From a virus: DNA of 43,712 nt. Every line of letters begins with the position of its first letter. Positions within the stretch are counted from its first letter, which is position 1. The notes under the pieces are model-generated. The model saw nothing but the letters and a program-made list of their open reading frames with translations. It had not been told where the DNA came from and did not search any database. Below are positions 1-43,712 of this stretch, piece by piece. The stretch lies in IMG/VR virus record IMGVR_UViG_3300025301_000024, positions 1 through 43,712 of that record; one strand, given 5' to 3'. The position numbers and the translations under genes were made by a program.

Positions 1-2
1 AC

Positions 3-377
3 GCGAATGTCTACCCGACAGGGGTGGCAGGCACTTCGGCGTTGGGCAGCATCACGCTCATCACCAATAACATCATCAGCCTTACTGATCTGGGAGCGGC
101 TACAGGTAGCTTGGGGTCGGTTACGGCTTCTGGTGCTTCAGGTATTACGCTTGAAGGTTTGGCAGGAACCGGTGAAATCACGCAGGTTCTGGTATGGGGG
201 CTTGTGGACACGGATCAGACCCCGAATTGGGGTGCAATTTCGACAACACAAACACCAAGCTGGTCTGCTGTTTCGACCACTCAAGATCCTTCTTGGTCAT
301 CGGTGTCCACGTCACAAACACCTAGCTGGAGTTCGGTAGACAGTGATCAGACTCCTGAATGGAAAAAGGTAGCTTAA
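3..377 (+). CDS. C-terminal part of a virion fibre/appendage protein (5' cut by window edge)
   Basis: The reading frame is open from base 3, so the gene starts outside the window; only about 124 residues are visible. The first half is Gly/Ala/Thr-rich with short hydrophobic beta-like stretches. The second half holds at least five tandem repeats of about 11 residues built on Gln-Thr/Asp-Pro-x-Trp (QTPNW, QTPSW, QDPSW, QTPSW, QTPEW) with Trp at a fixed spacing. This Trp repeat recurs at the ends of environmental phage virion proteins. The stop lies one base before the start of the large fibre gene. A role in the tail or fibre base is inferred from position and repeat style, not from a recognised domain. 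Confidence 0.6.
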   Translation, partial: ANVYPTGVAGTSALGSITLITNNIISLTDLGAATGSLGSVTASGASGITLEGLAGTGEITQVLVWGLVDTDQTPNWGAISTTQTPSWSAVSTTQDPSWSSVSTSQTPSWSSVDSDQTPEWKKVA

Positions 378-378
378 A

Positions 379-3300
379 ATGGCAACTTATGTAAACGATC
401 TTAGATTAAAAGAAATCGCTACCGGCGATGAGTCAGGGACTTGGGGAGACAGCACCAACACCAACTTAGAGTTGATAGGCGAAGCCTTTGGTAGCGGTTC
501 AGAAGGCATCACGGGAACGACGCACACGATCACGATAGCTGATGGAACGTCCGACGCGGCCCGAGCGATGGTCATGACTTTAACAGGGTCTACCACTGCT
601 CTTAACACCGTCACCCTCGCACCTAACACGGTGAATAAAGTCTGGGTTATCCAGAACTCGGCTGGTTACGCGGTTTCAATCAGCCAAGGCACGGGCGCTA
701 ATGTCGTGATCCCCAATGGCGGAATCAAGATGGTTGTGGCTGACGGTGCGGGCGCAGGCGCGGCGGTAACCGATGTGTTAGACCTCACGGGAGGTACTGG
801 AAACATTGGTTTAGGTAGTGGTTCTTTAGGCACGGCGTTAACGACCGGTACTGACAATGTAGCTATCGGTGAAGCGGCACTTGATGCAGCAACCACGGGT
901 TCCGACAACACCGCTGTGGGAGACAATGCCGGGGGCGCATTAACCACGGGCAGCAACAGCGTCGCTATTGGTTCTTCGGCTTTATTGGTAGCCACGACCG
1001 CTGCCGATAACACGGCAGTCGGGACCGACACGCTTAAAGCCAATTCCACGGGAACCGATAACACGGCGGTGGGTTATGCAGCGGGTGATGCTGTAACCAC
1101 AGGATCGGATAATACTTTTGTCGGAGACAATGCCGGAGGGGCCGTTTCTACGGCTTCAGGCCATACGGCGGTGGGTTCTTCGGCATTGCTTACGATGTCC
1201 ACCGGTACAACCGGAACGGCGGTAGGCTTTGAGGCGCTCAAGGTAGCTACCGGGAATAACAACACAGCAGTTGGCTACCAAGCAGGTGTAGCCGTAAGCA
1301 CTGCAGCTAATTGCACCATAATCGGTTCTGCAGCCGGGGATGCTTTGAGTACCGGGGCTAATAACACACTGGTTGGTAAAGACGCTGGAGGAGCCCTAAC
1401 TACGGCTGCGGGCAATACGGCTATCGGGCAGGGCGCTTTAGTAACTTCAACCACGGGCCCAGAGCATGTTGCGATAGGTAAGGACGCTTTAAGTCTTATG
1501 GCGACCGGCGAGGCATGTGTAGCAGTCGGGAATGAGGCTTTGAAGGCGAATTTAGGCAGCAGCAATACTGCGGTTGGTTATCAAAGTATGGATGCCTGCA
1601 CCACCGGAACGCAGTTGACGGCTGTTGGTCGGAATTCTTTAGGTGCTGTTACAACCGGATCAGGTCTTGTGGCTATGGGAATGTCTGCTTTGTCTACGAT
1701 AACCACCGGAACGAATGGAACGGCGGTAGGTTTTGAGGCACTGAAAGTTGCGACGGGTAATGACAATACAGCAGTAGGGTATCAGGCTGGGGTTGCGGTC
1801 AGTACAGGAACCGATAACACTCTATTTGGTAATGCCGCAGGCGATGCGAATACCACAGGTTCTGACAACACCTTCATAGGAGACAACGCAGGCGGAGCCA
1901 ACACGACAGCAAGTAATAACACCGCTGTCGGGTCAAATGCTTTGCTTGCCAACACCACAGGTAATCATTTGGTCGCTGTTGGCGATGATTGTTTGGCATC
2001 GAACACGACCGGGGCCAGAAATACGGTAGTCGGCAGAAATGCAATGTATGCCAACACCACCGGAACCGGCAACACTGCGATAGGAAACAATGCATTAACC
2101 ACAGCCACCGAAGCAGACGACAATGTTGCCATTGGCAGAAGTTCTTTAAATGCTCTTACCAGTGGAGTTGATAACACCGCAGTAGGTGCTTATTCAGGTG
2201 ACGCTATAACCACCGGTAGCGACAACACCGCGATTGGTGACAATGCATTAGGTGCAGTAACAACTGGCAGCGATAACACGGCAGTAGGGTCATCTGCTTT
2301 ATTGGCAAGTACGGGAGCAGGTAATACAGCGGTCGGGGCTTATGCCTTGGATGCCAACCAAGCCGATGATGTTACGGCTGTTGGTAAAAATGCCCTAACA
2401 GCCAATACGACAGGAACCAATAATGTCTCCGTGGGGGCTTATTCCGGGGAAGCTGTAACGACGGGGACTAATAATACTTTTATCGGAACGAAGGCTGGAC
2501 GTGCTGTCACTACAGCATCAGGTCATACGGCAGTGGGTAATGCAGCATTGCTTACAATGACCACCGGAACGACAGGTACGGCGGTCGGCTTTGAAGCACT
2601 TAAAGTTGCGACGGGTAATGACAATACAGCAGTTGGCTATCAGGCTGGTGTGGCCATAACGACGGGAAATTACAATACCGCTTTAGGCCAAGGCGCTTTA
2701 AGTACAGCGACAACTGTAAATGCAAACACGGCTATTGGTAATGATGCGCTGAGAACGGCTGCCGGAGCATATAATACAGCGGTAGGTGCTTCTGCAGCGA
2801 ATGCAATCACGACAGGAGCAAACAATGTTGCTATCGGCGCGAATGCGATGGATGCCGCGACCACCGGAGACTCAAATACGGCGGTTGGTTATCAGAGTTT
2901 GGACGCCAACACGACAGCCAGTAACAATACCGCTGTGGGTAAAGATTCTTTAGGAGCCGTAACGACCGGTACATCGAATGTTGGTCTAGGTCAGGCTACA
3001 GGACAAGCTTTAACAACCGGGGCTTATAACGTATTGATTGGCCAAGGTGTGAATGTTGATGGCTCGACTGCTGAAGGACAGATTGTCATTGGTCGAAATG
3101 TTGCGAGTGGCGGAAATGATAGTGTCCGGTTTGGGCAGGCTGGCAACACGCTGACTATAGCTTTGAACGGTTCAACAACGTCTTGGACGGCGGCTTCGGA
3201 CGAACGGTTGAAAGAGAATATTGAACCTGCTGCGGCAGGGTTATCTTTTATCAACGATTTGCGGCCAGTTACATACAACTTCAGAAAGGCCAAGGATGTG

Positions 3301-3564
3301 CCATCGGATTTTCCCGGTTATCAAGAAGGTTCTGATGAGCCATGTCTTGGACATGATTACGGGACAGTCAATCACGGGTTTGTCGCTCAAGAAGTTAAAG
3401 CAGTGATTGATAATCACCCGGAAGTAAAAGAAGGCTTTGATATGTGGAATACTGCGAGCGATGGGGTACAGCACATCGGAGATGGGGCTTTAGTTCCGAT
3501 GTTGGTTAAAGCGGTTCAGGAGCTTTCAGCAAAGATTAAGAAACTTGAAGAGGAGGATGAATGA
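379..3564 (+). CDS. Large repeat tail fibre with C-terminal peptidase S74 intramolecular chaperone
   Basis: A protein of 1061 residues. Residues 1-140 are a non-repeat head. Residues about 140-890 are a long array of Asn-Thr-Ala-Val-Gly / Thr-Thr-Gly repeats of about 22 residues, like the beta-roll head repeats of trimeric adhesins. The C-terminus from Ser940 carries SDERLKENI, the hallmark of the peptidase S74 chaperone domain; Ser940 and Lys945 have the five-residue spacing of the known Ser/Lys self-cleavage dyad. In that family the domain drives trimer folding and then cuts itself off just before the Ser, which here would leave a fibre of about 939 residues. The end is coiled-coil-like (KAVQELSAKIKKLEEE). 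The gene probably encodes the receptor-binding fibre. Its stop overlaps the next start. Confidence 0.9.
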   Translation: MATYVNDLRLKEIATGDESGTWGDSTNTNLELIGEAFGSGSEGITGTTHTITIADGTSDAARAMVMTLTGSTTALNTVTLAPNTVNKVWVIQNSAGYAVSISQGTGANVVIPNGGIKMVVADGAGAGAAVTDVLDLTGGTGNIGLGSGSLGTALTTGTDNVAIGEAALDAATTGSDNTAVGDNAGGALTTGSNSVAIGSSALLVATTAADNTAVGTDTLKANSTGTDNTAVGYAAGDAVTTGSDNTFVGDNAGGAVSTASGHTAVGSSALLTMSTGTTGTAVGFEALKVATGNNNTAVGYQAGVAVSTAANCTIIGSAAGDALSTGANNTLVGKDAGGALTTAAGNTAIGQGALVTSTTGPEHVAIGKDALSLMATGEACVAVGNEALKANLGSSNTAVGYQSMDACTTGTQLTAVGRNSLGAVTTGSGLVAMGMSALSTITTGTNGTAVGFEALKVATGNDNTAVGYQAGVAVSTGTDNTLFGNAAGDANTTGSDNTFIGDNAGGANTTASNNTAVGSNALLANTTGNHLVAVGDDCLASNTTGARNTVVGRNAMYANTTGTGNTAIGNNALTTATEADDNVAIGRSSLNALTSGVDNTAVGAYSGDAITTGSDNTAIGDNALGAVTTGSDNTAVGSSALLASTGAGNTAVGAYALDANQADDVTAVGKNALTANTTGTNNVSVGAYSGEAVTTGTNNTFIGTKAGRAVTTASGHTAVGNAALLTMTTGTTGTAVGFEALKVATGNDNTAVGYQAGVAITTGNYNTALGQGALSTATTVNANTAIGNDALRTAAGAYNTAVGASAANAITTGANNVAIGANAMDAATTGDSNTAVGYQSLDANTTASNNTAVGKDSLGAVTTGTSNVGLGQATGQALTTGAYNVLIGQGVNVDGSTAEGQIVIGRNVASGGNDSVRFGQAGNTLTIALNGSTTSWTAASDERLKENIEPAAAGLSFINDLRPVTYNFRKAKDVPSDFPGYQEGSDEPCLGHDYGTVNHGFVAQEVKAVIDNHPEVKEGFDMWNTASDGVQHIGDGALVPMLVKAVQELSAKIKKLEEEDE
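800..3030 (+). repeat. Intragenic NTAVG-type repeat array in the fibre gene
   Basis: More than 30 degenerate repeats of about 66 bp encode turns with the motif N-T-A-V/I-G. Larger blocks are also duplicated: the stretch encoding TAVGFEALKVATGN followed by NTAVGYQAGVA appears three times (about 1216-1295, 1711-1795 and 2578-2660). The first and third copies lie inside a still longer shared block of about 66 residues (about 1102-1302 and 2463-2661). Confidence 0.9.
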
Positions 3565-3890
3565 TGGCTGTAACAAAGACGTTAAAGGCTATTCCGTACA
3601 GTAAGAGCAGCAAGGTTGAGAAATGGAATGTATCTGCGACTTACGAGAACGACAGCGAAGGCGATGCGACCTATTACACTTCCACTTTCTCAAAGACCGT
3701 AGAAGCGACAGATTCTGATGGTACGGTGAACTTCGCCAAAAAAGCGAAAGGTTCATGGACGAAGAGCGAGATCGAGGCTTTAATGCCTATTTCGCATTGG
3801 GATGAGGTGTTTGCCAGTCAGGTGGATTCGGTGATCACCAGTCCGGTGGTTCCGCCGACCGCTGATGAGAGCTTTTCGATCCCATCGTAA
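3561..3890 (+). CDS. Small conserved phage protein downstream of fibre
   Basis: A soluble protein of about 109 residues with no signal peptide or membrane segment. It starts at ATG inside the fibre stop (ATGA overlap; a second ATG follows directly) and ends overlapping the next gene. The middle contains a Ser/Thr-rich stretch and a motif KSEIEALMPISHWDEVF. I do not recognise a domain. Its place right after the fibre suggests a fibre accessory or assembly role, as is common for small genes at this site, but this is inference only. Confidence 0.6.
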   Translation: MMAVTKTLKAIPYSKSSKVEKWNVSATYENDSEGDATYYTSTFSKTVEATDSDGTVNFAKKAKGSWTKSEIEALMPISHWDEVFASQVDSVITSPVVPPTADESFSIPS

Positions 3891-4597
3891 TGGAGCAGAA
3901 ATACGAATTACACACGCTGCCATCCGTGTTTCTTTTGGAGGCATGGATGCCAGACGGTATGGTCACGGGACTCAATGCCTATTTGGATGAGTTGATGCAG
4001 GAGCAGGATCGAATCTCTCACGCAGGCACATTGGTTGGACAGATCGGTCACGGGCAGCAATTGACGATGGATCATACCGACGAGCGGTTGGCTGATTTTT
4101 GTCAGATGTCGGCTATTTTGGCTATCGATTATCTAAAGCATTTCAATAGCATCACTGGCAATCAAGCGACCAGTGATCGTCAAATAGGTATCGACGAACT
4201 TTGGTCGGTGCATAGTTACGAACGTGACTATAACCCGATCCATGATCATGGCACCAAGACAATCACGGGGATTTCTACGACTTCGTGGACGAAGGTTCCA
4301 CAGCAGATACTGGATCAGCCTACTGCTGGGAGTCCTGAGTATTCGCTGTATAACTCCAGCGGGAATGCCGATGGGTGCTTGGCTTTCAATTACGGGATCA
4401 ATTCCTTGATTGATGTGGAGCGGTTACGGCCTCCCCAGTCGTTCGTGATCAAGCCGGAAGTGGGTAAGTTCTTGATGTTTCCAAGCTGGCTTCAGCACAT
4501 GGTCTATCCGTTTGAAGGCGAAGGTGAGCGCCGCACGGTGGCGGCTAATCTGAACGTTTGGAATGTTCAAGACAGCGATAAGAAAACTGTTAATTAG
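3890..4597 (+). CDS. Putative 2OG-Fe(II) oxygenase (TIGR02466-like)
   Basis: A protein of 235 residues. His118 and His120 lie in NPIHDHG, followed by a Thr/Ser-rich strand. His203 lies in FPSWLQHMVYPF, and Arg214/Arg215 lie in ERRTVAANLNVW. These motifs match the double-stranded beta-helix core of phage-associated 2-oxoglutarate/Fe(II) oxygenases, where the His residues bind iron and the Arg binds the 2-oxoglutarate carboxylate. Such enzymes hydroxylate or oxidise a protein, nucleic acid or small molecule using O2 and 2-oxoglutarate; the substrate here is unknown. The start overlaps the previous stop by one base. Position between fibre and lysis genes implies late expression. Confidence 0.75.
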   Translation: MEQKYELHTLPSVFLLEAWMPDGMVTGLNAYLDELMQEQDRISHAGTLVGQIGHGQQLTMDHTDERLADFCQMSAILAIDYLKHFNSITGNQATSDRQIGIDELWSVHSYERDYNPIHDHGTKTITGISTTSWTKVPQQILDQPTAGSPEYSLYNSSGNADGCLAFNYGINSLIDVERLRPPQSFVIKPEVGKFLMFPSWLQHMVYPFEGEGERRTVAANLNVWNVQDSDKKTVN

Positions 4598-4606
4598 AGG
4601 TGAGCA

Positions 4607-4780
4607 ATGTTTGATTTAATCATTACTTTGGTATCGGTTGTCACGGGGATTGTATGTCTCGCCAGCTTTATTGCGGCTGTGACACCAACACCTAAAGATG
4701 ACGTGTGGATTGGCAAATTGTATAAGCTGATCGATGTTTTAGCCCTGAACATTGGGAAGGCAAAAGAAAAGAGCGGTTAG
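4607..4780 (+). CDS. Small single-pass membrane protein, holin candidate
   Basis: A 57-residue protein with RBS-like GAGGTGAG just upstream of the ATG. Residues 3-24 form one hydrophobic segment (LIITLVSVVTGIVCLASFIAAV), followed by a Thr-Pro-Thr-Pro hinge and a polar tail with an amphipathic helix (WIGKLYKLIDVLALNIGKA). The TPTPKDD-W-GKLYKLID pattern is common in small phage membrane proteins placed at the head of spanin/endolysin cassettes. A holin or holin-partner role is inferred from size, topology and position. Confidence 0.65.
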   Translation: MFDLIITLVSVVTGIVCLASFIAAVTPTPKDDVWIGKLYKLIDVLALNIGKAKEKSG

Positions 4781-4783
4781 AGA

Positions 4784-5206
4784 ATGGGATTCAAATTGTC
4801 CATTGCGTTAGGAATTGCTTTGGTGATGCTGTCGGGAGGCTTCAAGCTCTACTACGACAAGTCAGAAGCTGAGAAGATGGCTATGGCAACGCAGTTGCAA
4901 ACAGCGATGGACAATCAGTTACGCCTTGAGAACGCGGTTCAAACCCAGAACGAGCAGATCGAAAAAGCGGTTGAAAACAAGAAGACATCAGATGCTCGTA
5001 TTGAATTATTGACGATGGCTAACAATCAGGCAACAGAAAAGATCGATGAATTACGCGAGAAATTCGCTCGTCACGATCTTGATATGTTGTCGTTGCGTAA
5101 GCCGGGATTGATTGAGAAAGTTGTCAATCGTGGTACGGCAGCCGTTTTCAAAGAGCTTGAAGATTTAACGAACCCGGATCAGTTTAATGCAGAAACGGAA
5201 GGTTAA
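4784..5206 (+). CDS. Rz-like inner-membrane spanin (i-spanin)
   Basis: A protein of 140 residues. An N-terminal membrane anchor (residues about 4-23) is followed by a long Gln/Glu/Lys-rich coiled coil (about 30-100), the usual design of Rz proteins. The next gene encodes a proline-rich lipoprotein and the one after that a lysozyme, completing the Gram-negative lysis order i-spanin, o-spanin, endolysin. In the family, i- and o-spanins link inner and outer membranes across the periplasm and fuse them in the last step of lysis. Assigned by architecture and context, not by a specific sequence motif. Confidence 0.75.
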   Translation: MGFKLSIALGIALVMLSGGFKLYYDKSEAEKMAMATQLQTAMDNQLRLENAVQTQNEQIEKAVENKKTSDARIELLTMANNQATEKIDELREKFARHDLDMLSLRKPGLIEKVVNRGTAAVFKELEDLTNPDQFNAETEG

Positions 5207-5208
5207 AC

Positions 5209-5598
5209 ATGAAAGTCTTGGCTTTGGTTCTGCTGGTCATTTGCAGCGGTTGTACCACGGCATTTCGTCCGCCGGAGGTGCGGCCCGTCGAGGTGGTGAC
5301 CATCGAGAAACCGGCTCCTATGTACCACCCGCCATTGCCGCCAAGAATAAAGAGTATGCCGGTCGAATGGAAGATTTTGACGCCGGATACGATGGAAGAG
5401 TATTTGAACGACCTGAAGGCTGGCGAAGCCCCAGTAAATGCTTGGTATTCGCTGACCACCAAAGGTTACGAAAATATCAGCAACAACATGGCACAGATTC
5501 AAAGGTATATAAAACAGGTTTTATCGATAGTTGAGTATTACCGTGATGTTGACGCAGAACGGCAAAAACAGGATGCAGAGCCACCGATAGAGGAATGA
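5209..5598 (+). CDS. Rz1-like outer-membrane lipoprotein spanin (o-spanin)
   Basis: A 129-residue protein starting two bases after the Rz-like stop. The N-terminus MKVLALVLLVICSGC is a lipoprotein signal with Cys15 as the expected lipid anchor; the -3 residue is Cys rather than Leu, which is less usual. A proline-rich stretch follows (RPPEVRPVEV, APMYHPPLPPR), typical of o-spanins, then a soluble helical C-terminus. It is longer than lambda Rz1 but within the range of separate o-spanins. The last bases overlap the endolysin start. Confidence 0.75.
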   Translation: MKVLALVLLVICSGCTTAFRPPEVRPVEVVTIEKPAPMYHPPLPPRIKSMPVEWKILTPDTMEEYLNDLKAGEAPVNAWYSLTTKGYENISNNMAQIQRYIKQVLSIVEYYRDVDAERQKQDAEPPIEE

Positions 5599-6035
5599 GC
5601 AGGTTAACGGAAATGTTGCGTCGGCATGAAGGTGTGGAAAGTCATGCTTATTTGTGCAGCCAGAACTTCACGACCATCGGTGTGGGCCGAAATATCGATG
5701 CCGGTGATAACGGTCGTGCAAGAGGATTAGGGCTTTCTGATGATGAGGTTGACTATCTGTTGCAAAATGACATTGATCGTGTGACAGAGGAACTGGACGG
5801 TGAATACCCGTGGTTTGCGGGTCTGAATAACGCCCGATCTGATGCGATGATAGACATCAGTTTTAACTTAGGTCAGACGAGATTGAGAGGTTTCAGGAAG
5901 GCATTGGAAGCAATGGAATCTGGCGATTGGGAAGAGGCGGGTAAACAATTTTTGGACAGCCGGTGGGCCGATCAGGTCGGTAACAGGGCCACGGAATTAG
6001 CAGAGATAATTCGCACGGGCGAATATCGGGATTAG
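5595..6035 (+). CDS. Endolysin, GH24 (T4-type) lysozyme
   Basis: A protein of 146 residues, the usual size for a single-domain phage lysozyme that cuts the MurNAc-GlcNAc bond of peptidoglycan. The catalytic triad is visible as Glu12 (RRHEGVE), Cys21 (AYLCSQ) and Thr27 (NFTTIGVG), spaced E-8-C-5-T. In T4 lysozyme the middle residue is Asp20; the Cys variant is well known among phage endolysins and T4 D20C is active. Later parts (SDAMIDISFNLGQTRLRGF, LDSRWADQVGNRATELAEIIRTG) match the C-terminal lobe. There is no signal peptide, so release should depend on a holin. Confidence 0.93.
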   Translation: MSRLTEMLRRHEGVESHAYLCSQNFTTIGVGRNIDAGDNGRARGLGLSDDEVDYLLQNDIDRVTEELDGEYPWFAGLNNARSDAMIDISFNLGQTRLRGFRKALEAMESGDWEEAGKQFLDSRWADQVGNRATELAEIIRTGEYRD

Positions 6036-6056
6036 CTCTTTTTAGAGGAGATTGAT

Positions 6057-7334
6057 ATGGGTAAGGGTAGCGGTAGTGGTGGTGGCAGACGGCCTGCTCC
6101 CCCCCGAGGTTTTCCCGGTAGACCAGGCAAGGGTAGTGGTGGGCAGCCGCGAACGAATCAGTGGTCACCCGGCCCCATGCCGGGATCGTCTTATAACCAG
6201 CCCCAGCTTCCCGGTGGTTATGGGCGGATGCGGTATGAGCCACAGCAATTCAGTAGTTACGGCGTTCCAACCAGCATAGCCCAGCCGGGTGTTTTCGGTT
6301 GGGGTGAGTCAGTTTCAGGATTGGAGACTCCCGGCTCAAGGCGGCAATACGGCGGTGAAACATTTACTCAGGGAGCCGGGGGCCGTCAATGGACTGACAG
6401 GTATGGGCGTGGCTGGGGAACAGACCCAATGCAACGGCAGCAGCAACAGTTTGGTGGAGGACCGGGTAAAGGTGGCAGAGGGCAGCCTTCTCCCCAGCAA
6501 TTCCCCGGAGGACCGGGTAAGGGTGGTGGTGGATATGGGCAGGCACAGCAGTTAGGGCAGCAATTACAGCCAGCACAATTACAGCCAGCAGGAGCAGCAT
6601 CACCTTATTTTCAGGACATCATGGGTCGAGCGGCATATGAGCCTCAGGGGCAGGCACAGCAGTTAGGGCAGTTACAGCAGCAATTAGCAGGGCAGCAGCA
6701 AGCATTAGGAGCCGGACTTGGTGGTGGGGTTGGGATGTATGGAGGGATGCAAGATGAGGCGGCAGCAGAACCAGCGCGGTTTGCAGCATCTCCATCGAAA
6801 AATGGAATTGTTGGCATAGGTGATTTCGAGCAGAAGCAGATAGTTGCGCCGAAAGATCAAGCTGTCGGTATAGGTGATTTTGAACAGAAGCAGATAGCTG
6901 ACCAACCCTCTGTAACACCACAGAAGTGGACTCCAGAGGAGAAAGCAGCTTGGGCACAACGGGAGCAAGCTCCAGCCCCGGCTCCGGTCATACCTCAAAA
7001 ATGGACGCCAGAACAAAAGGCTACTTGGGGTGGATGGTCACCAGAGCAGCAACAGTTGGCTCAAGGGAACACGGCTCTATGGACGCCACAGCAACAGAGT
7101 GCTTGGGGCGCAGGTCAGCCGTTACCCGGATGGTCACAAGCACAGCAAAGTGCTTGGGGCGCAGGTCAGCCGTTGACCGGATGGACACCACAACAACAGA
7201 GAGATTGGCGCGCAGGAACGAAGCCATTGTCCGAGGTGCGATGGACCCCAGCACAGCAGGCAGCTTGGAGGGCAGCGCGAAGGGCTAATGGGGGGATAGT
7301 TGGACTTTACTGGCCCGGAGGGCGGGTGCATTAA
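6057..7334 (+). CDS. Gly/Gln-rich repeat protein, probable virion component
   Basis: A protein of 425 residues with RBS AGAGGAG. The N-terminus is Gly/Pro/Arg-rich and the middle Gln-rich. It then has two copies of IVGIGDFEQKQI-type sequence (residues about 248-280) and 8-9 repeats built on W-T-P-x-Q-Q/K-x-x-W with GAGQPL-GW linkers (about 290-410). Two pieces match the protein encoded at 12314-14026: PYFQDIMGRAAYE (residue 183 on) and QQALGAGLGGGVGMY. It therefore looks like a shuffled relative of that structural protein. No enzymatic motif was seen. Confidence 0.6.
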   Translation: MGKGSGSGGGRRPAPPRGFPGRPGKGSGGQPRTNQWSPGPMPGSSYNQPQLPGGYGRMRYEPQQFSSYGVPTSIAQPGVFGWGESVSGLETPGSRRQYGGETFTQGAGGRQWTDRYGRGWGTDPMQRQQQQFGGGPGKGGRGQPSPQQFPGGPGKGGGGYGQAQQLGQQLQPAQLQPAGAASPYFQDIMGRAAYEPQGQAQQLGQLQQQLAGQQQALGAGLGGGVGMYGGMQDEAAAEPARFAASPSKNGIVGIGDFEQKQIVAPKDQAVGIGDFEQKQIADQPSVTPQKWTPEEKAAWAQREQAPAPAPVIPQKWTPEQKATWGGWSPEQQQLAQGNTALWTPQQQSAWGAGQPLPGWSQAQQSAWGAGQPLTGWTPQQQRDWRAGTKPLSEVRWTPAQQAAWRAARRANGGIVGLYWPGGRVH

Positions 7335-7336
7335 CG

Positions 7337-9190
7337 ATGCCGCTGCGTAAATTACAATTCCAGCCGGGGGTCAATAAAGAAGGCACTGAGTACAGTGCAG
7401 GCTCTGGTTGGTTTGATTCCGATAAAATCCGCTTCAGGAAAGGCCGTCCTGAGAAAATAGGCGGCTGGGAGAAGTTTTCTACGAGTGCTTTTCTGGGTGT
7501 TTGCCGGTCGATTCATGATTGGGCTGCACTGAATTCCACAAAGTATTTAGGCATTGGTACGCATCTGAAGTTGTATGCAGCCGAGGGAACGAGTTTCTAT
7601 GATGTGACACCGATCAGATCGACCACCTCCGCAGGAGATGTCACGTTCTCGGCCACCAATGGATCGTCAACCATCACTGCAACGGATTCAGGGCATGGGG
7701 CGGTGGTTAATGATTTTGTGACATTTTCCGGTGCAGCAACTTTGGGCGGCTTGATTACGGCTACGGTGCTGAATCAGGAATACCAGATTGCCACGGTTCC
7801 AAGTACCAGCACCTATACCTTTACAGCTAAAGACACCTCCGATGATGAAGTCACTGCGAATTCCAGTGATTCAGGTAATGGCGGTTCATCTGTGGTTGGT
7901 GCATACCAGATCAATACCGGGCTGAATGCTTATGTGTCCGGCACAGGATGGGGTGCCAATGCGTGGAGTAACGGAACATTCGGCAGTTCCAGCAGCGTTC
8001 TCAGTTCTAACCAGTTGCGTCTGTGGAATCAGGATAATTTTGGCGAAGATTTACTTGCCAATGTTCGTGGTGGTGGGGTGTATTACTGGGATTCCAGTGC
8101 GGGCACCAGCACAAGGGCGGTCGATATCAGTACGCTGAGTGGTGCTTCTGCCACGCCTACCGTGGCGCTGCAAATTATGGTGTCTGACGTGGATCAGCAT
8201 GTCATCTGTTTTGGCGTGAATGATATCGGCTCAAGCACGATTGACCCATTGCTGGTGCGCTGGTCGGATCAAGAATCAGCAGCGGACTGGACACCAACGG
8301 CGATCAATACCGCTGGCGGTGTGCGAATTAACCAAGGCTCGAAAATTATCGGCGCGTTGCAGACCCGACAGGAAATCCTGATCTGGACGGATAATAGTGT
8401 TCATTCCATGCGCTTTGTTGGCTCACCGTTTATTTTTCAGTTTAATTTGTTAAGCCACAACATTTCGATGATCTCCCCGAATGCAGCAGCCAATGCCCGT
8501 GGGAGCGTGTACTTCATGGATCGGGGTGGGTTCTTTGTTTACAACGGCTCGGTTCAGCCGGTGCCTTGTTCGGTCAAAGACCATGTGTTTTCCAATCTTA
8601 ACTTGGGTCAGGCATACAAGGTATATGCGGCAACCAATGTGGATTTTTCTGAAGTCACTTGGTATTACCCGGTAGGAGAAGACAACACCGATATCACCAA
8701 TTATGTGACTTTTAATTATGCTGAGAACGTGTGGTTTGTGGGCACCTTGGTCAGAGGAACATGGATCGAGGCTGGTACAAGGGATTATCCGCTTGCGGCT
8801 TCAGTTATCACCTCCGATGATAATAATTATATCTACAGGCATGAGACCGGTTATGACGATGACGGCTCTGCGATGACGGCCTATATCGAGTCGGGCGATG
8901 TGGAACTGGATGAAGGCGGTAGGCTCATGTTTATGAGCAGGATGATTCCGGATTTCAGGTTCAGTGGTGATACGGGCAGTGCGTCTATGGATGTCACCAT
9001 CAAGGGCAAGCGGTTTCCGCTGGAAAGCCTTTCGACGCTGGCAACAGCGACGGTTACCAGCAGCACCGAGCAGAATTTTTTACGCACCCGAGCGAGGGAG
9101 TCGGTTGTCAGGGTAGAAAGTAGCGGTCTTGGTTATGGCTGGCGCTTGGGTGATTTGCGTTTTGAAATGAGACAGGACGGGAGACGCTGA
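7337..9190 (+). CDS. Virion protein, probable tail/neck component
   Basis: A protein of 617 residues beginning MPLRKLQFQPGVNKEGTEYS, followed by a W-x-D-S-D-K-I-R-F-R-K-G-R-P-E-K-I-G-G-W type stretch. This N-terminal signature marks a widespread environmental-phage structural protein. The middle (about 90-190) is Thr/Ser-rich and Ig-like, and the rest is beta-rich with motifs such as LIWTDNSVHSMRF and MDRGGFFVYNG that suggest propeller-like repeats. In related phages this gene sits among tail and neck genes. It starts two bases after the previous stop and its TGA overlaps the next ATG. The exact role is not assigned. Confidence 0.7.
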   Translation: MPLRKLQFQPGVNKEGTEYSAGSGWFDSDKIRFRKGRPEKIGGWEKFSTSAFLGVCRSIHDWAALNSTKYLGIGTHLKLYAAEGTSFYDVTPIRSTTSAGDVTFSATNGSSTITATDSGHGAVVNDFVTFSGAATLGGLITATVLNQEYQIATVPSTSTYTFTAKDTSDDEVTANSSDSGNGGSSVVGAYQINTGLNAYVSGTGWGANAWSNGTFGSSSSVLSSNQLRLWNQDNFGEDLLANVRGGGVYYWDSSAGTSTRAVDISTLSGASATPTVALQIMVSDVDQHVICFGVNDIGSSTIDPLLVRWSDQESAADWTPTAINTAGGVRINQGSKIIGALQTRQEILIWTDNSVHSMRFVGSPFIFQFNLLSHNISMISPNAAANARGSVYFMDRGGFFVYNGSVQPVPCSVKDHVFSNLNLGQAYKVYAATNVDFSEVTWYYPVGEDNTDITNYVTFNYAENVWFVGTLVRGTWIEAGTRDYPLAASVITSDDNNYIYRHETGYDDDGSAMTAYIESGDVELDEGGRLMFMSRMIPDFRFSGDTGSASMDVTIKGKRFPLESLSTLATATVTSSTEQNFLRTRARESVVRVESSGLGYGWRLGDLRFEMRQDGRR

Positions 9191-9387
9191 TGGCATCGCT
9201 TAGAACTAACCCTTTGCCGTCGCCCAGCGAGGAATATGACAGCGAGAACGAGCAGACAATGCGTAGAACCGTGGAGTTTGCGTTGCAGAATATAGAGAAC
9301 GATGTGTTGTTAGCCAAGACTCAGGCCGATAAGGATGGTTCCTTGGCGATGCGACGGTTTCAGTTCTTGTTGATGGGAGCCTCGTGA
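9190..9387 (+). CDS. Small conserved phage protein
   Basis: A 65-residue charged, mostly helical protein (SEEYDSENEQTMRRTVEF, IENDVLLAKTQ) with no membrane segment. It overlaps the gene before it by one base and the gene after it by four bases. It lies in a fixed pair with the following beta-rich small protein, so it is probably part of the virion or its assembly. I do not recognise a family function. Confidence 0.6.
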   Translation: MASLRTNPLPSPSEEYDSENEQTMRRTVEFALQNIENDVLLAKTQADKDGSLAMRRFQFLLMGAS

Positions 9388-9713
9388 GTGACATCATTAA
9401 AGTCCTCGGTCAGTTGGATTGTGCGGCTACAACGCAGGAGACTCTGTATACGGTCCCAGACCTCACCCAGACCACGGTTAGTTCGTTTCTCGCCTGCAAC
9501 CGGACAGGAAGCGCGATTACATTCAGACTTCGGATAAATGTTGCCGGGGCTGGGGACAATGACAAACAGTTTCTTTATTATGATAAGTCTGTTGCAGCAA
9601 ACACGACATTTACAGCGGTTATTGGTATGTGTTTAGGACAGGCAGATGTGGTTAAGACTTATGCGAGTGCTGTAGATATGACTTTTACTTTATTTGGTGT
9701 TGAGACTAAATAG
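9384..9713 (+). CDS. Small beta-rich virion protein
   Basis: A 109-residue protein starting at GTG (GTGA overlap with the previous stop). The sequence is beta-rich with the pattern TLYTVPDLTQTTVSSFLACNR, then FRLRINVAG, LYYDKSVAANTTF and TFTLFGVETK. I know this layout from small accessory virion proteins in many tailed phages. Likely an exposed decoration or tail accessory protein; the place in the particle cannot be told from sequence. Confidence 0.6.
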   Translation: MSDIIKVLGQLDCAATTQETLYTVPDLTQTTVSSFLACNRTGSAITFRLRINVAGAGDNDKQFLYYDKSVAANTTFTAVIGMCLGQADVVKTYASAVDMTFTLFGVETK

Positions 9714-9721
9714 GATTGATG

Positions 9722-11806
9722 ATGAATAATTACGCACCCTTACAGGGAGTGGCTCAGGATTTAGCCAAGCATGGTCGGTATGGAGATTCCATGCTGGTTC
9801 ACATGAACCCGATTGAGGTTCAGGGTATTGCGGCGTTATCTCCTACAGGTCAACTGACCACCAATCCAGTGACAGGCCAGCAGGAGGCTTTTCTGCCGTT
9901 TCTGATCCCGATGTTAGCCAGTTGGGGCGGCACTGCGCTTGGGCTTGGGGCTATGGGAACCAGTCTGCTTGGAGCCGGTTTAACCACATTGGCTACTGGA
10001 GATTTTAAGAAAGGTTTGCTGTCCGGCATTTTGGGTGGTGTCGGGGGTAAGATTTTTGGCGCTGGAGCACCAGATGTTGTGGCTGAACAAGGTTTAGCTA
10101 GTGCAGGGGAAGGAATAACTAAAATGGGATTTGATCCTTCTGCAACAACTTTTGATGTTACAGGTCTTAGTGCAAGCAAGGCATCAGGATTGGGAGACTT
10201 GTTAACAAAGCAAGCAGGATATCAACAGACTTTGGCTGATTTGAGCACGGCTGCGCCAGCGACTTTTGGGGAAAAACTGATTGCTCCATTTGCTGGTGGG
10301 AAAGAATCGTTGGCGGCGATGGGGACGGAGTTAATGAAGCCCTCATCATTGCTTGGTTTGGGGGTGGCGGGCGGATCGCTTGCTGAGATGGATCGACAGG
10401 AAGCTATGGCTCGTGCGGCTGGGGAAAGAGGGCTAGAAGACGAAGAAGAGCGCAGGAAGTGGGAAGGAATTATGGAGGAAGGATTCCAGCAAAGCAGGGC
10501 TGATTATCCTTATGCTTCGTATGCTGCGAATCGAGGCGGGATTATTTCTATCAATCCAGCGAACTACGCCAGACGGCGCAATGGATTTAATACGCTAGGT
10601 GCTGCCCCTGTTCAGATGCAGGGTGGTGGTGAAACAGCGGCATTTCGCCAAGCAAGAATTCGTGGTCCCAGAACCATTACCCCGGAAGAACTGGCTGTGG
10701 CAGGACGCCCCGGATTCGGGCCTGAGATTACATATTTCCAACCCAGAAGGGTTGGCGTTACTGATGCTGATGTTGGTGCTGGCGCTGGCGCAGAATTACC
10801 GGCTGATATTGATCTTTCCAGTCTCTCTGGTTTTTATGGCACAGGATATGGGAATTTGTTTGGAAATTATAATATTCCTTTACAGCCATCTCCTGTATCT
10901 GATGCAAGGAGTCTGATCGAGCGGGATTATGGAGATAACGGAACCATCAGTGATGAAGCAGCAGAAGTTGCTACTGATACTGCTGTTGATTATGTGACAG
11001 GCACGGCTCCAGTAATAACACCTCCATCACCTTCCGGTTCGCTGGAAGAAATTCTTGCTGAAATACAACGGCCTACTCTAGCCCCTCCGCCACCACCTCC
11101 ACCGGCAGCGGCGCCACCGACACCGGCAGGGCCACCACCGACGCAGGCAGCGGCACCCCCGGCAGCGACACCACCTCCACCGGCAGCGACACCACCTCCA
11201 CAACAGGTGGAATCCCCAATACCTCCGGAAAATCAGCAGGCAGCCGCCGCATACTTAGCGGAGTGGACACCTGAACAACAAGCAGAGTTAGAGGCAGCAC
11301 TTGCAGCACTTGGAAGATCAGGATTTCAAAAGGGCGGGCCTACCGATATTCCAGTCGGACCAGAACAAGAAGCGCCTGTTGATAATGCGGCTATGGATCA
11401 GCTTATAGATCAAACAGCGATGGCTATTCTGGGTCAATTGCCTCCAGAGCAGGCTGAAATAATTATCACTCAGTTTATAAATGAATTCGGCGAAGAGGTT
11501 TTTCAGATGCTGCGTGAGCAGGTACTTCAGAGCGTGACGGGACCGGGTGCCCAGACTCAAGGCATGGTTCAAGGTCAGGGGGGAGGAATGGATGACCAAG
11601 TGCCGGGTATGATCGGTAATCAGCAGCCGGTGGCGGTATCGCCGGGGGAGTTCATAGTCCCGGCTGACGTGGTGTCAGGTCTTGGGGACGGCAGTTCCGA
11701 TGCAGGTGCGGACAAACTTGATACCATGATGGATCAAGTCAGGATGGCAAAAACCGGCGGTATTATGCAGCCTAAGCGCATCAGCAATACGGTTCTCCCG
11801 ATATGA
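9722..11806 (+). CDS. Virion protein with proline-rich linker and conserved phage C-terminus
   Basis: About 694 residues; ATG at 9722 chosen because AGGA lies six bases upstream (ATG at 9719 is also possible). Residues about 55-115 are Gly-rich and hydrophobic (FLIPMLASWGGTALGLGAMG). Residues about 450-505 are a Pro/Ala linker with runs of prolines. WTPEQQAELEAALAAL near residue 520 echoes the WTPEQ repeats of the protein at 6057-7334. The C-terminus carries VAVSPGEFIVPADVVSGLGDGSSDAGADKLDTMM, split here only by description, a motif repeatedly found at the ends of large phage tail or internal proteins. Its stop overlaps the next start. Probably a tail or ejected internal protein. Confidence 0.65.
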   Translation: MNNYAPLQGVAQDLAKHGRYGDSMLVHMNPIEVQGIAALSPTGQLTTNPVTGQQEAFLPFLIPMLASWGGTALGLGAMGTSLLGAGLTTLATGDFKKGLLSGILGGVGGKIFGAGAPDVVAEQGLASAGEGITKMGFDPSATTFDVTGLSASKASGLGDLLTKQAGYQQTLADLSTAAPATFGEKLIAPFAGGKESLAAMGTELMKPSSLLGLGVAGGSLAEMDRQEAMARAAGERGLEDEEERRKWEGIMEEGFQQSRADYPYASYAANRGGIISINPANYARRRNGFNTLGAAPVQMQGGGETAAFRQARIRGPRTITPEELAVAGRPGFGPEITYFQPRRVGVTDADVGAGAGAELPADIDLSSLSGFYGTGYGNLFGNYNIPLQPSPVSDARSLIERDYGDNGTISDEAAEVATDTAVDYVTGTAPVITPPSPSGSLEEILAEIQRPTLAPPPPPPPAAAPPTPAGPPPTQAAAPPAATPPPPAATPPPQQVESPIPPENQQAAAAYLAEWTPEQQAELEAALAALGRSGFQKGGPTDIPVGPEQEAPVDNAAMDQLIDQTAMAILGQLPPEQAEIIITQFINEFGEEVFQMLREQVLQSVTGPGAQTQGMVQGQGGGMDDQVPGMIGNQQPVAVSPGEFIVPADVVSGLGDGSSDAGADKLDTMMDQVRMAKTGGIMQPKRISNTVLPI

Positions 11807-12321
11807 ATGAAGTGGCGCAAAAATTGGAGATTGAACCACGGGATATTCCTCGGGAACCTCGGGTCAAGCCGAAAAATGCCCCTCGTGAAATAACCCACAC
11901 CATCACGTTAGTTCCGTCTAATTATATATATCCGTTGTGGTTTGATGTGCGGGATCATCTGGGTCGGGCTGTTGAAAGATCGAATGGACGTTGGAGTTTG
12001 GAATCCCTTTACGCGGCTATTGCAAACGAGCATCAACATTTATGGCTGGCTTTCGACAAGGACAATCAGATTGATGGGGCAGGAACAACGGAGTTTGTGG
12101 ATTATCCTTGCAAGCGGATGTTGGCGGTGCAATTTTTGGGTGGCTCAAAGTTTAACGACTGGTGTTGGGACATGATGGATCGCTTTAATAGCTGGGCAAC
12201 TGATAACGGTTGCCAAGGTATTGAAGTGACCGGCAGGGCTGGTTTTGGCAAATGGTTGAAGCAGGATGGTTATCATCGTGTTTACACGGTTTATGAAAAG
12301 AGGTTGAATAATCATGGGTAA
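11803..12321 (+). CDS. GNAT-like phage protein (T7 gp13-like candidate)
   Basis: A 172-residue protein. After a Pro/Arg-rich N-terminus, residues about 30-165 follow the order of a GNAT acyltransferase fold: a helix pair (LWFDVRDHLGRAVE), a strand (HLWLAFDK), the central strand region (MLAVQFLGG) and a late helix with GFGKWLKQDGYHRVYTVYEK, which resembles the end of GNAT folds. In T7-like phages a GNAT-like core protein (gp13) is encoded just before the other internal virion genes, matching the position here. The pyrophosphate-binding motif is not clear, so activity is doubtful. Confidence 0.55.
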   Translation: MNEVAQKLEIEPRDIPREPRVKPKNAPREITHTITLVPSNYIYPLWFDVRDHLGRAVERSNGRWSLESLYAAIANEHQHLWLAFDKDNQIDGAGTTEFVDYPCKRMLAVQFLGGSKFNDWCWDMMDRFNSWATDNGCQGIEVTGRAGFGKWLKQDGYHRVYTVYEKRLNNHG

Positions 12322-14026
12322 AGGCGGCGGCGGTCCACCTCCTACACAGGAGATGACAACTCAAACAAGTCGAATTCCTGAATTCGCTGAACCTTATTTT
12401 CAGGAGATGATGGGTCGGGCGGCGTATGAAACGACGCGGCCTTATCAAGCGTATCCGGGGGAAAGACTCGCGGATTTCACCGCAGCGGAACGCGCCGGTC
12501 AGGCGGGCATGGCCGAAATGGCGGCTGCTGGGGCACCTCCAGAGATGGGCATGGCTTCGGATATTGCATCGCAAGTCGGTTATGGGCCGCAGATGTCGGC
12601 AATGCAGGTTGCCCAAGGGTTTCAGCCGCAGCAGGTTCGATCCGGTTACATGGCGGCGGATATTGATCCCGGTTATACCGCAGGTCAGTTGGGTCAGGGC
12701 TATCAGGCCGGTCAGCGGGACATGGGCTATCAGGCCGGTCAGTTTGACCCCGGTTATGCAGCCCGTGAACTAGGTCAGGACTATACCGCCAGAGAATTAG
12801 AGGCGCAGTACACCGGGACAGGCGCACCTGCTGGGGCGCAGTTTGGTCCGGGGTTTGATCCCCGTTCCGTAACTGATGAAGGTGTTATTGAGCGGTACAT
12901 GGACCCGTTTCAGCGATTGGTAACCGATATTGAAAAGCGGGAGGCGCAGCGTCAATCGGATATTCAAGCGTCTGGTACGGCACAGCAGGCGGCACAGGCC
13001 GGGGGTTTGGGTGGCTACCGGGAGGCCATCATGCAGGCCGAACGCGAGCGCAATCTTGCGCAACAGATGGGTGATATCGAAGCGCGTGGAGGACAGGCGG
13101 CCTTTCAACAGGCCCAGCAAGCCTTTGAGGCGGACAGGGCTGCGAGATTGCAGGCCGGTCAATTAGGCTTGCAGACAGGTCAAGCAAGGGAGCAGGCTCT
13201 GCAACAGGCAGAGCAAATGCGCCAAGCAGCGTTTGGCACGTCCGAGGCGGCTCGTCAAGCACAGCAGCAGATGCAAACGGCGGCTTATCAGGCCGGGGAG
13301 CAGGCGAGACAGCAAGCCGGAGCGATGGGGCTTACCTCTCAACAGCAAGAAGATGCTGCTCGTCAGGCGGAGGAACAGTTTGGTCAGGCGCAATTTGCTC
13401 AGAATGAGCAGATGCGACAAGCCGAACAACAGGCCAATCAGGCTGCATATCAGGCTCAAGAGGAAGCGAGGCGGGAGGCTGGCCGACTCGGGTTATCGGC
13501 GCAGGAGATTCAGGAGCGGGGCCGTCAGGCTGCCAATCAGGCGTATATGGAAGCCCAGCGGTTTAACGTGGAGCAGGGTTACAGGCAGGCTCAGTTGGGC
13601 ATGGCCGGTTTGGGCGAGGATCGTGCAGTTCGGCAGCAGCGGTTGGAGGCGGCTCAACAGTTGGGCCAGTTTGGCGGCCAGCAGCAGCGTATGGCGTATG
13701 AGCGAATCCGTAATTTGCAGGCAATGGGTCAGGGGCAGCGTGAATTGGCCCAGCGTGGTTTGGATATTGGTTATCAGGATTTCCTGCGACAACGTGGGTA
13801 TCCGCGAGAACAGTTGAGTTATTTGAGTAACCTGATTCAAGGGTTGCCATTAGCCCCAATGGGGCAACAAACACAAACCACGTATGGTGGCCCAACCGGG
13901 ATACAGCAAGCATTAGGTGCTGGGCTGGGTGGGGTAGGTTTGTATAACCAATTTCGTGGCGCTGGTGGTGGCCGCATTCCGGGGGTTACAGGTATTGGTT
14001 TGCATAGAGCGTTGAGGGCGGCCTGA
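12314..14026 (+). CDS. Gln/Ala-rich internal virion protein candidate
   Basis: 570 residues. The N-terminus (PYFQEMMGRAAYE, PGERLADFTAAERAGQAGM) and C-terminus (LDIGYQDFLRQRGYPREQLSYLSNLIQG) are recognisable ends of a common environmental-phage structural protein. Between them are tandem short repeats of GYQAGQ/GYTAGQ type (residues about 110-165) and a long Gln/Ala/Arg-rich alpha-helical region (about 210-480) with little else, consistent with a coiled or ejected protein. It overlaps both neighbours by a few bases. In T7-like phages such Gln/Ala-rich proteins form the ejected internal core; that role is inferred. Confidence 0.65.
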   Translation: MGKGGGGPPPTQEMTTQTSRIPEFAEPYFQEMMGRAAYETTRPYQAYPGERLADFTAAERAGQAGMAEMAAAGAPPEMGMASDIASQVGYGPQMSAMQVAQGFQPQQVRSGYMAADIDPGYTAGQLGQGYQAGQRDMGYQAGQFDPGYAARELGQDYTARELEAQYTGTGAPAGAQFGPGFDPRSVTDEGVIERYMDPFQRLVTDIEKREAQRQSDIQASGTAQQAAQAGGLGGYREAIMQAERERNLAQQMGDIEARGGQAAFQQAQQAFEADRAARLQAGQLGLQTGQAREQALQQAEQMRQAAFGTSEAARQAQQQMQTAAYQAGEQARQQAGAMGLTSQQQEDAARQAEEQFGQAQFAQNEQMRQAEQQANQAAYQAQEEARREAGRLGLSAQEIQERGRQAANQAYMEAQRFNVEQGYRQAQLGMAGLGEDRAVRQQRLEAAQQLGQFGGQQQRMAYERIRNLQAMGQGQRELAQRGLDIGYQDFLRQRGYPREQLSYLSNLIQGLPLAPMGQQTQTTYGGPTGIQQALGAGLGGVGLYNQFRGAGGGRIPGVTGIGLHRALRAA

Positions 14027-16134
14027 TGAATATTTTACAACAGGAAGATATGGTCAAGGGTCTTCCTGATGAAGCATTGATGCAGGAAGCGGAACAACCC
14101 AGCGGGCAATTACCTCAATACCTGTTGATTTCCGAGGTTCAGCGCAGGGCTGATATGCGTAAACGGTATCAACAGCAAATGCAGGAAGCAGAGCCGACCG
14201 TGGCCGAGCAGGTTTTACAGGAAGGCATTGCTGGTTTAGCTCCGCCACCTGAGCCAATGCAACAAGCCATGAATGGCGGTCAACCGCCAATGCAACCGCC
14301 AATGAATGGTGCTCCTCAACAGATGCCTCCGGGAATGCCTCTACAGATGAATGGCGCTCCTCAACAGATGCCTCCGGGGATGAATGGCGGTTTTCCACCA
14401 CAATTTGAGACTCAAATGGCCTATCAGGGTGGTGTTGTAAGGATGAATGAAGGTAGTACGGTGGAACCTCCAAGGATGCTCCCGCTGATGAATGAAGAGG
14501 AAAAAAAGAAAAAAATAGCAGAAGCGATTGCTTTAGGAGCTACGGTAGAGCAAATAGGAAGTTTAAGCAGAGGCGCTTTTCGACCAACATTGATAGCTAT
14601 GGGCTATGATCTTACTCCTGATGATTCTATTTCGGCAGGTGAGATGGCATCAATAGATGCTGCTCGTGATAATTTAGTTACAGAAATGCCTCCACAAATT
14701 GGGGCAGTTGCTGAGATTGGTCAATCGAATCAGTACGAGCCGGGACCTTACGCTAAAACTCAAAAAGAATTTTTAGAAAGATGGGAGAGCCGCCCCGGAG
14801 CGCCAACACCGAGAGAAATTGATTTGGGTGAGATTCCTCTGGATTGGCTGTCCAGAGGGGGAAGAGGGTCTTACGCTTCGCTAGGGTCTATGTTTGATCC
14901 CAGTAGAGTAAAAGGATTGATTGCAACTGCGGAAGCTGCGGTCGATCCATCATTTGTTGTTGCGGCGGAGCAGCCAAAAATTGGAGGTAACTTGGTAGAT
15001 ACGGAGGGCAAACCAAAGGGTGCGATAATTGAAGATGCGCTTTCACTAATTGATACGTCTAGTTTTCCTAAACGCAGGGGGAAGCCTGAAACACTTTCTT
15101 CGGAATTTACGCAATTAAAGGGTGCTTCAGAAGAGTCAATTTCATTGGATGAACAAAGAGCAAATATAGCCAAGCAAAATGCGTTGCGGGATGAAATGTT
15201 GAAGGAGGAAGCTGCTGGGGAAAATGGAGCGCCTGTATTGACTGAAAATGATATTGCACAACTTATATCAGGTAACCCTGATTCTCAAGATATGACTCTT
15301 TTAGCACCTGAGATTCTTGCTGCGCAAGAAGAAGATCGGCAGCAGAATGCCGCCAATGTTGCCATTGCAAATAAGAGGAAAATGGCTGCCGCTAAAGCTG
15401 ATGAGGATAAAGAAATTTCTCGGAGCAGTTTATTGAAAGCGTTAGGAGCATTAAAAAATAGAAAATCATCGATAGTGGATTATTCAGAATTGATAAAAAG
15501 TGGTGATGAACAAGCAAGGCAAGATGCTTTTTCTCAGATGCTGGTTAACCTTGGGGCTGGCATTGCTGCCGGTGATATGGCTCAGGGGTTAAGGGACGCC
15601 GGAGAAGCTGTTGCAAAGACCAGAGGTAAGCAACGCGAATTGAGACAAGCTATGGAATTGGCGCAATTAAAGGGTGCTTCAGAGGCTGAAAAAGCTGACT
15701 TGGCGATGGAGCTTAGTATTATTGAAGCCCAATTAGGGGGGCTTCCTCCAGCAGCAGCCGCGATAACGCCATCTGAATTACAAAAAACATTGGCAGATAT
15801 GAATATTTTGAAGTCTCGGAATGAGGAAAATACGGATCATTATAAATACTTGGAGTCCAGAGTCGCCACTTTAACTAATCCTTCGGTGCAAAATGTTGTG
15901 GGTCCGGTTTTAATTAAAATGAAAGAGGTAGGTATGGATGGTCTCGATAAGGGTGAAAAAGATATTGTCAATAAATATTTTTCGGCTAATGATCTTGAAC
16001 TAATATTAGAAACTCTTAGGAATCAGCCAAGAGAGGATGAAAGCGATGGCGGATTGCTTGCTGGCCTTGCACCCGCGCAGGCAAGCGGTGGCTTAGTGAA
16101 AGCGGCTGACGGGGTTTATCGGAGTGCGGGTTAA
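14026..16134 (+). CDS. Internal virion protein candidate carrying an inserted HTH-like module
   Basis: 702 residues. The N-terminus (QQEDMVKGLPDEALMQEAEQ, EVQRRADMRKRYQ, TVAEQVLQEGIAGL) is a known start of structural proteins in this gene neighbourhood. Residues about 80-130 are Met/Pro/Gln repeats (GAPQQMPPGM). Residues 157-198 hold a Lys-rich, helix-turn-helix-like module (AEAIALGATVEQIG, FRPTLIAMGYDL) that is nearly duplicated, even in DNA, at the C-terminus of the gene at 35827-36489. The rest is helical and charged, ending with an Ala/Gly tail. It starts at the TGATG junction with the previous gene. Confidence 0.65.
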   Translation: MNILQQEDMVKGLPDEALMQEAEQPSGQLPQYLLISEVQRRADMRKRYQQQMQEAEPTVAEQVLQEGIAGLAPPPEPMQQAMNGGQPPMQPPMNGAPQQMPPGMPLQMNGAPQQMPPGMNGGFPPQFETQMAYQGGVVRMNEGSTVEPPRMLPLMNEEEKKKKIAEAIALGATVEQIGSLSRGAFRPTLIAMGYDLTPDDSISAGEMASIDAARDNLVTEMPPQIGAVAEIGQSNQYEPGPYAKTQKEFLERWESRPGAPTPREIDLGEIPLDWLSRGGRGSYASLGSMFDPSRVKGLIATAEAAVDPSFVVAAEQPKIGGNLVDTEGKPKGAIIEDALSLIDTSSFPKRRGKPETLSSEFTQLKGASEESISLDEQRANIAKQNALRDEMLKEEAAGENGAPVLTENDIAQLISGNPDSQDMTLLAPEILAAQEEDRQQNAANVAIANKRKMAAAKADEDKEISRSSLLKALGALKNRKSSIVDYSELIKSGDEQARQDAFSQMLVNLGAGIAAGDMAQGLRDAGEAVAKTRGKQRELRQAMELAQLKGASEAEKADLAMELSIIEAQLGGLPPAAAAITPSELQKTLADMNILKSRNEENTDHYKYLESRVATLTNPSVQNVVGPVLIKMKEVGMDGLDKGEKDIVNKYFSANDLELILETLRNQPREDESDGGLLAGLAPAQASGGLVKAADGVYRSAG
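14497..14622 (+). repeat. 126-bp coding module, copy A (mate at 35830-35955, inverted)
   Basis: Encodes 42 residues starting EEKKKKIAEAIA. Aligned codon by codon with the reverse complement of 35830-35955, about 104 of 126 bases match by hand count, with 49 of the first 51 identical. Both copies are read in frame by their host genes. Confidence 0.9.
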
Positions 16135-16136
16135 TC

Positions 16137-19100
16137 ATGGGAACGGTTCGTGTAGAAGGTCTTGGCGAGGTTGAGATTGCAGGTGATACGCCTACCGTAG
16201 AGGAAGCAAGAAATATTTATGCATCTTTGCAGGAAAAAAAGTTAGAGCGTCCTCCAGATAAGGCACCTACACCTCCAGATAAACCTCCGGCCCCTCTTGC
16301 TAACGGTGAAGACCCTTCTGTTATAAAAGATATTCTTACTCAGGCCGTTGGTGGCGTTCGTGATGCCACTCAAAGTATTCTTAATTTAACAGCCAGACCT
16401 GCTGCTTATCTTGAGGGTAAGCTTCCAACCACTGACAAACCGTTCAAACCGTTGACCCTACCTACTATTGCTCCGGCAAAAACCACAGGAGGAGGGGTAG
16501 CCAGAGGGCTTTCCCAATTTTTTGTGCCGTATTTAGGGGCGTTGAAAGTTTTGGGGGTTGGAAAAACATTTATTGGCACCTTGGCTAAGGCTGAAGGTGC
16601 GGCTGTTCTTACTGATCAGGCGGTCTTTGATCCGTTCGATCAAAAACTTTCTGATTTGGTTCAGTCAGTCCCTGCTTTACAGAATCCTGCTACGGAATAT
16701 TTACAAGCTGATGAAGATGATTCTGAGGCTGAAGCCAGATTCAAATTGGCTGTTGAAGGTATGGGATTGGGGGCTTTTGCTACAACTATCATTCAGTCTT
16801 TTAGGGGACTCAGATCACTCAAGAAAGGAAAGACAGAGCAAGGGATCAAGGAAGTTGACAAGGCTATCGAAGCTAGTCCAAAAATAGACCCGGTGGCATC
16901 GCCAAGAGAGGTTCTTGGGGATGACTATGCCGGGAATATACGAGTAGATAAATACAATACCACTGAAGATGTAAAACAGGGGATTCGTGATACTGCGGAA
17001 AAGAACGTGGGTAGGATAGACGAAGCAACACGCGGAACAATCACGACCGATCAATTAAAGGGACTAGCGCGAGAAGTAGGTTTAACTGTTGATGATCTTT
17101 TAGATCGTGTTACAGGAGAGGCATGGAATGCAGAAGAGATATTAAGTGCTCGTATGATGATGTTAGCTTCTGCTATTAGGTTGCGTAATGCAGGAAAAGT
17201 AGCTTCAAAAACCGGGTTAGATGCTGATATCTTAAAAGTAAAAGATGCTCTTAATCTCCATGTTGGAATCCAAGAACAGGTATCTGGATTAGCTGCTGAA
17301 GCAGGTCGTGCGCTTAGACAATTTCGTCTAATAATTGGTGAAGGCAATGTAGAGGAATTATTGACTGCTGGAGGCGGGAAGAAAGCCATAAAAGAAATAG
17401 CTGATCGTCTTGCTGTACTTGATCCAGAACTCGATATGGCGGTTTTTAATAATACGGCTAGGGTGCTTAATAAGCCAACCCTCATGGATAAATGGCTTGA
17501 GTTTTGGATCAACGGGTTACTTTCAGGACCGCAAACTCACGCGGTAAATTTTTTATCAAATGAATTAACATCGTTTTGGTCTATCCCAGAACATTATCTG
17601 GCTGCCGGAATTGGTGCCATAAGAAAAACTCCAGAGAGGGTTACATTAGGAGAGGCTAATCATCGGCTTTATGGATGGCTCAAAGGACATCAGGAGGGCT
17701 GGGGTTTAGCCAAGAAAGCATTTATCACCGAAAGCCCGTCCGATATTTTTTCTAAATTGGAGCTTCCCAGAGAACGAGCAATAAAAGGCACACTTGGAAA
17801 GGTCATAAGATTACCCGGCAGGGCGTTGATAAGTTCTGATGAGTATTTTAAGTCGATTGGTTATCGGATGGAGCTTAACGCGCAAGCCTACAGGAGTGCT
17901 ATTAAAGCTGGATTAAATCCGCGTTCAAGAGAATTTGCGGAATTTTTGGAAAAGATTAAAAATAATATCCCTGAAAATAAAAATCAAATAAAACAGGTGG
18001 CAAAAGAATTAGGGATGGGAGTTAGAGAATACAAAGCTCTGAAGAAAAAGATTTCCCTTAAAGCCACAGATAATGCCAGATACCTTACGTTCACTAAACC
18101 CCTTGAAGGCATTAGTGCTGACATTACATCTATACAGGCAAAAGCGCCAATTTCTAGGATGCTCATGCCATTTGTCAGAACTCCAACCAACATAGTCAGA
18201 TTTGCCGCTGAAAGAACTCCTCTTGGATTGATGATGCGGGAAACGAAAAACGCCAAAGGAGCAGCAAAGGATGTGCAAATGGCTAAGATGGGGCTTGCGG
18301 CAGGGGCTGGTGCTCTCATCATGTCAATGGCAGGTCAAGGTAAAATAACCGGCTCCGGCCCAACCGATCCTAAAGCGCGCAGAGATATGTTGGATACCGG
18401 CTGGCAACCTTATTCGTATGTTTATGAAGATGATGAAGGGAAGAAGCATTATTATTCCTACAAACGTATTGAACCGATGGGAATTTTGTTTGGCTTAACT
18501 GCGGATTTTCACGATATTGCTGGAGAAGTTCCAGATAAGGATGCAGATGAAATAGCGGCAGGTATTGTTGCTTCGATAAGCCAGAACCTTACCGATAAGA
18601 CTTTCTTTAAGGGGCTTGGTGATTTTTTCGAGGCTATGGGTAATCCAGACAGGCAGTTCACTGCCTACTTGCAGAATCTTAGCGGAACGATAGTACCTTC
18701 TATTTTAGCTCAAACCACCAGAACCGTTGATCCTGTGTTAAGAGATACCAGATCATTTTTGAAAAGGATTAAATCGCGTATCCCCGGATGGTCCGAGACT
18801 CTTGAGGCAAGGCGCAATCTATGGGGAGAACGAATCATTCTGAGCGGGGGATTGGGTCCAGATATTATATCTCCTATTTATTCATCAGAATCAAAGAACG
18901 ATCCGGTCGCCAATGAACTGGTCAGATTGGATTACCATCCTTCATTGCCGCAACGAACTCAAAGTGGTACAGAAATACCCGACAATTTGTATTGGCAATT
19001 TGTTGAAGACGCTGGCAAACCAGCGCATCAATTACTTGAAAGTATAATGGCACTGCCTGCATGGGAAGCGTTAAACAACAGACCTAGCGAACAAAAAGAT

Positions 19101-19289
19101 ATAATTAGAAAGGTTATTGATTTAACACGAAAGAACGCCCGACTTAAACTAAGAGTCGCAATGGGAGAATACTTGACTAAACAAGATAAGATTAAAATAA
19201 CAGAACAGTTAAAAATAGAAGGGCATTCTGAAGATAGCGCAGAGCAGTGGATTCGTGAAAATGTCAATAAAAAAACGGCAAGCCGGTAA
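16137..19289 (+). CDS. Large internal virion protein (ejection protein candidate)
   Basis: 1050 residues, the largest of the virion block apart from the fibre. The N-terminus MGTVRVEGLGEVEIAGDTPT is a short domain common at the start of large internal proteins of marine phages; a Pro/Lys linker and a hydrophobic segment (about 110-150) follow. The middle is helical and Lys/Arg-rich. Residues about 680-790 include a Gly/Ala-rich hydrophobic stretch (MGLAAGAGALIMSMAG) and the conserved YKRIEPMGILFGLTADFHDIAGE. No lytic transglycosylase motif was found. By size, position and hydrophobic segments it resembles proteins ejected with the DNA, but this is inference. Confidence 0.65.
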   Translation: MGTVRVEGLGEVEIAGDTPTVEEARNIYASLQEKKLERPPDKAPTPPDKPPAPLANGEDPSVIKDILTQAVGGVRDATQSILNLTARPAAYLEGKLPTTDKPFKPLTLPTIAPAKTTGGGVARGLSQFFVPYLGALKVLGVGKTFIGTLAKAEGAAVLTDQAVFDPFDQKLSDLVQSVPALQNPATEYLQADEDDSEAEARFKLAVEGMGLGAFATTIIQSFRGLRSLKKGKTEQGIKEVDKAIEASPKIDPVASPREVLGDDYAGNIRVDKYNTTEDVKQGIRDTAEKNVGRIDEATRGTITTDQLKGLAREVGLTVDDLLDRVTGEAWNAEEILSARMMMLASAIRLRNAGKVASKTGLDADILKVKDALNLHVGIQEQVSGLAAEAGRALRQFRLIIGEGNVEELLTAGGGKKAIKEIADRLAVLDPELDMAVFNNTARVLNKPTLMDKWLEFWINGLLSGPQTHAVNFLSNELTSFWSIPEHYLAAGIGAIRKTPERVTLGEANHRLYGWLKGHQEGWGLAKKAFITESPSDIFSKLELPRERAIKGTLGKVIRLPGRALISSDEYFKSIGYRMELNAQAYRSAIKAGLNPRSREFAEFLEKIKNNIPENKNQIKQVAKELGMGVREYKALKKKISLKATDNARYLTFTKPLEGISADITSIQAKAPISRMLMPFVRTPTNIVRFAAERTPLGLMMRETKNAKGAAKDVQMAKMGLAAGAGALIMSMAGQGKITGSGPTDPKARRDMLDTGWQPYSYVYEDDEGKKHYYSYKRIEPMGILFGLTADFHDIAGEVPDKDADEIAAGIVASISQNLTDKTFFKGLGDFFEAMGNPDRQFTAYLQNLSGTIVPSILAQTTRTVDPVLRDTRSFLKRIKSRIPGWSETLEARRNLWGERIILSGGLGPDIISPIYSSESKNDPVANELVRLDYHPSLPQRTQSGTEIPDNLYWQFVEDAGKPAHQLLESIMALPAWEALNNRPSEQKDIIRKVIDLTRKNARLKLRVAMGEYLTKQDKIKITEQLKIEGHSEDSAEQWIRENVNKKTASR

Positions 19290-19309
19290 AATAATCACAG
19301 GAAAATAAA

Positions 19310-19939
19310 ATGACTACAGGACAAACAGTACCGCCGGGTTATTACGTCAGCAACAGCGCAGACGAGGACGTGTTCTGCGTCACGAAGACCAATAACTTTT
19401 ATTTCAAGAAAGCCCGTGGCAAGAAATGGGCACGTACTGATTCATGGAACTTCGATCATCTGTGTGATGTGGAAACCGTTAACGAAGTGCAGGGTGTCAG
19501 CGGTGATGTGAACACGCACGATGGCCGTGGTCTGGAAGTCAGCGTGTCGGCGCACATCGGTGTCACGGTATCCGACGTGATGAAGTGGCATTATGTCAAC
19601 CCGGATGGCAACCAAGCCACGCTGTGGGCTGGCCCTGAAGGCGGACCCGGTAAGGGTGTGAGCATGGATGTGGGTGTGTGGTACGACAAGAACGGTAACG
19701 TTCATATGAAGCTCTCGGCTTCCGGGGTGATCCCTCATTTTGATTTTGGCGGGGAAGTTGTGATCAACCCAAAGACTGTTGAAAACTTAGAGAAACCCAC
19801 AGCAGATGACAAGGCGTTTGCCAAGGGGTTTACCGAGGGTGCCACTCTGGGTATTGCAGACAAGCCACCGAAGGTTCTGACCGAAGGTGTTGCCGTGGTG
19901 GATAAAGTGGGTAAGAAAGTTCTTGGCTGGTTCAAGTAG
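19310..19939 (+). CDS. Unknown protein, first gene after the virion block
   Basis: 209 residues, preceded by AGGAAAATAAAATG. Beta-rich and soluble. It opens with TVPPGYYVSNSADEDVF; the centre has alternating strands (GLEVSVSAHIGVTVSDVMKW, GVSMDVGVWYDKNGNVHMKL) and the C-terminal third is helical and Lys-rich. GC content appears higher than in the preceding gene, which may mark a boundary. I do not recognise the family. Co-directional and close to the membrane genes that follow. Confidence 0.55.
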   Translation: MTTGQTVPPGYYVSNSADEDVFCVTKTNNFYFKKARGKKWARTDSWNFDHLCDVETVNEVQGVSGDVNTHDGRGLEVSVSAHIGVTVSDVMKWHYVNPDGNQATLWAGPEGGPGKGVSMDVGVWYDKNGNVHMKLSASGVIPHFDFGGEVVINPKTVENLEKPTADDKAFAKGFTEGATLGIADKPPKVLTEGVAVVDKVGKKVLGWFK

Positions 19940-19945
19940 GGCGTT

Positions 19946-20209
19946 ATGTCGATAGTCACAGAATCTCCTGCCAATTTTTACGAAGGCTTGTTTATGAACG
20001 AGGGCCATTTCGTTGAATTCACGCTGGGGCTTGACAACCTCGTCTGGGTGAATGAGACCATCGAATCCATCCGCAAGCCAAAGCCTAAAATTATCACCAA
20101 AATTTACGGCATTAAGGATGCGATAGAATTTCAAAGCAGTCTCATCGATTTTGGCTACCATCACTTACCCGCCTTTGAGTTATCCGAGCAGTCCGACTAC
20201 ATCAATTAA
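19946..20209 (+). CDS. Small hypothetical protein
   Basis: 87 residues, soluble and mixed alpha/beta, with no Cys pairs and no membrane segment. Motifs such as NFYEGLFMNEGHFVEF and IYGIKDAIEFQSSLIDFGY are not known to me. It lies seven bases after the previous stop, in the same transcription unit. No function assigned. Confidence 0.5.
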   Translation: MSIVTESPANFYEGLFMNEGHFVEFTLGLDNLVWVNETIESIRKPKPKIITKIYGIKDAIEFQSSLIDFGYHHLPAFELSEQSDYIN

Positions 20210-20223
20210 CGGGGCAGACGATT

Positions 20224-20598
20224 ATGGGCGATCAATTCAGCGGCGATCTTTCACGCAATGAAGTGGAGATGGATCTCAGTAAGTTCCTTGAGATTATGAA
20301 GGACAACTCTGATCTCAAGGATAAGATCCGTGAATTGCAGGGCGCAGAAAAAGTCAACCCGTACCAGAAATGGATACATCTTGCCAAGACCATAGATGCT
20401 TGGCGCATCTTTCCTCGCGTGTTTGTCGGGGTATATATCTATTTGCTGTACGCGGTGGTGATCTGGTTTATGACCCTTAACGAACCAAACTTGGAACAAG
20501 CTGGTCTGGTGTCGGTCGTTGTTGGGGCAATGGCGGCAGTGTTTGGAATATACGCAGGCACGTCAGGACAGAGCAAAAAGTTTAAAGGTGAAGGTTAG
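20224..20598 (+). CDS. Two-pass membrane protein, holin-like
   Basis: 124 residues with a polar, acidic N-terminal half (residues 1-60) and then two hydrophobic helices (about 64-83, VFVGVYIYLLYAVVIWFM; and about 92-112, GLVSVVVGAMAAVFGIYAG) ending in a short Lys-rich tail. That is the topology of phage holins that have an extended N-terminus. It is separated from the lysozyme cassette by 14 kb, so it is either a second lysis function or a membrane partner of the csgF/csgG genes just downstream. The stop overlaps the next GTG start. Confidence 0.5.
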   Translation: MGDQFSGDLSRNEVEMDLSKFLEIMKDNSDLKDKIRELQGAEKVNPYQKWIHLAKTIDAWRIFPRVFVGVYIYLLYAVVIWFMTLNEPNLEQAGLVSVVVGAMAAVFGIYAGTSGQSKKFKGEG

Positions 20599-20879
20599 TG
20601 AACGAAGCCTTTAATCTGATTGCTGATGTTGGGTTCCCGATTGCGATTGCATTGATTGCAGGCTTCTTTATTTTCCTGACCATCAAGTACATTCTTGAAA
20701 GCGTCATCGGGCAGGTCAGCGGTATTCATGTGATCGTCACTGGCTTGGATAACCGTGTGAAAACGATGAACCATGACATCATTCGTTTAGATGCAACCAT
20801 GTGTGCGGTTCTGGGGATTAGACCTGATCTGGGCAGGATAGCTCGGGCTGACGGTAAGGACGATGCTCGGCGTGACTGA
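20598..20879 (+). CDS. Single-pass membrane coiled-coil protein, paralogue 1
   Basis: 93 residues from a GTG start. A membrane helix at about 12-33 (FPIAIALIAGFFIFLTIKYIL) is followed by a heptad-like segment with DNRVKTMNHDIIRLDATMCAVLGIR. The next gene encodes a protein of the same design with DRIRMLDNDIIRLQQKLDTVIELR, so the two are paralogues. Small anchor plus coiled coil is shared by many phage membrane proteins of unknown role. Overlapping starts and stops put it in one unit with csgF. Confidence 0.55.
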   Translation: MNEAFNLIADVGFPIAIALIAGFFIFLTIKYILESVIGQVSGIHVIVTGLDNRVKTMNHDIIRLDATMCAVLGIRPDLGRIARADGKDDARRD

Positions 20880-21139
20880 TGGATATCGCAAATGTTGTCA
20901 GCGAGTACGGTTTTCCTATCGTGGCGACGGTGGGTCTGTTGTACATGATTTATTTTATCTGGCAATTCATCACCCATCAGATCAAGAAGAAACTGTCAGA
21001 GGCGAATGTTACTTTGGTGGCACTCATTGACCGGATTCGGATGTTGGACAACGACATCATAAGGCTGCAACAGAAACTCGATACCGTCATTGAATTGCGG
21101 GAAGCAAAGGCGGAACAGAATGAAATGGATAAGGATTAG
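20879..21139 (+). CDS. Single-pass membrane coiled-coil protein, paralogue 2
   Basis: 86 residues. A membrane helix at about 11-32 (GFPIVATVGLLYMIYFIWQF) is followed by a basic stretch (HQIKKK) and a coiled coil with LDNDIIRLQQKL. Homologous to the gene just upstream. The last 20 bases overlap the start of csgF, implying translational coupling with the secretion genes. Possible roles are a holin/antiholin pair or inner-membrane partners of the curli secretion proteins; the sequence does not decide. Confidence 0.55.
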   Translation: MDIANVVSEYGFPIVATVGLLYMIYFIWQFITHQIKKKLSEANVTLVALIDRIRMLDNDIIRLQQKLDTVIELREAKAEQNEMDKD

Positions 21140-21611
21140 TTTGCTGCTGGTGCTTTCTCCGGCTTTATCTTATTCGTCTGAGTTGGTTCACAAGTTCGGT
21201 AGCCCTAGTTTCAACGGGATCAATCAATCGGCCCATTACCTGACCATTGATGAGCAGGAAAGAACCCGCTCAGAGAAAGTTGCTGCGGATATCCAAGATG
21301 CCTTGGACGAGGCTGAACGTGAGGCGGATAACACCACGCTTGCCAAGTTCCTGCGTAATCTTGAGTCGAGGATTTATTCAACACTCGCCAAGGACATTTC
21401 AGAATCGCTGTTCAATTACGACAACATCCCCACAAGCGAGAACCCCATCGTCGGGAGAATCAATCTCGAAGGCAATATCCTTACGTGGCTTAACGATGGA
21501 ACCAGCATTACGCTCACCATCGAGGAATGGTTCGACGGGCTTCTGATCTCAACCACTGAGATCGTGATTCCTGTAGGTTCTTTCGGAGGGTGTCTGACAG
21601 ACTGTGAATGA
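21120..21611 (+). CDS. csgF: CsgF-like curli assembly protein
   Basis: 163 residues from the ATG at 21120 (inside the previous gene), chosen because a signal peptide follows directly (MKWIRISLLLVLSPALSYSS). The mature start ELVHKFGSPSFNGINQSAHYL matches the CsgF N-terminus, in which an F-x-N/S-P-x-F-G/N-G segment inserts into the CsgG pore. Later the pattern NPIVGRINLEGNILTWLNDG corresponds to the C-terminal beta part of CsgF. In E. coli, CsgF caps the CsgG channel outside the cell and helps nucleate curlin. This copy is slightly longer than E. coli CsgF and ends with a Cys pair (GGCLTDCE) not in the classical protein. ATGATG at its stop begins csgG. Confidence 0.85.
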   Translation: MKWIRISLLLVLSPALSYSSELVHKFGSPSFNGINQSAHYLTIDEQERTRSEKVAADIQDALDEAEREADNTTLAKFLRNLESRIYSTLAKDISESLFNYDNIPTSENPIVGRINLEGNILTWLNDGTSITLTIEEWFDGLLISTTEIVIPVGSFGGCLTDCE

Positions 21612-23122
21612 TGAAGCACTTATTCTTGTTAGCCGTGTTGCTTGCCGTGGGTTGTGCGCCTATTGGCATGGGCAAAAGAAATGAAGATTGCAGTTCTCTT
21701 ACGGCGTGTATTGAGGGTCCGCAGATCGTACCCAGTGCAGCCCAGCAGTTACTAAACCTGCCGCCTCCTAAGAACAAGGCGGTGGTGGCGGTATACAGTT
21801 TCACCGACAAGACGGGACAACGAAAGTCCAACGACAACCTAGCCAGCTTCAGCACCGCAGTTACCCAAGGCGGTGTGGATATCCTGATTGAGGCGTTGAA
21901 GGACGCAGGCCGGGGTAATTGGTTTGCGGTGGTGGAAAGAGCAGGGCTGGACAGCCTGACCCGAGAACGACAGCTTATCAAGAACACCCGGCAGACCTAC
22001 GCCGGGGAGGGGGAGAATGTCCTCAAGCCGTTGCTCTATGCCGGGTTGATCCTTGAAGGTGGCATTTCGTTTTACGACACGAACCTGCGAACCGGTGGTA
22101 ACGGGGCTAGGTTCTTAGGTATCGGGGCGATGAACCAGTACCGCGAAGACAAGGTGACGGTAATTCTGCGAGCAATACTGGTACAAACCGGGGAAGTGTT
22201 GCTGAACGTGACGGCCACGAAAACCATCCTGTCCACCGGCAGGGGCACCGACCTGTTCAGGTTCTACGAACAGGGTACTGAACTGGTTGAGATCGAGAGC
22301 GGCAGCACCGAGAACGAACCGGTGGGTCATGCCGTCAGAGCAGCTATCGAGGCGGCGGTGTACGGGCTGGTGATTCAAGGTCTGAAGGTCTGGAAAGGCA
22401 GGTCTGGGACTTCGATTATGCTAAACTGGTGCGGGAGGATAACGATGAAAGTTCTTCTTAAATTGTTGATGCTATTGGTTCCGGCGGTTGTGCTTGGAGC
22501 CAACAACGATATATACATAACCCAGACAGGAACGGGCCTTACATTGACCATCGACCAGATCGGGGCGAGCAACAAGGTTGGAACCTCGCAGGCCAGAGTT
22601 ATTTTGGGTGGCACCAGCATGACCGTTGATCTGGATCAGATCGGTGACACCAACGTCATCGCTGCAAGCATCTTACAAGGCAACTCATCCAGTTGGACAT
22701 ACAAAGCAACGGGTGATAGCAACGTGGCTACCCTCGCAGTCGGGGCAACCGGGGATTCTGCCAGTTCGGATTTCGACTTCGAGGCCACAGGCGACAGCAA
22801 CGTGCTCACGTTCACCCAAGGTGACGCAGCAACAGCCACGGCAGGTAATCAGGATTTCGCTGTGACAGGCACGTCAAACGATCTGAACGTCAAATGCAAC
22901 GTCATCGGCTGTATCAACAACTGGACTGTCTCAGGGAACAGCAACGATATCGATACGTTGCAATCAGGGCGACAGGATCACGACATCACCATATCCCTTA
23001 CCGGTTCTTCAAATAATGTTGACGTGGATCAAACCGACACGGCCAGCACCAATGTGGCTAACATCATTTCAACAACGAGCAACGGCGTCATCAACGTGGA
23101 TCAATGCGCCAGTGGCTGTTAA
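21608..23122 (+). CDS. csgG: CsgG-like curli secretion channel, frame as written runs on into curlin
   Basis: Residues 1-16 are a lipoprotein signal ending LAVGC (Cys16). Residues about 60-260 carry the CsgG core: VAVYSFTDKTGQRK, NWFAVVERAGLDSLTRERQLI, LILEGGISFYDTNL, QYREDKVTVILRAILVQTGEVL and AVRAAIEAAVYGLV. CsgG forms the nine-subunit outer-membrane pore that exports curlins. After residue about 259 the frame does not stop but continues into the curlin gene. The proper CsgG tail is present in another frame: GLERQVWDFDYAKLVRED, with a TAA at 22459-22461. An 8-bp near-duplication at 22379-22394 explains the shift. So this is either a CsgG-curlin fusion or a frameshifted csgG that should end at 22461. 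Confidence 0.85.
   Translation: MMKHLFLLAVLLAVGCAPIGMGKRNEDCSSLTACIEGPQIVPSAAQQLLNLPPPKNKAVVAVYSFTDKTGQRKSNDNLASFSTAVTQGGVDILIEALKDAGRGNWFAVVERAGLDSLTRERQLIKNTRQTYAGEGENVLKPLLYAGLILEGGISFYDTNLRTGGNGARFLGIGAMNQYREDKVTVILRAILVQTGEVLLNVTATKTILSTGRGTDLFRFYEQGTELVEIESGSTENEPVGHAVRAAIEAAVYGLVIQGLKVWKGRSGTSIMLNWCGRITMKVLLKLLMLLVPAVVLGANNDIYITQTGTGLTLTIDQIGASNKVGTSQARVILGGTSMTVDLDQIGDTNVIAASILQGNSSSWTYKATGDSNVATLAVGATGDSASSDFDFEATGDSNVLTFTQGDAATATAGNQDFAVTGTSNDLNVKCNVIGCINNWTVSGNSNDIDTLQSGRQDHDITISLTGSSNNVDVDQTDTASTNVANIISTTSNGVINVDQCASGC
22379..22394 (+). repeat. 8-bp tandem near-duplication breaking the csgG frame
   Basis: GGTCTGAA (22379-22386) is followed by GGTCTGGA (22387-22394). Removing the first unit joins the CsgG frame to the conserved-looking tail and the TAA at 22459. 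Confidence 0.85.
22445..23122 (+). CDS. Curlin-repeat secreted protein 1 (CsgA/CsgB-like)
   Basis: 225 residues from the internal ATG at 22445. This start is favoured by GGGAGG at 22433-22438 and by the signal peptide MKVLLKLLMLLVPAVVLG that follows. The mature part holds curlin-type repeats with strand-turn pattern: LTIDQIGASNKV, VDLDQIGDTNVI, then degenerate ATGDSNVATL, EATGDSNVLTF, VTGTSNDLNV, VSGNSNDID and LTGSSNNVDVDQ. Curlins are exported through CsgG and polymerise into surface amyloid. The Gln/Asn ladder is less regular than in E. coli CsgA. A Cys pair ends the protein (DQCASGC). As written, the frame is continuous with csgG upstream; the repaired csgG would overlap it by 17 bases. 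Confidence 0.8.
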   Translation: MKVLLKLLMLLVPAVVLGANNDIYITQTGTGLTLTIDQIGASNKVGTSQARVILGGTSMTVDLDQIGDTNVIAASILQGNSSSWTYKATGDSNVATLAVGATGDSASSDFDFEATGDSNVLTFTQGDAATATAGNQDFAVTGTSNDLNVKCNVIGCINNWTVSGNSNDIDTLQSGRQDHDITISLTGSSNNVDVDQTDTASTNVANIISTTSNGVINVDQCASGC

Positions 23123-24189
23123 GTTTACTGTTCGTTGGTGCAGCCCATGCGGCAGGCATTGGGGAGATATCTGAGTTAAAGGGTGTCGGTGAGATCACCC
23201 GTAAGGATTCCGACGCTGCATTCCTAGCTGAACTCGCTTCCGATATTTTCTCTTTCGATGATGTCACGACCGGCAACGGTCGCATGGCAATCCAGTTTCT
23301 CGATTCTTCTACGCTGAAGTTAACAGAGCACTCTAAGGTGGTCATTGATGAATACATCTATGACCCCGATCCCAGCAAGACCAAGCTGGCCCTGAACATG
23401 GCGTCAGGTACGGCCCGGTTTATCACGGGTGCTTTGGCGAGGATCAACAAGAACAACATTTCCATTCGCACCCCCAGTGCCACCATCGCTATCAGGGGCA
23501 CGGACTTCACCACCACGGTTGACGAGCTTGGCCGCTCGCTGATCATCCTGCTGCCTGATCCTGATGGCACCTCCTCGGGGGAGATTTCAGTGACCACATG
23601 GTCGGGGACGGAAATTCTCAACCAGCCCTTCCAGGCCACGATGGTGTCAACCTTTGAGTCACGGCCTACCAAGGCCGTCACCCTTGGCAACATCACGCTT
23701 GATCTGATCGACAACATGCTGATCATCAACAAGCCGCCTGCCATTGTGCAAGCAGAGGCAGAGCAGAGCGGTGAGGTAAAGACCGATCTCGACAGGGATT
23801 TCTTTGAGGATGCTCCCGATCTGGATAAGGATTTTCTTGAGATTGAAGAGGAAATCAGCAGGCTGGATATTGACCTGTTAAGTTTTGATTTTCTGGTGGA
23901 TTTATTAGCAATCGTTGAGACTGGCAGTAAGAAGAAAACCACGTCTGGTGGTGAGCTACAGGGCGTGGAACTGACCGGGATCATCCCCGGTTTTGATCCG
24001 ACCTACCAGACTTATACCTTTGTCGAAGGGATGTATGTGTATTTTGTTCACCAAGGAACCAACACGTTTGATATAGCCTTGGACAAGGAAGCAGCAGCTT
24101 ACCTGAGCATAAATTCTTTTGGCGTTCCGATGGAGATAGAGGTCAATGGCGCGGGCGATAATACTATCGTTATTTTTCAGTCTCCTTAG
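23104..24189 (+). CDS. Secreted FecR-domain protein
   Basis: 361 residues; ATG lies inside the previous gene (19-base overlap) and starts a signal peptide (MRQWLLSLLFVGAAHAAG). Residues about 20-150 form a FecR domain: GVGEITRKD, ELASDIFSFDDVTTGNGRMAIQFLDSSTLKL, and IRTPSATIAIRGTDF, the strongest family signature. An acidic linker follows (DLDRDFFEDAPDLDKDF) and a C-terminal beta domain (EGMYVYFVHQG). FecR folds are beta-helical periplasmic or secreted modules; free-standing ones are often encoded next to CHASE2-cyclase genes in proteobacteria. Here it sits between two curlin genes, so it may be a fibre component, an export substrate or a signal input. Confidence 0.85.
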   Translation: MRQWLLSLLFVGAAHAAGIGEISELKGVGEITRKDSDAAFLAELASDIFSFDDVTTGNGRMAIQFLDSSTLKLTEHSKVVIDEYIYDPDPSKTKLALNMASGTARFITGALARINKNNISIRTPSATIAIRGTDFTTTVDELGRSLIILLPDPDGTSSGEISVTTWSGTEILNQPFQATMVSTFESRPTKAVTLGNITLDLIDNMLIINKPPAIVQAEAEQSGEVKTDLDRDFFEDAPDLDKDFLEIEEEISRLDIDLLSFDFLVDLLAIVETGSKKKTTSGGELQGVELTGIIPGFDPTYQTYTFVEGMYVYFVHQGTNTFDIALDKEAAAYLSINSFGVPMEIEVNGAGDNTIVIFQSP

Positions 24190-24943
24190 TCTGGCACATG
24201 CAGGTGATAACCTGATCACCATTCAGACCAAGGGCAGTGGTACAACCATAACGACCAAGCAGATTGGCAGCAGCAATATCACGGGCGTCTATTGTGGGCT
24301 GGGCAGCTTCGACAATTCACTGGTCAATACTCATAATTGTGATGACGCGACCATCACATCAGTAGTTGATGGTGTATCGAACGTCGTGTACTCGCAATCG
24401 GTATGGTCAAATCATTCCGATCAAAGCTGGATCACAACCGTTACCGGGACTGACAATTACGCGGTGATCGATATGGATGAATCAGGTAGCACGTCAAGGA
24501 TCACCCAGATTGGCAATGATAATCAGGCATGGATTCTGGGTTCAGGTGTTGACAACGTATACAAAACCGAACAAACCGGCGACGACATGTACGCCAAAAT
24601 TATCTCGTTCGCTGATGACAGCGACATCTGGATCACGCAGGAAGGCAGCGGTGATCACAATGCCTACGTCTATAACTCCGGGAGTGCTCATCGCAACGAC
24701 ACCCGATTGATCCAGAAAGGGTCGGGTAACAAAGATGCCGATGTGTTCTGGTACGGCGCAGACGATGGCGATTTAACGCTTACCCAGCAAGGCAATGGAT
24801 CACATACCTCGCTCATCAAATTTTATACGGACGACTACGATGTCACTGTCGTCCAAAAAGGGACCACCAACAAGGCTTACTCAGCTACGTTTAATTGTGT
24901 AAGTAATTGCGACAAAACCATCAGCATCACGCAACAGAATTGA
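24146..24943 (+). CDS. Curlin-repeat secreted protein 2
   Basis: 265 residues; the start overlaps the FecR gene by 44 bases and is fixed by the signal peptide MARAIILSLFFSLLSLAHAG. The mature protein has repeats of about 22-25 residues with I/L-T-Q-x-G-x-x-N/D: ITTKQIGSSNITG, SRITQIGNDNQAW, YKTEQTGDDMYA, IWITQEGSGDHNAY, RLIQKGSGNKDA, LTLTQQGNGSHTS, VTVVQKGTTNKAY, ending ISITQQN. This is clearer curlin pattern than in the first curlin and resembles CsgA/CsgB families of marine bacteria. Two Cys pairs lie in loops. Likely an amyloid fibre subunit exported by CsgG. Confidence 0.82.
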   Translation: MARAIILSLFFSLLSLAHAGDNLITIQTKGSGTTITTKQIGSSNITGVYCGLGSFDNSLVNTHNCDDATITSVVDGVSNVVYSQSVWSNHSDQSWITTVTGTDNYAVIDMDESGSTSRITQIGNDNQAWILGSGVDNVYKTEQTGDDMYAKIISFADDSDIWITQEGSGDHNAYVYNSGSAHRNDTRLIQKGSGNKDADVFWYGADDGDLTLTQQGNGSHTSLIKFYTDDYDVTVVQKGTTNKAYSATFNCVSNCDKTISITQQN

Positions 24944-26010
24944 AAATCCTGCTCCCAATTTTGCTGGCGTTGTTGTTGCTGCGGGTGTTCGATCCGTTCC
25001 CGGTGGAGACCCTTAGACTAAAATACTTCGATGCGCTGCTCACCATCAAAGAGCCCGTCCAGAGCAAAACGATTTCCCTGTACAACATCGATGAAGCGGC
25101 ACTGGCTGAAGGAGGGCAATGGCCGTGGCCTCGCCAGCAACTGGCGGCTCTCAATGATCAATTGCTTGATGCAGGTGCAGTGGCAGTGGTCTACTCTGTG
25201 TTGTTTCCTGAAACAGATCGATTCGGCGGGGACGCGGAATTTGCCGAGAGCATGGGCCAAGTTCCTACCTTCCTCTCGGCGGTAGCGACTGCCGACACTG
25301 ACAGGCAGGAAGGCTGGCACATCGGGGTCACCACGATGGGGCCGGTCGAAGAACACGTTCTGAGCTATCCCGGCATCCTGCCGAATGTTGATGTACTTCA
25401 GCAAGCGGCGGCTGGTACCGGGATCGTCAACACTGCCGCGGAGGTGGATGGGCTGGTGCGGAGGGTACCGATGCTGGTGAAGGTTGGGGAGAGCCTCTAC
25501 CCGGCCCTTGGGCTGGATGTGCTGCGTGGGCTGGCGGGTGACCCTTCTTATCAAGTAAAAGCCGCTCAGAGCGGCATACAGACCGTTAGAGTGCCTAATT
25601 ACAGCACCATCGAGACCGATAGCTCTGGTAGGGTGTGGGTCGATTGGAACACGACGTTTTCTCCAGAACCCCTAGCAGGCACCATCGTCTTCGTGGGGGC
25701 TACCGCAGCCGGGGTTTCCCCTGTTGTTTCAACCCCAAGACTTGGGATGCATCCGCATCAGGTTCAAGCAAACCTGTTTGAGACCCTGCTGAACGGCACG
25801 TCGCCGGTACGCCCGGACTGGGCGCTGGGTGCTGAAATATTGGTTGTCCTGATTTTTGGCCTTTTCACAGCGTGGTCAGTGCGTTATTTGCCTGTTTTGG
25901 TTGTACCAGTAGGGGTCATTGGGATCGGCGCTCTAGCGGCCTCTGCCAGCGTCTGGGGCTATCTAAGTTTAGGCATTCTGGTTGATGCTGCATTTCCGGT
26001 AACTTTCTAG
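24940..26010 (+). CDS. CHASE2 sensor part of an adenylate cyclase (interrupted)
   Basis: About 356 residues from TTG at 24940 (overlaps the curlin stop; TTG at 24907 is the alternative). It has an N-terminal membrane helix (LLPILLALLLLRVF), then a CHASE2 extracytoplasmic sensor domain of about 230 residues with YNIDEAALAEGGQWPWPRQQLAALNDQL and SVLFPETDRFGGDAEF, then three membrane helices (about 290-350). The usual Asp before LF in CHASE2 domains is Ser here. The frame ends at TAG 26008 in the last helix (LVDAAFPVTF), where a cyclase should follow. Deleting one A at 26001-26002 would join it to the downstream cyclase frame. Confidence 0.8.
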   Translation: MKILLPILLALLLLRVFDPFPVETLRLKYFDALLTIKEPVQSKTISLYNIDEAALAEGGQWPWPRQQLAALNDQLLDAGAVAVVYSVLFPETDRFGGDAEFAESMGQVPTFLSAVATADTDRQEGWHIGVTTMGPVEEHVLSYPGILPNVDVLQQAAAGTGIVNTAAEVDGLVRRVPMLVKVGESLYPALGLDVLRGLAGDPSYQVKAAQSGIQTVRVPNYSTIETDSSGRVWVDWNTTFSPEPLAGTIVFVGATAAGVSPVVSTPRLGMHPHQVQANLFETLLNGTSPVRPDWALGAEILVVLIFGLFTAWSVRYLPVLVVPVGVIGIGALAASASVWGYLSLGILVDAAFPVTF

Positions 26011-26044
26011 CCTCACAATCGGTGGAACGGGTGTAGCTCAGAGA

Positions 26045-26725
26045 ATGATCAGTGAATATCGCCAGAAATTGCAGATCAAGGGGATGTTTGGAACGTATGT
26101 CAGCCCCAAGCTGGTTCAGCAATTGGTGGACGATCCATCCTTGATGAAGCTCGGCGGCGATACCAAGACCATGAGTTTTCTGTTTTGTGATATCGTTGGC
26201 TTCACCCCTATCTCGGAGCATTTCAAAAACAACAACGATCCGCAGGGACTTGTCACCCTCATCAACCGTTTGCTGTCTGCCTTAACCGATGTGGTGCTGT
26301 CCCTCGATGGCACCATAGACAAGTACATGGGCGATTGTGTGATGGCGTTCTGGAACTCACCTGTGGATTGTCCCGACCATGAGGAAAGGGCTGTGACTTG
26401 TGCTGCCATGATGCTGGTCGCGCTTGAACATCTCAATGAGGAACTTGAACTTGAGGGATTACCAAAATTAGGCATTGGTGTCGGGCTTAACACTGGGCCA
26501 GCAGTCGTGGGAAATATGGGGGGCAAGCAGCGTTTCGATTACTCAGCTATCGGGGATAGCGTGAACGTGGCTGCTCGCTTGGAAAGCAGTTCAAGAAAGT
26601 ATTCCGAAGATGTTTTGATTGGCGAGGCGACAGCCAAAGCTGTGCCTGAGTTGGTGAAATATTTGGATTCAATTCAAGTTAAAGGTAAAGAGGAACGGTT
26701 AGAGGTTTATACATTGCGTAACTAA
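26045..26725 (+). CDS. Class III adenylate cyclase catalytic domain
   Basis: 226 residues from the first ATG; the open frame extends upstream to 26003 without a start. After a linker helix (YRQKLQIKGMFGTYVSPKLVQQL) comes a complete cyclase domain. Metal-binding Asp49 is in FLFCDIVGFT and Asp97 in KYMGDCVMAFWN; substrate-determining Lys93 and Asp171 (IGDSVNVAARLE) suggest ATP rather than GTP; Asn174 and Arg178 are the transition-state pair. All catalytic residues are present, so the product should make cAMP if translated as a dimer. There is no good ribosome site for the 26045 start, which fits an original fusion to the CHASE2 part. Confidence 0.85.
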   Translation: MISEYRQKLQIKGMFGTYVSPKLVQQLVDDPSLMKLGGDTKTMSFLFCDIVGFTPISEHFKNNNDPQGLVTLINRLLSALTDVVLSLDGTIDKYMGDCVMAFWNSPVDCPDHEERAVTCAAMMLVALEHLNEELELEGLPKLGIGVGLNTGPAVVGNMGGKQRFDYSAIGDSVNVAARLESSSRKYSEDVLIGEATAKAVPELVKYLDSIQVKGKEERLEVYTLRN

Positions 26726-26731
26726 AAAGTG

Positions 26732-26779
26732 CCCAGCGTGGTTCGTGCGGGGACCACACTCTGGGCCGTATCCCCGTTT
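26732..26779 (+). terminator. Likely terminator after the cyclase
   Basis: Stem CCCAG-C-GTGGT (26732-26742) pairs with ACCAC-ACT-CTGGG (26753-26765) around a 10-base loop, and a short T run follows at 26777-26781. It lies just after the end of the + strand curli cassette. Confidence 0.55.
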
Positions 26780-26796
26780 TTACAATTCGTACATTT

Positions 26797-26835
26797 GAAA
26801 GAAAATCCTAAAGGGTTGACTTTTAGGATTCTTTC
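26797..26835 (-). terminator. Likely terminator of the methyltransferase operon
   Basis: GAAAGAAAATCCTAAA (26797-26812) pairs with TTTAGGATTCTTTC (26822-26835) with a two-base bulge. On the - strand the hairpin is followed by a T-rich stretch. The 5' arm overlaps the last codons of the methyltransferase gene. Confidence 0.55.
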
Positions 26836-27746
26836 ATTTCTTCATCAAGAATAAATCTGCCTAAAGCCTCAACCACCTGTGGCACGACAGCATTACCGAG
26901 CGACTTCAGACGCGGTGTGCGATCAGGGCATCCATTGATCACTCTTGGGATTCCTCCAGGTTCGTCCAGCCATCTGGAAACCCCATCAGGAACTCTACAA
27001 ACGCTGGATTGAGTTGACCATGAACCTTCTGACGTTCCCCCGCCTCGTTTATCACTTTTGTCGTTAAACTTTCCTGTGAACCCTTTTTCCCTCGGCTCCT
27101 GTCTTGATAGCCGAGTCTCGCTTCGTGGCTCATGGGCGTCGGCCACAGACGAGGATCTCGCACCTGTTGGGAAAGATGGATTTGATGGCGTTCTGCGAGT
27201 TTGCTCGTCATGGCGTGTTTGTAGGATGTTGCTATTGTGTACGCCTCGGCTCGATCCTCGCTGGCGTTTGGCGTTTGCCACAATCCAGACTCGATCCCGC
27301 CTGTGCGGGGCATCGACGGCGCAAGCTGGAACAACAAACGATTGTGTGGCGTAACCCGAATCTTCCAAGTCAGAAAGCACCGTGTCGAGTTCCATGTTGA
27401 TGATGCCACTAACATTTTCGCCAACGACCCAAGCTGACTCCACCTCCCGTATGACTCGTAGCATTTCAGGCCAGAGTGCGCGGTCATCTTCCGAGCCTCG
27501 CTGGTTCCCGGCGACACTGAATGGTTGGCAAGGAAATCCACCGCAAACAAGCTGAGTTGCCCCTCTGTATTGTCGTCCATCTAATTCCTCAATATTGTCG
27601 TGAATCGGTACATCAGGCCAGTGCTTTGCAAGTACCTTGCGACAGAACGGATCAGTCTCGCAAAATGCCACTGTCTCCATCCCAGCACGTTCCAAGCCAA
27701 GGCTAAAGCCGCCGATGCCTGAAAACAAGTCAAGCACGGTCATCAT
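26823..27746 (-). CDS. C5 cytosine DNA methyltransferase
   Basis: 307 residues. Motif I is DLFSGIGGFSLGLERAG (6-22). Motif IV with catalytic Cys73 is GGFPCQPFSVAG, motif VI is GENVSGI (Glu110), motif VIII is APHRRDRVW (147-154) and motif X is LKSLGNAVVPQVVEALGRFI near the end. It transfers a methyl group from S-adenosylmethionine to carbon 5 of cytosine in a specific site. The target-recognition region (about 160-265) is short and Ser/Arg-rich. There is no cognate nuclease nearby, so it probably protects phage DNA from host restriction. It is the last gene of the - strand operon. A second long open frame lies inside it. Confidence 0.95.
   Translation of the reverse strand: MMTVLDLFSGIGGFSLGLERAGMETVAFCETDPFCRKVLAKHWPDVPIHDNIEELDGRQYRGATQLVCGGFPCQPFSVAGNQRGSEDDRALWPEMLRVIREVESAWVVGENVSGIINMELDTVLSDLEDSGYATQSFVVPACAVDAPHRRDRVWIVANAKRQRGSSRGVHNSNILQTRHDEQTRRTPSNPSFPTGARSSSVADAHEPRSETRLSRQEPREKGFTGKFNDKSDKRGGGTSEGSWSTQSSVCRVPDGVSRWLDEPGGIPRVINGCPDRTPRLKSLGNAVVPQVVEALGRFILDEEMKES
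26939..27580 (-). CDS. Overlapping frame inside the methyltransferase gene, protein-like
   Basis: 213 residues in another frame of the same strand. An ATG has GAGG six bases upstream. The translation looks like real protein: SGLKCYESYGRWSQLGSLAKML, STWNSTRCFLTWKIR, RLLFQLAPSMPRT, GLWQTPNASED, LWPTPMSHEARLGYQ and LNPAFVEFLMGFPDGWTNL. I recognise these phrases (WNSTRC-LTWK, LLF-L-PS-P-T, LWPTP, LNP-FVE-LMGFP-GWT) from phage proteins encoded beside or within cytosine methyltransferases. It may be a genuine overprinted gene, or its apparent conservation may only reflect the conserved methyltransferase frame. Confidence 0.4.
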   Translation of the reverse strand: MDDNTEGQLSLFAVDFLANHSVSPGTSEARKMTAHSGLKCYESYGRWSQLGSLAKMLVASSTWNSTRCFLTWKIRVTPHNRLLFQLAPSMPRTGGIESGLWQTPNASEDRAEAYTIATSYKHAMTSKLAERHQIHLSQQVRDPRLWPTPMSHEARLGYQDRSRGKKGSQESLTTKVINEAGERQKVHGQLNPAFVEFLMGFPDGWTNLEESQE

Positions 27747-27922
27747 TTAATGCTTTTTCCTATGAACACTGGTGCCATTGGCGTTTTTTTTCGATCTATT
27801 TCAGGGCCAGCCCAGAGCCAATGGATGCGCCCGCAAGCCTTGCAACGCACATATTCTCCGACAACTTTCAAATCCCTTTGGACCTTGTGGTCCTTGGTTT
27901 CACCCCCGCAGGAACATTGCAC
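27743..27922 (-). CDS. Small zinc-ribbon-like protein
   Basis: 59 residues from a GTG start. VQCSCGGET supplies C-x-C and VRCKACGRIHW supplies C-x2-C, the pattern of a small zinc ribbon; a Lys/Pro tail follows. The stop overlaps the methyltransferase start by four bases (ATGA), so the two are coupled. Codon structure is clean over the full length. Role unknown; such proteins bind nucleic acid or partner proteins. Confidence 0.6.
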   Translation of the reverse strand: MQCSCGGETKDHKVQRDLKVVGEYVRCKACGRIHWLWAGPEIDRKKTPMAPVFIGKSIK

Positions 27923-27947
27923 TATTGATCCCCATCAGCTAAATAAT

Positions 27948-28253
27948 TTAATAATCGATTAGTTTTTTTGCCCTGTGCAGAACGTCATTGAATTCTTTCT
28001 GATGATTGCCTGTATCTGAGTAACTCATCATCTCATACGCTTCGATCAATTCATCGAGGGTTTTTTTCAACTCATCGATCTCTTTCTCGTATTCGGCGAA
28101 CAGATTAATAGGTTTCCAATCCCTTAAAAGTTTTTCAATTTCTTCGTATCGTTGTCTTTTAATAGACCTGATCCTAGCGGCACTACCTATACCGCTCACT
28201 GTCGAAGGCGGTACTTCCTTACGCTTTTTTTCTGGAGGATTGAGCCAGTACAT
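27948..28253 (-). CDS. Hypothetical coiled-coil protein
   Basis: About 101 residues from ATG at 28253, with GGAGGAT upstream overlapping the end of the previous gene. The N-terminus is basic (NPPEKKRKEV, RIRSIKRQRYEEIEKLL) and the C-terminal half is an amphipathic helix (EYEKEIDELKKTLDELIEAYEMM). I do not recognise a family. Part of the - strand operon. Confidence 0.55.
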   Translation of the reverse strand: MYWLNPPEKKRKEVPPSTVSGIGSAARIRSIKRQRYEEIEKLLRDWKPINLFAEYEKEIDELKKTLDELIEAYEMMSYSDTGNHQKEFNDVLHRAKKLIDY

Positions 28254-28255
28254 TT

Positions 28256-28495
28256 TCAACGATCCTCCTCCCAAAACGCGATCAAATCTTCTGGCTTTGC
28301 AGCCGCCACTTCGTGTAGCTCAGACGATACAGGAAGCTCAAAAAAGAAATCAGTCTGGACCGCTTCCAAAACATCTGCCCAGTATGCCCGCATATCGTCT
28401 GGCAACGTGGGCCGATCAAGAATTTTTTGAACAGCATCGATACGGCTTTGCTTCAATTCTGCTACCAAGGATCGTTCAATCATGCTCTCCTCCAT
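28256..28495 (-). CDS. Small hypothetical protein
   Basis: 79 residues, acidic and helical (MIERSLVAELKQSR, DDMRAYWADVLEAVQ), ending LIAFWEEDR. A start at residue 5 is also possible. The N-terminus overlaps the end of the previous gene by 16 bases. No known motif. Confidence 0.55.
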   Translation of the reverse strand: MEESMIERSLVAELKQSRIDAVQKILDRPTLPDDMRAYWADVLEAVQTDFFFELPVSSELHEVAAAKPEDLIAFWEEDR

Positions 28496-28752
28496 ACTCT
28501 TACCCCCCGTGAGCCACCTTCAACCACCGAACGCATGGTCAGCATCGAGCCGTGCATTCGTTTCAGGTAGGCCATTCTGTTCGACAACACACGATAAGCG
28601 TGTGTGCTAGGCAACACGCCGCGAAAAAAAATACTGTCGCCGGGTTCCAGCTTACGCAGCAAGCCGAACGGGTGACCGGCATGGAATCGTCGCGGCGGCA
28701 GCGGGATGTTACGATCAATGCTCGGTGGCGCAAATGGCGGGTCATCACTCAT
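28480..28752 (-). CDS. Small phage protein of the IPLPPR family (paralogue of 31540-31800)
   Basis: 90 residues. NIPLPPRRF, LEPGDSIFF, an Arg/Lys-rich helix (AYRVLSNRMAYLKRMHG) and a terminal GVRVWRRA form a small domain that is repeated in the gene at 31540-31800 (VPLPPRL, MKVGDSILV, GLRIWRV). I know the pattern from small phage proteins near recombination genes; their role is not known to me. Its ATG overlaps the previous stop (ATGA). Confidence 0.6.
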   Translation of the reverse strand: MSDDPPFAPPSIDRNIPLPPRRFHAGHPFGLLRKLEPGDSIFFRGVLPSTHAYRVLSNRMAYLKRMHGSMLTMRSVVEGGSRGVRVWRRA

Positions 28753-29036
28753 CGGGTCTTAGGCAAAAGCCTGTATTCGTAAAGCCCTCGCCCAGCGTTT
28801 CCACGCCGTCTACGCTCGACCGTGTGAGCGCCAAACCGCGGTTTACGCAAGTGGCGTAATTGAGCAGAGACCGAAGGCGAAGGGGCGTGAGTCGCGCTCG
28901 CAATCTCAGCCAAAGTGCGCCATTCCCTGTCGGACATCAGCATGAATATCCGCTTGATCTGTCCCGTCAGCCGACTGAAATCCAGTTCGGGCTGATAATC
29001 CGGCCCATCGAAATGGGTTTCAGGTAACCTTTCCAT
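28749..29036 (-). CDS. Winged-helix DNA-binding protein
   Basis: 95 residues; GGGAGG lies upstream of the ATG. Residues about 25-90 read as a winged helix: FMLMSDREWRTLAEIASATHAPSPSVSAQLRHLRKPRFGAHTVERR, given here in pieces: helix (WRTLAEIASATH), recognition helix (SPSVSAQLRHLRK), then a basic wing (FGAHTVERRRRGNAGRGLYEYRL). This form is frequent in phage early regions. Likely a regulator or replication accessory protein that binds DNA; the target is unknown. Confidence 0.7.
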   Translation of the reverse strand: MERLPETHFDGPDYQPELDFSRLTGQIKRIFMLMSDREWRTLAEIASATHAPSPSVSAQLRHLRKPRFGAHTVERRRRGNAGRGLYEYRLLPKTR

Positions 29037-29160
29037 CGCTAACCTCCCGCCAATATATTGAGTTGCAGGTCAGACAGCCGTTTTGCTGGAACACATGCCC
29101 CCGCTCTCCCGCACGATCCGACCAGATTGCGCCGCAACGGACGCATTCCCATTGCCGCAA
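29020..29160 (-). CDS. Small zinc-finger-like protein, start uncertain
   Basis: About 46 residues if it starts at TTG 29160, right after the SSB-like stop; the frame is open further upstream to 29289 but that part lies inside the neighbouring gene. WECVRCGAIW and GCLTCNSIYW give two C-x2-C pairs, an apparent zinc site. Its end overlaps the winged-helix start by 17 bases. No clear ribosome site. Confidence 0.45.
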   Translation of the reverse strand: MRQWECVRCGAIWSDRAGERGHVFQQNGCLTCNSIYWREVSDGKVT

Positions 29161-29161
29161 G

Positions 29162-29533
29162 TCAGAATGGGAAATCGGTATCGGCTGCTTCTGTTGTGGC
29201 TTCAGGGGCCGTGACCGTGGTTGTTTGTGCAACGTCGCCTTCCTCAAATAAATGGTTGTGTTCGTTGCCGTAGTACACCGAACTTGCAATCCTGAAATAC
29301 TTGCTGCCGTCTTCCTTGGCCGTGTTCAACCACGCGCTCAAGTTGATGCGCGGTCCTTCGTCCGGGTTCTGGCCGTCCTGCGGGAAAGCGTTGTTACGCA
29401 ACAGCACGATAAGCGTTTTCAGCATGTCTTCCGTTACGACGATATGGCCCCTGTAAGGGGGTTGCCGATTGCTGGTGGTGGCATCCTTGTTGCGCCAGAT
29501 GCCGCCCTGATTACTGCTAGGGAATTTATCCAT
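29162..29533 (-). CDS. SSB-like protein with acidic tail ending DTDFPF
   Basis: 123 residues. The middle is a beta-rich region (RGHIVVTEDMLKTLIVLLRNN, RINLSAWLNTAKEDGSKYFRIASSVYYG) that could be an OB-like fold. A Thr/Ala/Glu-rich tail ends in ADTDFPF. A disordered acidic tail with a terminal Pro-Phe tip is the signature by which SSB proteins recruit partners. Position between the annealing protein and other early genes supports a single-strand DNA role. The fold itself is not proven by any motif. Confidence 0.5.
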   Translation of the reverse strand: MDKFPSSNQGGIWRNKDATTSNRQPPYRGHIVVTEDMLKTLIVLLRNNAFPQDGQNPDEGPRINLSAWLNTAKEDGSKYFRIASSVYYGNEHNHLFEEGDVAQTTTVTAPEATTEAADTDFPF

Positions 29534-30410
29534 CGGTGGTTTCTCCTGTGGTTTGATAGGTGTGTTGCAGTTGTCTTAACTCTTCGACAGACATTTGTCT
29601 CAGAGGCTCGATGCGCTCATTGAACGCTTTGATTTCGTTCTGGTAACCGCGGTTATACAGTTCAAGCAACGTCTTGCGGTTACGTTTGGTGAATTCCTCG
29701 ATCCACGTCTTGCGGTTGCGTTTGGTGAATTCCTCGATCCACCCGGCAGCCGTCTTGGGGTCTCCAGCTTTGGCTGGAGTGCCTTCCGGCGGCAGGGCAA
29801 ACATCACGATGGTGACGTAGATGAACTCCAGCACCTCCTTGATGGTGTCCAGTGTCACGTCAACGTCAACGTCAATTTTCTTTTCTATCGTCATCATTCT
29901 GTCCTCAAGCGTCCATTTTTGGCCGCTAATAATTACCGCCGCTGCTGGTTTGACTTTGCTTACAGGCGGGGTGGTTTTTTTAGGTGCAGGAGCTTTCGCT
30001 TTTTCGTTGATCGCATGATGCACTTCATCAAAGGAAGCGTAGTTGCCGCCGCCGAGGCCACAGGCAGACAAACTGCGCCCAATCGAACTTGTAAGTGTGT
30101 TTTCGACACACGAAGTCGAATTAACTGGCCCACTACCTCGGAACTCCTCGGCAAAATCATTGGCAATAACGCGCCATGCACCATTTACAAATACACTAAT
30201 AGTTGTTTCAGCCAATACCTTTGTTTCATCGACCACATGAATCGTAGAAATAATTCTGCCATCTTCTCCATAGGCTTCCCGAAACGCCTGTACTCGCGTA
30301 TGCACTTCGGCGTATAGCTTGCCCCTGATGTTGACCTTGTTTTTGTCTGGCAGGTCAGCCATGTTTTTGACCGCGCCGAGCAGTCGATCTTGGTTGTAGT
30401 CCTCACTCAC
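29526..30410 (-). CDS. Putative single-strand annealing protein
   Basis: 294 residues from a GTG start. Residues about 28-130 (RGKLYAEVHTRVQAFREAYG, FAEEFRGSGPVNSTSCVENTLTSSIGRSL, ACGLGGGNYASFDEV) follow the arrangement of phage ssDNA-binding or annealing proteins, in which a T-S-x-I-G-R-x-L-x-x-x-G-L stretch is typical. The C-terminal half is Pro/Lys linker and charged helices. A 36-bp tandem duplication adds a second WIEEFTKRNRKT. It is co-transcribed with an exonuclease and an SSB-like gene, a normal recombination set. Function rests on pattern and context. Confidence 0.6.
   Translation of the reverse strand: MSEDYNQDRLLGAVKNMADLPDKNKVNIRGKLYAEVHTRVQAFREAYGEDGRIISTIHVVDETKVLAETTISVFVNGAWRVIANDFAEEFRGSGPVNSTSCVENTLTSSIGRSLSACGLGGGNYASFDEVHHAINEKAKAPAPKKTTPPVSKVKPAAAVIISGQKWTLEDRMMTIEKKIDVDVDVTLDTIKEVLEFIYVTIVMFALPPEGTPAKAGDPKTAAGWIEEFTKRNRKTWIEEFTKRNRKTLLELYNRGYQNEIKAFNERIEPLRQMSVEELRQLQHTYQTTGETTDG
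29670..29741 (-). repeat. 36-bp in-frame tandem duplication
   Basis: 29670-29705 and 29706-29741 differ at one base. They encode two copies of a 12-residue unit (WIEEFTKRNRKT) in the putative annealing protein. Confidence 0.95.
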
Positions 30411-30640
30411 GTCATTGACTCCCTCATTGATTTGGTGATGATGTCGGCGATTTCGTAAACCGCCAGCTTGTCGAACAGCGTCATAGGTATTTGGGTTAGC
30501 GGTCTGCCGAGCATCGTGAACACCACCTGATCGCCTTCAATCCTCAAGCGCAGGTTGGATTGTTGAAACTGTGGCAAGCCCCACAAGCCCAGAATCTTGC
30601 GGGTCACGCTGTCCAGCATGTCGAATTCAAGCGTCGGCAT
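30407..30640 (-). CDS. Small hypothetical protein of the recombination operon
   Basis: 77 residues from the ATG at 30640, which overlaps the exonuclease stop by 14 bases; the longer frame upstream is exonuclease shadow. MPTLEFDMLDSVTRKILGLWG opens the protein, with hydrophobic segments too short for a membrane anchor. It ends overlapping the GTG of the annealing protein. No family recognised. Confidence 0.6.
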   Translation of the reverse strand: MPTLEFDMLDSVTRKILGLWGLPQFQQSNLRLRIEGDQVVFTMLGRPLTQIPMTLFDKLAVYEIADIITKSMRESMT

Positions 30641-31553
30641 GGCTTTGCGATTCCACGTATCGTGTGTATTGAGAACACCAGCGATTGACCTCGCAGTAAT
30701 CCTCACAGCGAGTGCGCTTACCAAGGCGGTGCTGGATGACGTGATCGCCATTCAACTTGTTGTCAGCAGCCCAAGCGATGGCCTCGTCCATGCTGCTGCA
30801 TACCTTGCTGGCTCGTTTGGCTGTGGCTGATTTAAGCACCACAAATTTATCACTCTGCGCCCACATCTCGGCGTCTGAACATTCAACCAAATCCTGATGC
30901 AGCAACGCGGCATAAGATGCCTGTTGGTGCAGCGCCAATCGCTCCTCCACGTAATCAGCAATTGTGTCGCTCTCCCACATCGGCACTGGCAATTGCAACA
31001 CCGGGCTTTGGGGGTAATCAGCGCGAGTTTTCGCCTGACTGGCGATCCAGTCTCGCAGGATCACAAGAATATAAAGTTCTGTGACTTGCATCCCCTTGGC
31101 TTTTTCAACGAAAAATTTCTGCACTTGCAGTTGCCGATCCCACTCCGGCTTGATGCCGTTCTCTTCATGCTTGGCCGCAAACAGCACCGACCTGACGCTT
31201 GTCACCTTGTAATCAATGACGATGACCGTGCCATCGGGATTGAGGATTTGCAGATCAAGCTGGGTGGAGGTCCGTAGGCCGTTTGGGTGATCCCAAAAAA
31301 TGCGCTCCTCGGCAATGGTGTCATCGCCGGAAGTGGCGAATTGCATCACGGCATGGACGCCACGGCCCAGCACGCCGAAAAATGCCAAGGGCAATGTTTT
31401 CTTGATCTCATCCTTATGCGCTTTTTTCAACTGCATGATCCGGGCGCTGTCAATTATCTGGGTGCCAGTGATGTCCGAATCCCCGGCATCATAGCTATCG
31501 TGCATGAACCCATTGAGAACCTGCGGCGAAATGTAGCCGTCATCCGCTGGCAC
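30627..31553 (-). CDS. PD-(D/E)XK exonuclease, Cas4/RecB-like
   Basis: 308 residues from GTG at 31553, chosen for GGAGG about eight bases upstream and a 14-base overlap with the previous gene. The nuclease core reads: His67 in GRGVHAVMQ, Asp100 in TQLDLQI, the DxK pair Asp114/Lys116 in VIVIDYKVT, and Gln141-Gln143 in DRQLQVQKFF. The C-terminus has a Cys cluster (CEDYCEVNRWCSQY) as in Cas4-type nucleases, where it can hold an iron-sulphur cluster. Likely resects DNA ends for the neighbouring annealing protein. Confidence 0.85.
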   Translation of the reverse strand: MPADDGYISPQVLNGFMHDSYDAGDSDITGTQIIDSARIMQLKKAHKDEIKKTLPLAFFGVLGRGVHAVMQFATSGDDTIAEERIFWDHPNGLRTSTQLDLQILNPDGTVIVIDYKVTSVRSVLFAAKHEENGIKPEWDRQLQVQKFFVEKAKGMQVTELYILVILRDWIASQAKTRADYPQSPVLQLPVPMWESDTIADYVEERLALHQQASYAALLHQDLVECSDAEMWAQSDKFVVLKSATAKRASKVCSSMDEAIAWAADNKLNGDHVIQHRLGKRTRCEDYCEVNRWCSQYTRYVESQSHADA

Positions 31554-31800
31554 GACTGACCCTCCATATCCGCAGGCCGTGTTCCGATTCCTTCGCAAGC
31601 CGAAATTTGTAATGCTGATGCTTTCGTGAGAACCTTGCCAGCCTGATGCGACAGGACACCAGCTTTCGTTCCAATTCACGCTGCGTTGCGGCAGGAACGA
31701 GGATTGAGTCGCCCACTTTCATCTCCCTCAAAGGCAACGGCCCGACCTCAACCCGCTCGCTCAAACGCGGCGGCAAGGGAACGCCCTTTTCGATCTTCAT
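31540..31800 (-). CDS. Small phage protein of the IPLPPR family (paralogue of 28480-28752)
   Basis: 86 residues; first gene of the leftward operon. VPLPPRLSERV, REMKVGDSILVPA, a basic helix (RIRLARFSRKHQHYKFRLAKE) and GLRIWRVSR align in order with the protein at 28480-28752. Soluble and strongly basic. Possible DNA-binding or nuclease-partner role, not shown. Confidence 0.6.
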   Translation of the reverse strand: MKIEKGVPLPPRLSERVEVGPLPLREMKVGDSILVPAATQRELERKLVSCRIRLARFSRKHQHYKFRLAKESEHGLRIWRVSRASG

Positions 31801-31862
31801 AGTCTCACCATAATGTATATTTTATTCATAATGTTGCGTGATTTACAGTCCCAAGTATAGCC
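31801..31862. promoter_or_regulatory. Divergent promoter region between recombination operon and rusA
   Basis: This 62-base AT-rich gap is the only space between two divergent transcription units. It holds two direct CATAATGT copies 18 bases apart (31809-31816 and 31827-31834). The second is part of CATAATGTTGC, which recurs at 43478-43488. TTGCGT with TATAGC about 16 bases later could be a weak + strand promoter. No ribosome site precedes the rusA GTG. Confidence 0.45.
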
Positions 31863-32336
31863 GTGCCTGAGTCCCAAAGTAAAGCCCCGCGTGAGATTTC
31901 GTTTACCGTCCTCGGGCAGTGCTACAGCAAGGCCAATTCACGACAACTCGTCACAATAGGCGGGAAACCGCGGTTCATTAAGTCTCGACCCGCAAGGTTG
32001 TACGTTACTGATTTTCATAAACAATGCCCCAAACTGACACACCTGATGGAAGGTGATTTGGTAGCCGAAATTCATTTGACATATAACAGTAGACGGCCCG
32101 ATCTTGACTGCAGCCTCATACTGGATGCGATGGAAAAATACATTTATCAGAACGATAGACAAGTGCGAGAGCAACACCTATATTGGGACGGAGTGGATAA
32201 GGAAAACCCGAGAGCAGAAATTACAATTCGTGAAAGAAAAGCCCCTTCCAGCATGGAGCCGGAAAGGGCTAAAACGGCAGCGAGGACTTTGCTGCCAAGC
32301 GCAGGGAGAAAACCAAAAATCTCCCCGCGCAGATGA
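31863..32336 (+). CDS. rusA: RusA-like Holliday junction resolvase
   Basis: 157 residues from GTG. FTVLGQCYSKANSRQ matches the RusA N-terminus. RRPDLDCSLILDAMEKYIYQNDRQV, quoted here as its two ends RRPDLD and NDRQV, carries Asp80, Asp82 and Asp98, equivalent to the catalytic Asp70, Asp72 and Asp91 of E. coli RusA. RusA dimers cut four-way junctions, and in phages also trim branched DNA before packaging. It has a Pro/Arg-rich C-terminal extension. Transcribed with the primase-helicase and away from the recombination operon. Confidence 0.85.
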   Translation: MPESQSKAPREISFTVLGQCYSKANSRQLVTIGGKPRFIKSRPARLYVTDFHKQCPKLTHLMEGDLVAEIHLTYNSRRPDLDCSLILDAMEKYIYQNDRQVREQHLYWDGVDKENPRAEITIRERKAPSSMEPERAKTAARTLLPSAGRKPKISPRR

Positions 32337-32381
32337 TTATGAACCAATCGATAAAGGAACACCACCAAAGAGGATATCGCC

Positions 32382-34142
32382 ATGAGCAGGAGTGCTGTCG
32401 AGCTTGCCGTTCAAAACGCCAAACACAACCAAAGAATCCTCTGCCCTGCCTGCGGCCCTACCCGTAAAAAGTCTAAACAAAAAACATTGAGCATCACCGT
32501 CGAGCCTGACGGGACCAAACTTTTTTGCTGCCATCACTGCGATATCAGCGGTCGAATCTCAGAAAAACCGCGCCCCTTAATTGACCCGCTCGATGAATTC
32601 CTGCAATCCGTTCCGGGCCATCCCAACGTCATTGAACTCCCGAGTGCCACACACGACCGCGAGCTTGAGCAGTTCATGGAATCTCGCGGAATCTCTAGGG
32701 AAACCTATCAGAATTTCGGCGTGACCAGCGACATCCGCTGGTTCGATAAAAAAGCCGGTGAACAACTGGCGGTCGGTTTCACTTATGGCGATCCTGCCGA
32801 ACCGAGTGCGATCAAGTGGCGCTCACTGAAAAGCAAAGCCTTTACCCAGACAGGTGCAGCGCAAACTTTTTATGGCCTTGAAAAACTGCCCAAAGACATG
32901 AGCGATATGACCCTCGTTATCTGCGAGGGCGAAATCGATTGTCTCAGCGTAGCGCAGGCATTTTCTGCTACTGATACAGAAGTGGCGGTGGTGAGTGTAC
33001 CGAATGGCGCTCCAGCCAAACCTGTACGGCATGATGATGGCATCAAGTTCAACTACCTGTGGGAGGCAAGGGAATTACTGGAATCGAGTAGCAGAATTAT
33101 CCTTGCCACTGACCACGACCAGCCCGGAGACAATCTCAAGCAGGAGATCGCCCGCAGGGTAGGGCGAGGACGATGCTGGGAGGTTGAATTCAGCACCGAA
33201 CTCAAGGATGCCAACGCGGTCCTGTGCGCCGAAGGCCCGGAACGATTGCGGGAAATTATCGAGGCGGCCACACCAATGCCGCTGGCCGGTGTGTTCAGCG
33301 CCAAGGATTATGAGGAACAGGTGGAGGAAATTTTCGATGCCGGTGGTACAGGCAAGGGCTTGAGTACGGGTTTCAAATCGCTTGATAAAATCCTGACGAT
33401 TGCCCCCGGCTTATACGTTATTACTGGCATGGCAGGTCATGGTAAATCTTCCCTGATAGACAATCTGTTGCTCAACACGAGCGAGCAGCACGGCTACCGG
33501 TGGGCAGTTTGCTCGATGGAAAACCCGGTCCCGATTCATATCTTGAAACTGGCTGCCCTGAAAACGCAGAAGCCATTTTTTGAAGGGCCAACCGAACGGA
33601 TGTCCAAACAGGAATTGCGTGAATCTATAGACTGGATCAACGACCGGTTTTGTTTTTTGGAAAACAAGGACGGGGAAGTCGCCACCATCGATTCCATTAT
33701 CCGCAGAAGCCGTGATGCATTGCTCAGGCTGGGTATCAACGGCTTGTTAATCGATCCTTATAACTTCTTGGAACCTACCAATAAAAACACGAACGAGCAT
33801 CAGGAAATCAGTGCCAATTTGTCAAAAATAATTTCATTTTCGCAGGAAGCGAACCTGACGGTATTTTTTGTCGCACACCCCACCAAGCAATACCCGCAGG
33901 GTGAGAAGGAAAAACCGGTTGATGGAAACGCGATTTCTGGCAGCTATTCTTGGGCGTCCAAGACAGACTTCGGGGTTACGCTGTTTAGGACCAACGATCC
34001 GAACGATCACACGCCTGAAGTCATCGTTTGGAAATCGCGGTTTAACTGGATCGCGCAGCGCGGATCGCAAAAATTATCCTACGATGTTGCGACCGGAAAG
34101 ATGAGCGATATCAGGGATGATTTTGATTGGTCCGTAAGTTAG
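32382..34142 (+). CDS. Bifunctional DNA primase-helicase (T7 gp4-like)
   Basis: 586 residues. A zinc-binding part has CPAC (21-24) and CHHC (50-53). The TOPRIM core has CEGEID (Glu182/Glu184), ATDHDQPGD (Asp244/Asp246) and KDAN (275-278). The C-terminal DnaB-like ATPase has Walker A GMAGHGKSS (349-357), LLIDPYNFLEP as the Walker B strand, and FFVAHPTKQYPQ near the sensor region. It should unwind the fork and lay primers. The usual phage DNA polymerase is not in this window. Its stop overlaps the convergent next gene by four bases. Confidence 0.92.
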   Translation: MSRSAVELAVQNAKHNQRILCPACGPTRKKSKQKTLSITVEPDGTKLFCCHHCDISGRISEKPRPLIDPLDEFLQSVPGHPNVIELPSATHDRELEQFMESRGISRETYQNFGVTSDIRWFDKKAGEQLAVGFTYGDPAEPSAIKWRSLKSKAFTQTGAAQTFYGLEKLPKDMSDMTLVICEGEIDCLSVAQAFSATDTEVAVVSVPNGAPAKPVRHDDGIKFNYLWEARELLESSSRIILATDHDQPGDNLKQEIARRVGRGRCWEVEFSTELKDANAVLCAEGPERLREIIEAATPMPLAGVFSAKDYEEQVEEIFDAGGTGKGLSTGFKSLDKILTIAPGLYVITGMAGHGKSSLIDNLLLNTSEQHGYRWAVCSMENPVPIHILKLAALKTQKPFFEGPTERMSKQELRESIDWINDRFCFLENKDGEVATIDSIIRRSRDALLRLGINGLLIDPYNFLEPTNKNTNEHQEISANLSKIISFSQEANLTVFFVAHPTKQYPQGEKEKPVDGNAISGSYSWASKTDFGVTLFRTNDPNDHTPEVIVWKSRFNWIAQRGSQKLSYDVATGKMSDIRDDFDWSVS

Positions 34143-34420
34143 AGCAATCCGTTGTTGCGCGCAATCGTCACCAGATCGTCAGCCAGCCGCTTGTTTTTTT
34201 CGATGAGGTCATCCCGCAACGCGATCAGATCGGTGCGCAGCGTTTGAATCTGAGGCTGTAATACATCCAAGATCGCTGCCGCTTGGGTTAATCGCTCAAT
34301 GCTCTCCCGGTAGCTGCACTGTGATTCCTCCTGTTGCTGGCGCAACAGTTCGTTGTGCTGATGCCACGCCTGAGCGTTGTCTGAATCGATCAGATCGTCA
34401 TCGTGTTGGTTGTTGGTCAT
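34139..34420 (-). CDS. Small coiled-coil protein
   Basis: 93 residues with RBS AGAGGAAT. Gln/His-rich N-terminus, then a long helix (IQTLRTDLIALRDDLIEKNKRLADDL). Convergent with the primase-helicase. No family recognised. Confidence 0.55.
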   Translation of the reverse strand: MTNNQHDDDLIDSDNAQAWHQHNELLRQQQEESQCSYRESIERLTQAAAILDVLQPQIQTLRTDLIALRDDLIEKNKRLADDLVTIARNNGLL

Positions 34421-34432
34421 TTGGATTCCTCT

Positions 34433-34942
34433 TCATTCAGGGTTAGACATGAGACTCTCAGGATTCAGGCTGACCCTGTGGTCTCGATCATTGAAACATA
34501 CTCGCACGTCACCAAAGTCCATGACGAATAGATCGGTGTAAGGTGAGTTCCAACGAATGGGACCATTCTCTACTGGCGGTTGGGTGCGGACCTGCACGAA
34601 TTCTATTTCGACAGGAAGTTTCGTAACTGCTGTATTTATGCGCTGCCCCCACCACCAGACTAAGTTTCGGCTCGCCTTGAAATCGTCAATAGTATCTCGC
34701 GTGAATACCAAATCATCAATGGTTATCGCAACGTCCAAAATGGTGCTGAAGACTTCTTCAATCTTTTCATTGAGGATTGCTGTGCCCATCCTTCGCAATA
34801 GCGTTCCGGTCCTGACAAACACCTGCGCCATTTCGCTCTGCAGTTCCGCAGTAGTTACCGCTTCACCGCCGAAACCTTCCTCGCCATCAACCGCTGCCAT
34901 GATTTCCATGTCTCTCAGTTCAGCCTTCGTCGGCTTTGTCAT
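34433..34942 (-). CDS. Hypothetical early protein
   Basis: 169 residues from ATG 34942 with AAGGAGGAAT upstream; the frame further upstream has no support. Residues about 30-90 are helical (MAQVFVRTGTLLRRMG, IEEVFSTILDVAITIDDL), and the second half has beta segments (VEIEFVQVRTQPP, DLFVMDFGDVRVCFNDRDHRV). I do not recognise it. It lies in a run of small - strand genes. Confidence 0.6.
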   Translation of the reverse strand: MTKPTKAELRDMEIMAAVDGEEGFGGEAVTTAELQSEMAQVFVRTGTLLRRMGTAILNEKIEEVFSTILDVAITIDDLVFTRDTIDDFKASRNLVWWWGQRINTAVTKLPVEIEFVQVRTQPPVENGPIRWNSPYTDLFVMDFGDVRVCFNDRDHRVSLNPESLMSNPE

Positions 34943-34959
34943 TTGTATTCCTCCTTTTT

Positions 34960-35358
34960 CTAAGCGGCCAGAAACATCCCAATCGTCCCATCGGACCTTA
35001 GCCAGATTTGCTCGATAAAGTAGTGCCATGTGCCAGCTTGATTGAGAACATCCGCGACAGCGCGTTTGGCACTGGCTATGTCCACATAGCCATTAACGAC
35101 CTTGATTTTTTCCTGCGAAACCCAAACCTTGTATTCTTTTTCTACGTTCGGCTTCCAGTTTTTGTAATCGTAGGCTTGTTCGCTGAGAGCATATTCCCCA
35201 TCGGGAATTTCCCCAATGGCCTCGGACCCGACCTTGTTGGTTTCGACAAAAACAGGGTAGCCATCATCAGCAATTTCATCGGACTCATAGCCGATGCTCC
35301 AGTTGATTTGGGATGCTTCGTAATCCCACTCTCGATTGATGTCGTTCAGCAAACCCAT
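34960..35358 (-). CDS. Hypothetical early protein
   Basis: 132 residues with AGAGGAGTG upstream. Trp/Tyr/Asp-rich and acidic (WDYEASQINWSIGYESDEIADDGYP), beta-rich in the middle, ending GTIGMFLAA. No known motif and no membrane segment. Confidence 0.55.
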   Translation of the reverse strand: MGLLNDINREWDYEASQINWSIGYESDEIADDGYPVFVETNKVGSEAIGEIPDGEYALSEQAYDYKNWKPNVEKEYKVWVSQEKIKVVNGYVDIASAKRAVADVLNQAGTWHYFIEQIWLRSDGTIGMFLAA

Positions 35359-35359
35359 G

Positions 35360-35713
35360 TCAATTCACTCCTCTCTCTTCATCTTCTAGGACTTTCTTGA
35401 TAGCTTGGTTTCGGGGAGTCTTGCCTAGATGTCGCAGAGCGAAATAAGCCATCAGTTGATCAACCTCAAACTTTTTCAGCTTCAGAATCCTATAAATAAC
35501 AATGCTTACATCTTCGCTCATGTCTCCGATCTGCGGGTCAACCATAGGCGAACCATCAAGCTCACCAAGTAACATATGAATGAACCTTTTCCTTTCTTCA
35601 CGATTATAATCAGCCATAGCATTGTCGAAGTTAATGCTTTTGTATCCCCTGAACGAACCGTCCGGGTTCTTCACTTCTTCCATATCGTCAAAATTTTCTA
35701 TTCTCGGTTTCAT
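35360..35713 (-). CDS. Hypothetical early protein
   Basis: 117 residues with AGGAGGACAT upstream. Charged and helical (MADYNREERKRFIHMLLGEL, LKLKKFEVDQLMAYFALRHLG). One base separates it from the next gene. Not recognised. Confidence 0.55.
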   Translation of the reverse strand: MKPRIENFDDMEEVKNPDGSFRGYKSINFDNAMADYNREERKRFIHMLLGELDGSPMVDPQIGDMSEDVSIVIYRILKLKKFEVDQLMAYFALRHLGKTPRNQAIKKVLEDEERGVN

Positions 35714-35733
35714 GTCATGTCCTCCTAGTCGTT

Positions 35734-35823
35734 CTAGTCGTTGAAATAAGTGATTGCTAAGGGAAGCAACACCACGCCCATTACAAAAAATGGTTCGGCA
35801 AAAAAATTCATAAAATCAATCAT
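35734..35823 (-). CDS. 29-residue membrane microprotein
   Basis: A short frame from ATG 35823 preceded by GAGGAC, the ribosome site used by most - strand genes here. The product is almost wholly one hydrophobic helix (residues 4-26: FMNFFAEPFFVMGVVLLPLA) with a polar end (YFND). It is tucked between two genes with minimal spacing, which favours real translation. It may be an inner-membrane peptide acting on a host protein. Confidence 0.5.
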   Translation of the reverse strand: MIDFMNFFAEPFFVMGVVLLPLAITYFND

Positions 35824-35826
35824 GGT

Positions 35827-36489
35827 TTAGTCCTCAGTAAGATCATGGCCCATAGCTATCAATGTTGGCCGAAAAAACCCATTGTTAAAGCGTGACATTT
35901 CATCTACCGTAGCTCCTGAAGCAATCGCTTCTGCTACTTTTTTCTTTTTTTCCTCAAAAGCCCGCTCGTGTGTCAATTCTTGCACCCATTCCATCCACGT
36001 TCGCTCCTCAGAATAGCGCCATTGAATGTGGTTGCCCGAGGCTTTTTTTCTGCCGCCCCCGTCAAGGTGAATCCATCCGCCTCGCAGAATCCCGGTGAAT
36101 TCTTGCTGGCCCATCTTCGTTGGTCGGCGGCGCGATCCACCCCAAATCGTGAAGTGACCGCTTACCTTTCGACCTTCCTCTGCCTTGGGCTTGCACTTAG
36201 CTGCGCCGCGGCGCTCATCACGTTCCGCCTCGGTCAGATCGTCCCAGCGTTCGACAAGGTATTCAACGTCGTAAAATTTGACCTCGTTGAACCAAGTGCC
36301 GCCAGAATGATGCCATTCAAACGACGGCCAGAAACCACTCTTGGCAAGGTACATCGCAAGCGTTCGTGTCTCCTTCCAGCCACCTTCGCGCAGTAACTCG
36401 ACGGTCCAGCGTGATAACGGGCGCACCCCATTGCTGTAGGCATCAATGGCGTTGTTGCTCATCCCAAAATCTAAGTCATAGCCAGCCAT
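35827..36489 (-). CDS. Unknown early protein with C-terminal HTH-like module shared with virion protein
   Basis: 220 residues from ATG 36489, supported by GAGGAC upstream. The main part is Trp/Arg-rich (TVELLREGGWKETRTLAMYL, FEWHHSGGTWFNEV, HFTIWGGSRRRPTKMGQ, GWIHLDGGGRKKASGN) and may bind nucleic acid. The last 42 residues (EEKKKKVAEAIASGATVDEM, then FRPTLIAMGHDLTED) are nearly the same as residues 157-198 of the virion protein at 14026-16134, with about 83% DNA identity. Confidence 0.6.
   Translation of the reverse strand: MAGYDLDFGMSNNAIDAYSNGVRPLSRWTVELLREGGWKETRTLAMYLAKSGFWPSFEWHHSGGTWFNEVKFYDVEYLVERWDDLTEAERDERRGAAKCKPKAEEGRKVSGHFTIWGGSRRRPTKMGQQEFTGILRGGWIHLDGGGRKKASGNHIQWRYSEERTWMEWVQELTHERAFEEKKKKVAEAIASGATVDEMSRFNNGFFRPTLIAMGHDLTED
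35830..35955 (-). repeat. 126-bp coding module, copy B (mate at 14497-14622)
   Basis: Reverse complement of this segment aligns without gaps to 14497-14622. It includes an identical A-rich stretch and an identical TTGATAGCTATGGGC stretch. Confidence 0.9.
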
Positions 36490-36491
36490 GT

Positions 36492-36761
36492 TTAGTCCTC
36501 TGAGTCGATTTGTAAATGGAGTTCGCCGTTGAAAAAAATAAACTTCGTGATCCATTTCGATTTTTCATGGTCAACAATTCTGTAGCCATTCTCGTCCTTT
36601 TTAAGCCGTCCATTTTTGTGCTTCTTGTACACATATTCTCGTTCCTGATACTCAAGCGATGACTCAGTGATCAGGTCTGAATCTACAGTCATGCTGTACT
36701 TTGTCTGCACAAAATCCGCGACTGCCTCGATGACTTCGTAAGTTGATAAGCTAATTCTCAT
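36492..36761 (-). CDS. Hypothetical early protein
   Basis: 89 residues from ATG 36761, which has GAGGAC about nine bases upstream; an earlier start at 36788 is less likely. MRISLSTYEVIEAVADFVQ, a Lys-rich middle (YVYKKHKNGRLKKDENGYR) and a short beta end (FIFFNGELHLQIDSED). Not recognised. Confidence 0.55.
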   Translation of the reverse strand: MRISLSTYEVIEAVADFVQTKYSMTVDSDLITESSLEYQEREYVYKKHKNGRLKKDENGYRIVDHEKSKWITKFIFFNGELHLQIDSED

Positions 36762-36784
36762 TTCATTTGTCCTCGTTTGGTTTT

Positions 36785-36812
36785 CCAAGACCGCTGACCT
36801 CTCCAGCGGTTT
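36785..36812 (-). terminator. Hairpin between small zinc protein and next gene
   Basis: ACCGCTG pairs with CAGCGGT around a seven-base loop (about 36791-36811). A strong T run is lacking, so it may be an attenuator or mRNA-stabilising hairpin instead. Confidence 0.35.
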
Positions 36813-36830
36813 CGACTGATAACCAATCAG

Positions 36831-37001
36831 TTACTCGTCAGTTGGAATTAAAAAATCTTGCTTATCAACCATTGCTTTGCATCCAAGGCAAGTTATAGCG
36901 CCCCAAGCAAAGTGATAAACAATTGCATGATGCTCACAAATCGGGCACTGGATTGCTTTTCCGTTAGCCCCAGCCCGCGTGTATCTATCAACCTTTTTCA
37001 T
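36831..37001 (-). CDS. Small zinc-ribbon protein
   Basis: 56 residues with AGAGGAGAAAG upstream of ATG. IQCPICEHHA and ITCLGCKAMV give two C-x2-C pairs 19 residues apart, a typical zinc ribbon. The remainder is short and basic at the N-terminus. First gene of this leftward block, just downstream of a 92-base gap. Confidence 0.65.
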   Translation of the reverse strand: MKKVDRYTRAGANGKAIQCPICEHHAIVYHFAWGAITCLGCKAMVDKQDFLIPTDE

Positions 37002-37093
37002 CACTTTCTCCTCTTGCCCTCTTGGTTTAGCCCTTAATGAAAAACAATCCTATACGAAACAATTGAACATTGCAACCTGGTGCAACAAAAGTG
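37002..37093 (-). promoter_or_regulatory. Gap upstream of the 36.8-34.1 kb block; possible promoter
   Basis: Read on the - strand, TTGCAC and TTGCAA precede TATAGG (about 37047-37052) by spacings near that of a sigma70 promoter. The helicase ends just upstream. Only a loose match. Confidence 0.3.
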
Positions 37094-39115
37094 CTAGCTG
37101 CAATACTTTGCGTAGCACACCGGTCCGATCCCGCGTTCAATCGATTCCTCATTCTCAAGATGGGTGTTGCAGAATCCGCATGTGCCGACCAAGCGCCCAT
37201 AAGCGGCAGCGGCAGCGACGTGATCCTCTACGATGGTTTGCAGTGCCTCACCGATCTGACCGCAATAGAGGCCACCGGGTCGCTGGTTGCCATATCGGTT
37301 TTGGTCCCCGTAGATGGCGCAGTCGGTCACAAACGACCAACCCGAATACTTGCCATCATCGACGTGCCGGATATAAACCTTCAGCCGTGTGTCACCACCC
37401 GGCACGGCGTAACGCCCTGAAGGTATCTGCCGCAGGTCGATCTCACGCACCTCGTCCTTAGCCTCGACGTTGAACGCTTCAGCCAGTTCCTCGATGGTTG
37501 GTGTACGGCTCACCGTTTGCGGCTGTGACACGGCCTCTGGGGACGGTTGAACGTAGGTGTCGAGCACGGTGTCAGTGATGCTCTGTTTACTCACCACCAA
37601 TTCGATGACGCGAGCATCGAGCGAGTGATCGATCACGATGTGCTGACACAAAACGCTGTCACGCTGCCCAATTCGACAAAGTCTATCTTCGGCTTGATTC
37701 AGGCTTCCGCTGACCCAATCCAATTCTGCGAACACGCAAATGCTGGCTCGGATTAGGGTCAACCCAACACCCGCGGCTCCTATGGTACCGATGAACACGT
37801 CGGCTTTGCCGGATTGAAAATCGTCCACTGCGGCTTGCCGGTGATCCTGCGAATGCCCGCCATGAAGCGTCACCACGCTGCGCGAGTCCTCCAAGCCCTT
37901 CTCAATAGCTTCAACCACGTCATGGTGGTGGGCGAAAACCACCACAGGCTCATCGATTGCCAAAAGGTGATCGACAACCGCTGGCACCTTTGCCAGCGCG
38001 GTGGCGTGGCGGACCCTTGAGATTTCCTCAAACCTGACGCGATCACCCTTGCTGATCTCCAGCAAAGCATCACCCATCGTGGCAAACGACGCCTCATCGG
38101 CCAGCACATCGTCGTAGCCATCCGAAGGCAGCACGATCACTTGCCGACGTTTCGCTGGCAGGTCGGGCAGCACCGCTGATTTTTCACGGCGAAGCATGAT
38201 GGTTGAACGCAGCCGCTCGCGCAATTCATCAAGATTCGATGACCCGTCAAAATCCCAACCAAAATTATTTTTGTGGGCGTTGGCGTAACGCTTCGCAAAA
38301 CCCATAAAATTGCCAAATTCTTTCTGATCTAAATATCCGGCAACGGGTTGGATTTCAATGGGCCTATTCGGTATCGGTGTCCCGGTTAAGGCGTAGCGTC
38401 GTTTCGCCTTGATTTTCAGCGCCACCTTGGTGCGGGCCGCTCGGTTGTTTTTTAGGAAATGAGACTCGTCAAACACCACACAGCCCCACGTCCGCGACAA
38501 CAGCGCCGATTTATGTTTGTTCAATACATCGTAGTTGATAATCACTATGTCTGGGTCAGCGGGGAACGGTGTTTTGCCGCCGTTCACCACGGCTATACAA
38601 CGCGGTTCGGCCAGCCATTTTTCAGTCTCGCGCAGCCAGTTTATTTTAAGGCTGGACTTGCAGACGATCAAAACGGTCTTGGGCCGCTCAAGATTCAGCA
38701 ATCCCAAAATTTGGATCGTCTTGCCAAGACCCATCGGATCGGCCAGCAAGACCGATTCATGCTCCGCCAGAAACTTGATCCCGGCGAGTTGGTAAGGGAA
38801 GTATCTCAAGCCGTCAGGCACCGGCACGTCGAACCCTGCGGGCGCTGTGATCGCTTGCGAATCGGCAATGATCGAGGCATCGATTTTTTTGTCGTTCCAC
38901 TTGCTGATCTGCCATTCATCCTGATACTCGTTCCACTTGCTGATCTGCCATTCATCTTTGAATTTTCCGACCGAGTAACCGGCGGCCTTGATCGCCTGTT
39001 TTTCAGCGCGCCAGAATGCCCAAAAGTCATCGGCATTTTCCGGCAGCGGTGACGATGAAACGGTGCGACCGTCGCCAATCGTTTTTGGTTCGGAAAATTT
39101 TAGTTTGAGTTTCAT
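37094..39115 (-). CDS. SNF2-family DNA helicase/ATPase with C-terminal zinc motif
   Basis: About 673 residues from ATG 39115 (GAGGAC upstream). The helicase core begins with FPYQLAGIKFL, then Walker A DPMGLGKT (126-133), INYDVL, DESH box (216-219), ALTGTPIPNRP, VVVFAHHHD, LHGGHSQDHR and the motif VI region QAEDRLCRIGQ. These are SNF2/SMARCAL1-like helicases that translocate on duplex DNA, and several phages use them in replication or recombination. The C-terminus has CGFCNTHLE and GPVCYAKYC, a zinc motif seen in related phage proteins. A 36-bp tandem duplication repeats DEWQISKWN near residue 60. Confidence 0.9.
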   Translation of the reverse strand: MKLKLKFSEPKTIGDGRTVSSSPLPENADDFWAFWRAEKQAIKAAGYSVGKFKDEWQISKWNEYQDEWQISKWNDKKIDASIIADSQAITAPAGFDVPVPDGLRYFPYQLAGIKFLAEHESVLLADPMGLGKTIQILGLLNLERPKTVLIVCKSSLKINWLRETEKWLAEPRCIAVVNGGKTPFPADPDIVIINYDVLNKHKSALLSRTWGCVVFDESHFLKNNRAARTKVALKIKAKRRYALTGTPIPNRPIEIQPVAGYLDQKEFGNFMGFAKRYANAHKNNFGWDFDGSSNLDELRERLRSTIMLRREKSAVLPDLPAKRRQVIVLPSDGYDDVLADEASFATMGDALLEISKGDRVRFEEISRVRHATALAKVPAVVDHLLAIDEPVVVFAHHHDVVEAIEKGLEDSRSVVTLHGGHSQDHRQAAVDDFQSGKADVFIGTIGAAGVGLTLIRASICVFAELDWVSGSLNQAEDRLCRIGQRDSVLCQHIVIDHSLDARVIELVVSKQSITDTVLDTYVQPSPEAVSQPQTVSRTPTIEELAEAFNVEAKDEVREIDLRQIPSGRYAVPGGDTRLKVYIRHVDDGKYSGWSFVTDCAIYGDQNRYGNQRPGGLYCGQIGEALQTIVEDHVAAAAAYGRLVGTCGFCNTHLENEESIERGIGPVCYAKYCS
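38892..38956 (-). repeat. 36-bp period in-frame duplication in the SNF2 gene
   Basis: The 29 bases at 38892-38920 recur exactly at 38928-38956, giving two copies of DEWQISKWN in the protein. Confidence 0.95.
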
Positions 39116-39133
39116 AATTTTGTCCTCTGGTTT

Positions 39134-39172
39134 CACCCAAAAACCCCAGACTGGCCGGGGTTAATAGGGGTG
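39134..39172 (-). terminator. Repeated terminator-like hairpin, copy 1
   Basis: AACCCC-AGACTGGCC-GGGGTT stem inside an outer CACCC/GGGTG pair. On the - strand it is followed by GTTTTTGGGTG. The same design recurs four more times to the right. Confidence 0.55.
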
Positions 39173-39188
39173 AATATGTCAACGTCGG

Positions 39189-39473
39189 TTAATTCTGCAT
39201 ATGCTGGTTTTTGATCAGGTTTTTAAGCACCCGAACGTCTTTTTTCACTCCGTCCACCTCGACCCGCAATTGATAGTAGGTATTTTTCCGGCTTTGCGTC
39301 ATAGCCTGAGAAACGGAGACATCATCGAACTGATAATGATTATCAAATTCTTGCCTGCGACGTTGCCCCAGATTCCCATTGTCGCCGCTCCACATATAAC
39401 AGCCCTTGTGCTTTTCGTGCGTCAGCAAGATATTCTCAATCTCACCAATTTGATCCTTTGTTAAGCTAGTCAT
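39189..39473 (-). CDS. Hypothetical early protein
   Basis: 94 residues from ATG 39473 (AGGGG upstream). Polar, Gln/Asn-rich: LTKDQIGEIENILLTHEKH, DNGNLGQRRRQEFDNHY, with a basic end (VDGVKKDVRVLKNLIKNQ). Flanked on both sides by the repeated hairpin. Not recognised. Confidence 0.55.
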   Translation of the reverse strand: MTSLTKDQIGEIENILLTHEKHKGCYMWSGDNGNLGQRRRQEFDNHYQFDDVSVSQAMTQSRKNTYYQLRVEVDGVKKDVRVLKNLIKNQHMQN

Positions 39474-39509
39474 GTCATGTTTCCCCTGTGTTGGTTTGGT
39501 TGATCCTTG

Positions 39510-39550
39510 CACCCCAAAACCCCAGACAAGCCGGGGTAGTGGGGGGGGTG
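39510..39550 (-). terminator. Repeated terminator-like hairpin, copy 2
   Basis: CCCC-AGACAAGC-CGGGG stem with outer CACCCC/GGGGTG pairing. It shares the flanking GAATATGTCAAC sequence with copy 1. Confidence 0.55.
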
Positions 39551-39571
39551 AATATGTCAACCAGTATTTTC

Positions 39572-39736
39572 TTATTGATGCTTCCAATGCTCAGGCCATT
39601 TGATGGCTGCGTTCAAGGCTTTCAAGTCGCTGATCTTTGTTCTGAAGAGCTTTTTACGCATCTTGTTAATTGCCTCGTCAGTCCAGCCCTGTTCTCTTCG
39701 TTTCATCGTGATCATAAAAATTAATTTTTCTTTCAT
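39572..39736 (-). CDS. Small basic protein
   Basis: 54 residues from ATG 39736 with GAGGAC seven bases upstream. Lys/Arg-rich helix (MKRREQGWTDEAINKMRKKLFR) then an aromatic end (KWPEHWKHQ). Possibly nucleic-acid binding; not recognised. Confidence 0.5.
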   Translation of the reverse strand: MKEKLIFMITMKRREQGWTDEAINKMRKKLFRTKISDLKALNAAIKWPEHWKHQ

Positions 39737-40025
39737 GTAATGTCCTCGTTGGTTTGATTGAAATCTGGGATAGCTTAAACGATACACTAGAACAAAGCAA
39801 CAACATGAGAGCAGGAGTGCAGCGCGTGAGAGCAGGAGTGCAGCGCGTGAGAGTATGAGAATAATGACCGGGTAAGGGCGGCTATCAATGACCCGGGCGG
39901 CTGTACTAGGTGAGACTGTCCGGTGTTTGCTTGTTGCTTGTTAGACCGCCCCAGTGGCCGCCTATACGACGATCAGGCTGTACCCTATGGGTAAGTACCC
40001 CTTAGCGCGTTAAAACCTTACAGGC
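39737..40025. other. Gene-free stretch with tandem 21-bp repeat and possible RNA structure
   Basis: No supported gene. A 21-bp unit is tandemly repeated at 39807-39827 and 39828-39848 (GAGAGCAGGAGTGCAGCGCGT). Further on, GGGCGG (about 39895) can pair with CCGCCC (about 39946), and GGTAAGTACC forms a small palindrome. The left side should also hold the promoter of the gene at 39572-39736 (TTGCTT and a TA-rich stretch on the - strand). Confidence 0.4.
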
Positions 40026-40053
40026 AAAAAAAAGGGGCCGCATTAGCGGCCCC
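40026..40053 (-). terminator. Rho-independent terminator
   Basis: GGGGCCGC-ATTA-GCGGCCCC is a perfect 8-bp stem, followed on the - strand by eight T. It lies 18 bases after the gene at 40071-40346. Confidence 0.85.
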
Positions 40054-40058
40054 CACTG

Positions 40059-40080
40059 GTAGCGTATAGATTACGCTTGG
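40059..40080 (-). repeat. 22-bp repeat at gene 3' end, copy 1 (mate 40426-40447)
   Basis: GTAGCGTATAGATTACGCTTGG differs at one base from 40426-40447. Both copies span the last two codons and stop of a - strand gene. Confidence 0.85.
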
Positions 40081-40346
40081 CTGGTCGGCGGGTTCAATAA
40101 CTTATTGACCGCTCGCATATTGACAATAGCGACAACAGCCAATGCCCGCGGATGCCGCTCAAACATCAACCGGATACGCTGCGGGTAGTAGCCTGATATG
40201 CCACGCACTATCCGCTCACAGTAAGGCGGCACTACGCGCCGGGTGGTGTGTGCGCCGCTACCATTGACCCACTCCGAAGTCAGGACAGCGCCGCCGCGGC
40301 TGTGCAATTCCCGTATGGCGTCAAATTGCCTTTTTGTAATATTCAT
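40071..40346 (-). CDS. Hypothetical early protein
   Basis: 91 residues. NITKRQFDAIRELHSRGGAV could be a DNA-binding helix pair; the middle is Arg/Tyr-rich (YCERIVRGISGYYPQRIRLMFE). No cysteine cluster or membrane segment. Flanked by a strong terminator and the repeated hairpin, so probably its own unit. Confidence 0.55.
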   Translation of the reverse strand: MNITKRQFDAIRELHSRGGAVLTSEWVNGSGAHTTRRVVPPYCERIVRGISGYYPQRIRLMFERHPRALAVVAIVNMRAVNKLLNPPTSQA

Positions 40347-40382
40347 CTATTGGACCCCTTTTGGTTTAGGTTACAAAATCTT

Positions 40383-40420
40383 GCACCCAAAAAGCCCGCA
40401 CCGGGCGGGCTTGGTGGGGT
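40383..40420 (-). terminator. Repeated terminator-like hairpin, copy 3
   Basis: AAGCCCG-CACCG-GGCGGGCTT type stem with outer CACCC/GGGGT arms; TTTTTGGGTG follows on the - strand. Confidence 0.6.
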
Positions 40421-40425
40421 ACGTT

Positions 40426-40447
40426 GTAGCGTATAGTTTACGCTTGG
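40426..40447 (-). repeat. 22-bp repeat at gene 3' end, copy 2 (mate 40059-40080)
   Basis: GTAGCGTATAGTTTACGCTTGG. Includes the stop codon of the gene at 40438-41181. Confidence 0.85.
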
Positions 40448-41181
40448 ATTGCGGTTCTAAAATTCCCAGCGCGTGAACCGTGAACAACGGCAACAATGTT
40501 TCGCTTGCTGCCATCGCATAACAGACAATCAATGCATTGAATGCCGGTTGATTGGTTAGGGCATTGCAGTTCGTTGTTTGTGAGCTTGTCGCCTTCCGCT
40601 GCTATGCGGAATGTTTTTGCGCCCAGTGATTGATACTTTTTCGCTTGTTTCGGACTATCAGCGGATACCATACACAGCGACAAAAACCGCGGATCGAATT
40701 GTTTACCAGCAATTTGGTGAGTGTACCCGGTATGCTCACTGCCCAGTTCCGTTAACGATTGCATGATTTCATAAGGCGCTGCCGCCGGGTCGCCATAAGC
40801 GCCTAACCTGATTTTGCGCCCGGTAAAATAGCGGCTATGCAATTGTGGATCGAATGCCGGATATTTGCCCGCCTTGTATGATTTATATACAGCCAAAGGC
40901 GCTTGTCCCAAGTTCACATAACAAGCGCCTTTGTTAAAATGCCGGTGCAAACAATTCCCGCATATTGAAATATCAGCGCCTATTTTTGACGCTGCAACCG
41001 GGTCTATATCGCTACGCAGAATCCAAACCTGCACCATGTCGCCGGTTTTGTCATTGCTACTTTTCATCGTTGCTATAACAACAATAGGCTGCCGATCAAG
41101 CACGGAGGGTCCGGCGTACATCACAAACCCGCGCGTATTGGCGGGCTTGGGTAGTTTTTTCGGTCGTATCAATACTGGCAT
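40438..41181 (-). CDS. Conserved Cys-rich phage/plasmid protein of unknown function
   Basis: 247 residues with GAGGACTAAACC before the ATG. The centre has MVQVWILRSDIDPVAASKIGADISICGNCLHR and, about 10 residues later, GACYVNLGQAPLAVYKSYKAGKYP, given here only as landmarks. The second half has ECPNQ-type cysteines and CIDCLLCDG. I know this family from many phages and plasmids, where it is widespread but without a proven role; the Cys sets suggest a metal or Fe-S site. It also carries IRLGAYGDPAAAP, typical of the family. Confidence 0.75.
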   Translation of the reverse strand: MPVLIRPKKLPKPANTRGFVMYAGPSVLDRQPIVVIATMKSSNDKTGDMVQVWILRSDIDPVAASKIGADISICGNCLHRHFNKGACYVNLGQAPLAVYKSYKAGKYPAFDPQLHSRYFTGRKIRLGAYGDPAAAPYEIMQSLTELGSEHTGYTHQIAGKQFDPRFLSLCMVSADSPKQAKKYQSLGAKTFRIAAEGDKLTNNELQCPNQSTGIQCIDCLLCDGSKRNIVAVVHGSRAGNFRTAIQA

Positions 41182-41213
41182 GGTTTAGTCCTCTTAAAAT
41201 GTGTCTATGGTTT

Positions 41214-41250
41214 CACCCAAAAAGCCCGCACAGGCCGGGCTTGGTGGGGT
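41214..41250 (-). terminator. Repeated terminator-like hairpin, copy 4
   Basis: AAGCCCG-CACAGG-CCGGGCTT stem within CACCC/GGGGT arms; shares CTTGGTGGGGTACGTT with copy 3. Confidence 0.6.
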
Positions 41251-41266
41251 ACGTTTTTTTGCTCTT

Positions 41267-41563
41267 TTATTTAAGGTAATTCGGCCCGTATTGAGTGTAG
41301 TTGCGTCCATATTCGGCGGTCGATATATGGCCCCTTGCGTGCTTTGCTGGGCGATTCCAACCGGCGGGCATTAATAGATCGCCCGTTTTGAGATTGATAA
41401 AACCCCAAGCACTACCGCCATTGTTGCTCATAAGTCTGGCGTATTTTTTTCCATAACTTACGGTTAATTGCGCTTGTTCTTTCATCCAGTCGGGCGAATC
41501 GGCATATTTGCCGGCTATCTCGCTATTGACGCGTTCCATAAATTCTTTTATCTGTTCTTTCAT
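41267..41563 (-). CDS. Small conserved phage protein
   Basis: 98 residues. The C-terminal half (GSAWGFINLKTGDLLMPAGWNRPAKHARGHI, landmarks WGFIN and PAGWNRPAKHARG) is a pattern shared by small phage and plasmid proteins of unknown role. The N-terminal half is a charged helix (EQIKEFMERVNSEIAGKYAD). Four bases from the upstream gene. Confidence 0.6.
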   Translation of the reverse strand: MKEQIKEFMERVNSEIAGKYADSPDWMKEQAQLTVSYGKKYARLMSNNGGSAWGFINLKTGDLLMPAGWNRPAKHARGHISTAEYGRNYTQYGPNYLK

Positions 41564-41566
41564 TGG

Positions 41567-41842
41567 TTATGCCCCCCTTTTTTGTAAAATCAGATTAACA
41601 ATTGCCAGCCTTGCGGCATCGTCGCTTACTTTTATGCTCGTGATGCGAACATTGCCGTTTGCATCGCAATGCATGGAGTTCCCGTTTATGAACGCGGCTA
41701 AACGTTCCACCCACCGGAGCGGCGAGCGTAATGACCGGCGGATCATTTTCAGTTCCCACGTCGGTGTGTAGTACATCCGGTGGAAAATACCGGGGTGCGA
41801 TATCTGCGAATATTCTAATTCTTCCTGTAATAATGATTGCAT
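41567..41842 (-). CDS. Hypothetical early protein
   Basis: 91 residues with GAGGATTAAACC before the ATG. Aromatic/His N-terminus (YSQISHPGIFHRMYYTPTWE), an Arg-rich centre (IRRSLRSPLRWVERL) and a helical end (DDAARLAIVNLILQKRGA). Not recognised. Confidence 0.55.
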   Translation of the reverse strand: MQSLLQEELEYSQISHPGIFHRMYYTPTWELKMIRRSLRSPLRWVERLAAFINGNSMHCDANGNVRITSIKVSDDAARLAIVNLILQKRGA

Positions 41843-41876
41843 TGGTTTAATCCTCTTATGGTTTGGTTGATCCTTT

Positions 41877-41912
41877 CACCCAGAAAGCCCGGACGGGCCG
41901 GGCTTAGTGGGT
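41877..41912 (-). terminator. Repeated terminator-like hairpin, copy 5
   Basis: AAGCCCGG-ACGGG-CCGGGCTT stem with outer CACCC/GGGTG arms; T-rich TTTCTGGGTG on the - strand. Confidence 0.6.
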
Positions 41913-41928
41913 GCGTTGTGGTGGGCGG

Positions 41929-42156
41929 TTAGCTGCTGGCGTTGTAGTTTTGCATTGCCTGTTTTGCGGCTTCCAGTGGCGTATTGGCTTCCCCGACTGC
42001 TACCACTGGCTGTCGGTATCTACCCGATAACATCAAAACAGAAACCCCTTCACATATTGATCCGACATATGTGCCAGTGCAGCTATCGCGTACCACTCCG
42101 ACATGATGAACATTGCCTATAGAATCCTTTAGTGGATAGAGTTGCGGTGTGTACAT
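41929..42156 (-). CDS. Small hypothetical protein
   Basis: 75 residues with TAGGAGC before the ATG. Val/Gly-rich beta segments (HHVGVVRDSCTGTYVG, VSVLMLSGRYRQPVVAVGEA) and a short helix (LEAAKQAMQNY). Not recognised. Confidence 0.5.
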   Translation of the reverse strand: MYTPQLYPLKDSIGNVHHVGVVRDSCTGTYVGSICEGVSVLMLSGRYRQPVVAVGEANTPLEAAKQAMQNYNASS

Positions 42157-42179
42157 TTTTTGCTCCTAATAGTGTGAAA

Positions 42180-42467
42180 TTAAGCCGCGTTGCGGCCAGT
42201 GAATAATCGCCAGAGTCGTAAGCCGACCCAGACAACAACGAAAACTTCCAGACAACCGGCAGTGATCCCGATTGCGTTATCACGCAACGCCGGGTCAGCG
42301 ATTGCCCCGATTGCATCGCTCAAGGTGTTGCCGAGCAATGCCCCGAACAAGGCACCATTGACCCCACTGCCACCGAGCTTTTTGTCTATATCAATACCGA
42401 ACATCGCGCACAGCGCGAGCACGCCATTATCCAGTAATCCAAATATTTCACCTTCAAATCCAAACAC
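42180..42467 (-). CDS. Small membrane protein
   Basis: 95 residues from a GTG with TAGGAG upstream. Hydrophobic regions at about 8-24, 38-58 (GALFGALLGNTLSDAIGAIA) and 68-87 (ITAGCLEVFVVVWVGLRLW), ending in a basic tail. First gene of the leftward array, facing the terminase gene. Role unknown; a membrane-acting early protein is possible. Confidence 0.55.
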   Translation of the reverse strand: MFGFEGEIFGLLDNGVLALCAMFGIDIDKKLGGSGVNGALFGALLGNTLSDAIGAIADPALRDNAIGITAGCLEVFVVVWVGLRLWRLFTGRNAA

Positions 42468-42598
42468 TTAGCATCTCCTAGGTGGTGATATATATATAAA
42501 TACTAAACCCAACATAACCAGAACAGCCAAACAGTGCAACAGTATTGTATAAATATTAATACTGGTGAAAGTATGGATACAGCCACAAGGTGGAAATT
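42468..42598. promoter_or_regulatory. Divergent promoter region with operator-like palindrome
   Basis: CAGTATT (42540-42546) and AATACTG (42558-42564) form a perfect 7-bp inverted repeat with an 11-base AT-rich centre, the shape of a repressor site. On the - strand TTGCAC is followed after 17 bases by TATGTT, a fair sigma70-like promoter for the leftward array. AAGGTGG serves the small terminase start. Confidence 0.5.
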
Positions 42599-43132
42599 AT
42601 GCTTGGAATCATGACTAAAAGTAAGCAGCAAAAACTCACGCCCAAACAACGCAAGTTCGCCGAGATGATCGCTTCGGGAAAAACGAACAATCTCAGCGAC
42701 ACCTACCGCGCCGTCTACGATACAACCAGTGGGCCAATGTCGAACGCATCTATCCGGGTGGAAGCGAGCCGCCTAGCGGCGAACCCTAACGTTGCACTAT
42801 TGGTGGAACAGATTCAGGCCCGAAAGGCTAAGGCTATGTTGGTTGTAGGGGTCACTGACCGAGACCGCGTTTTGACCAAACTCCGCCAGCTACTGGATGA
42901 AGGTACGCCTATGGTTGAGGTCGCAGCAGCACGGCTGCTTGGGCAGTCCTGTGGGCTATTTTCCACTGATATATCAATCACTTCCCAGACTCGTGACCCC
43001 GAAACAATCGAAGCCGAGTTGCTCGCCAAGTTGGAAGCACTGACCGGGCTGGTCACTGAGCCAGAACCAGAGCCTGAGCCGGTTACAGAGCCAGAACCCA
43101 CACCAGCACCAGTCGATCCCGGTCTGCACTAA
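42599..43132 (+). CDS. terS: Terminase small subunit
   Basis: About 177 residues from ATG 42599 (AGGTGG six bases upstream; 42611 also possible). LTPKQRKFAEMIASGKTNNLSDTYRAVY is the usual start of phage small terminase (Terminase_2-like HTH), described here by its ends LTPKQRKFAEMIASG and YRAVY. A coiled middle (RVEASRLAANPNVALLVEQIQ) and a later helix (VAAARLLGQSCGLF) fit the oligomerisation part. The protein ends in a Pro-Glu tail (EPEPEPEPVTEPEP). It binds the packaging site and feeds DNA to the large subunit, which is expected beyond the right edge. Confidence 0.85.
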   Translation: MLGIMTKSKQQKLTPKQRKFAEMIASGKTNNLSDTYRAVYDTTSGPMSNASIRVEASRLAANPNVALLVEQIQARKAKAMLVVGVTDRDRVLTKLRQLLDEGTPMVEVAAARLLGQSCGLFSTDISITSQTRDPETIEAELLAKLEALTGLVTEPEPEPEPVTEPEPTPAPVDPGLH

Positions 43133-43712
43133 ATCCCACTTTTACCTAAGAATGACGGTTTGCGCATAACCGTTATTATGTAAAGTGCCTAGCATTTATG
43201 CGGGTTTCAGCATAATAAGGAAAAACCCACCCTGCTATTTTCTAGGTTTCGGGTCTAAGTTATTGATTCTTGGTCTCAGAATTTAAGGTCTAAAATCGGC
43301 GTTTCCCACTTTCAACAAAAAATGACCCCTGCGCGCCGACCCCCCACCCCCCCCTTGAATAAATTGTAGGGGTGGAGAGTTATACGTATTATTCCACTCA
43401 AATAATCACCCGATATTTTCAACATCAGTCAATAATGACCATAATTTCATAGTTTTACCAAGTTTTTACACTTTTACCATAATGTTGCATAGTTGTAATT
43501 CGCTGGCAGCCCTTTTATTACAGGGAATTGCCTAGGAATCCTAGCGACAAAAATTTTTTTTAAAAAAAAAAATTGCTTTTTATCCCCCGGTGGATTATGT
43601 TAGCTATAATCCCATCGGAATGACGTAGCTATTAGTTACTGTTATAGCTATAGCTAATATTAGCTTCTTTTTTTTTTTATTTTATAGCTAGTAGCTTATA
43701 GCTGGTAAGTTA
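43133..43712. other. Gene-free, AT-rich right end with hairpins and TAGCT cluster
   Basis: No supported gene in 580 bases. ACGGTT/AACCGT (43155-43173) is a small hairpin after the terminase gene. A C-run lies near 43340-43355. CATAATGTTGC at 43478-43488 repeats the divergent promoter at 31.8 kb. A/T homopolymers occupy 43552-43573. AGCT occurs about ten times between 43600 and 43705, mostly as TAGCT/AGCTA. TATAAT at 43605-43610 could be a -10 element. A packaging, origin or promoter region is possible. Confidence 0.45.

Follow-up and report, generated by a model that had tools for sequence, protein, structure and literature searches.

The DNA analysed here (the window: 43,712 nucleotides, positions 1 to 43,712 of IMG/VR virus record IMGVR_UViG_3300025301_000024) raises the question of why a marine phage should carry genes for curli secretion and what these could do in an infected cell. 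The sequence-only reading had placed a csgF-csgG-curlin-FecR-curlin-CHASE2/cyclase set at 21120-26725, on one strand, with overlapping genes and inside a phage genome. It was verified that this set is present with Pfam support, that the whole cassette lies on the + strand and that the starts and stops of neighbouring genes overlap; all the named genes fall within that span, but the unit itself starts upstream, with small membrane protein genes from 20224 or 20598. We consider it probable that the cassette is a type VIII (curli) secretion unit peculiar to phages and equipped with a membrane sensor of its own, which would coat infected cells.

An artefact, in which a phage contig had been joined to curli genes from a bacterium or the genes were a decayed passenger, has to be weighed first, as small repeats in this record disturb two reading frames: CsgG and curlin 1 share a single ORF (21608-23122), and the CHASE2-cyclase is broken into two (24907-26010 and 26045-26725). 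Behind these peculiarities are a tandem repeat of 8 bases at 22377 and an additional A at 26001, which are absent from two other contigs, L002 (60,023 bases, corresponding to window 11608-32420 at 99.9-100% identity) and L010 (38,305 bases, corresponding to window 11612-26633, with its own insertions within csgF and csgG). The L002 copy encodes CsgG in an ORF of 281 aa and the CHASE2-cyclase in a single ORF of 605 aa, and a CsgG-curlin fusion and a split cyclase were rejected as biology, both being peculiar to this record. Since the near-identical L002 crosses both cassette borders and L010 the left one, a chimeric phage-bacterial join, which the sequence-only reading had named as something that would refute its claim, was not borne out by contig comparison and is unlikely as far as contigs tell. 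The gene order is also the same in contigs crossing the borders and in the cultured phages HTVC008M and Melnitz and, with the strong purifying selection and CsgG phylogeny described below, this makes an artefact extremely improbable.

A cassette of this kind was already published in 2022 in related phages. Passages of Wittmers 2022 (PMC9599517) describe the order HK-CsgF-CsgG-CsgA/B-FecR-CsgA/B-adenylate cyclase for pelagiphages, both podoviruses and myoviruses, and report that this T8SS module occurs widely in the ocean and is represented in metatranscriptomes; a text search of the paper found neither 'holin' nor 'CHASE'. The window shares with that module (HTVC023P-type podoviruses and pelagimyophages, in the same passages) the order CsgF-CsgG-curlin-FecR-(curlin)-cyclase within a phage genome. 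Additionally, the GenBank records of Pelagibacter phage HTVC008M and Methylophilales phage Melnitz, myoviruses of 141-147 kb whose CsgG is 44-48% identical to that of the window, present the same TmA/TmB-CsgF-CsgG-curlin-FecR-second curlin-like-CHASE2-cyclase order. Given these published orders, the earlier suggestion that the presence of curlins and signalling genes makes this set more complete than those known does not hold, and passages of the phage curli literature already propose superinfection block, aggregation and a lysis pore as roles. What is added here is the constancy of the unit, to which a pair of small membrane proteins and a sensor with a tail resembling the fibre protein also belong. 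The sequence-only reading had noticed neither the membrane pair nor the curlin-like end of FecR, the lysis genes near the unit in relatives, or the fact that two ORF boundaries are particular to this record. A passage of the Melnitz paper (Buchholz 2022) states that csgA/csgB are missing, contrary to the GenBank record of that phage, in which two curlin associated repeat proteins are named; according to another passage, cells infected by Melnitz, itself a carrier of the cassette, did not clump.

The secretion components were assigned by profile and motif. CsgF (21120..21611, +) presents a signal peptide and, in alignment, the F.F..P.F.G start of CsgF, and matches PF10614 at 7.9e-7 (29.7 bits against a cut-off of 25.8); a single-sequence search of the PDB found no CsgF chain, and its profile (A8) recovered CsgF chains at 8e-4. 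The outer-membrane lipoprotein pore CsgG (21608..22461, +, the end being taken from the L002 copy, as the frame here runs to 23122) matches PF03783 at 2.2e-53 in Pfam and, by profile, the CsgG chains of the PDB at 4.7e-69, and its lipobox Cys16 is invariant in 9/9 aligned sequences. The CsgG and CsgF folds, on which the sequence-only reading had staked its claim, are supported by these PDB profile matches. No Pfam or NCBIfam match to CsgE, CsgC or CsgD was obtained among the cassette proteins scanned, and passages of Wittmers 2022 (PMC9599517) report the three to be absent too. A cassette without the CsgE gate gene would suit a CsgG that, with no fibres, served uptake or made the outer membrane generally permeable, the uptake idea being that of Zaragoza-Solas 2020; the conservation of curlins and CsgF speaks against this reading, which we consider very unlikely.

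Curlin substrates with curlin repeats are present, with firmer sequence support for curlin 2 than for curlin 1. Curlin 2 (24146..24943, +), a predicted secreted repeat protein, matches Curlin_rpt at 2.5e-4 (21.3 bits against a Pfam cut-off of 20.7) and, in NCBIfam, CsgA at 1.1e-12, below the equivalog cut-off, and CsgB at 6.8e-9; it occurs in 18/50 flanked csgG loci among the matches listed. Curlin 1 (22445..23122, +) is likewise a predicted secreted repeat protein, with a signal peptide recognised by eye. Taken alone, it matches Curlin_rpt at 0.0052, below the curated cut-off, and NCBIfam CsgA at 3.7e-4, below the equivalog cut-off; among its relatives, 20/42 aligned members match Curlin_rpt, the best at 5.9e-7. 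Its AlphaFold2 model (pLDDT 86.2, pTM 0.82), with strands paired along the whole model, predicts a regular beta-repeat fold. A fold search with this model found nothing in the PDB at E below 0.001; the CsgA fibril of E. coli appeared only at E 2.6, and in the VIA-align 2 rows the matches listed were beta-helix proteins, with SufD at the top (Z 17.7, rmsd 2.7, 192 aligned) and no curlin among them.

Between the two curlins lies the FecR-domain protein (23104..24189, +), which carries a signal peptide and, towards its C-terminus, a distinct beta domain whose last strand resembles curlin. It matches the FecR protein family PF04773 at 1.2e-11, and residues 49-262 of its model align with the PupR signalling domain 6ovk (Z 15.8, rmsd 2.5, 138 aligned) and the model with BDI_1681 (Z 14.2); this fold search bears barely on the C-terminal domain, whose strands span 282-359. 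Reading the protein as an iron regulator from its name alone was rejected; its model matches FecR/PupR signalling domains. The FecR domain is common to the phage protein and the FecR/PupR cell-surface signalling proteins, whereas the phage protein has a signal peptide where those have a cytoplasmic anti-sigma part, and an extra C-terminal beta domain with the curlin-like end. Among the matches listed, the curlin-like tail motif was found in 82/87 distinct FecR C-termini, in 40/40 curlin 2 and in 49/97 curlin 1 sequences, against a background of 53/1,051 bacterial-locus ORFs, a mechanical set in which curlin ORFs are included. Because curlin profiles gave no significant match to the FecR tail in an HMM search, its likeness to curlin rests on this short motif. 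The protein is a candidate curlin-linked sensor rather than an iron regulator.

The last gene (24907..26725, +, split here as 24907-26010 and 26045-26725) encodes a CHASE2 sensor joined to a class III adenylate/guanylate cyclase. The window matches CHASE2 (PF05226, 1.6e-36) and cyclase (PF00211, 2.7e-19), and both domains are found within the single L002 ORF. The motifs FCDIVGFT, DKYMGD and GDSVNVAARL are read in the window; among the matches listed, strict cyclase motifs occur in 62, 70 and 58 of the 82 distinct proteins and are thus missing from some. Both domains and the catalytic motifs place it among the class III nucleotidyl cyclases with CHASE2.

The linkage of these genes was assessed in locus scans that took at most 80 loci near the query, and in Tm scans that took the best of more than 570 relatives each. 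A search with CsgG alone, which gives a set unbiased by the other cassette genes, returned 38 distinct viral loci, 21 with both flanks, among the matches listed. TmA or TmB, CsgF, curlin, FecR and CHASE2-cyclase were found together in 21/21 of these fully flanked loci, TmA or TmB in 30/30 loci with the upstream flank, and FecR, cyclase and curlin in 28/28 with the downstream flank, always among the matches listed; the csgF-csgG-curlin-FecR-cyclase synteny that the earlier reading proposed to look for in viral contigs was therefore found. Over all viral loci listed, 49/50 are complete; the one that is not belongs to Brevundimonas phage Kabachok, whose CsgG is divergent. Starting from Tm alone, the matches listed comprise 103 distinct loci: in 92, csg lies on the same strand, in 8 the cassette genes are on the facing one, 2 loci are too short and 1 has no such genes. 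The near-perfect completeness of the CsgG-found loci indicates that curlins, FecR, cyclase and TmA/TmB work together, and argues against the published view of a cultured carrier with a bare pore only. In unsaturated pairs, dN/dS was 0.03-0.08 for csgF, 0.03-0.06 for csgG, 0.02-0.04 for FecR, 0.05-0.13 for curlin 1, 0.03-0.07 for curlin 2 and 0.15-0.26 for the cyclase; these values reflect purifying selection, which thus holds the curlins as tightly as the pore.

Bacterial curli operons (E. coli csg; alphaproteobacterial csgF-csgG-curlin) have CsgF, CsgG and curlins in common with the phage unit, but differ in the remaining genes. Of 80 bacterial csgG loci fetched, five phage-like ones were set aside, and among the 75 counted TmA/TmB was found in none (0/75), FecR in 1/75 (L086, a Hyphomonas MAG) and a CHASE2-cyclase match in 2/75 (L086, and L146 on the other strand). 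In the CsgG tree, a branch with support 100/99 separates 73 bacterial CsgGs from the phage ones; the phage rows do not have a side to themselves, since L086 and five MAG contigs of phage-like character fall among them. The L086 CsgG lies on the phage side with a long branch (1.31), so that transfer may have occurred in either direction. When the FecR alignment was searched against 385 Alphaproteobacteria, 75 matched at E 1e-20, only the L086 genome reaching 1e-66 and the next 1.5e-36; among 29 further alphaproteobacterial FecR loci (about 1.5 kb a side), one (L328) had a CHASE2-cyclase, on the facing strand.

The small membrane proteins open the cassette. TmA (20598..20879, +; 93 aa; phrog_18771, 2.2e-28), its constant leader, has a single N-terminal hydrophobic segment and is followed by its paralogue TmB (20879..21139, +; 86 aa; phrog_18771, 1.6e-27; holin phrog_4898, 6.6e-4); one such segment was found in 14/15 aligned TmA/TmB and two in the other. 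Within the phage collection, TmA and TmB turned up in no records other than the 6 of HTVC008M and Melnitz. No histidine kinase was found upstream of csgF here, the proteins in that place being of 86-93 aa and without a kinase family, as none was matched by the 15 aligned TmA/TmB (Pfam, E 0.1) or by the window pair in NCBIfam. TmA/TmB probably correspond, by position only, to the published 'histidine kinase'; on this positional match, we take that label to be a probable misnomer and regard the pair as candidate holin-like partners, not a kinase. The gene before them, tm0 (20224..20598, +; phrog_10198, 4e-21, of unknown function), with two hydrophobic segments by hydropathy, is an optional neighbour, present in 15/50 flanked csgG loci among the matches listed and in 360/50,697 phage records, mostly Vibrio phages and many without the cassette; its neighbours in two annotated phages showed no lysis context.

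The holin family phrog_4898 was matched weakly by 4/15 aligned TmA/TmB (best 1.1e-4), and the pair is possibly holin-derived. In three near-identical contigs, tm0-TmA-TmB are followed directly by Rz, Rz1 and lysozyme, and CsgG was not found in these fragments. Additionally, spanin or lysozyme genes lie at most 2.5 kb from the cassette in 30/92 distinct loci among the matches listed. These observations would fit a lysis aid, a form of the gated-pore idea in passages of Buchholz 2022, in which the CsgG/CsgF pore and TmA/TmB breach the envelope and time or ease lysis, the curlins being secondary. However, a bare pore needs no curlins, and these are strongly constrained and accompany every downstream-flanked locus listed; FecR and cyclase would have no part; and the three contigs without csg represent one lineage, in fragments only. 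Furthermore, the window phage already has its own Rz-like inner spanin (4784..5206, +; phrog_739, 4e-11), Rz1-like outer spanin lipoprotein (5209..5598, +; phrog_812, 1.1e-13) and lysozyme-type endolysin (5595..6035, +; PF00959, 4.4e-13; phrog_7, 2.7e-17), which, unlike in those 30 loci, lie about 14 kb from the cassette. A lysis aid thus seems rather unlikely. The position of the cassette among lysis genes in a share of relatives suggests late expression, which would be too late to stop most superinfection. It therefore weighs against a surface shield, in which a curlin coat would stop competing phages from adsorbing to the infected cell; this role, proposed in passages of PMC9599517, has complete secretion machinery and substrate in its favour and is, to our judgement, unlikely.

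For the preferred secretion unit, the signal peptides suggest that the host Sec system would export the FecR-domain protein along with CsgG, CsgF and the curlin or pair of curlins. CsgG would form the outer-membrane pore, capped by CsgF, through which the curlins may exit to assemble on the infected cell as amyloid. The FecR-domain protein, which has a curlin-like end, could bind curlins or the fibre base and report secretion to the inner-membrane CHASE2 sensor, whose cyclic AMP would adjust the host, with TmA/TmB as dedicated inner-membrane partners that are no histidine kinase and possibly holin-derived. The fibres might then mark or glue the cell around the time of lysis, the likeliest gain being aggregation that holds fresh hosts near the burst. 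A host made to secrete amyloid by a phage would alter the sticking and aggregation of infected ocean bacteria. More speculatively, and with considerable doubt, a distinct phage curli machine could be envisaged, in which a holin-descended inner-membrane pair ties the pore to the lysis programme and FecR, incorporated in the fibre or set against it by its curlin-like end, reports fibre export via the CHASE2 cyclase, so that amyloid display, cyclic AMP and lysis timing would be coupled; such a coupling is absent from the passages of the phage curli papers examined.

As for the carrier itself, a search for sister phages with the 1050-aa virion gene returned only the L002 and L010 contigs and two distant ones. 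Its GC content, near 50%, lies close to the top of the 0.32-0.52 range spanned by 180 redundant csgG loci, and its terminase and capsid are nearest to HTVC027P, 023Pt_psg01, DSL-LC04 and MinM2/Pag-Yong1 among the records compared.

The kind of system described here is already known, since the phage module, its spread and its metatranscriptome expression are covered in the available text of PMC9599517; what is new is the lineage and a firmer anatomy. Excerpts from PMC9004378, PMC7029224 and PMC5498481 were also drawn on. A search of the open-access literature listed no other phage-curli paper that describes TmA/TmB as membrane proteins, a curlin-like end on FecR or a setting among lysis genes. 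In the window, a virus record of 43,712 bases, nine overlapping reading frames on a single strand (20598-26725) encode, in this order, TmA, TmB, CsgF, CsgG, curlin 1, FecR, curlin 2 and the CHASE2-cyclase, the last in two frames; the domain evidence comes from Pfam and PDB profile matches, with family and alignment searches providing that for the curlins. The small gene tm0 (20224) adjoins the cassette. Virion genes precede this region, and a cytosine methylase gene and genes for replication follow it. A 1061-aa tail spike-like protein with many similar repeats and a chaperone-like C-terminus (phrog_4636) is encoded at 379-3564.

Both cassette borders are spanned by the match of the window to a near-identical 60,023-base contig (L002), and a second one of 38,305 bases (L010), which stops within the cyclase, spans the left border only. 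Two features set the window apart from both contigs, a tandem repeat of 8 bases at 22377 and one additional A at 26001; the csgF and csgG genes of L010 are disturbed by its own insertions. A short tandem repeat of ~36 bases at 29707, within 29529-30410, is likewise not in L002, and at ~39000 the helicase frame (37094-39136) has a repeated peptide stretch close to its start, a place at which the 60-kb contig also diverges; the window record may contain several assembly repeats. The 60-kb contig, permuted relative to the window, also has genes for a terminase, a portal-sized protein and a capsid. The terminase shares 54-57% identity with those of 023Pt_psg01, HTVC027P and DSL-LC04, and the capsid 68% with those of MinM2 and Pag-Yong1 and 61% with that of HTVC027P; judging from these identities, the window phage, with a GC near 50%, is a distant member of the HTVC023P-like podoviruses.

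Among phages, the cassette is indivisible. With CsgG as sole query, 65 viral loci were retrieved, 38 of them distinct by a CsgG stretch, and all 21 of these flanked by at least 1.5 kb before and at least 4.5 kb after CsgG carried TmA or TmB, CsgF, a curlin, FecR and CHASE2-cyclase, all encoded in one direction. Counted by single flanks, the genes of each were complete in 30/30 and 28/28 CsgG-found loci. When Tm-found loci were added, the full set was present in 49 of 50 flanked loci, the one miss being the CsgG-like gene of Kabachok; curlin 2 was present in 18/50 and tm0 in 15/50. Tm-protein queries gave 103 distinct loci among the matches listed: 92 carried csg in the same orientation, eight had a cyclase on the facing strand (five of them also FecR), two were too short and one had none. 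Searches with TmA and with TmB hit the same six of 50,697 phage records (HTVC008M twice, Melnitz four times), which are the records with phage-type CsgG; the two other CsgG matches were a 1,499-base Salmonella fragment and Kabachok.

Three side observations concern these loci. In one phage group (L374, L384, L387, L388, L390 and others), TmA-TmB face the cassette on the opposite strand. In Brevundimonas phage Kabachok (L073 4905-5795), a divergent CsgG-like gene stands alone, with no other cassette gene present. The Melnitz GenBank record (L072 6842-9636) names two curlin associated repeat proteins, while the paper, in its available portion, gives csgA and csgB as lacking.

The bacterial comparison comprised 80 loci among the matches listed, reduced to 75 (63 with full flanks) after five phage-like MAG contigs (L083, L084, L085, L097, L107) were set aside. 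Among these listed bacterial csgG loci, CsgF was found in 67/75, a curlin match in 70/75, a cyclase match in 2/75, FecR in 1/75 and TmA or TmB in 0/75. The FecR case, on a 705-kb Hyphomonas MAG contig (L086 10782-15497), reads csgF-csgG-curlin-FecR-CHASE2/cyclase; by eye, it sits between chromosomal genes (TonB receptor-like and others). One branch (support 100/99, length 0.48) in the tree built from 128 CsgGs separates 73 bacterial rows from 49 phage rows, the five phage-like MAG contigs and L086.

TmA and TmB are paralogues of 86-116 aa, represented by a single, longer copy in the L061 lineage. The available text of Wittmers (PMC9599517) labels the gene(s) ahead of csgF histidine kinase, which we equate with TmA/TmB by position alone, most clearly in HTVC008M. 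By hydropathy, 14 of the 15 aligned TmA/TmB have a single segment close to the N-terminus and the remaining one has two; no kinase family occurred among the 18 weak Pfam families that the 15 matched, and four matched the holin family phrog_4898 and one a spanin family. Using profiles built from the spanins and lysozyme of the window and of L214, lysis genes were located within 2.5 kb of the cassette, some before and others after, in 30/92 distinct csg loci; those of the window (spanin-spanin-lysozyme, 4784-6035) lie ~14 kb away. In three contigs 93-96% alike (L209, L214, L219), tm0-TmA-TmB are directly followed by Rz, Rz1 and lysozyme, without csg, and a search of these fragments, each 9.8 to 25 kb long, detected no CsgG.

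The FecR protein consists of a signal peptide, a FecR domain and, in the model, short C-terminal strands (282-359); its FecR domain aligns with the PupR signalling domain (Z 15.8, rmsd 2.5, 138 aligned). The last residues follow a hydrophobic-x-hydrophobic-x-Gln pattern in 82/87 distinct FecR C-termini, the L086 FecR being without it. The same pattern ends curlin 2 in 40/40 and curlin 1 in 49/97, and is found in CsgF 2/97, CsgG 0/96, cyclase 0/78, TmA 0/85, TmB 0/119 and background ORFs 53/1,051. A curlin-model profile search of FecR gave no significant support for the tail. Curlin 1 was modelled with paired strands (pLDDT 86.2, pTM 0.82), and its alignment shows G-x-x-N every 22-27 residues. 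Foldseek with this model gave no match below E 0.001; the VIA-align 2 rows were beta-helices, the best being SufD (Z 17.7), and the sequence profile matched the curlin-repeat structure 8c50 at 9.7e-4. In Sinorhizobium, according to the available part of PMC5498481, the cAMP regulator fed by CHASE2 cyclases has a FecR-domain gene among its targets, which hints that the two proteins belong together. On a novel reading of rather low probability, the cassette would be a holin-linked, self-sensing amyloid exporter.

Where synonymous change was not saturated, dN/dS was 0.02-0.13 for csgF, csgG, curlins and FecR and 0.15-0.26 for the cyclase, with one pair each for TmA (0.08) and TmB (0.38). The cyclase is swapped between phages, because that of L007 is only ~35-40% identical to the window's, against ~80% for the other csg genes, and those of L027, L029 and L034 are closer, at 62-68%.
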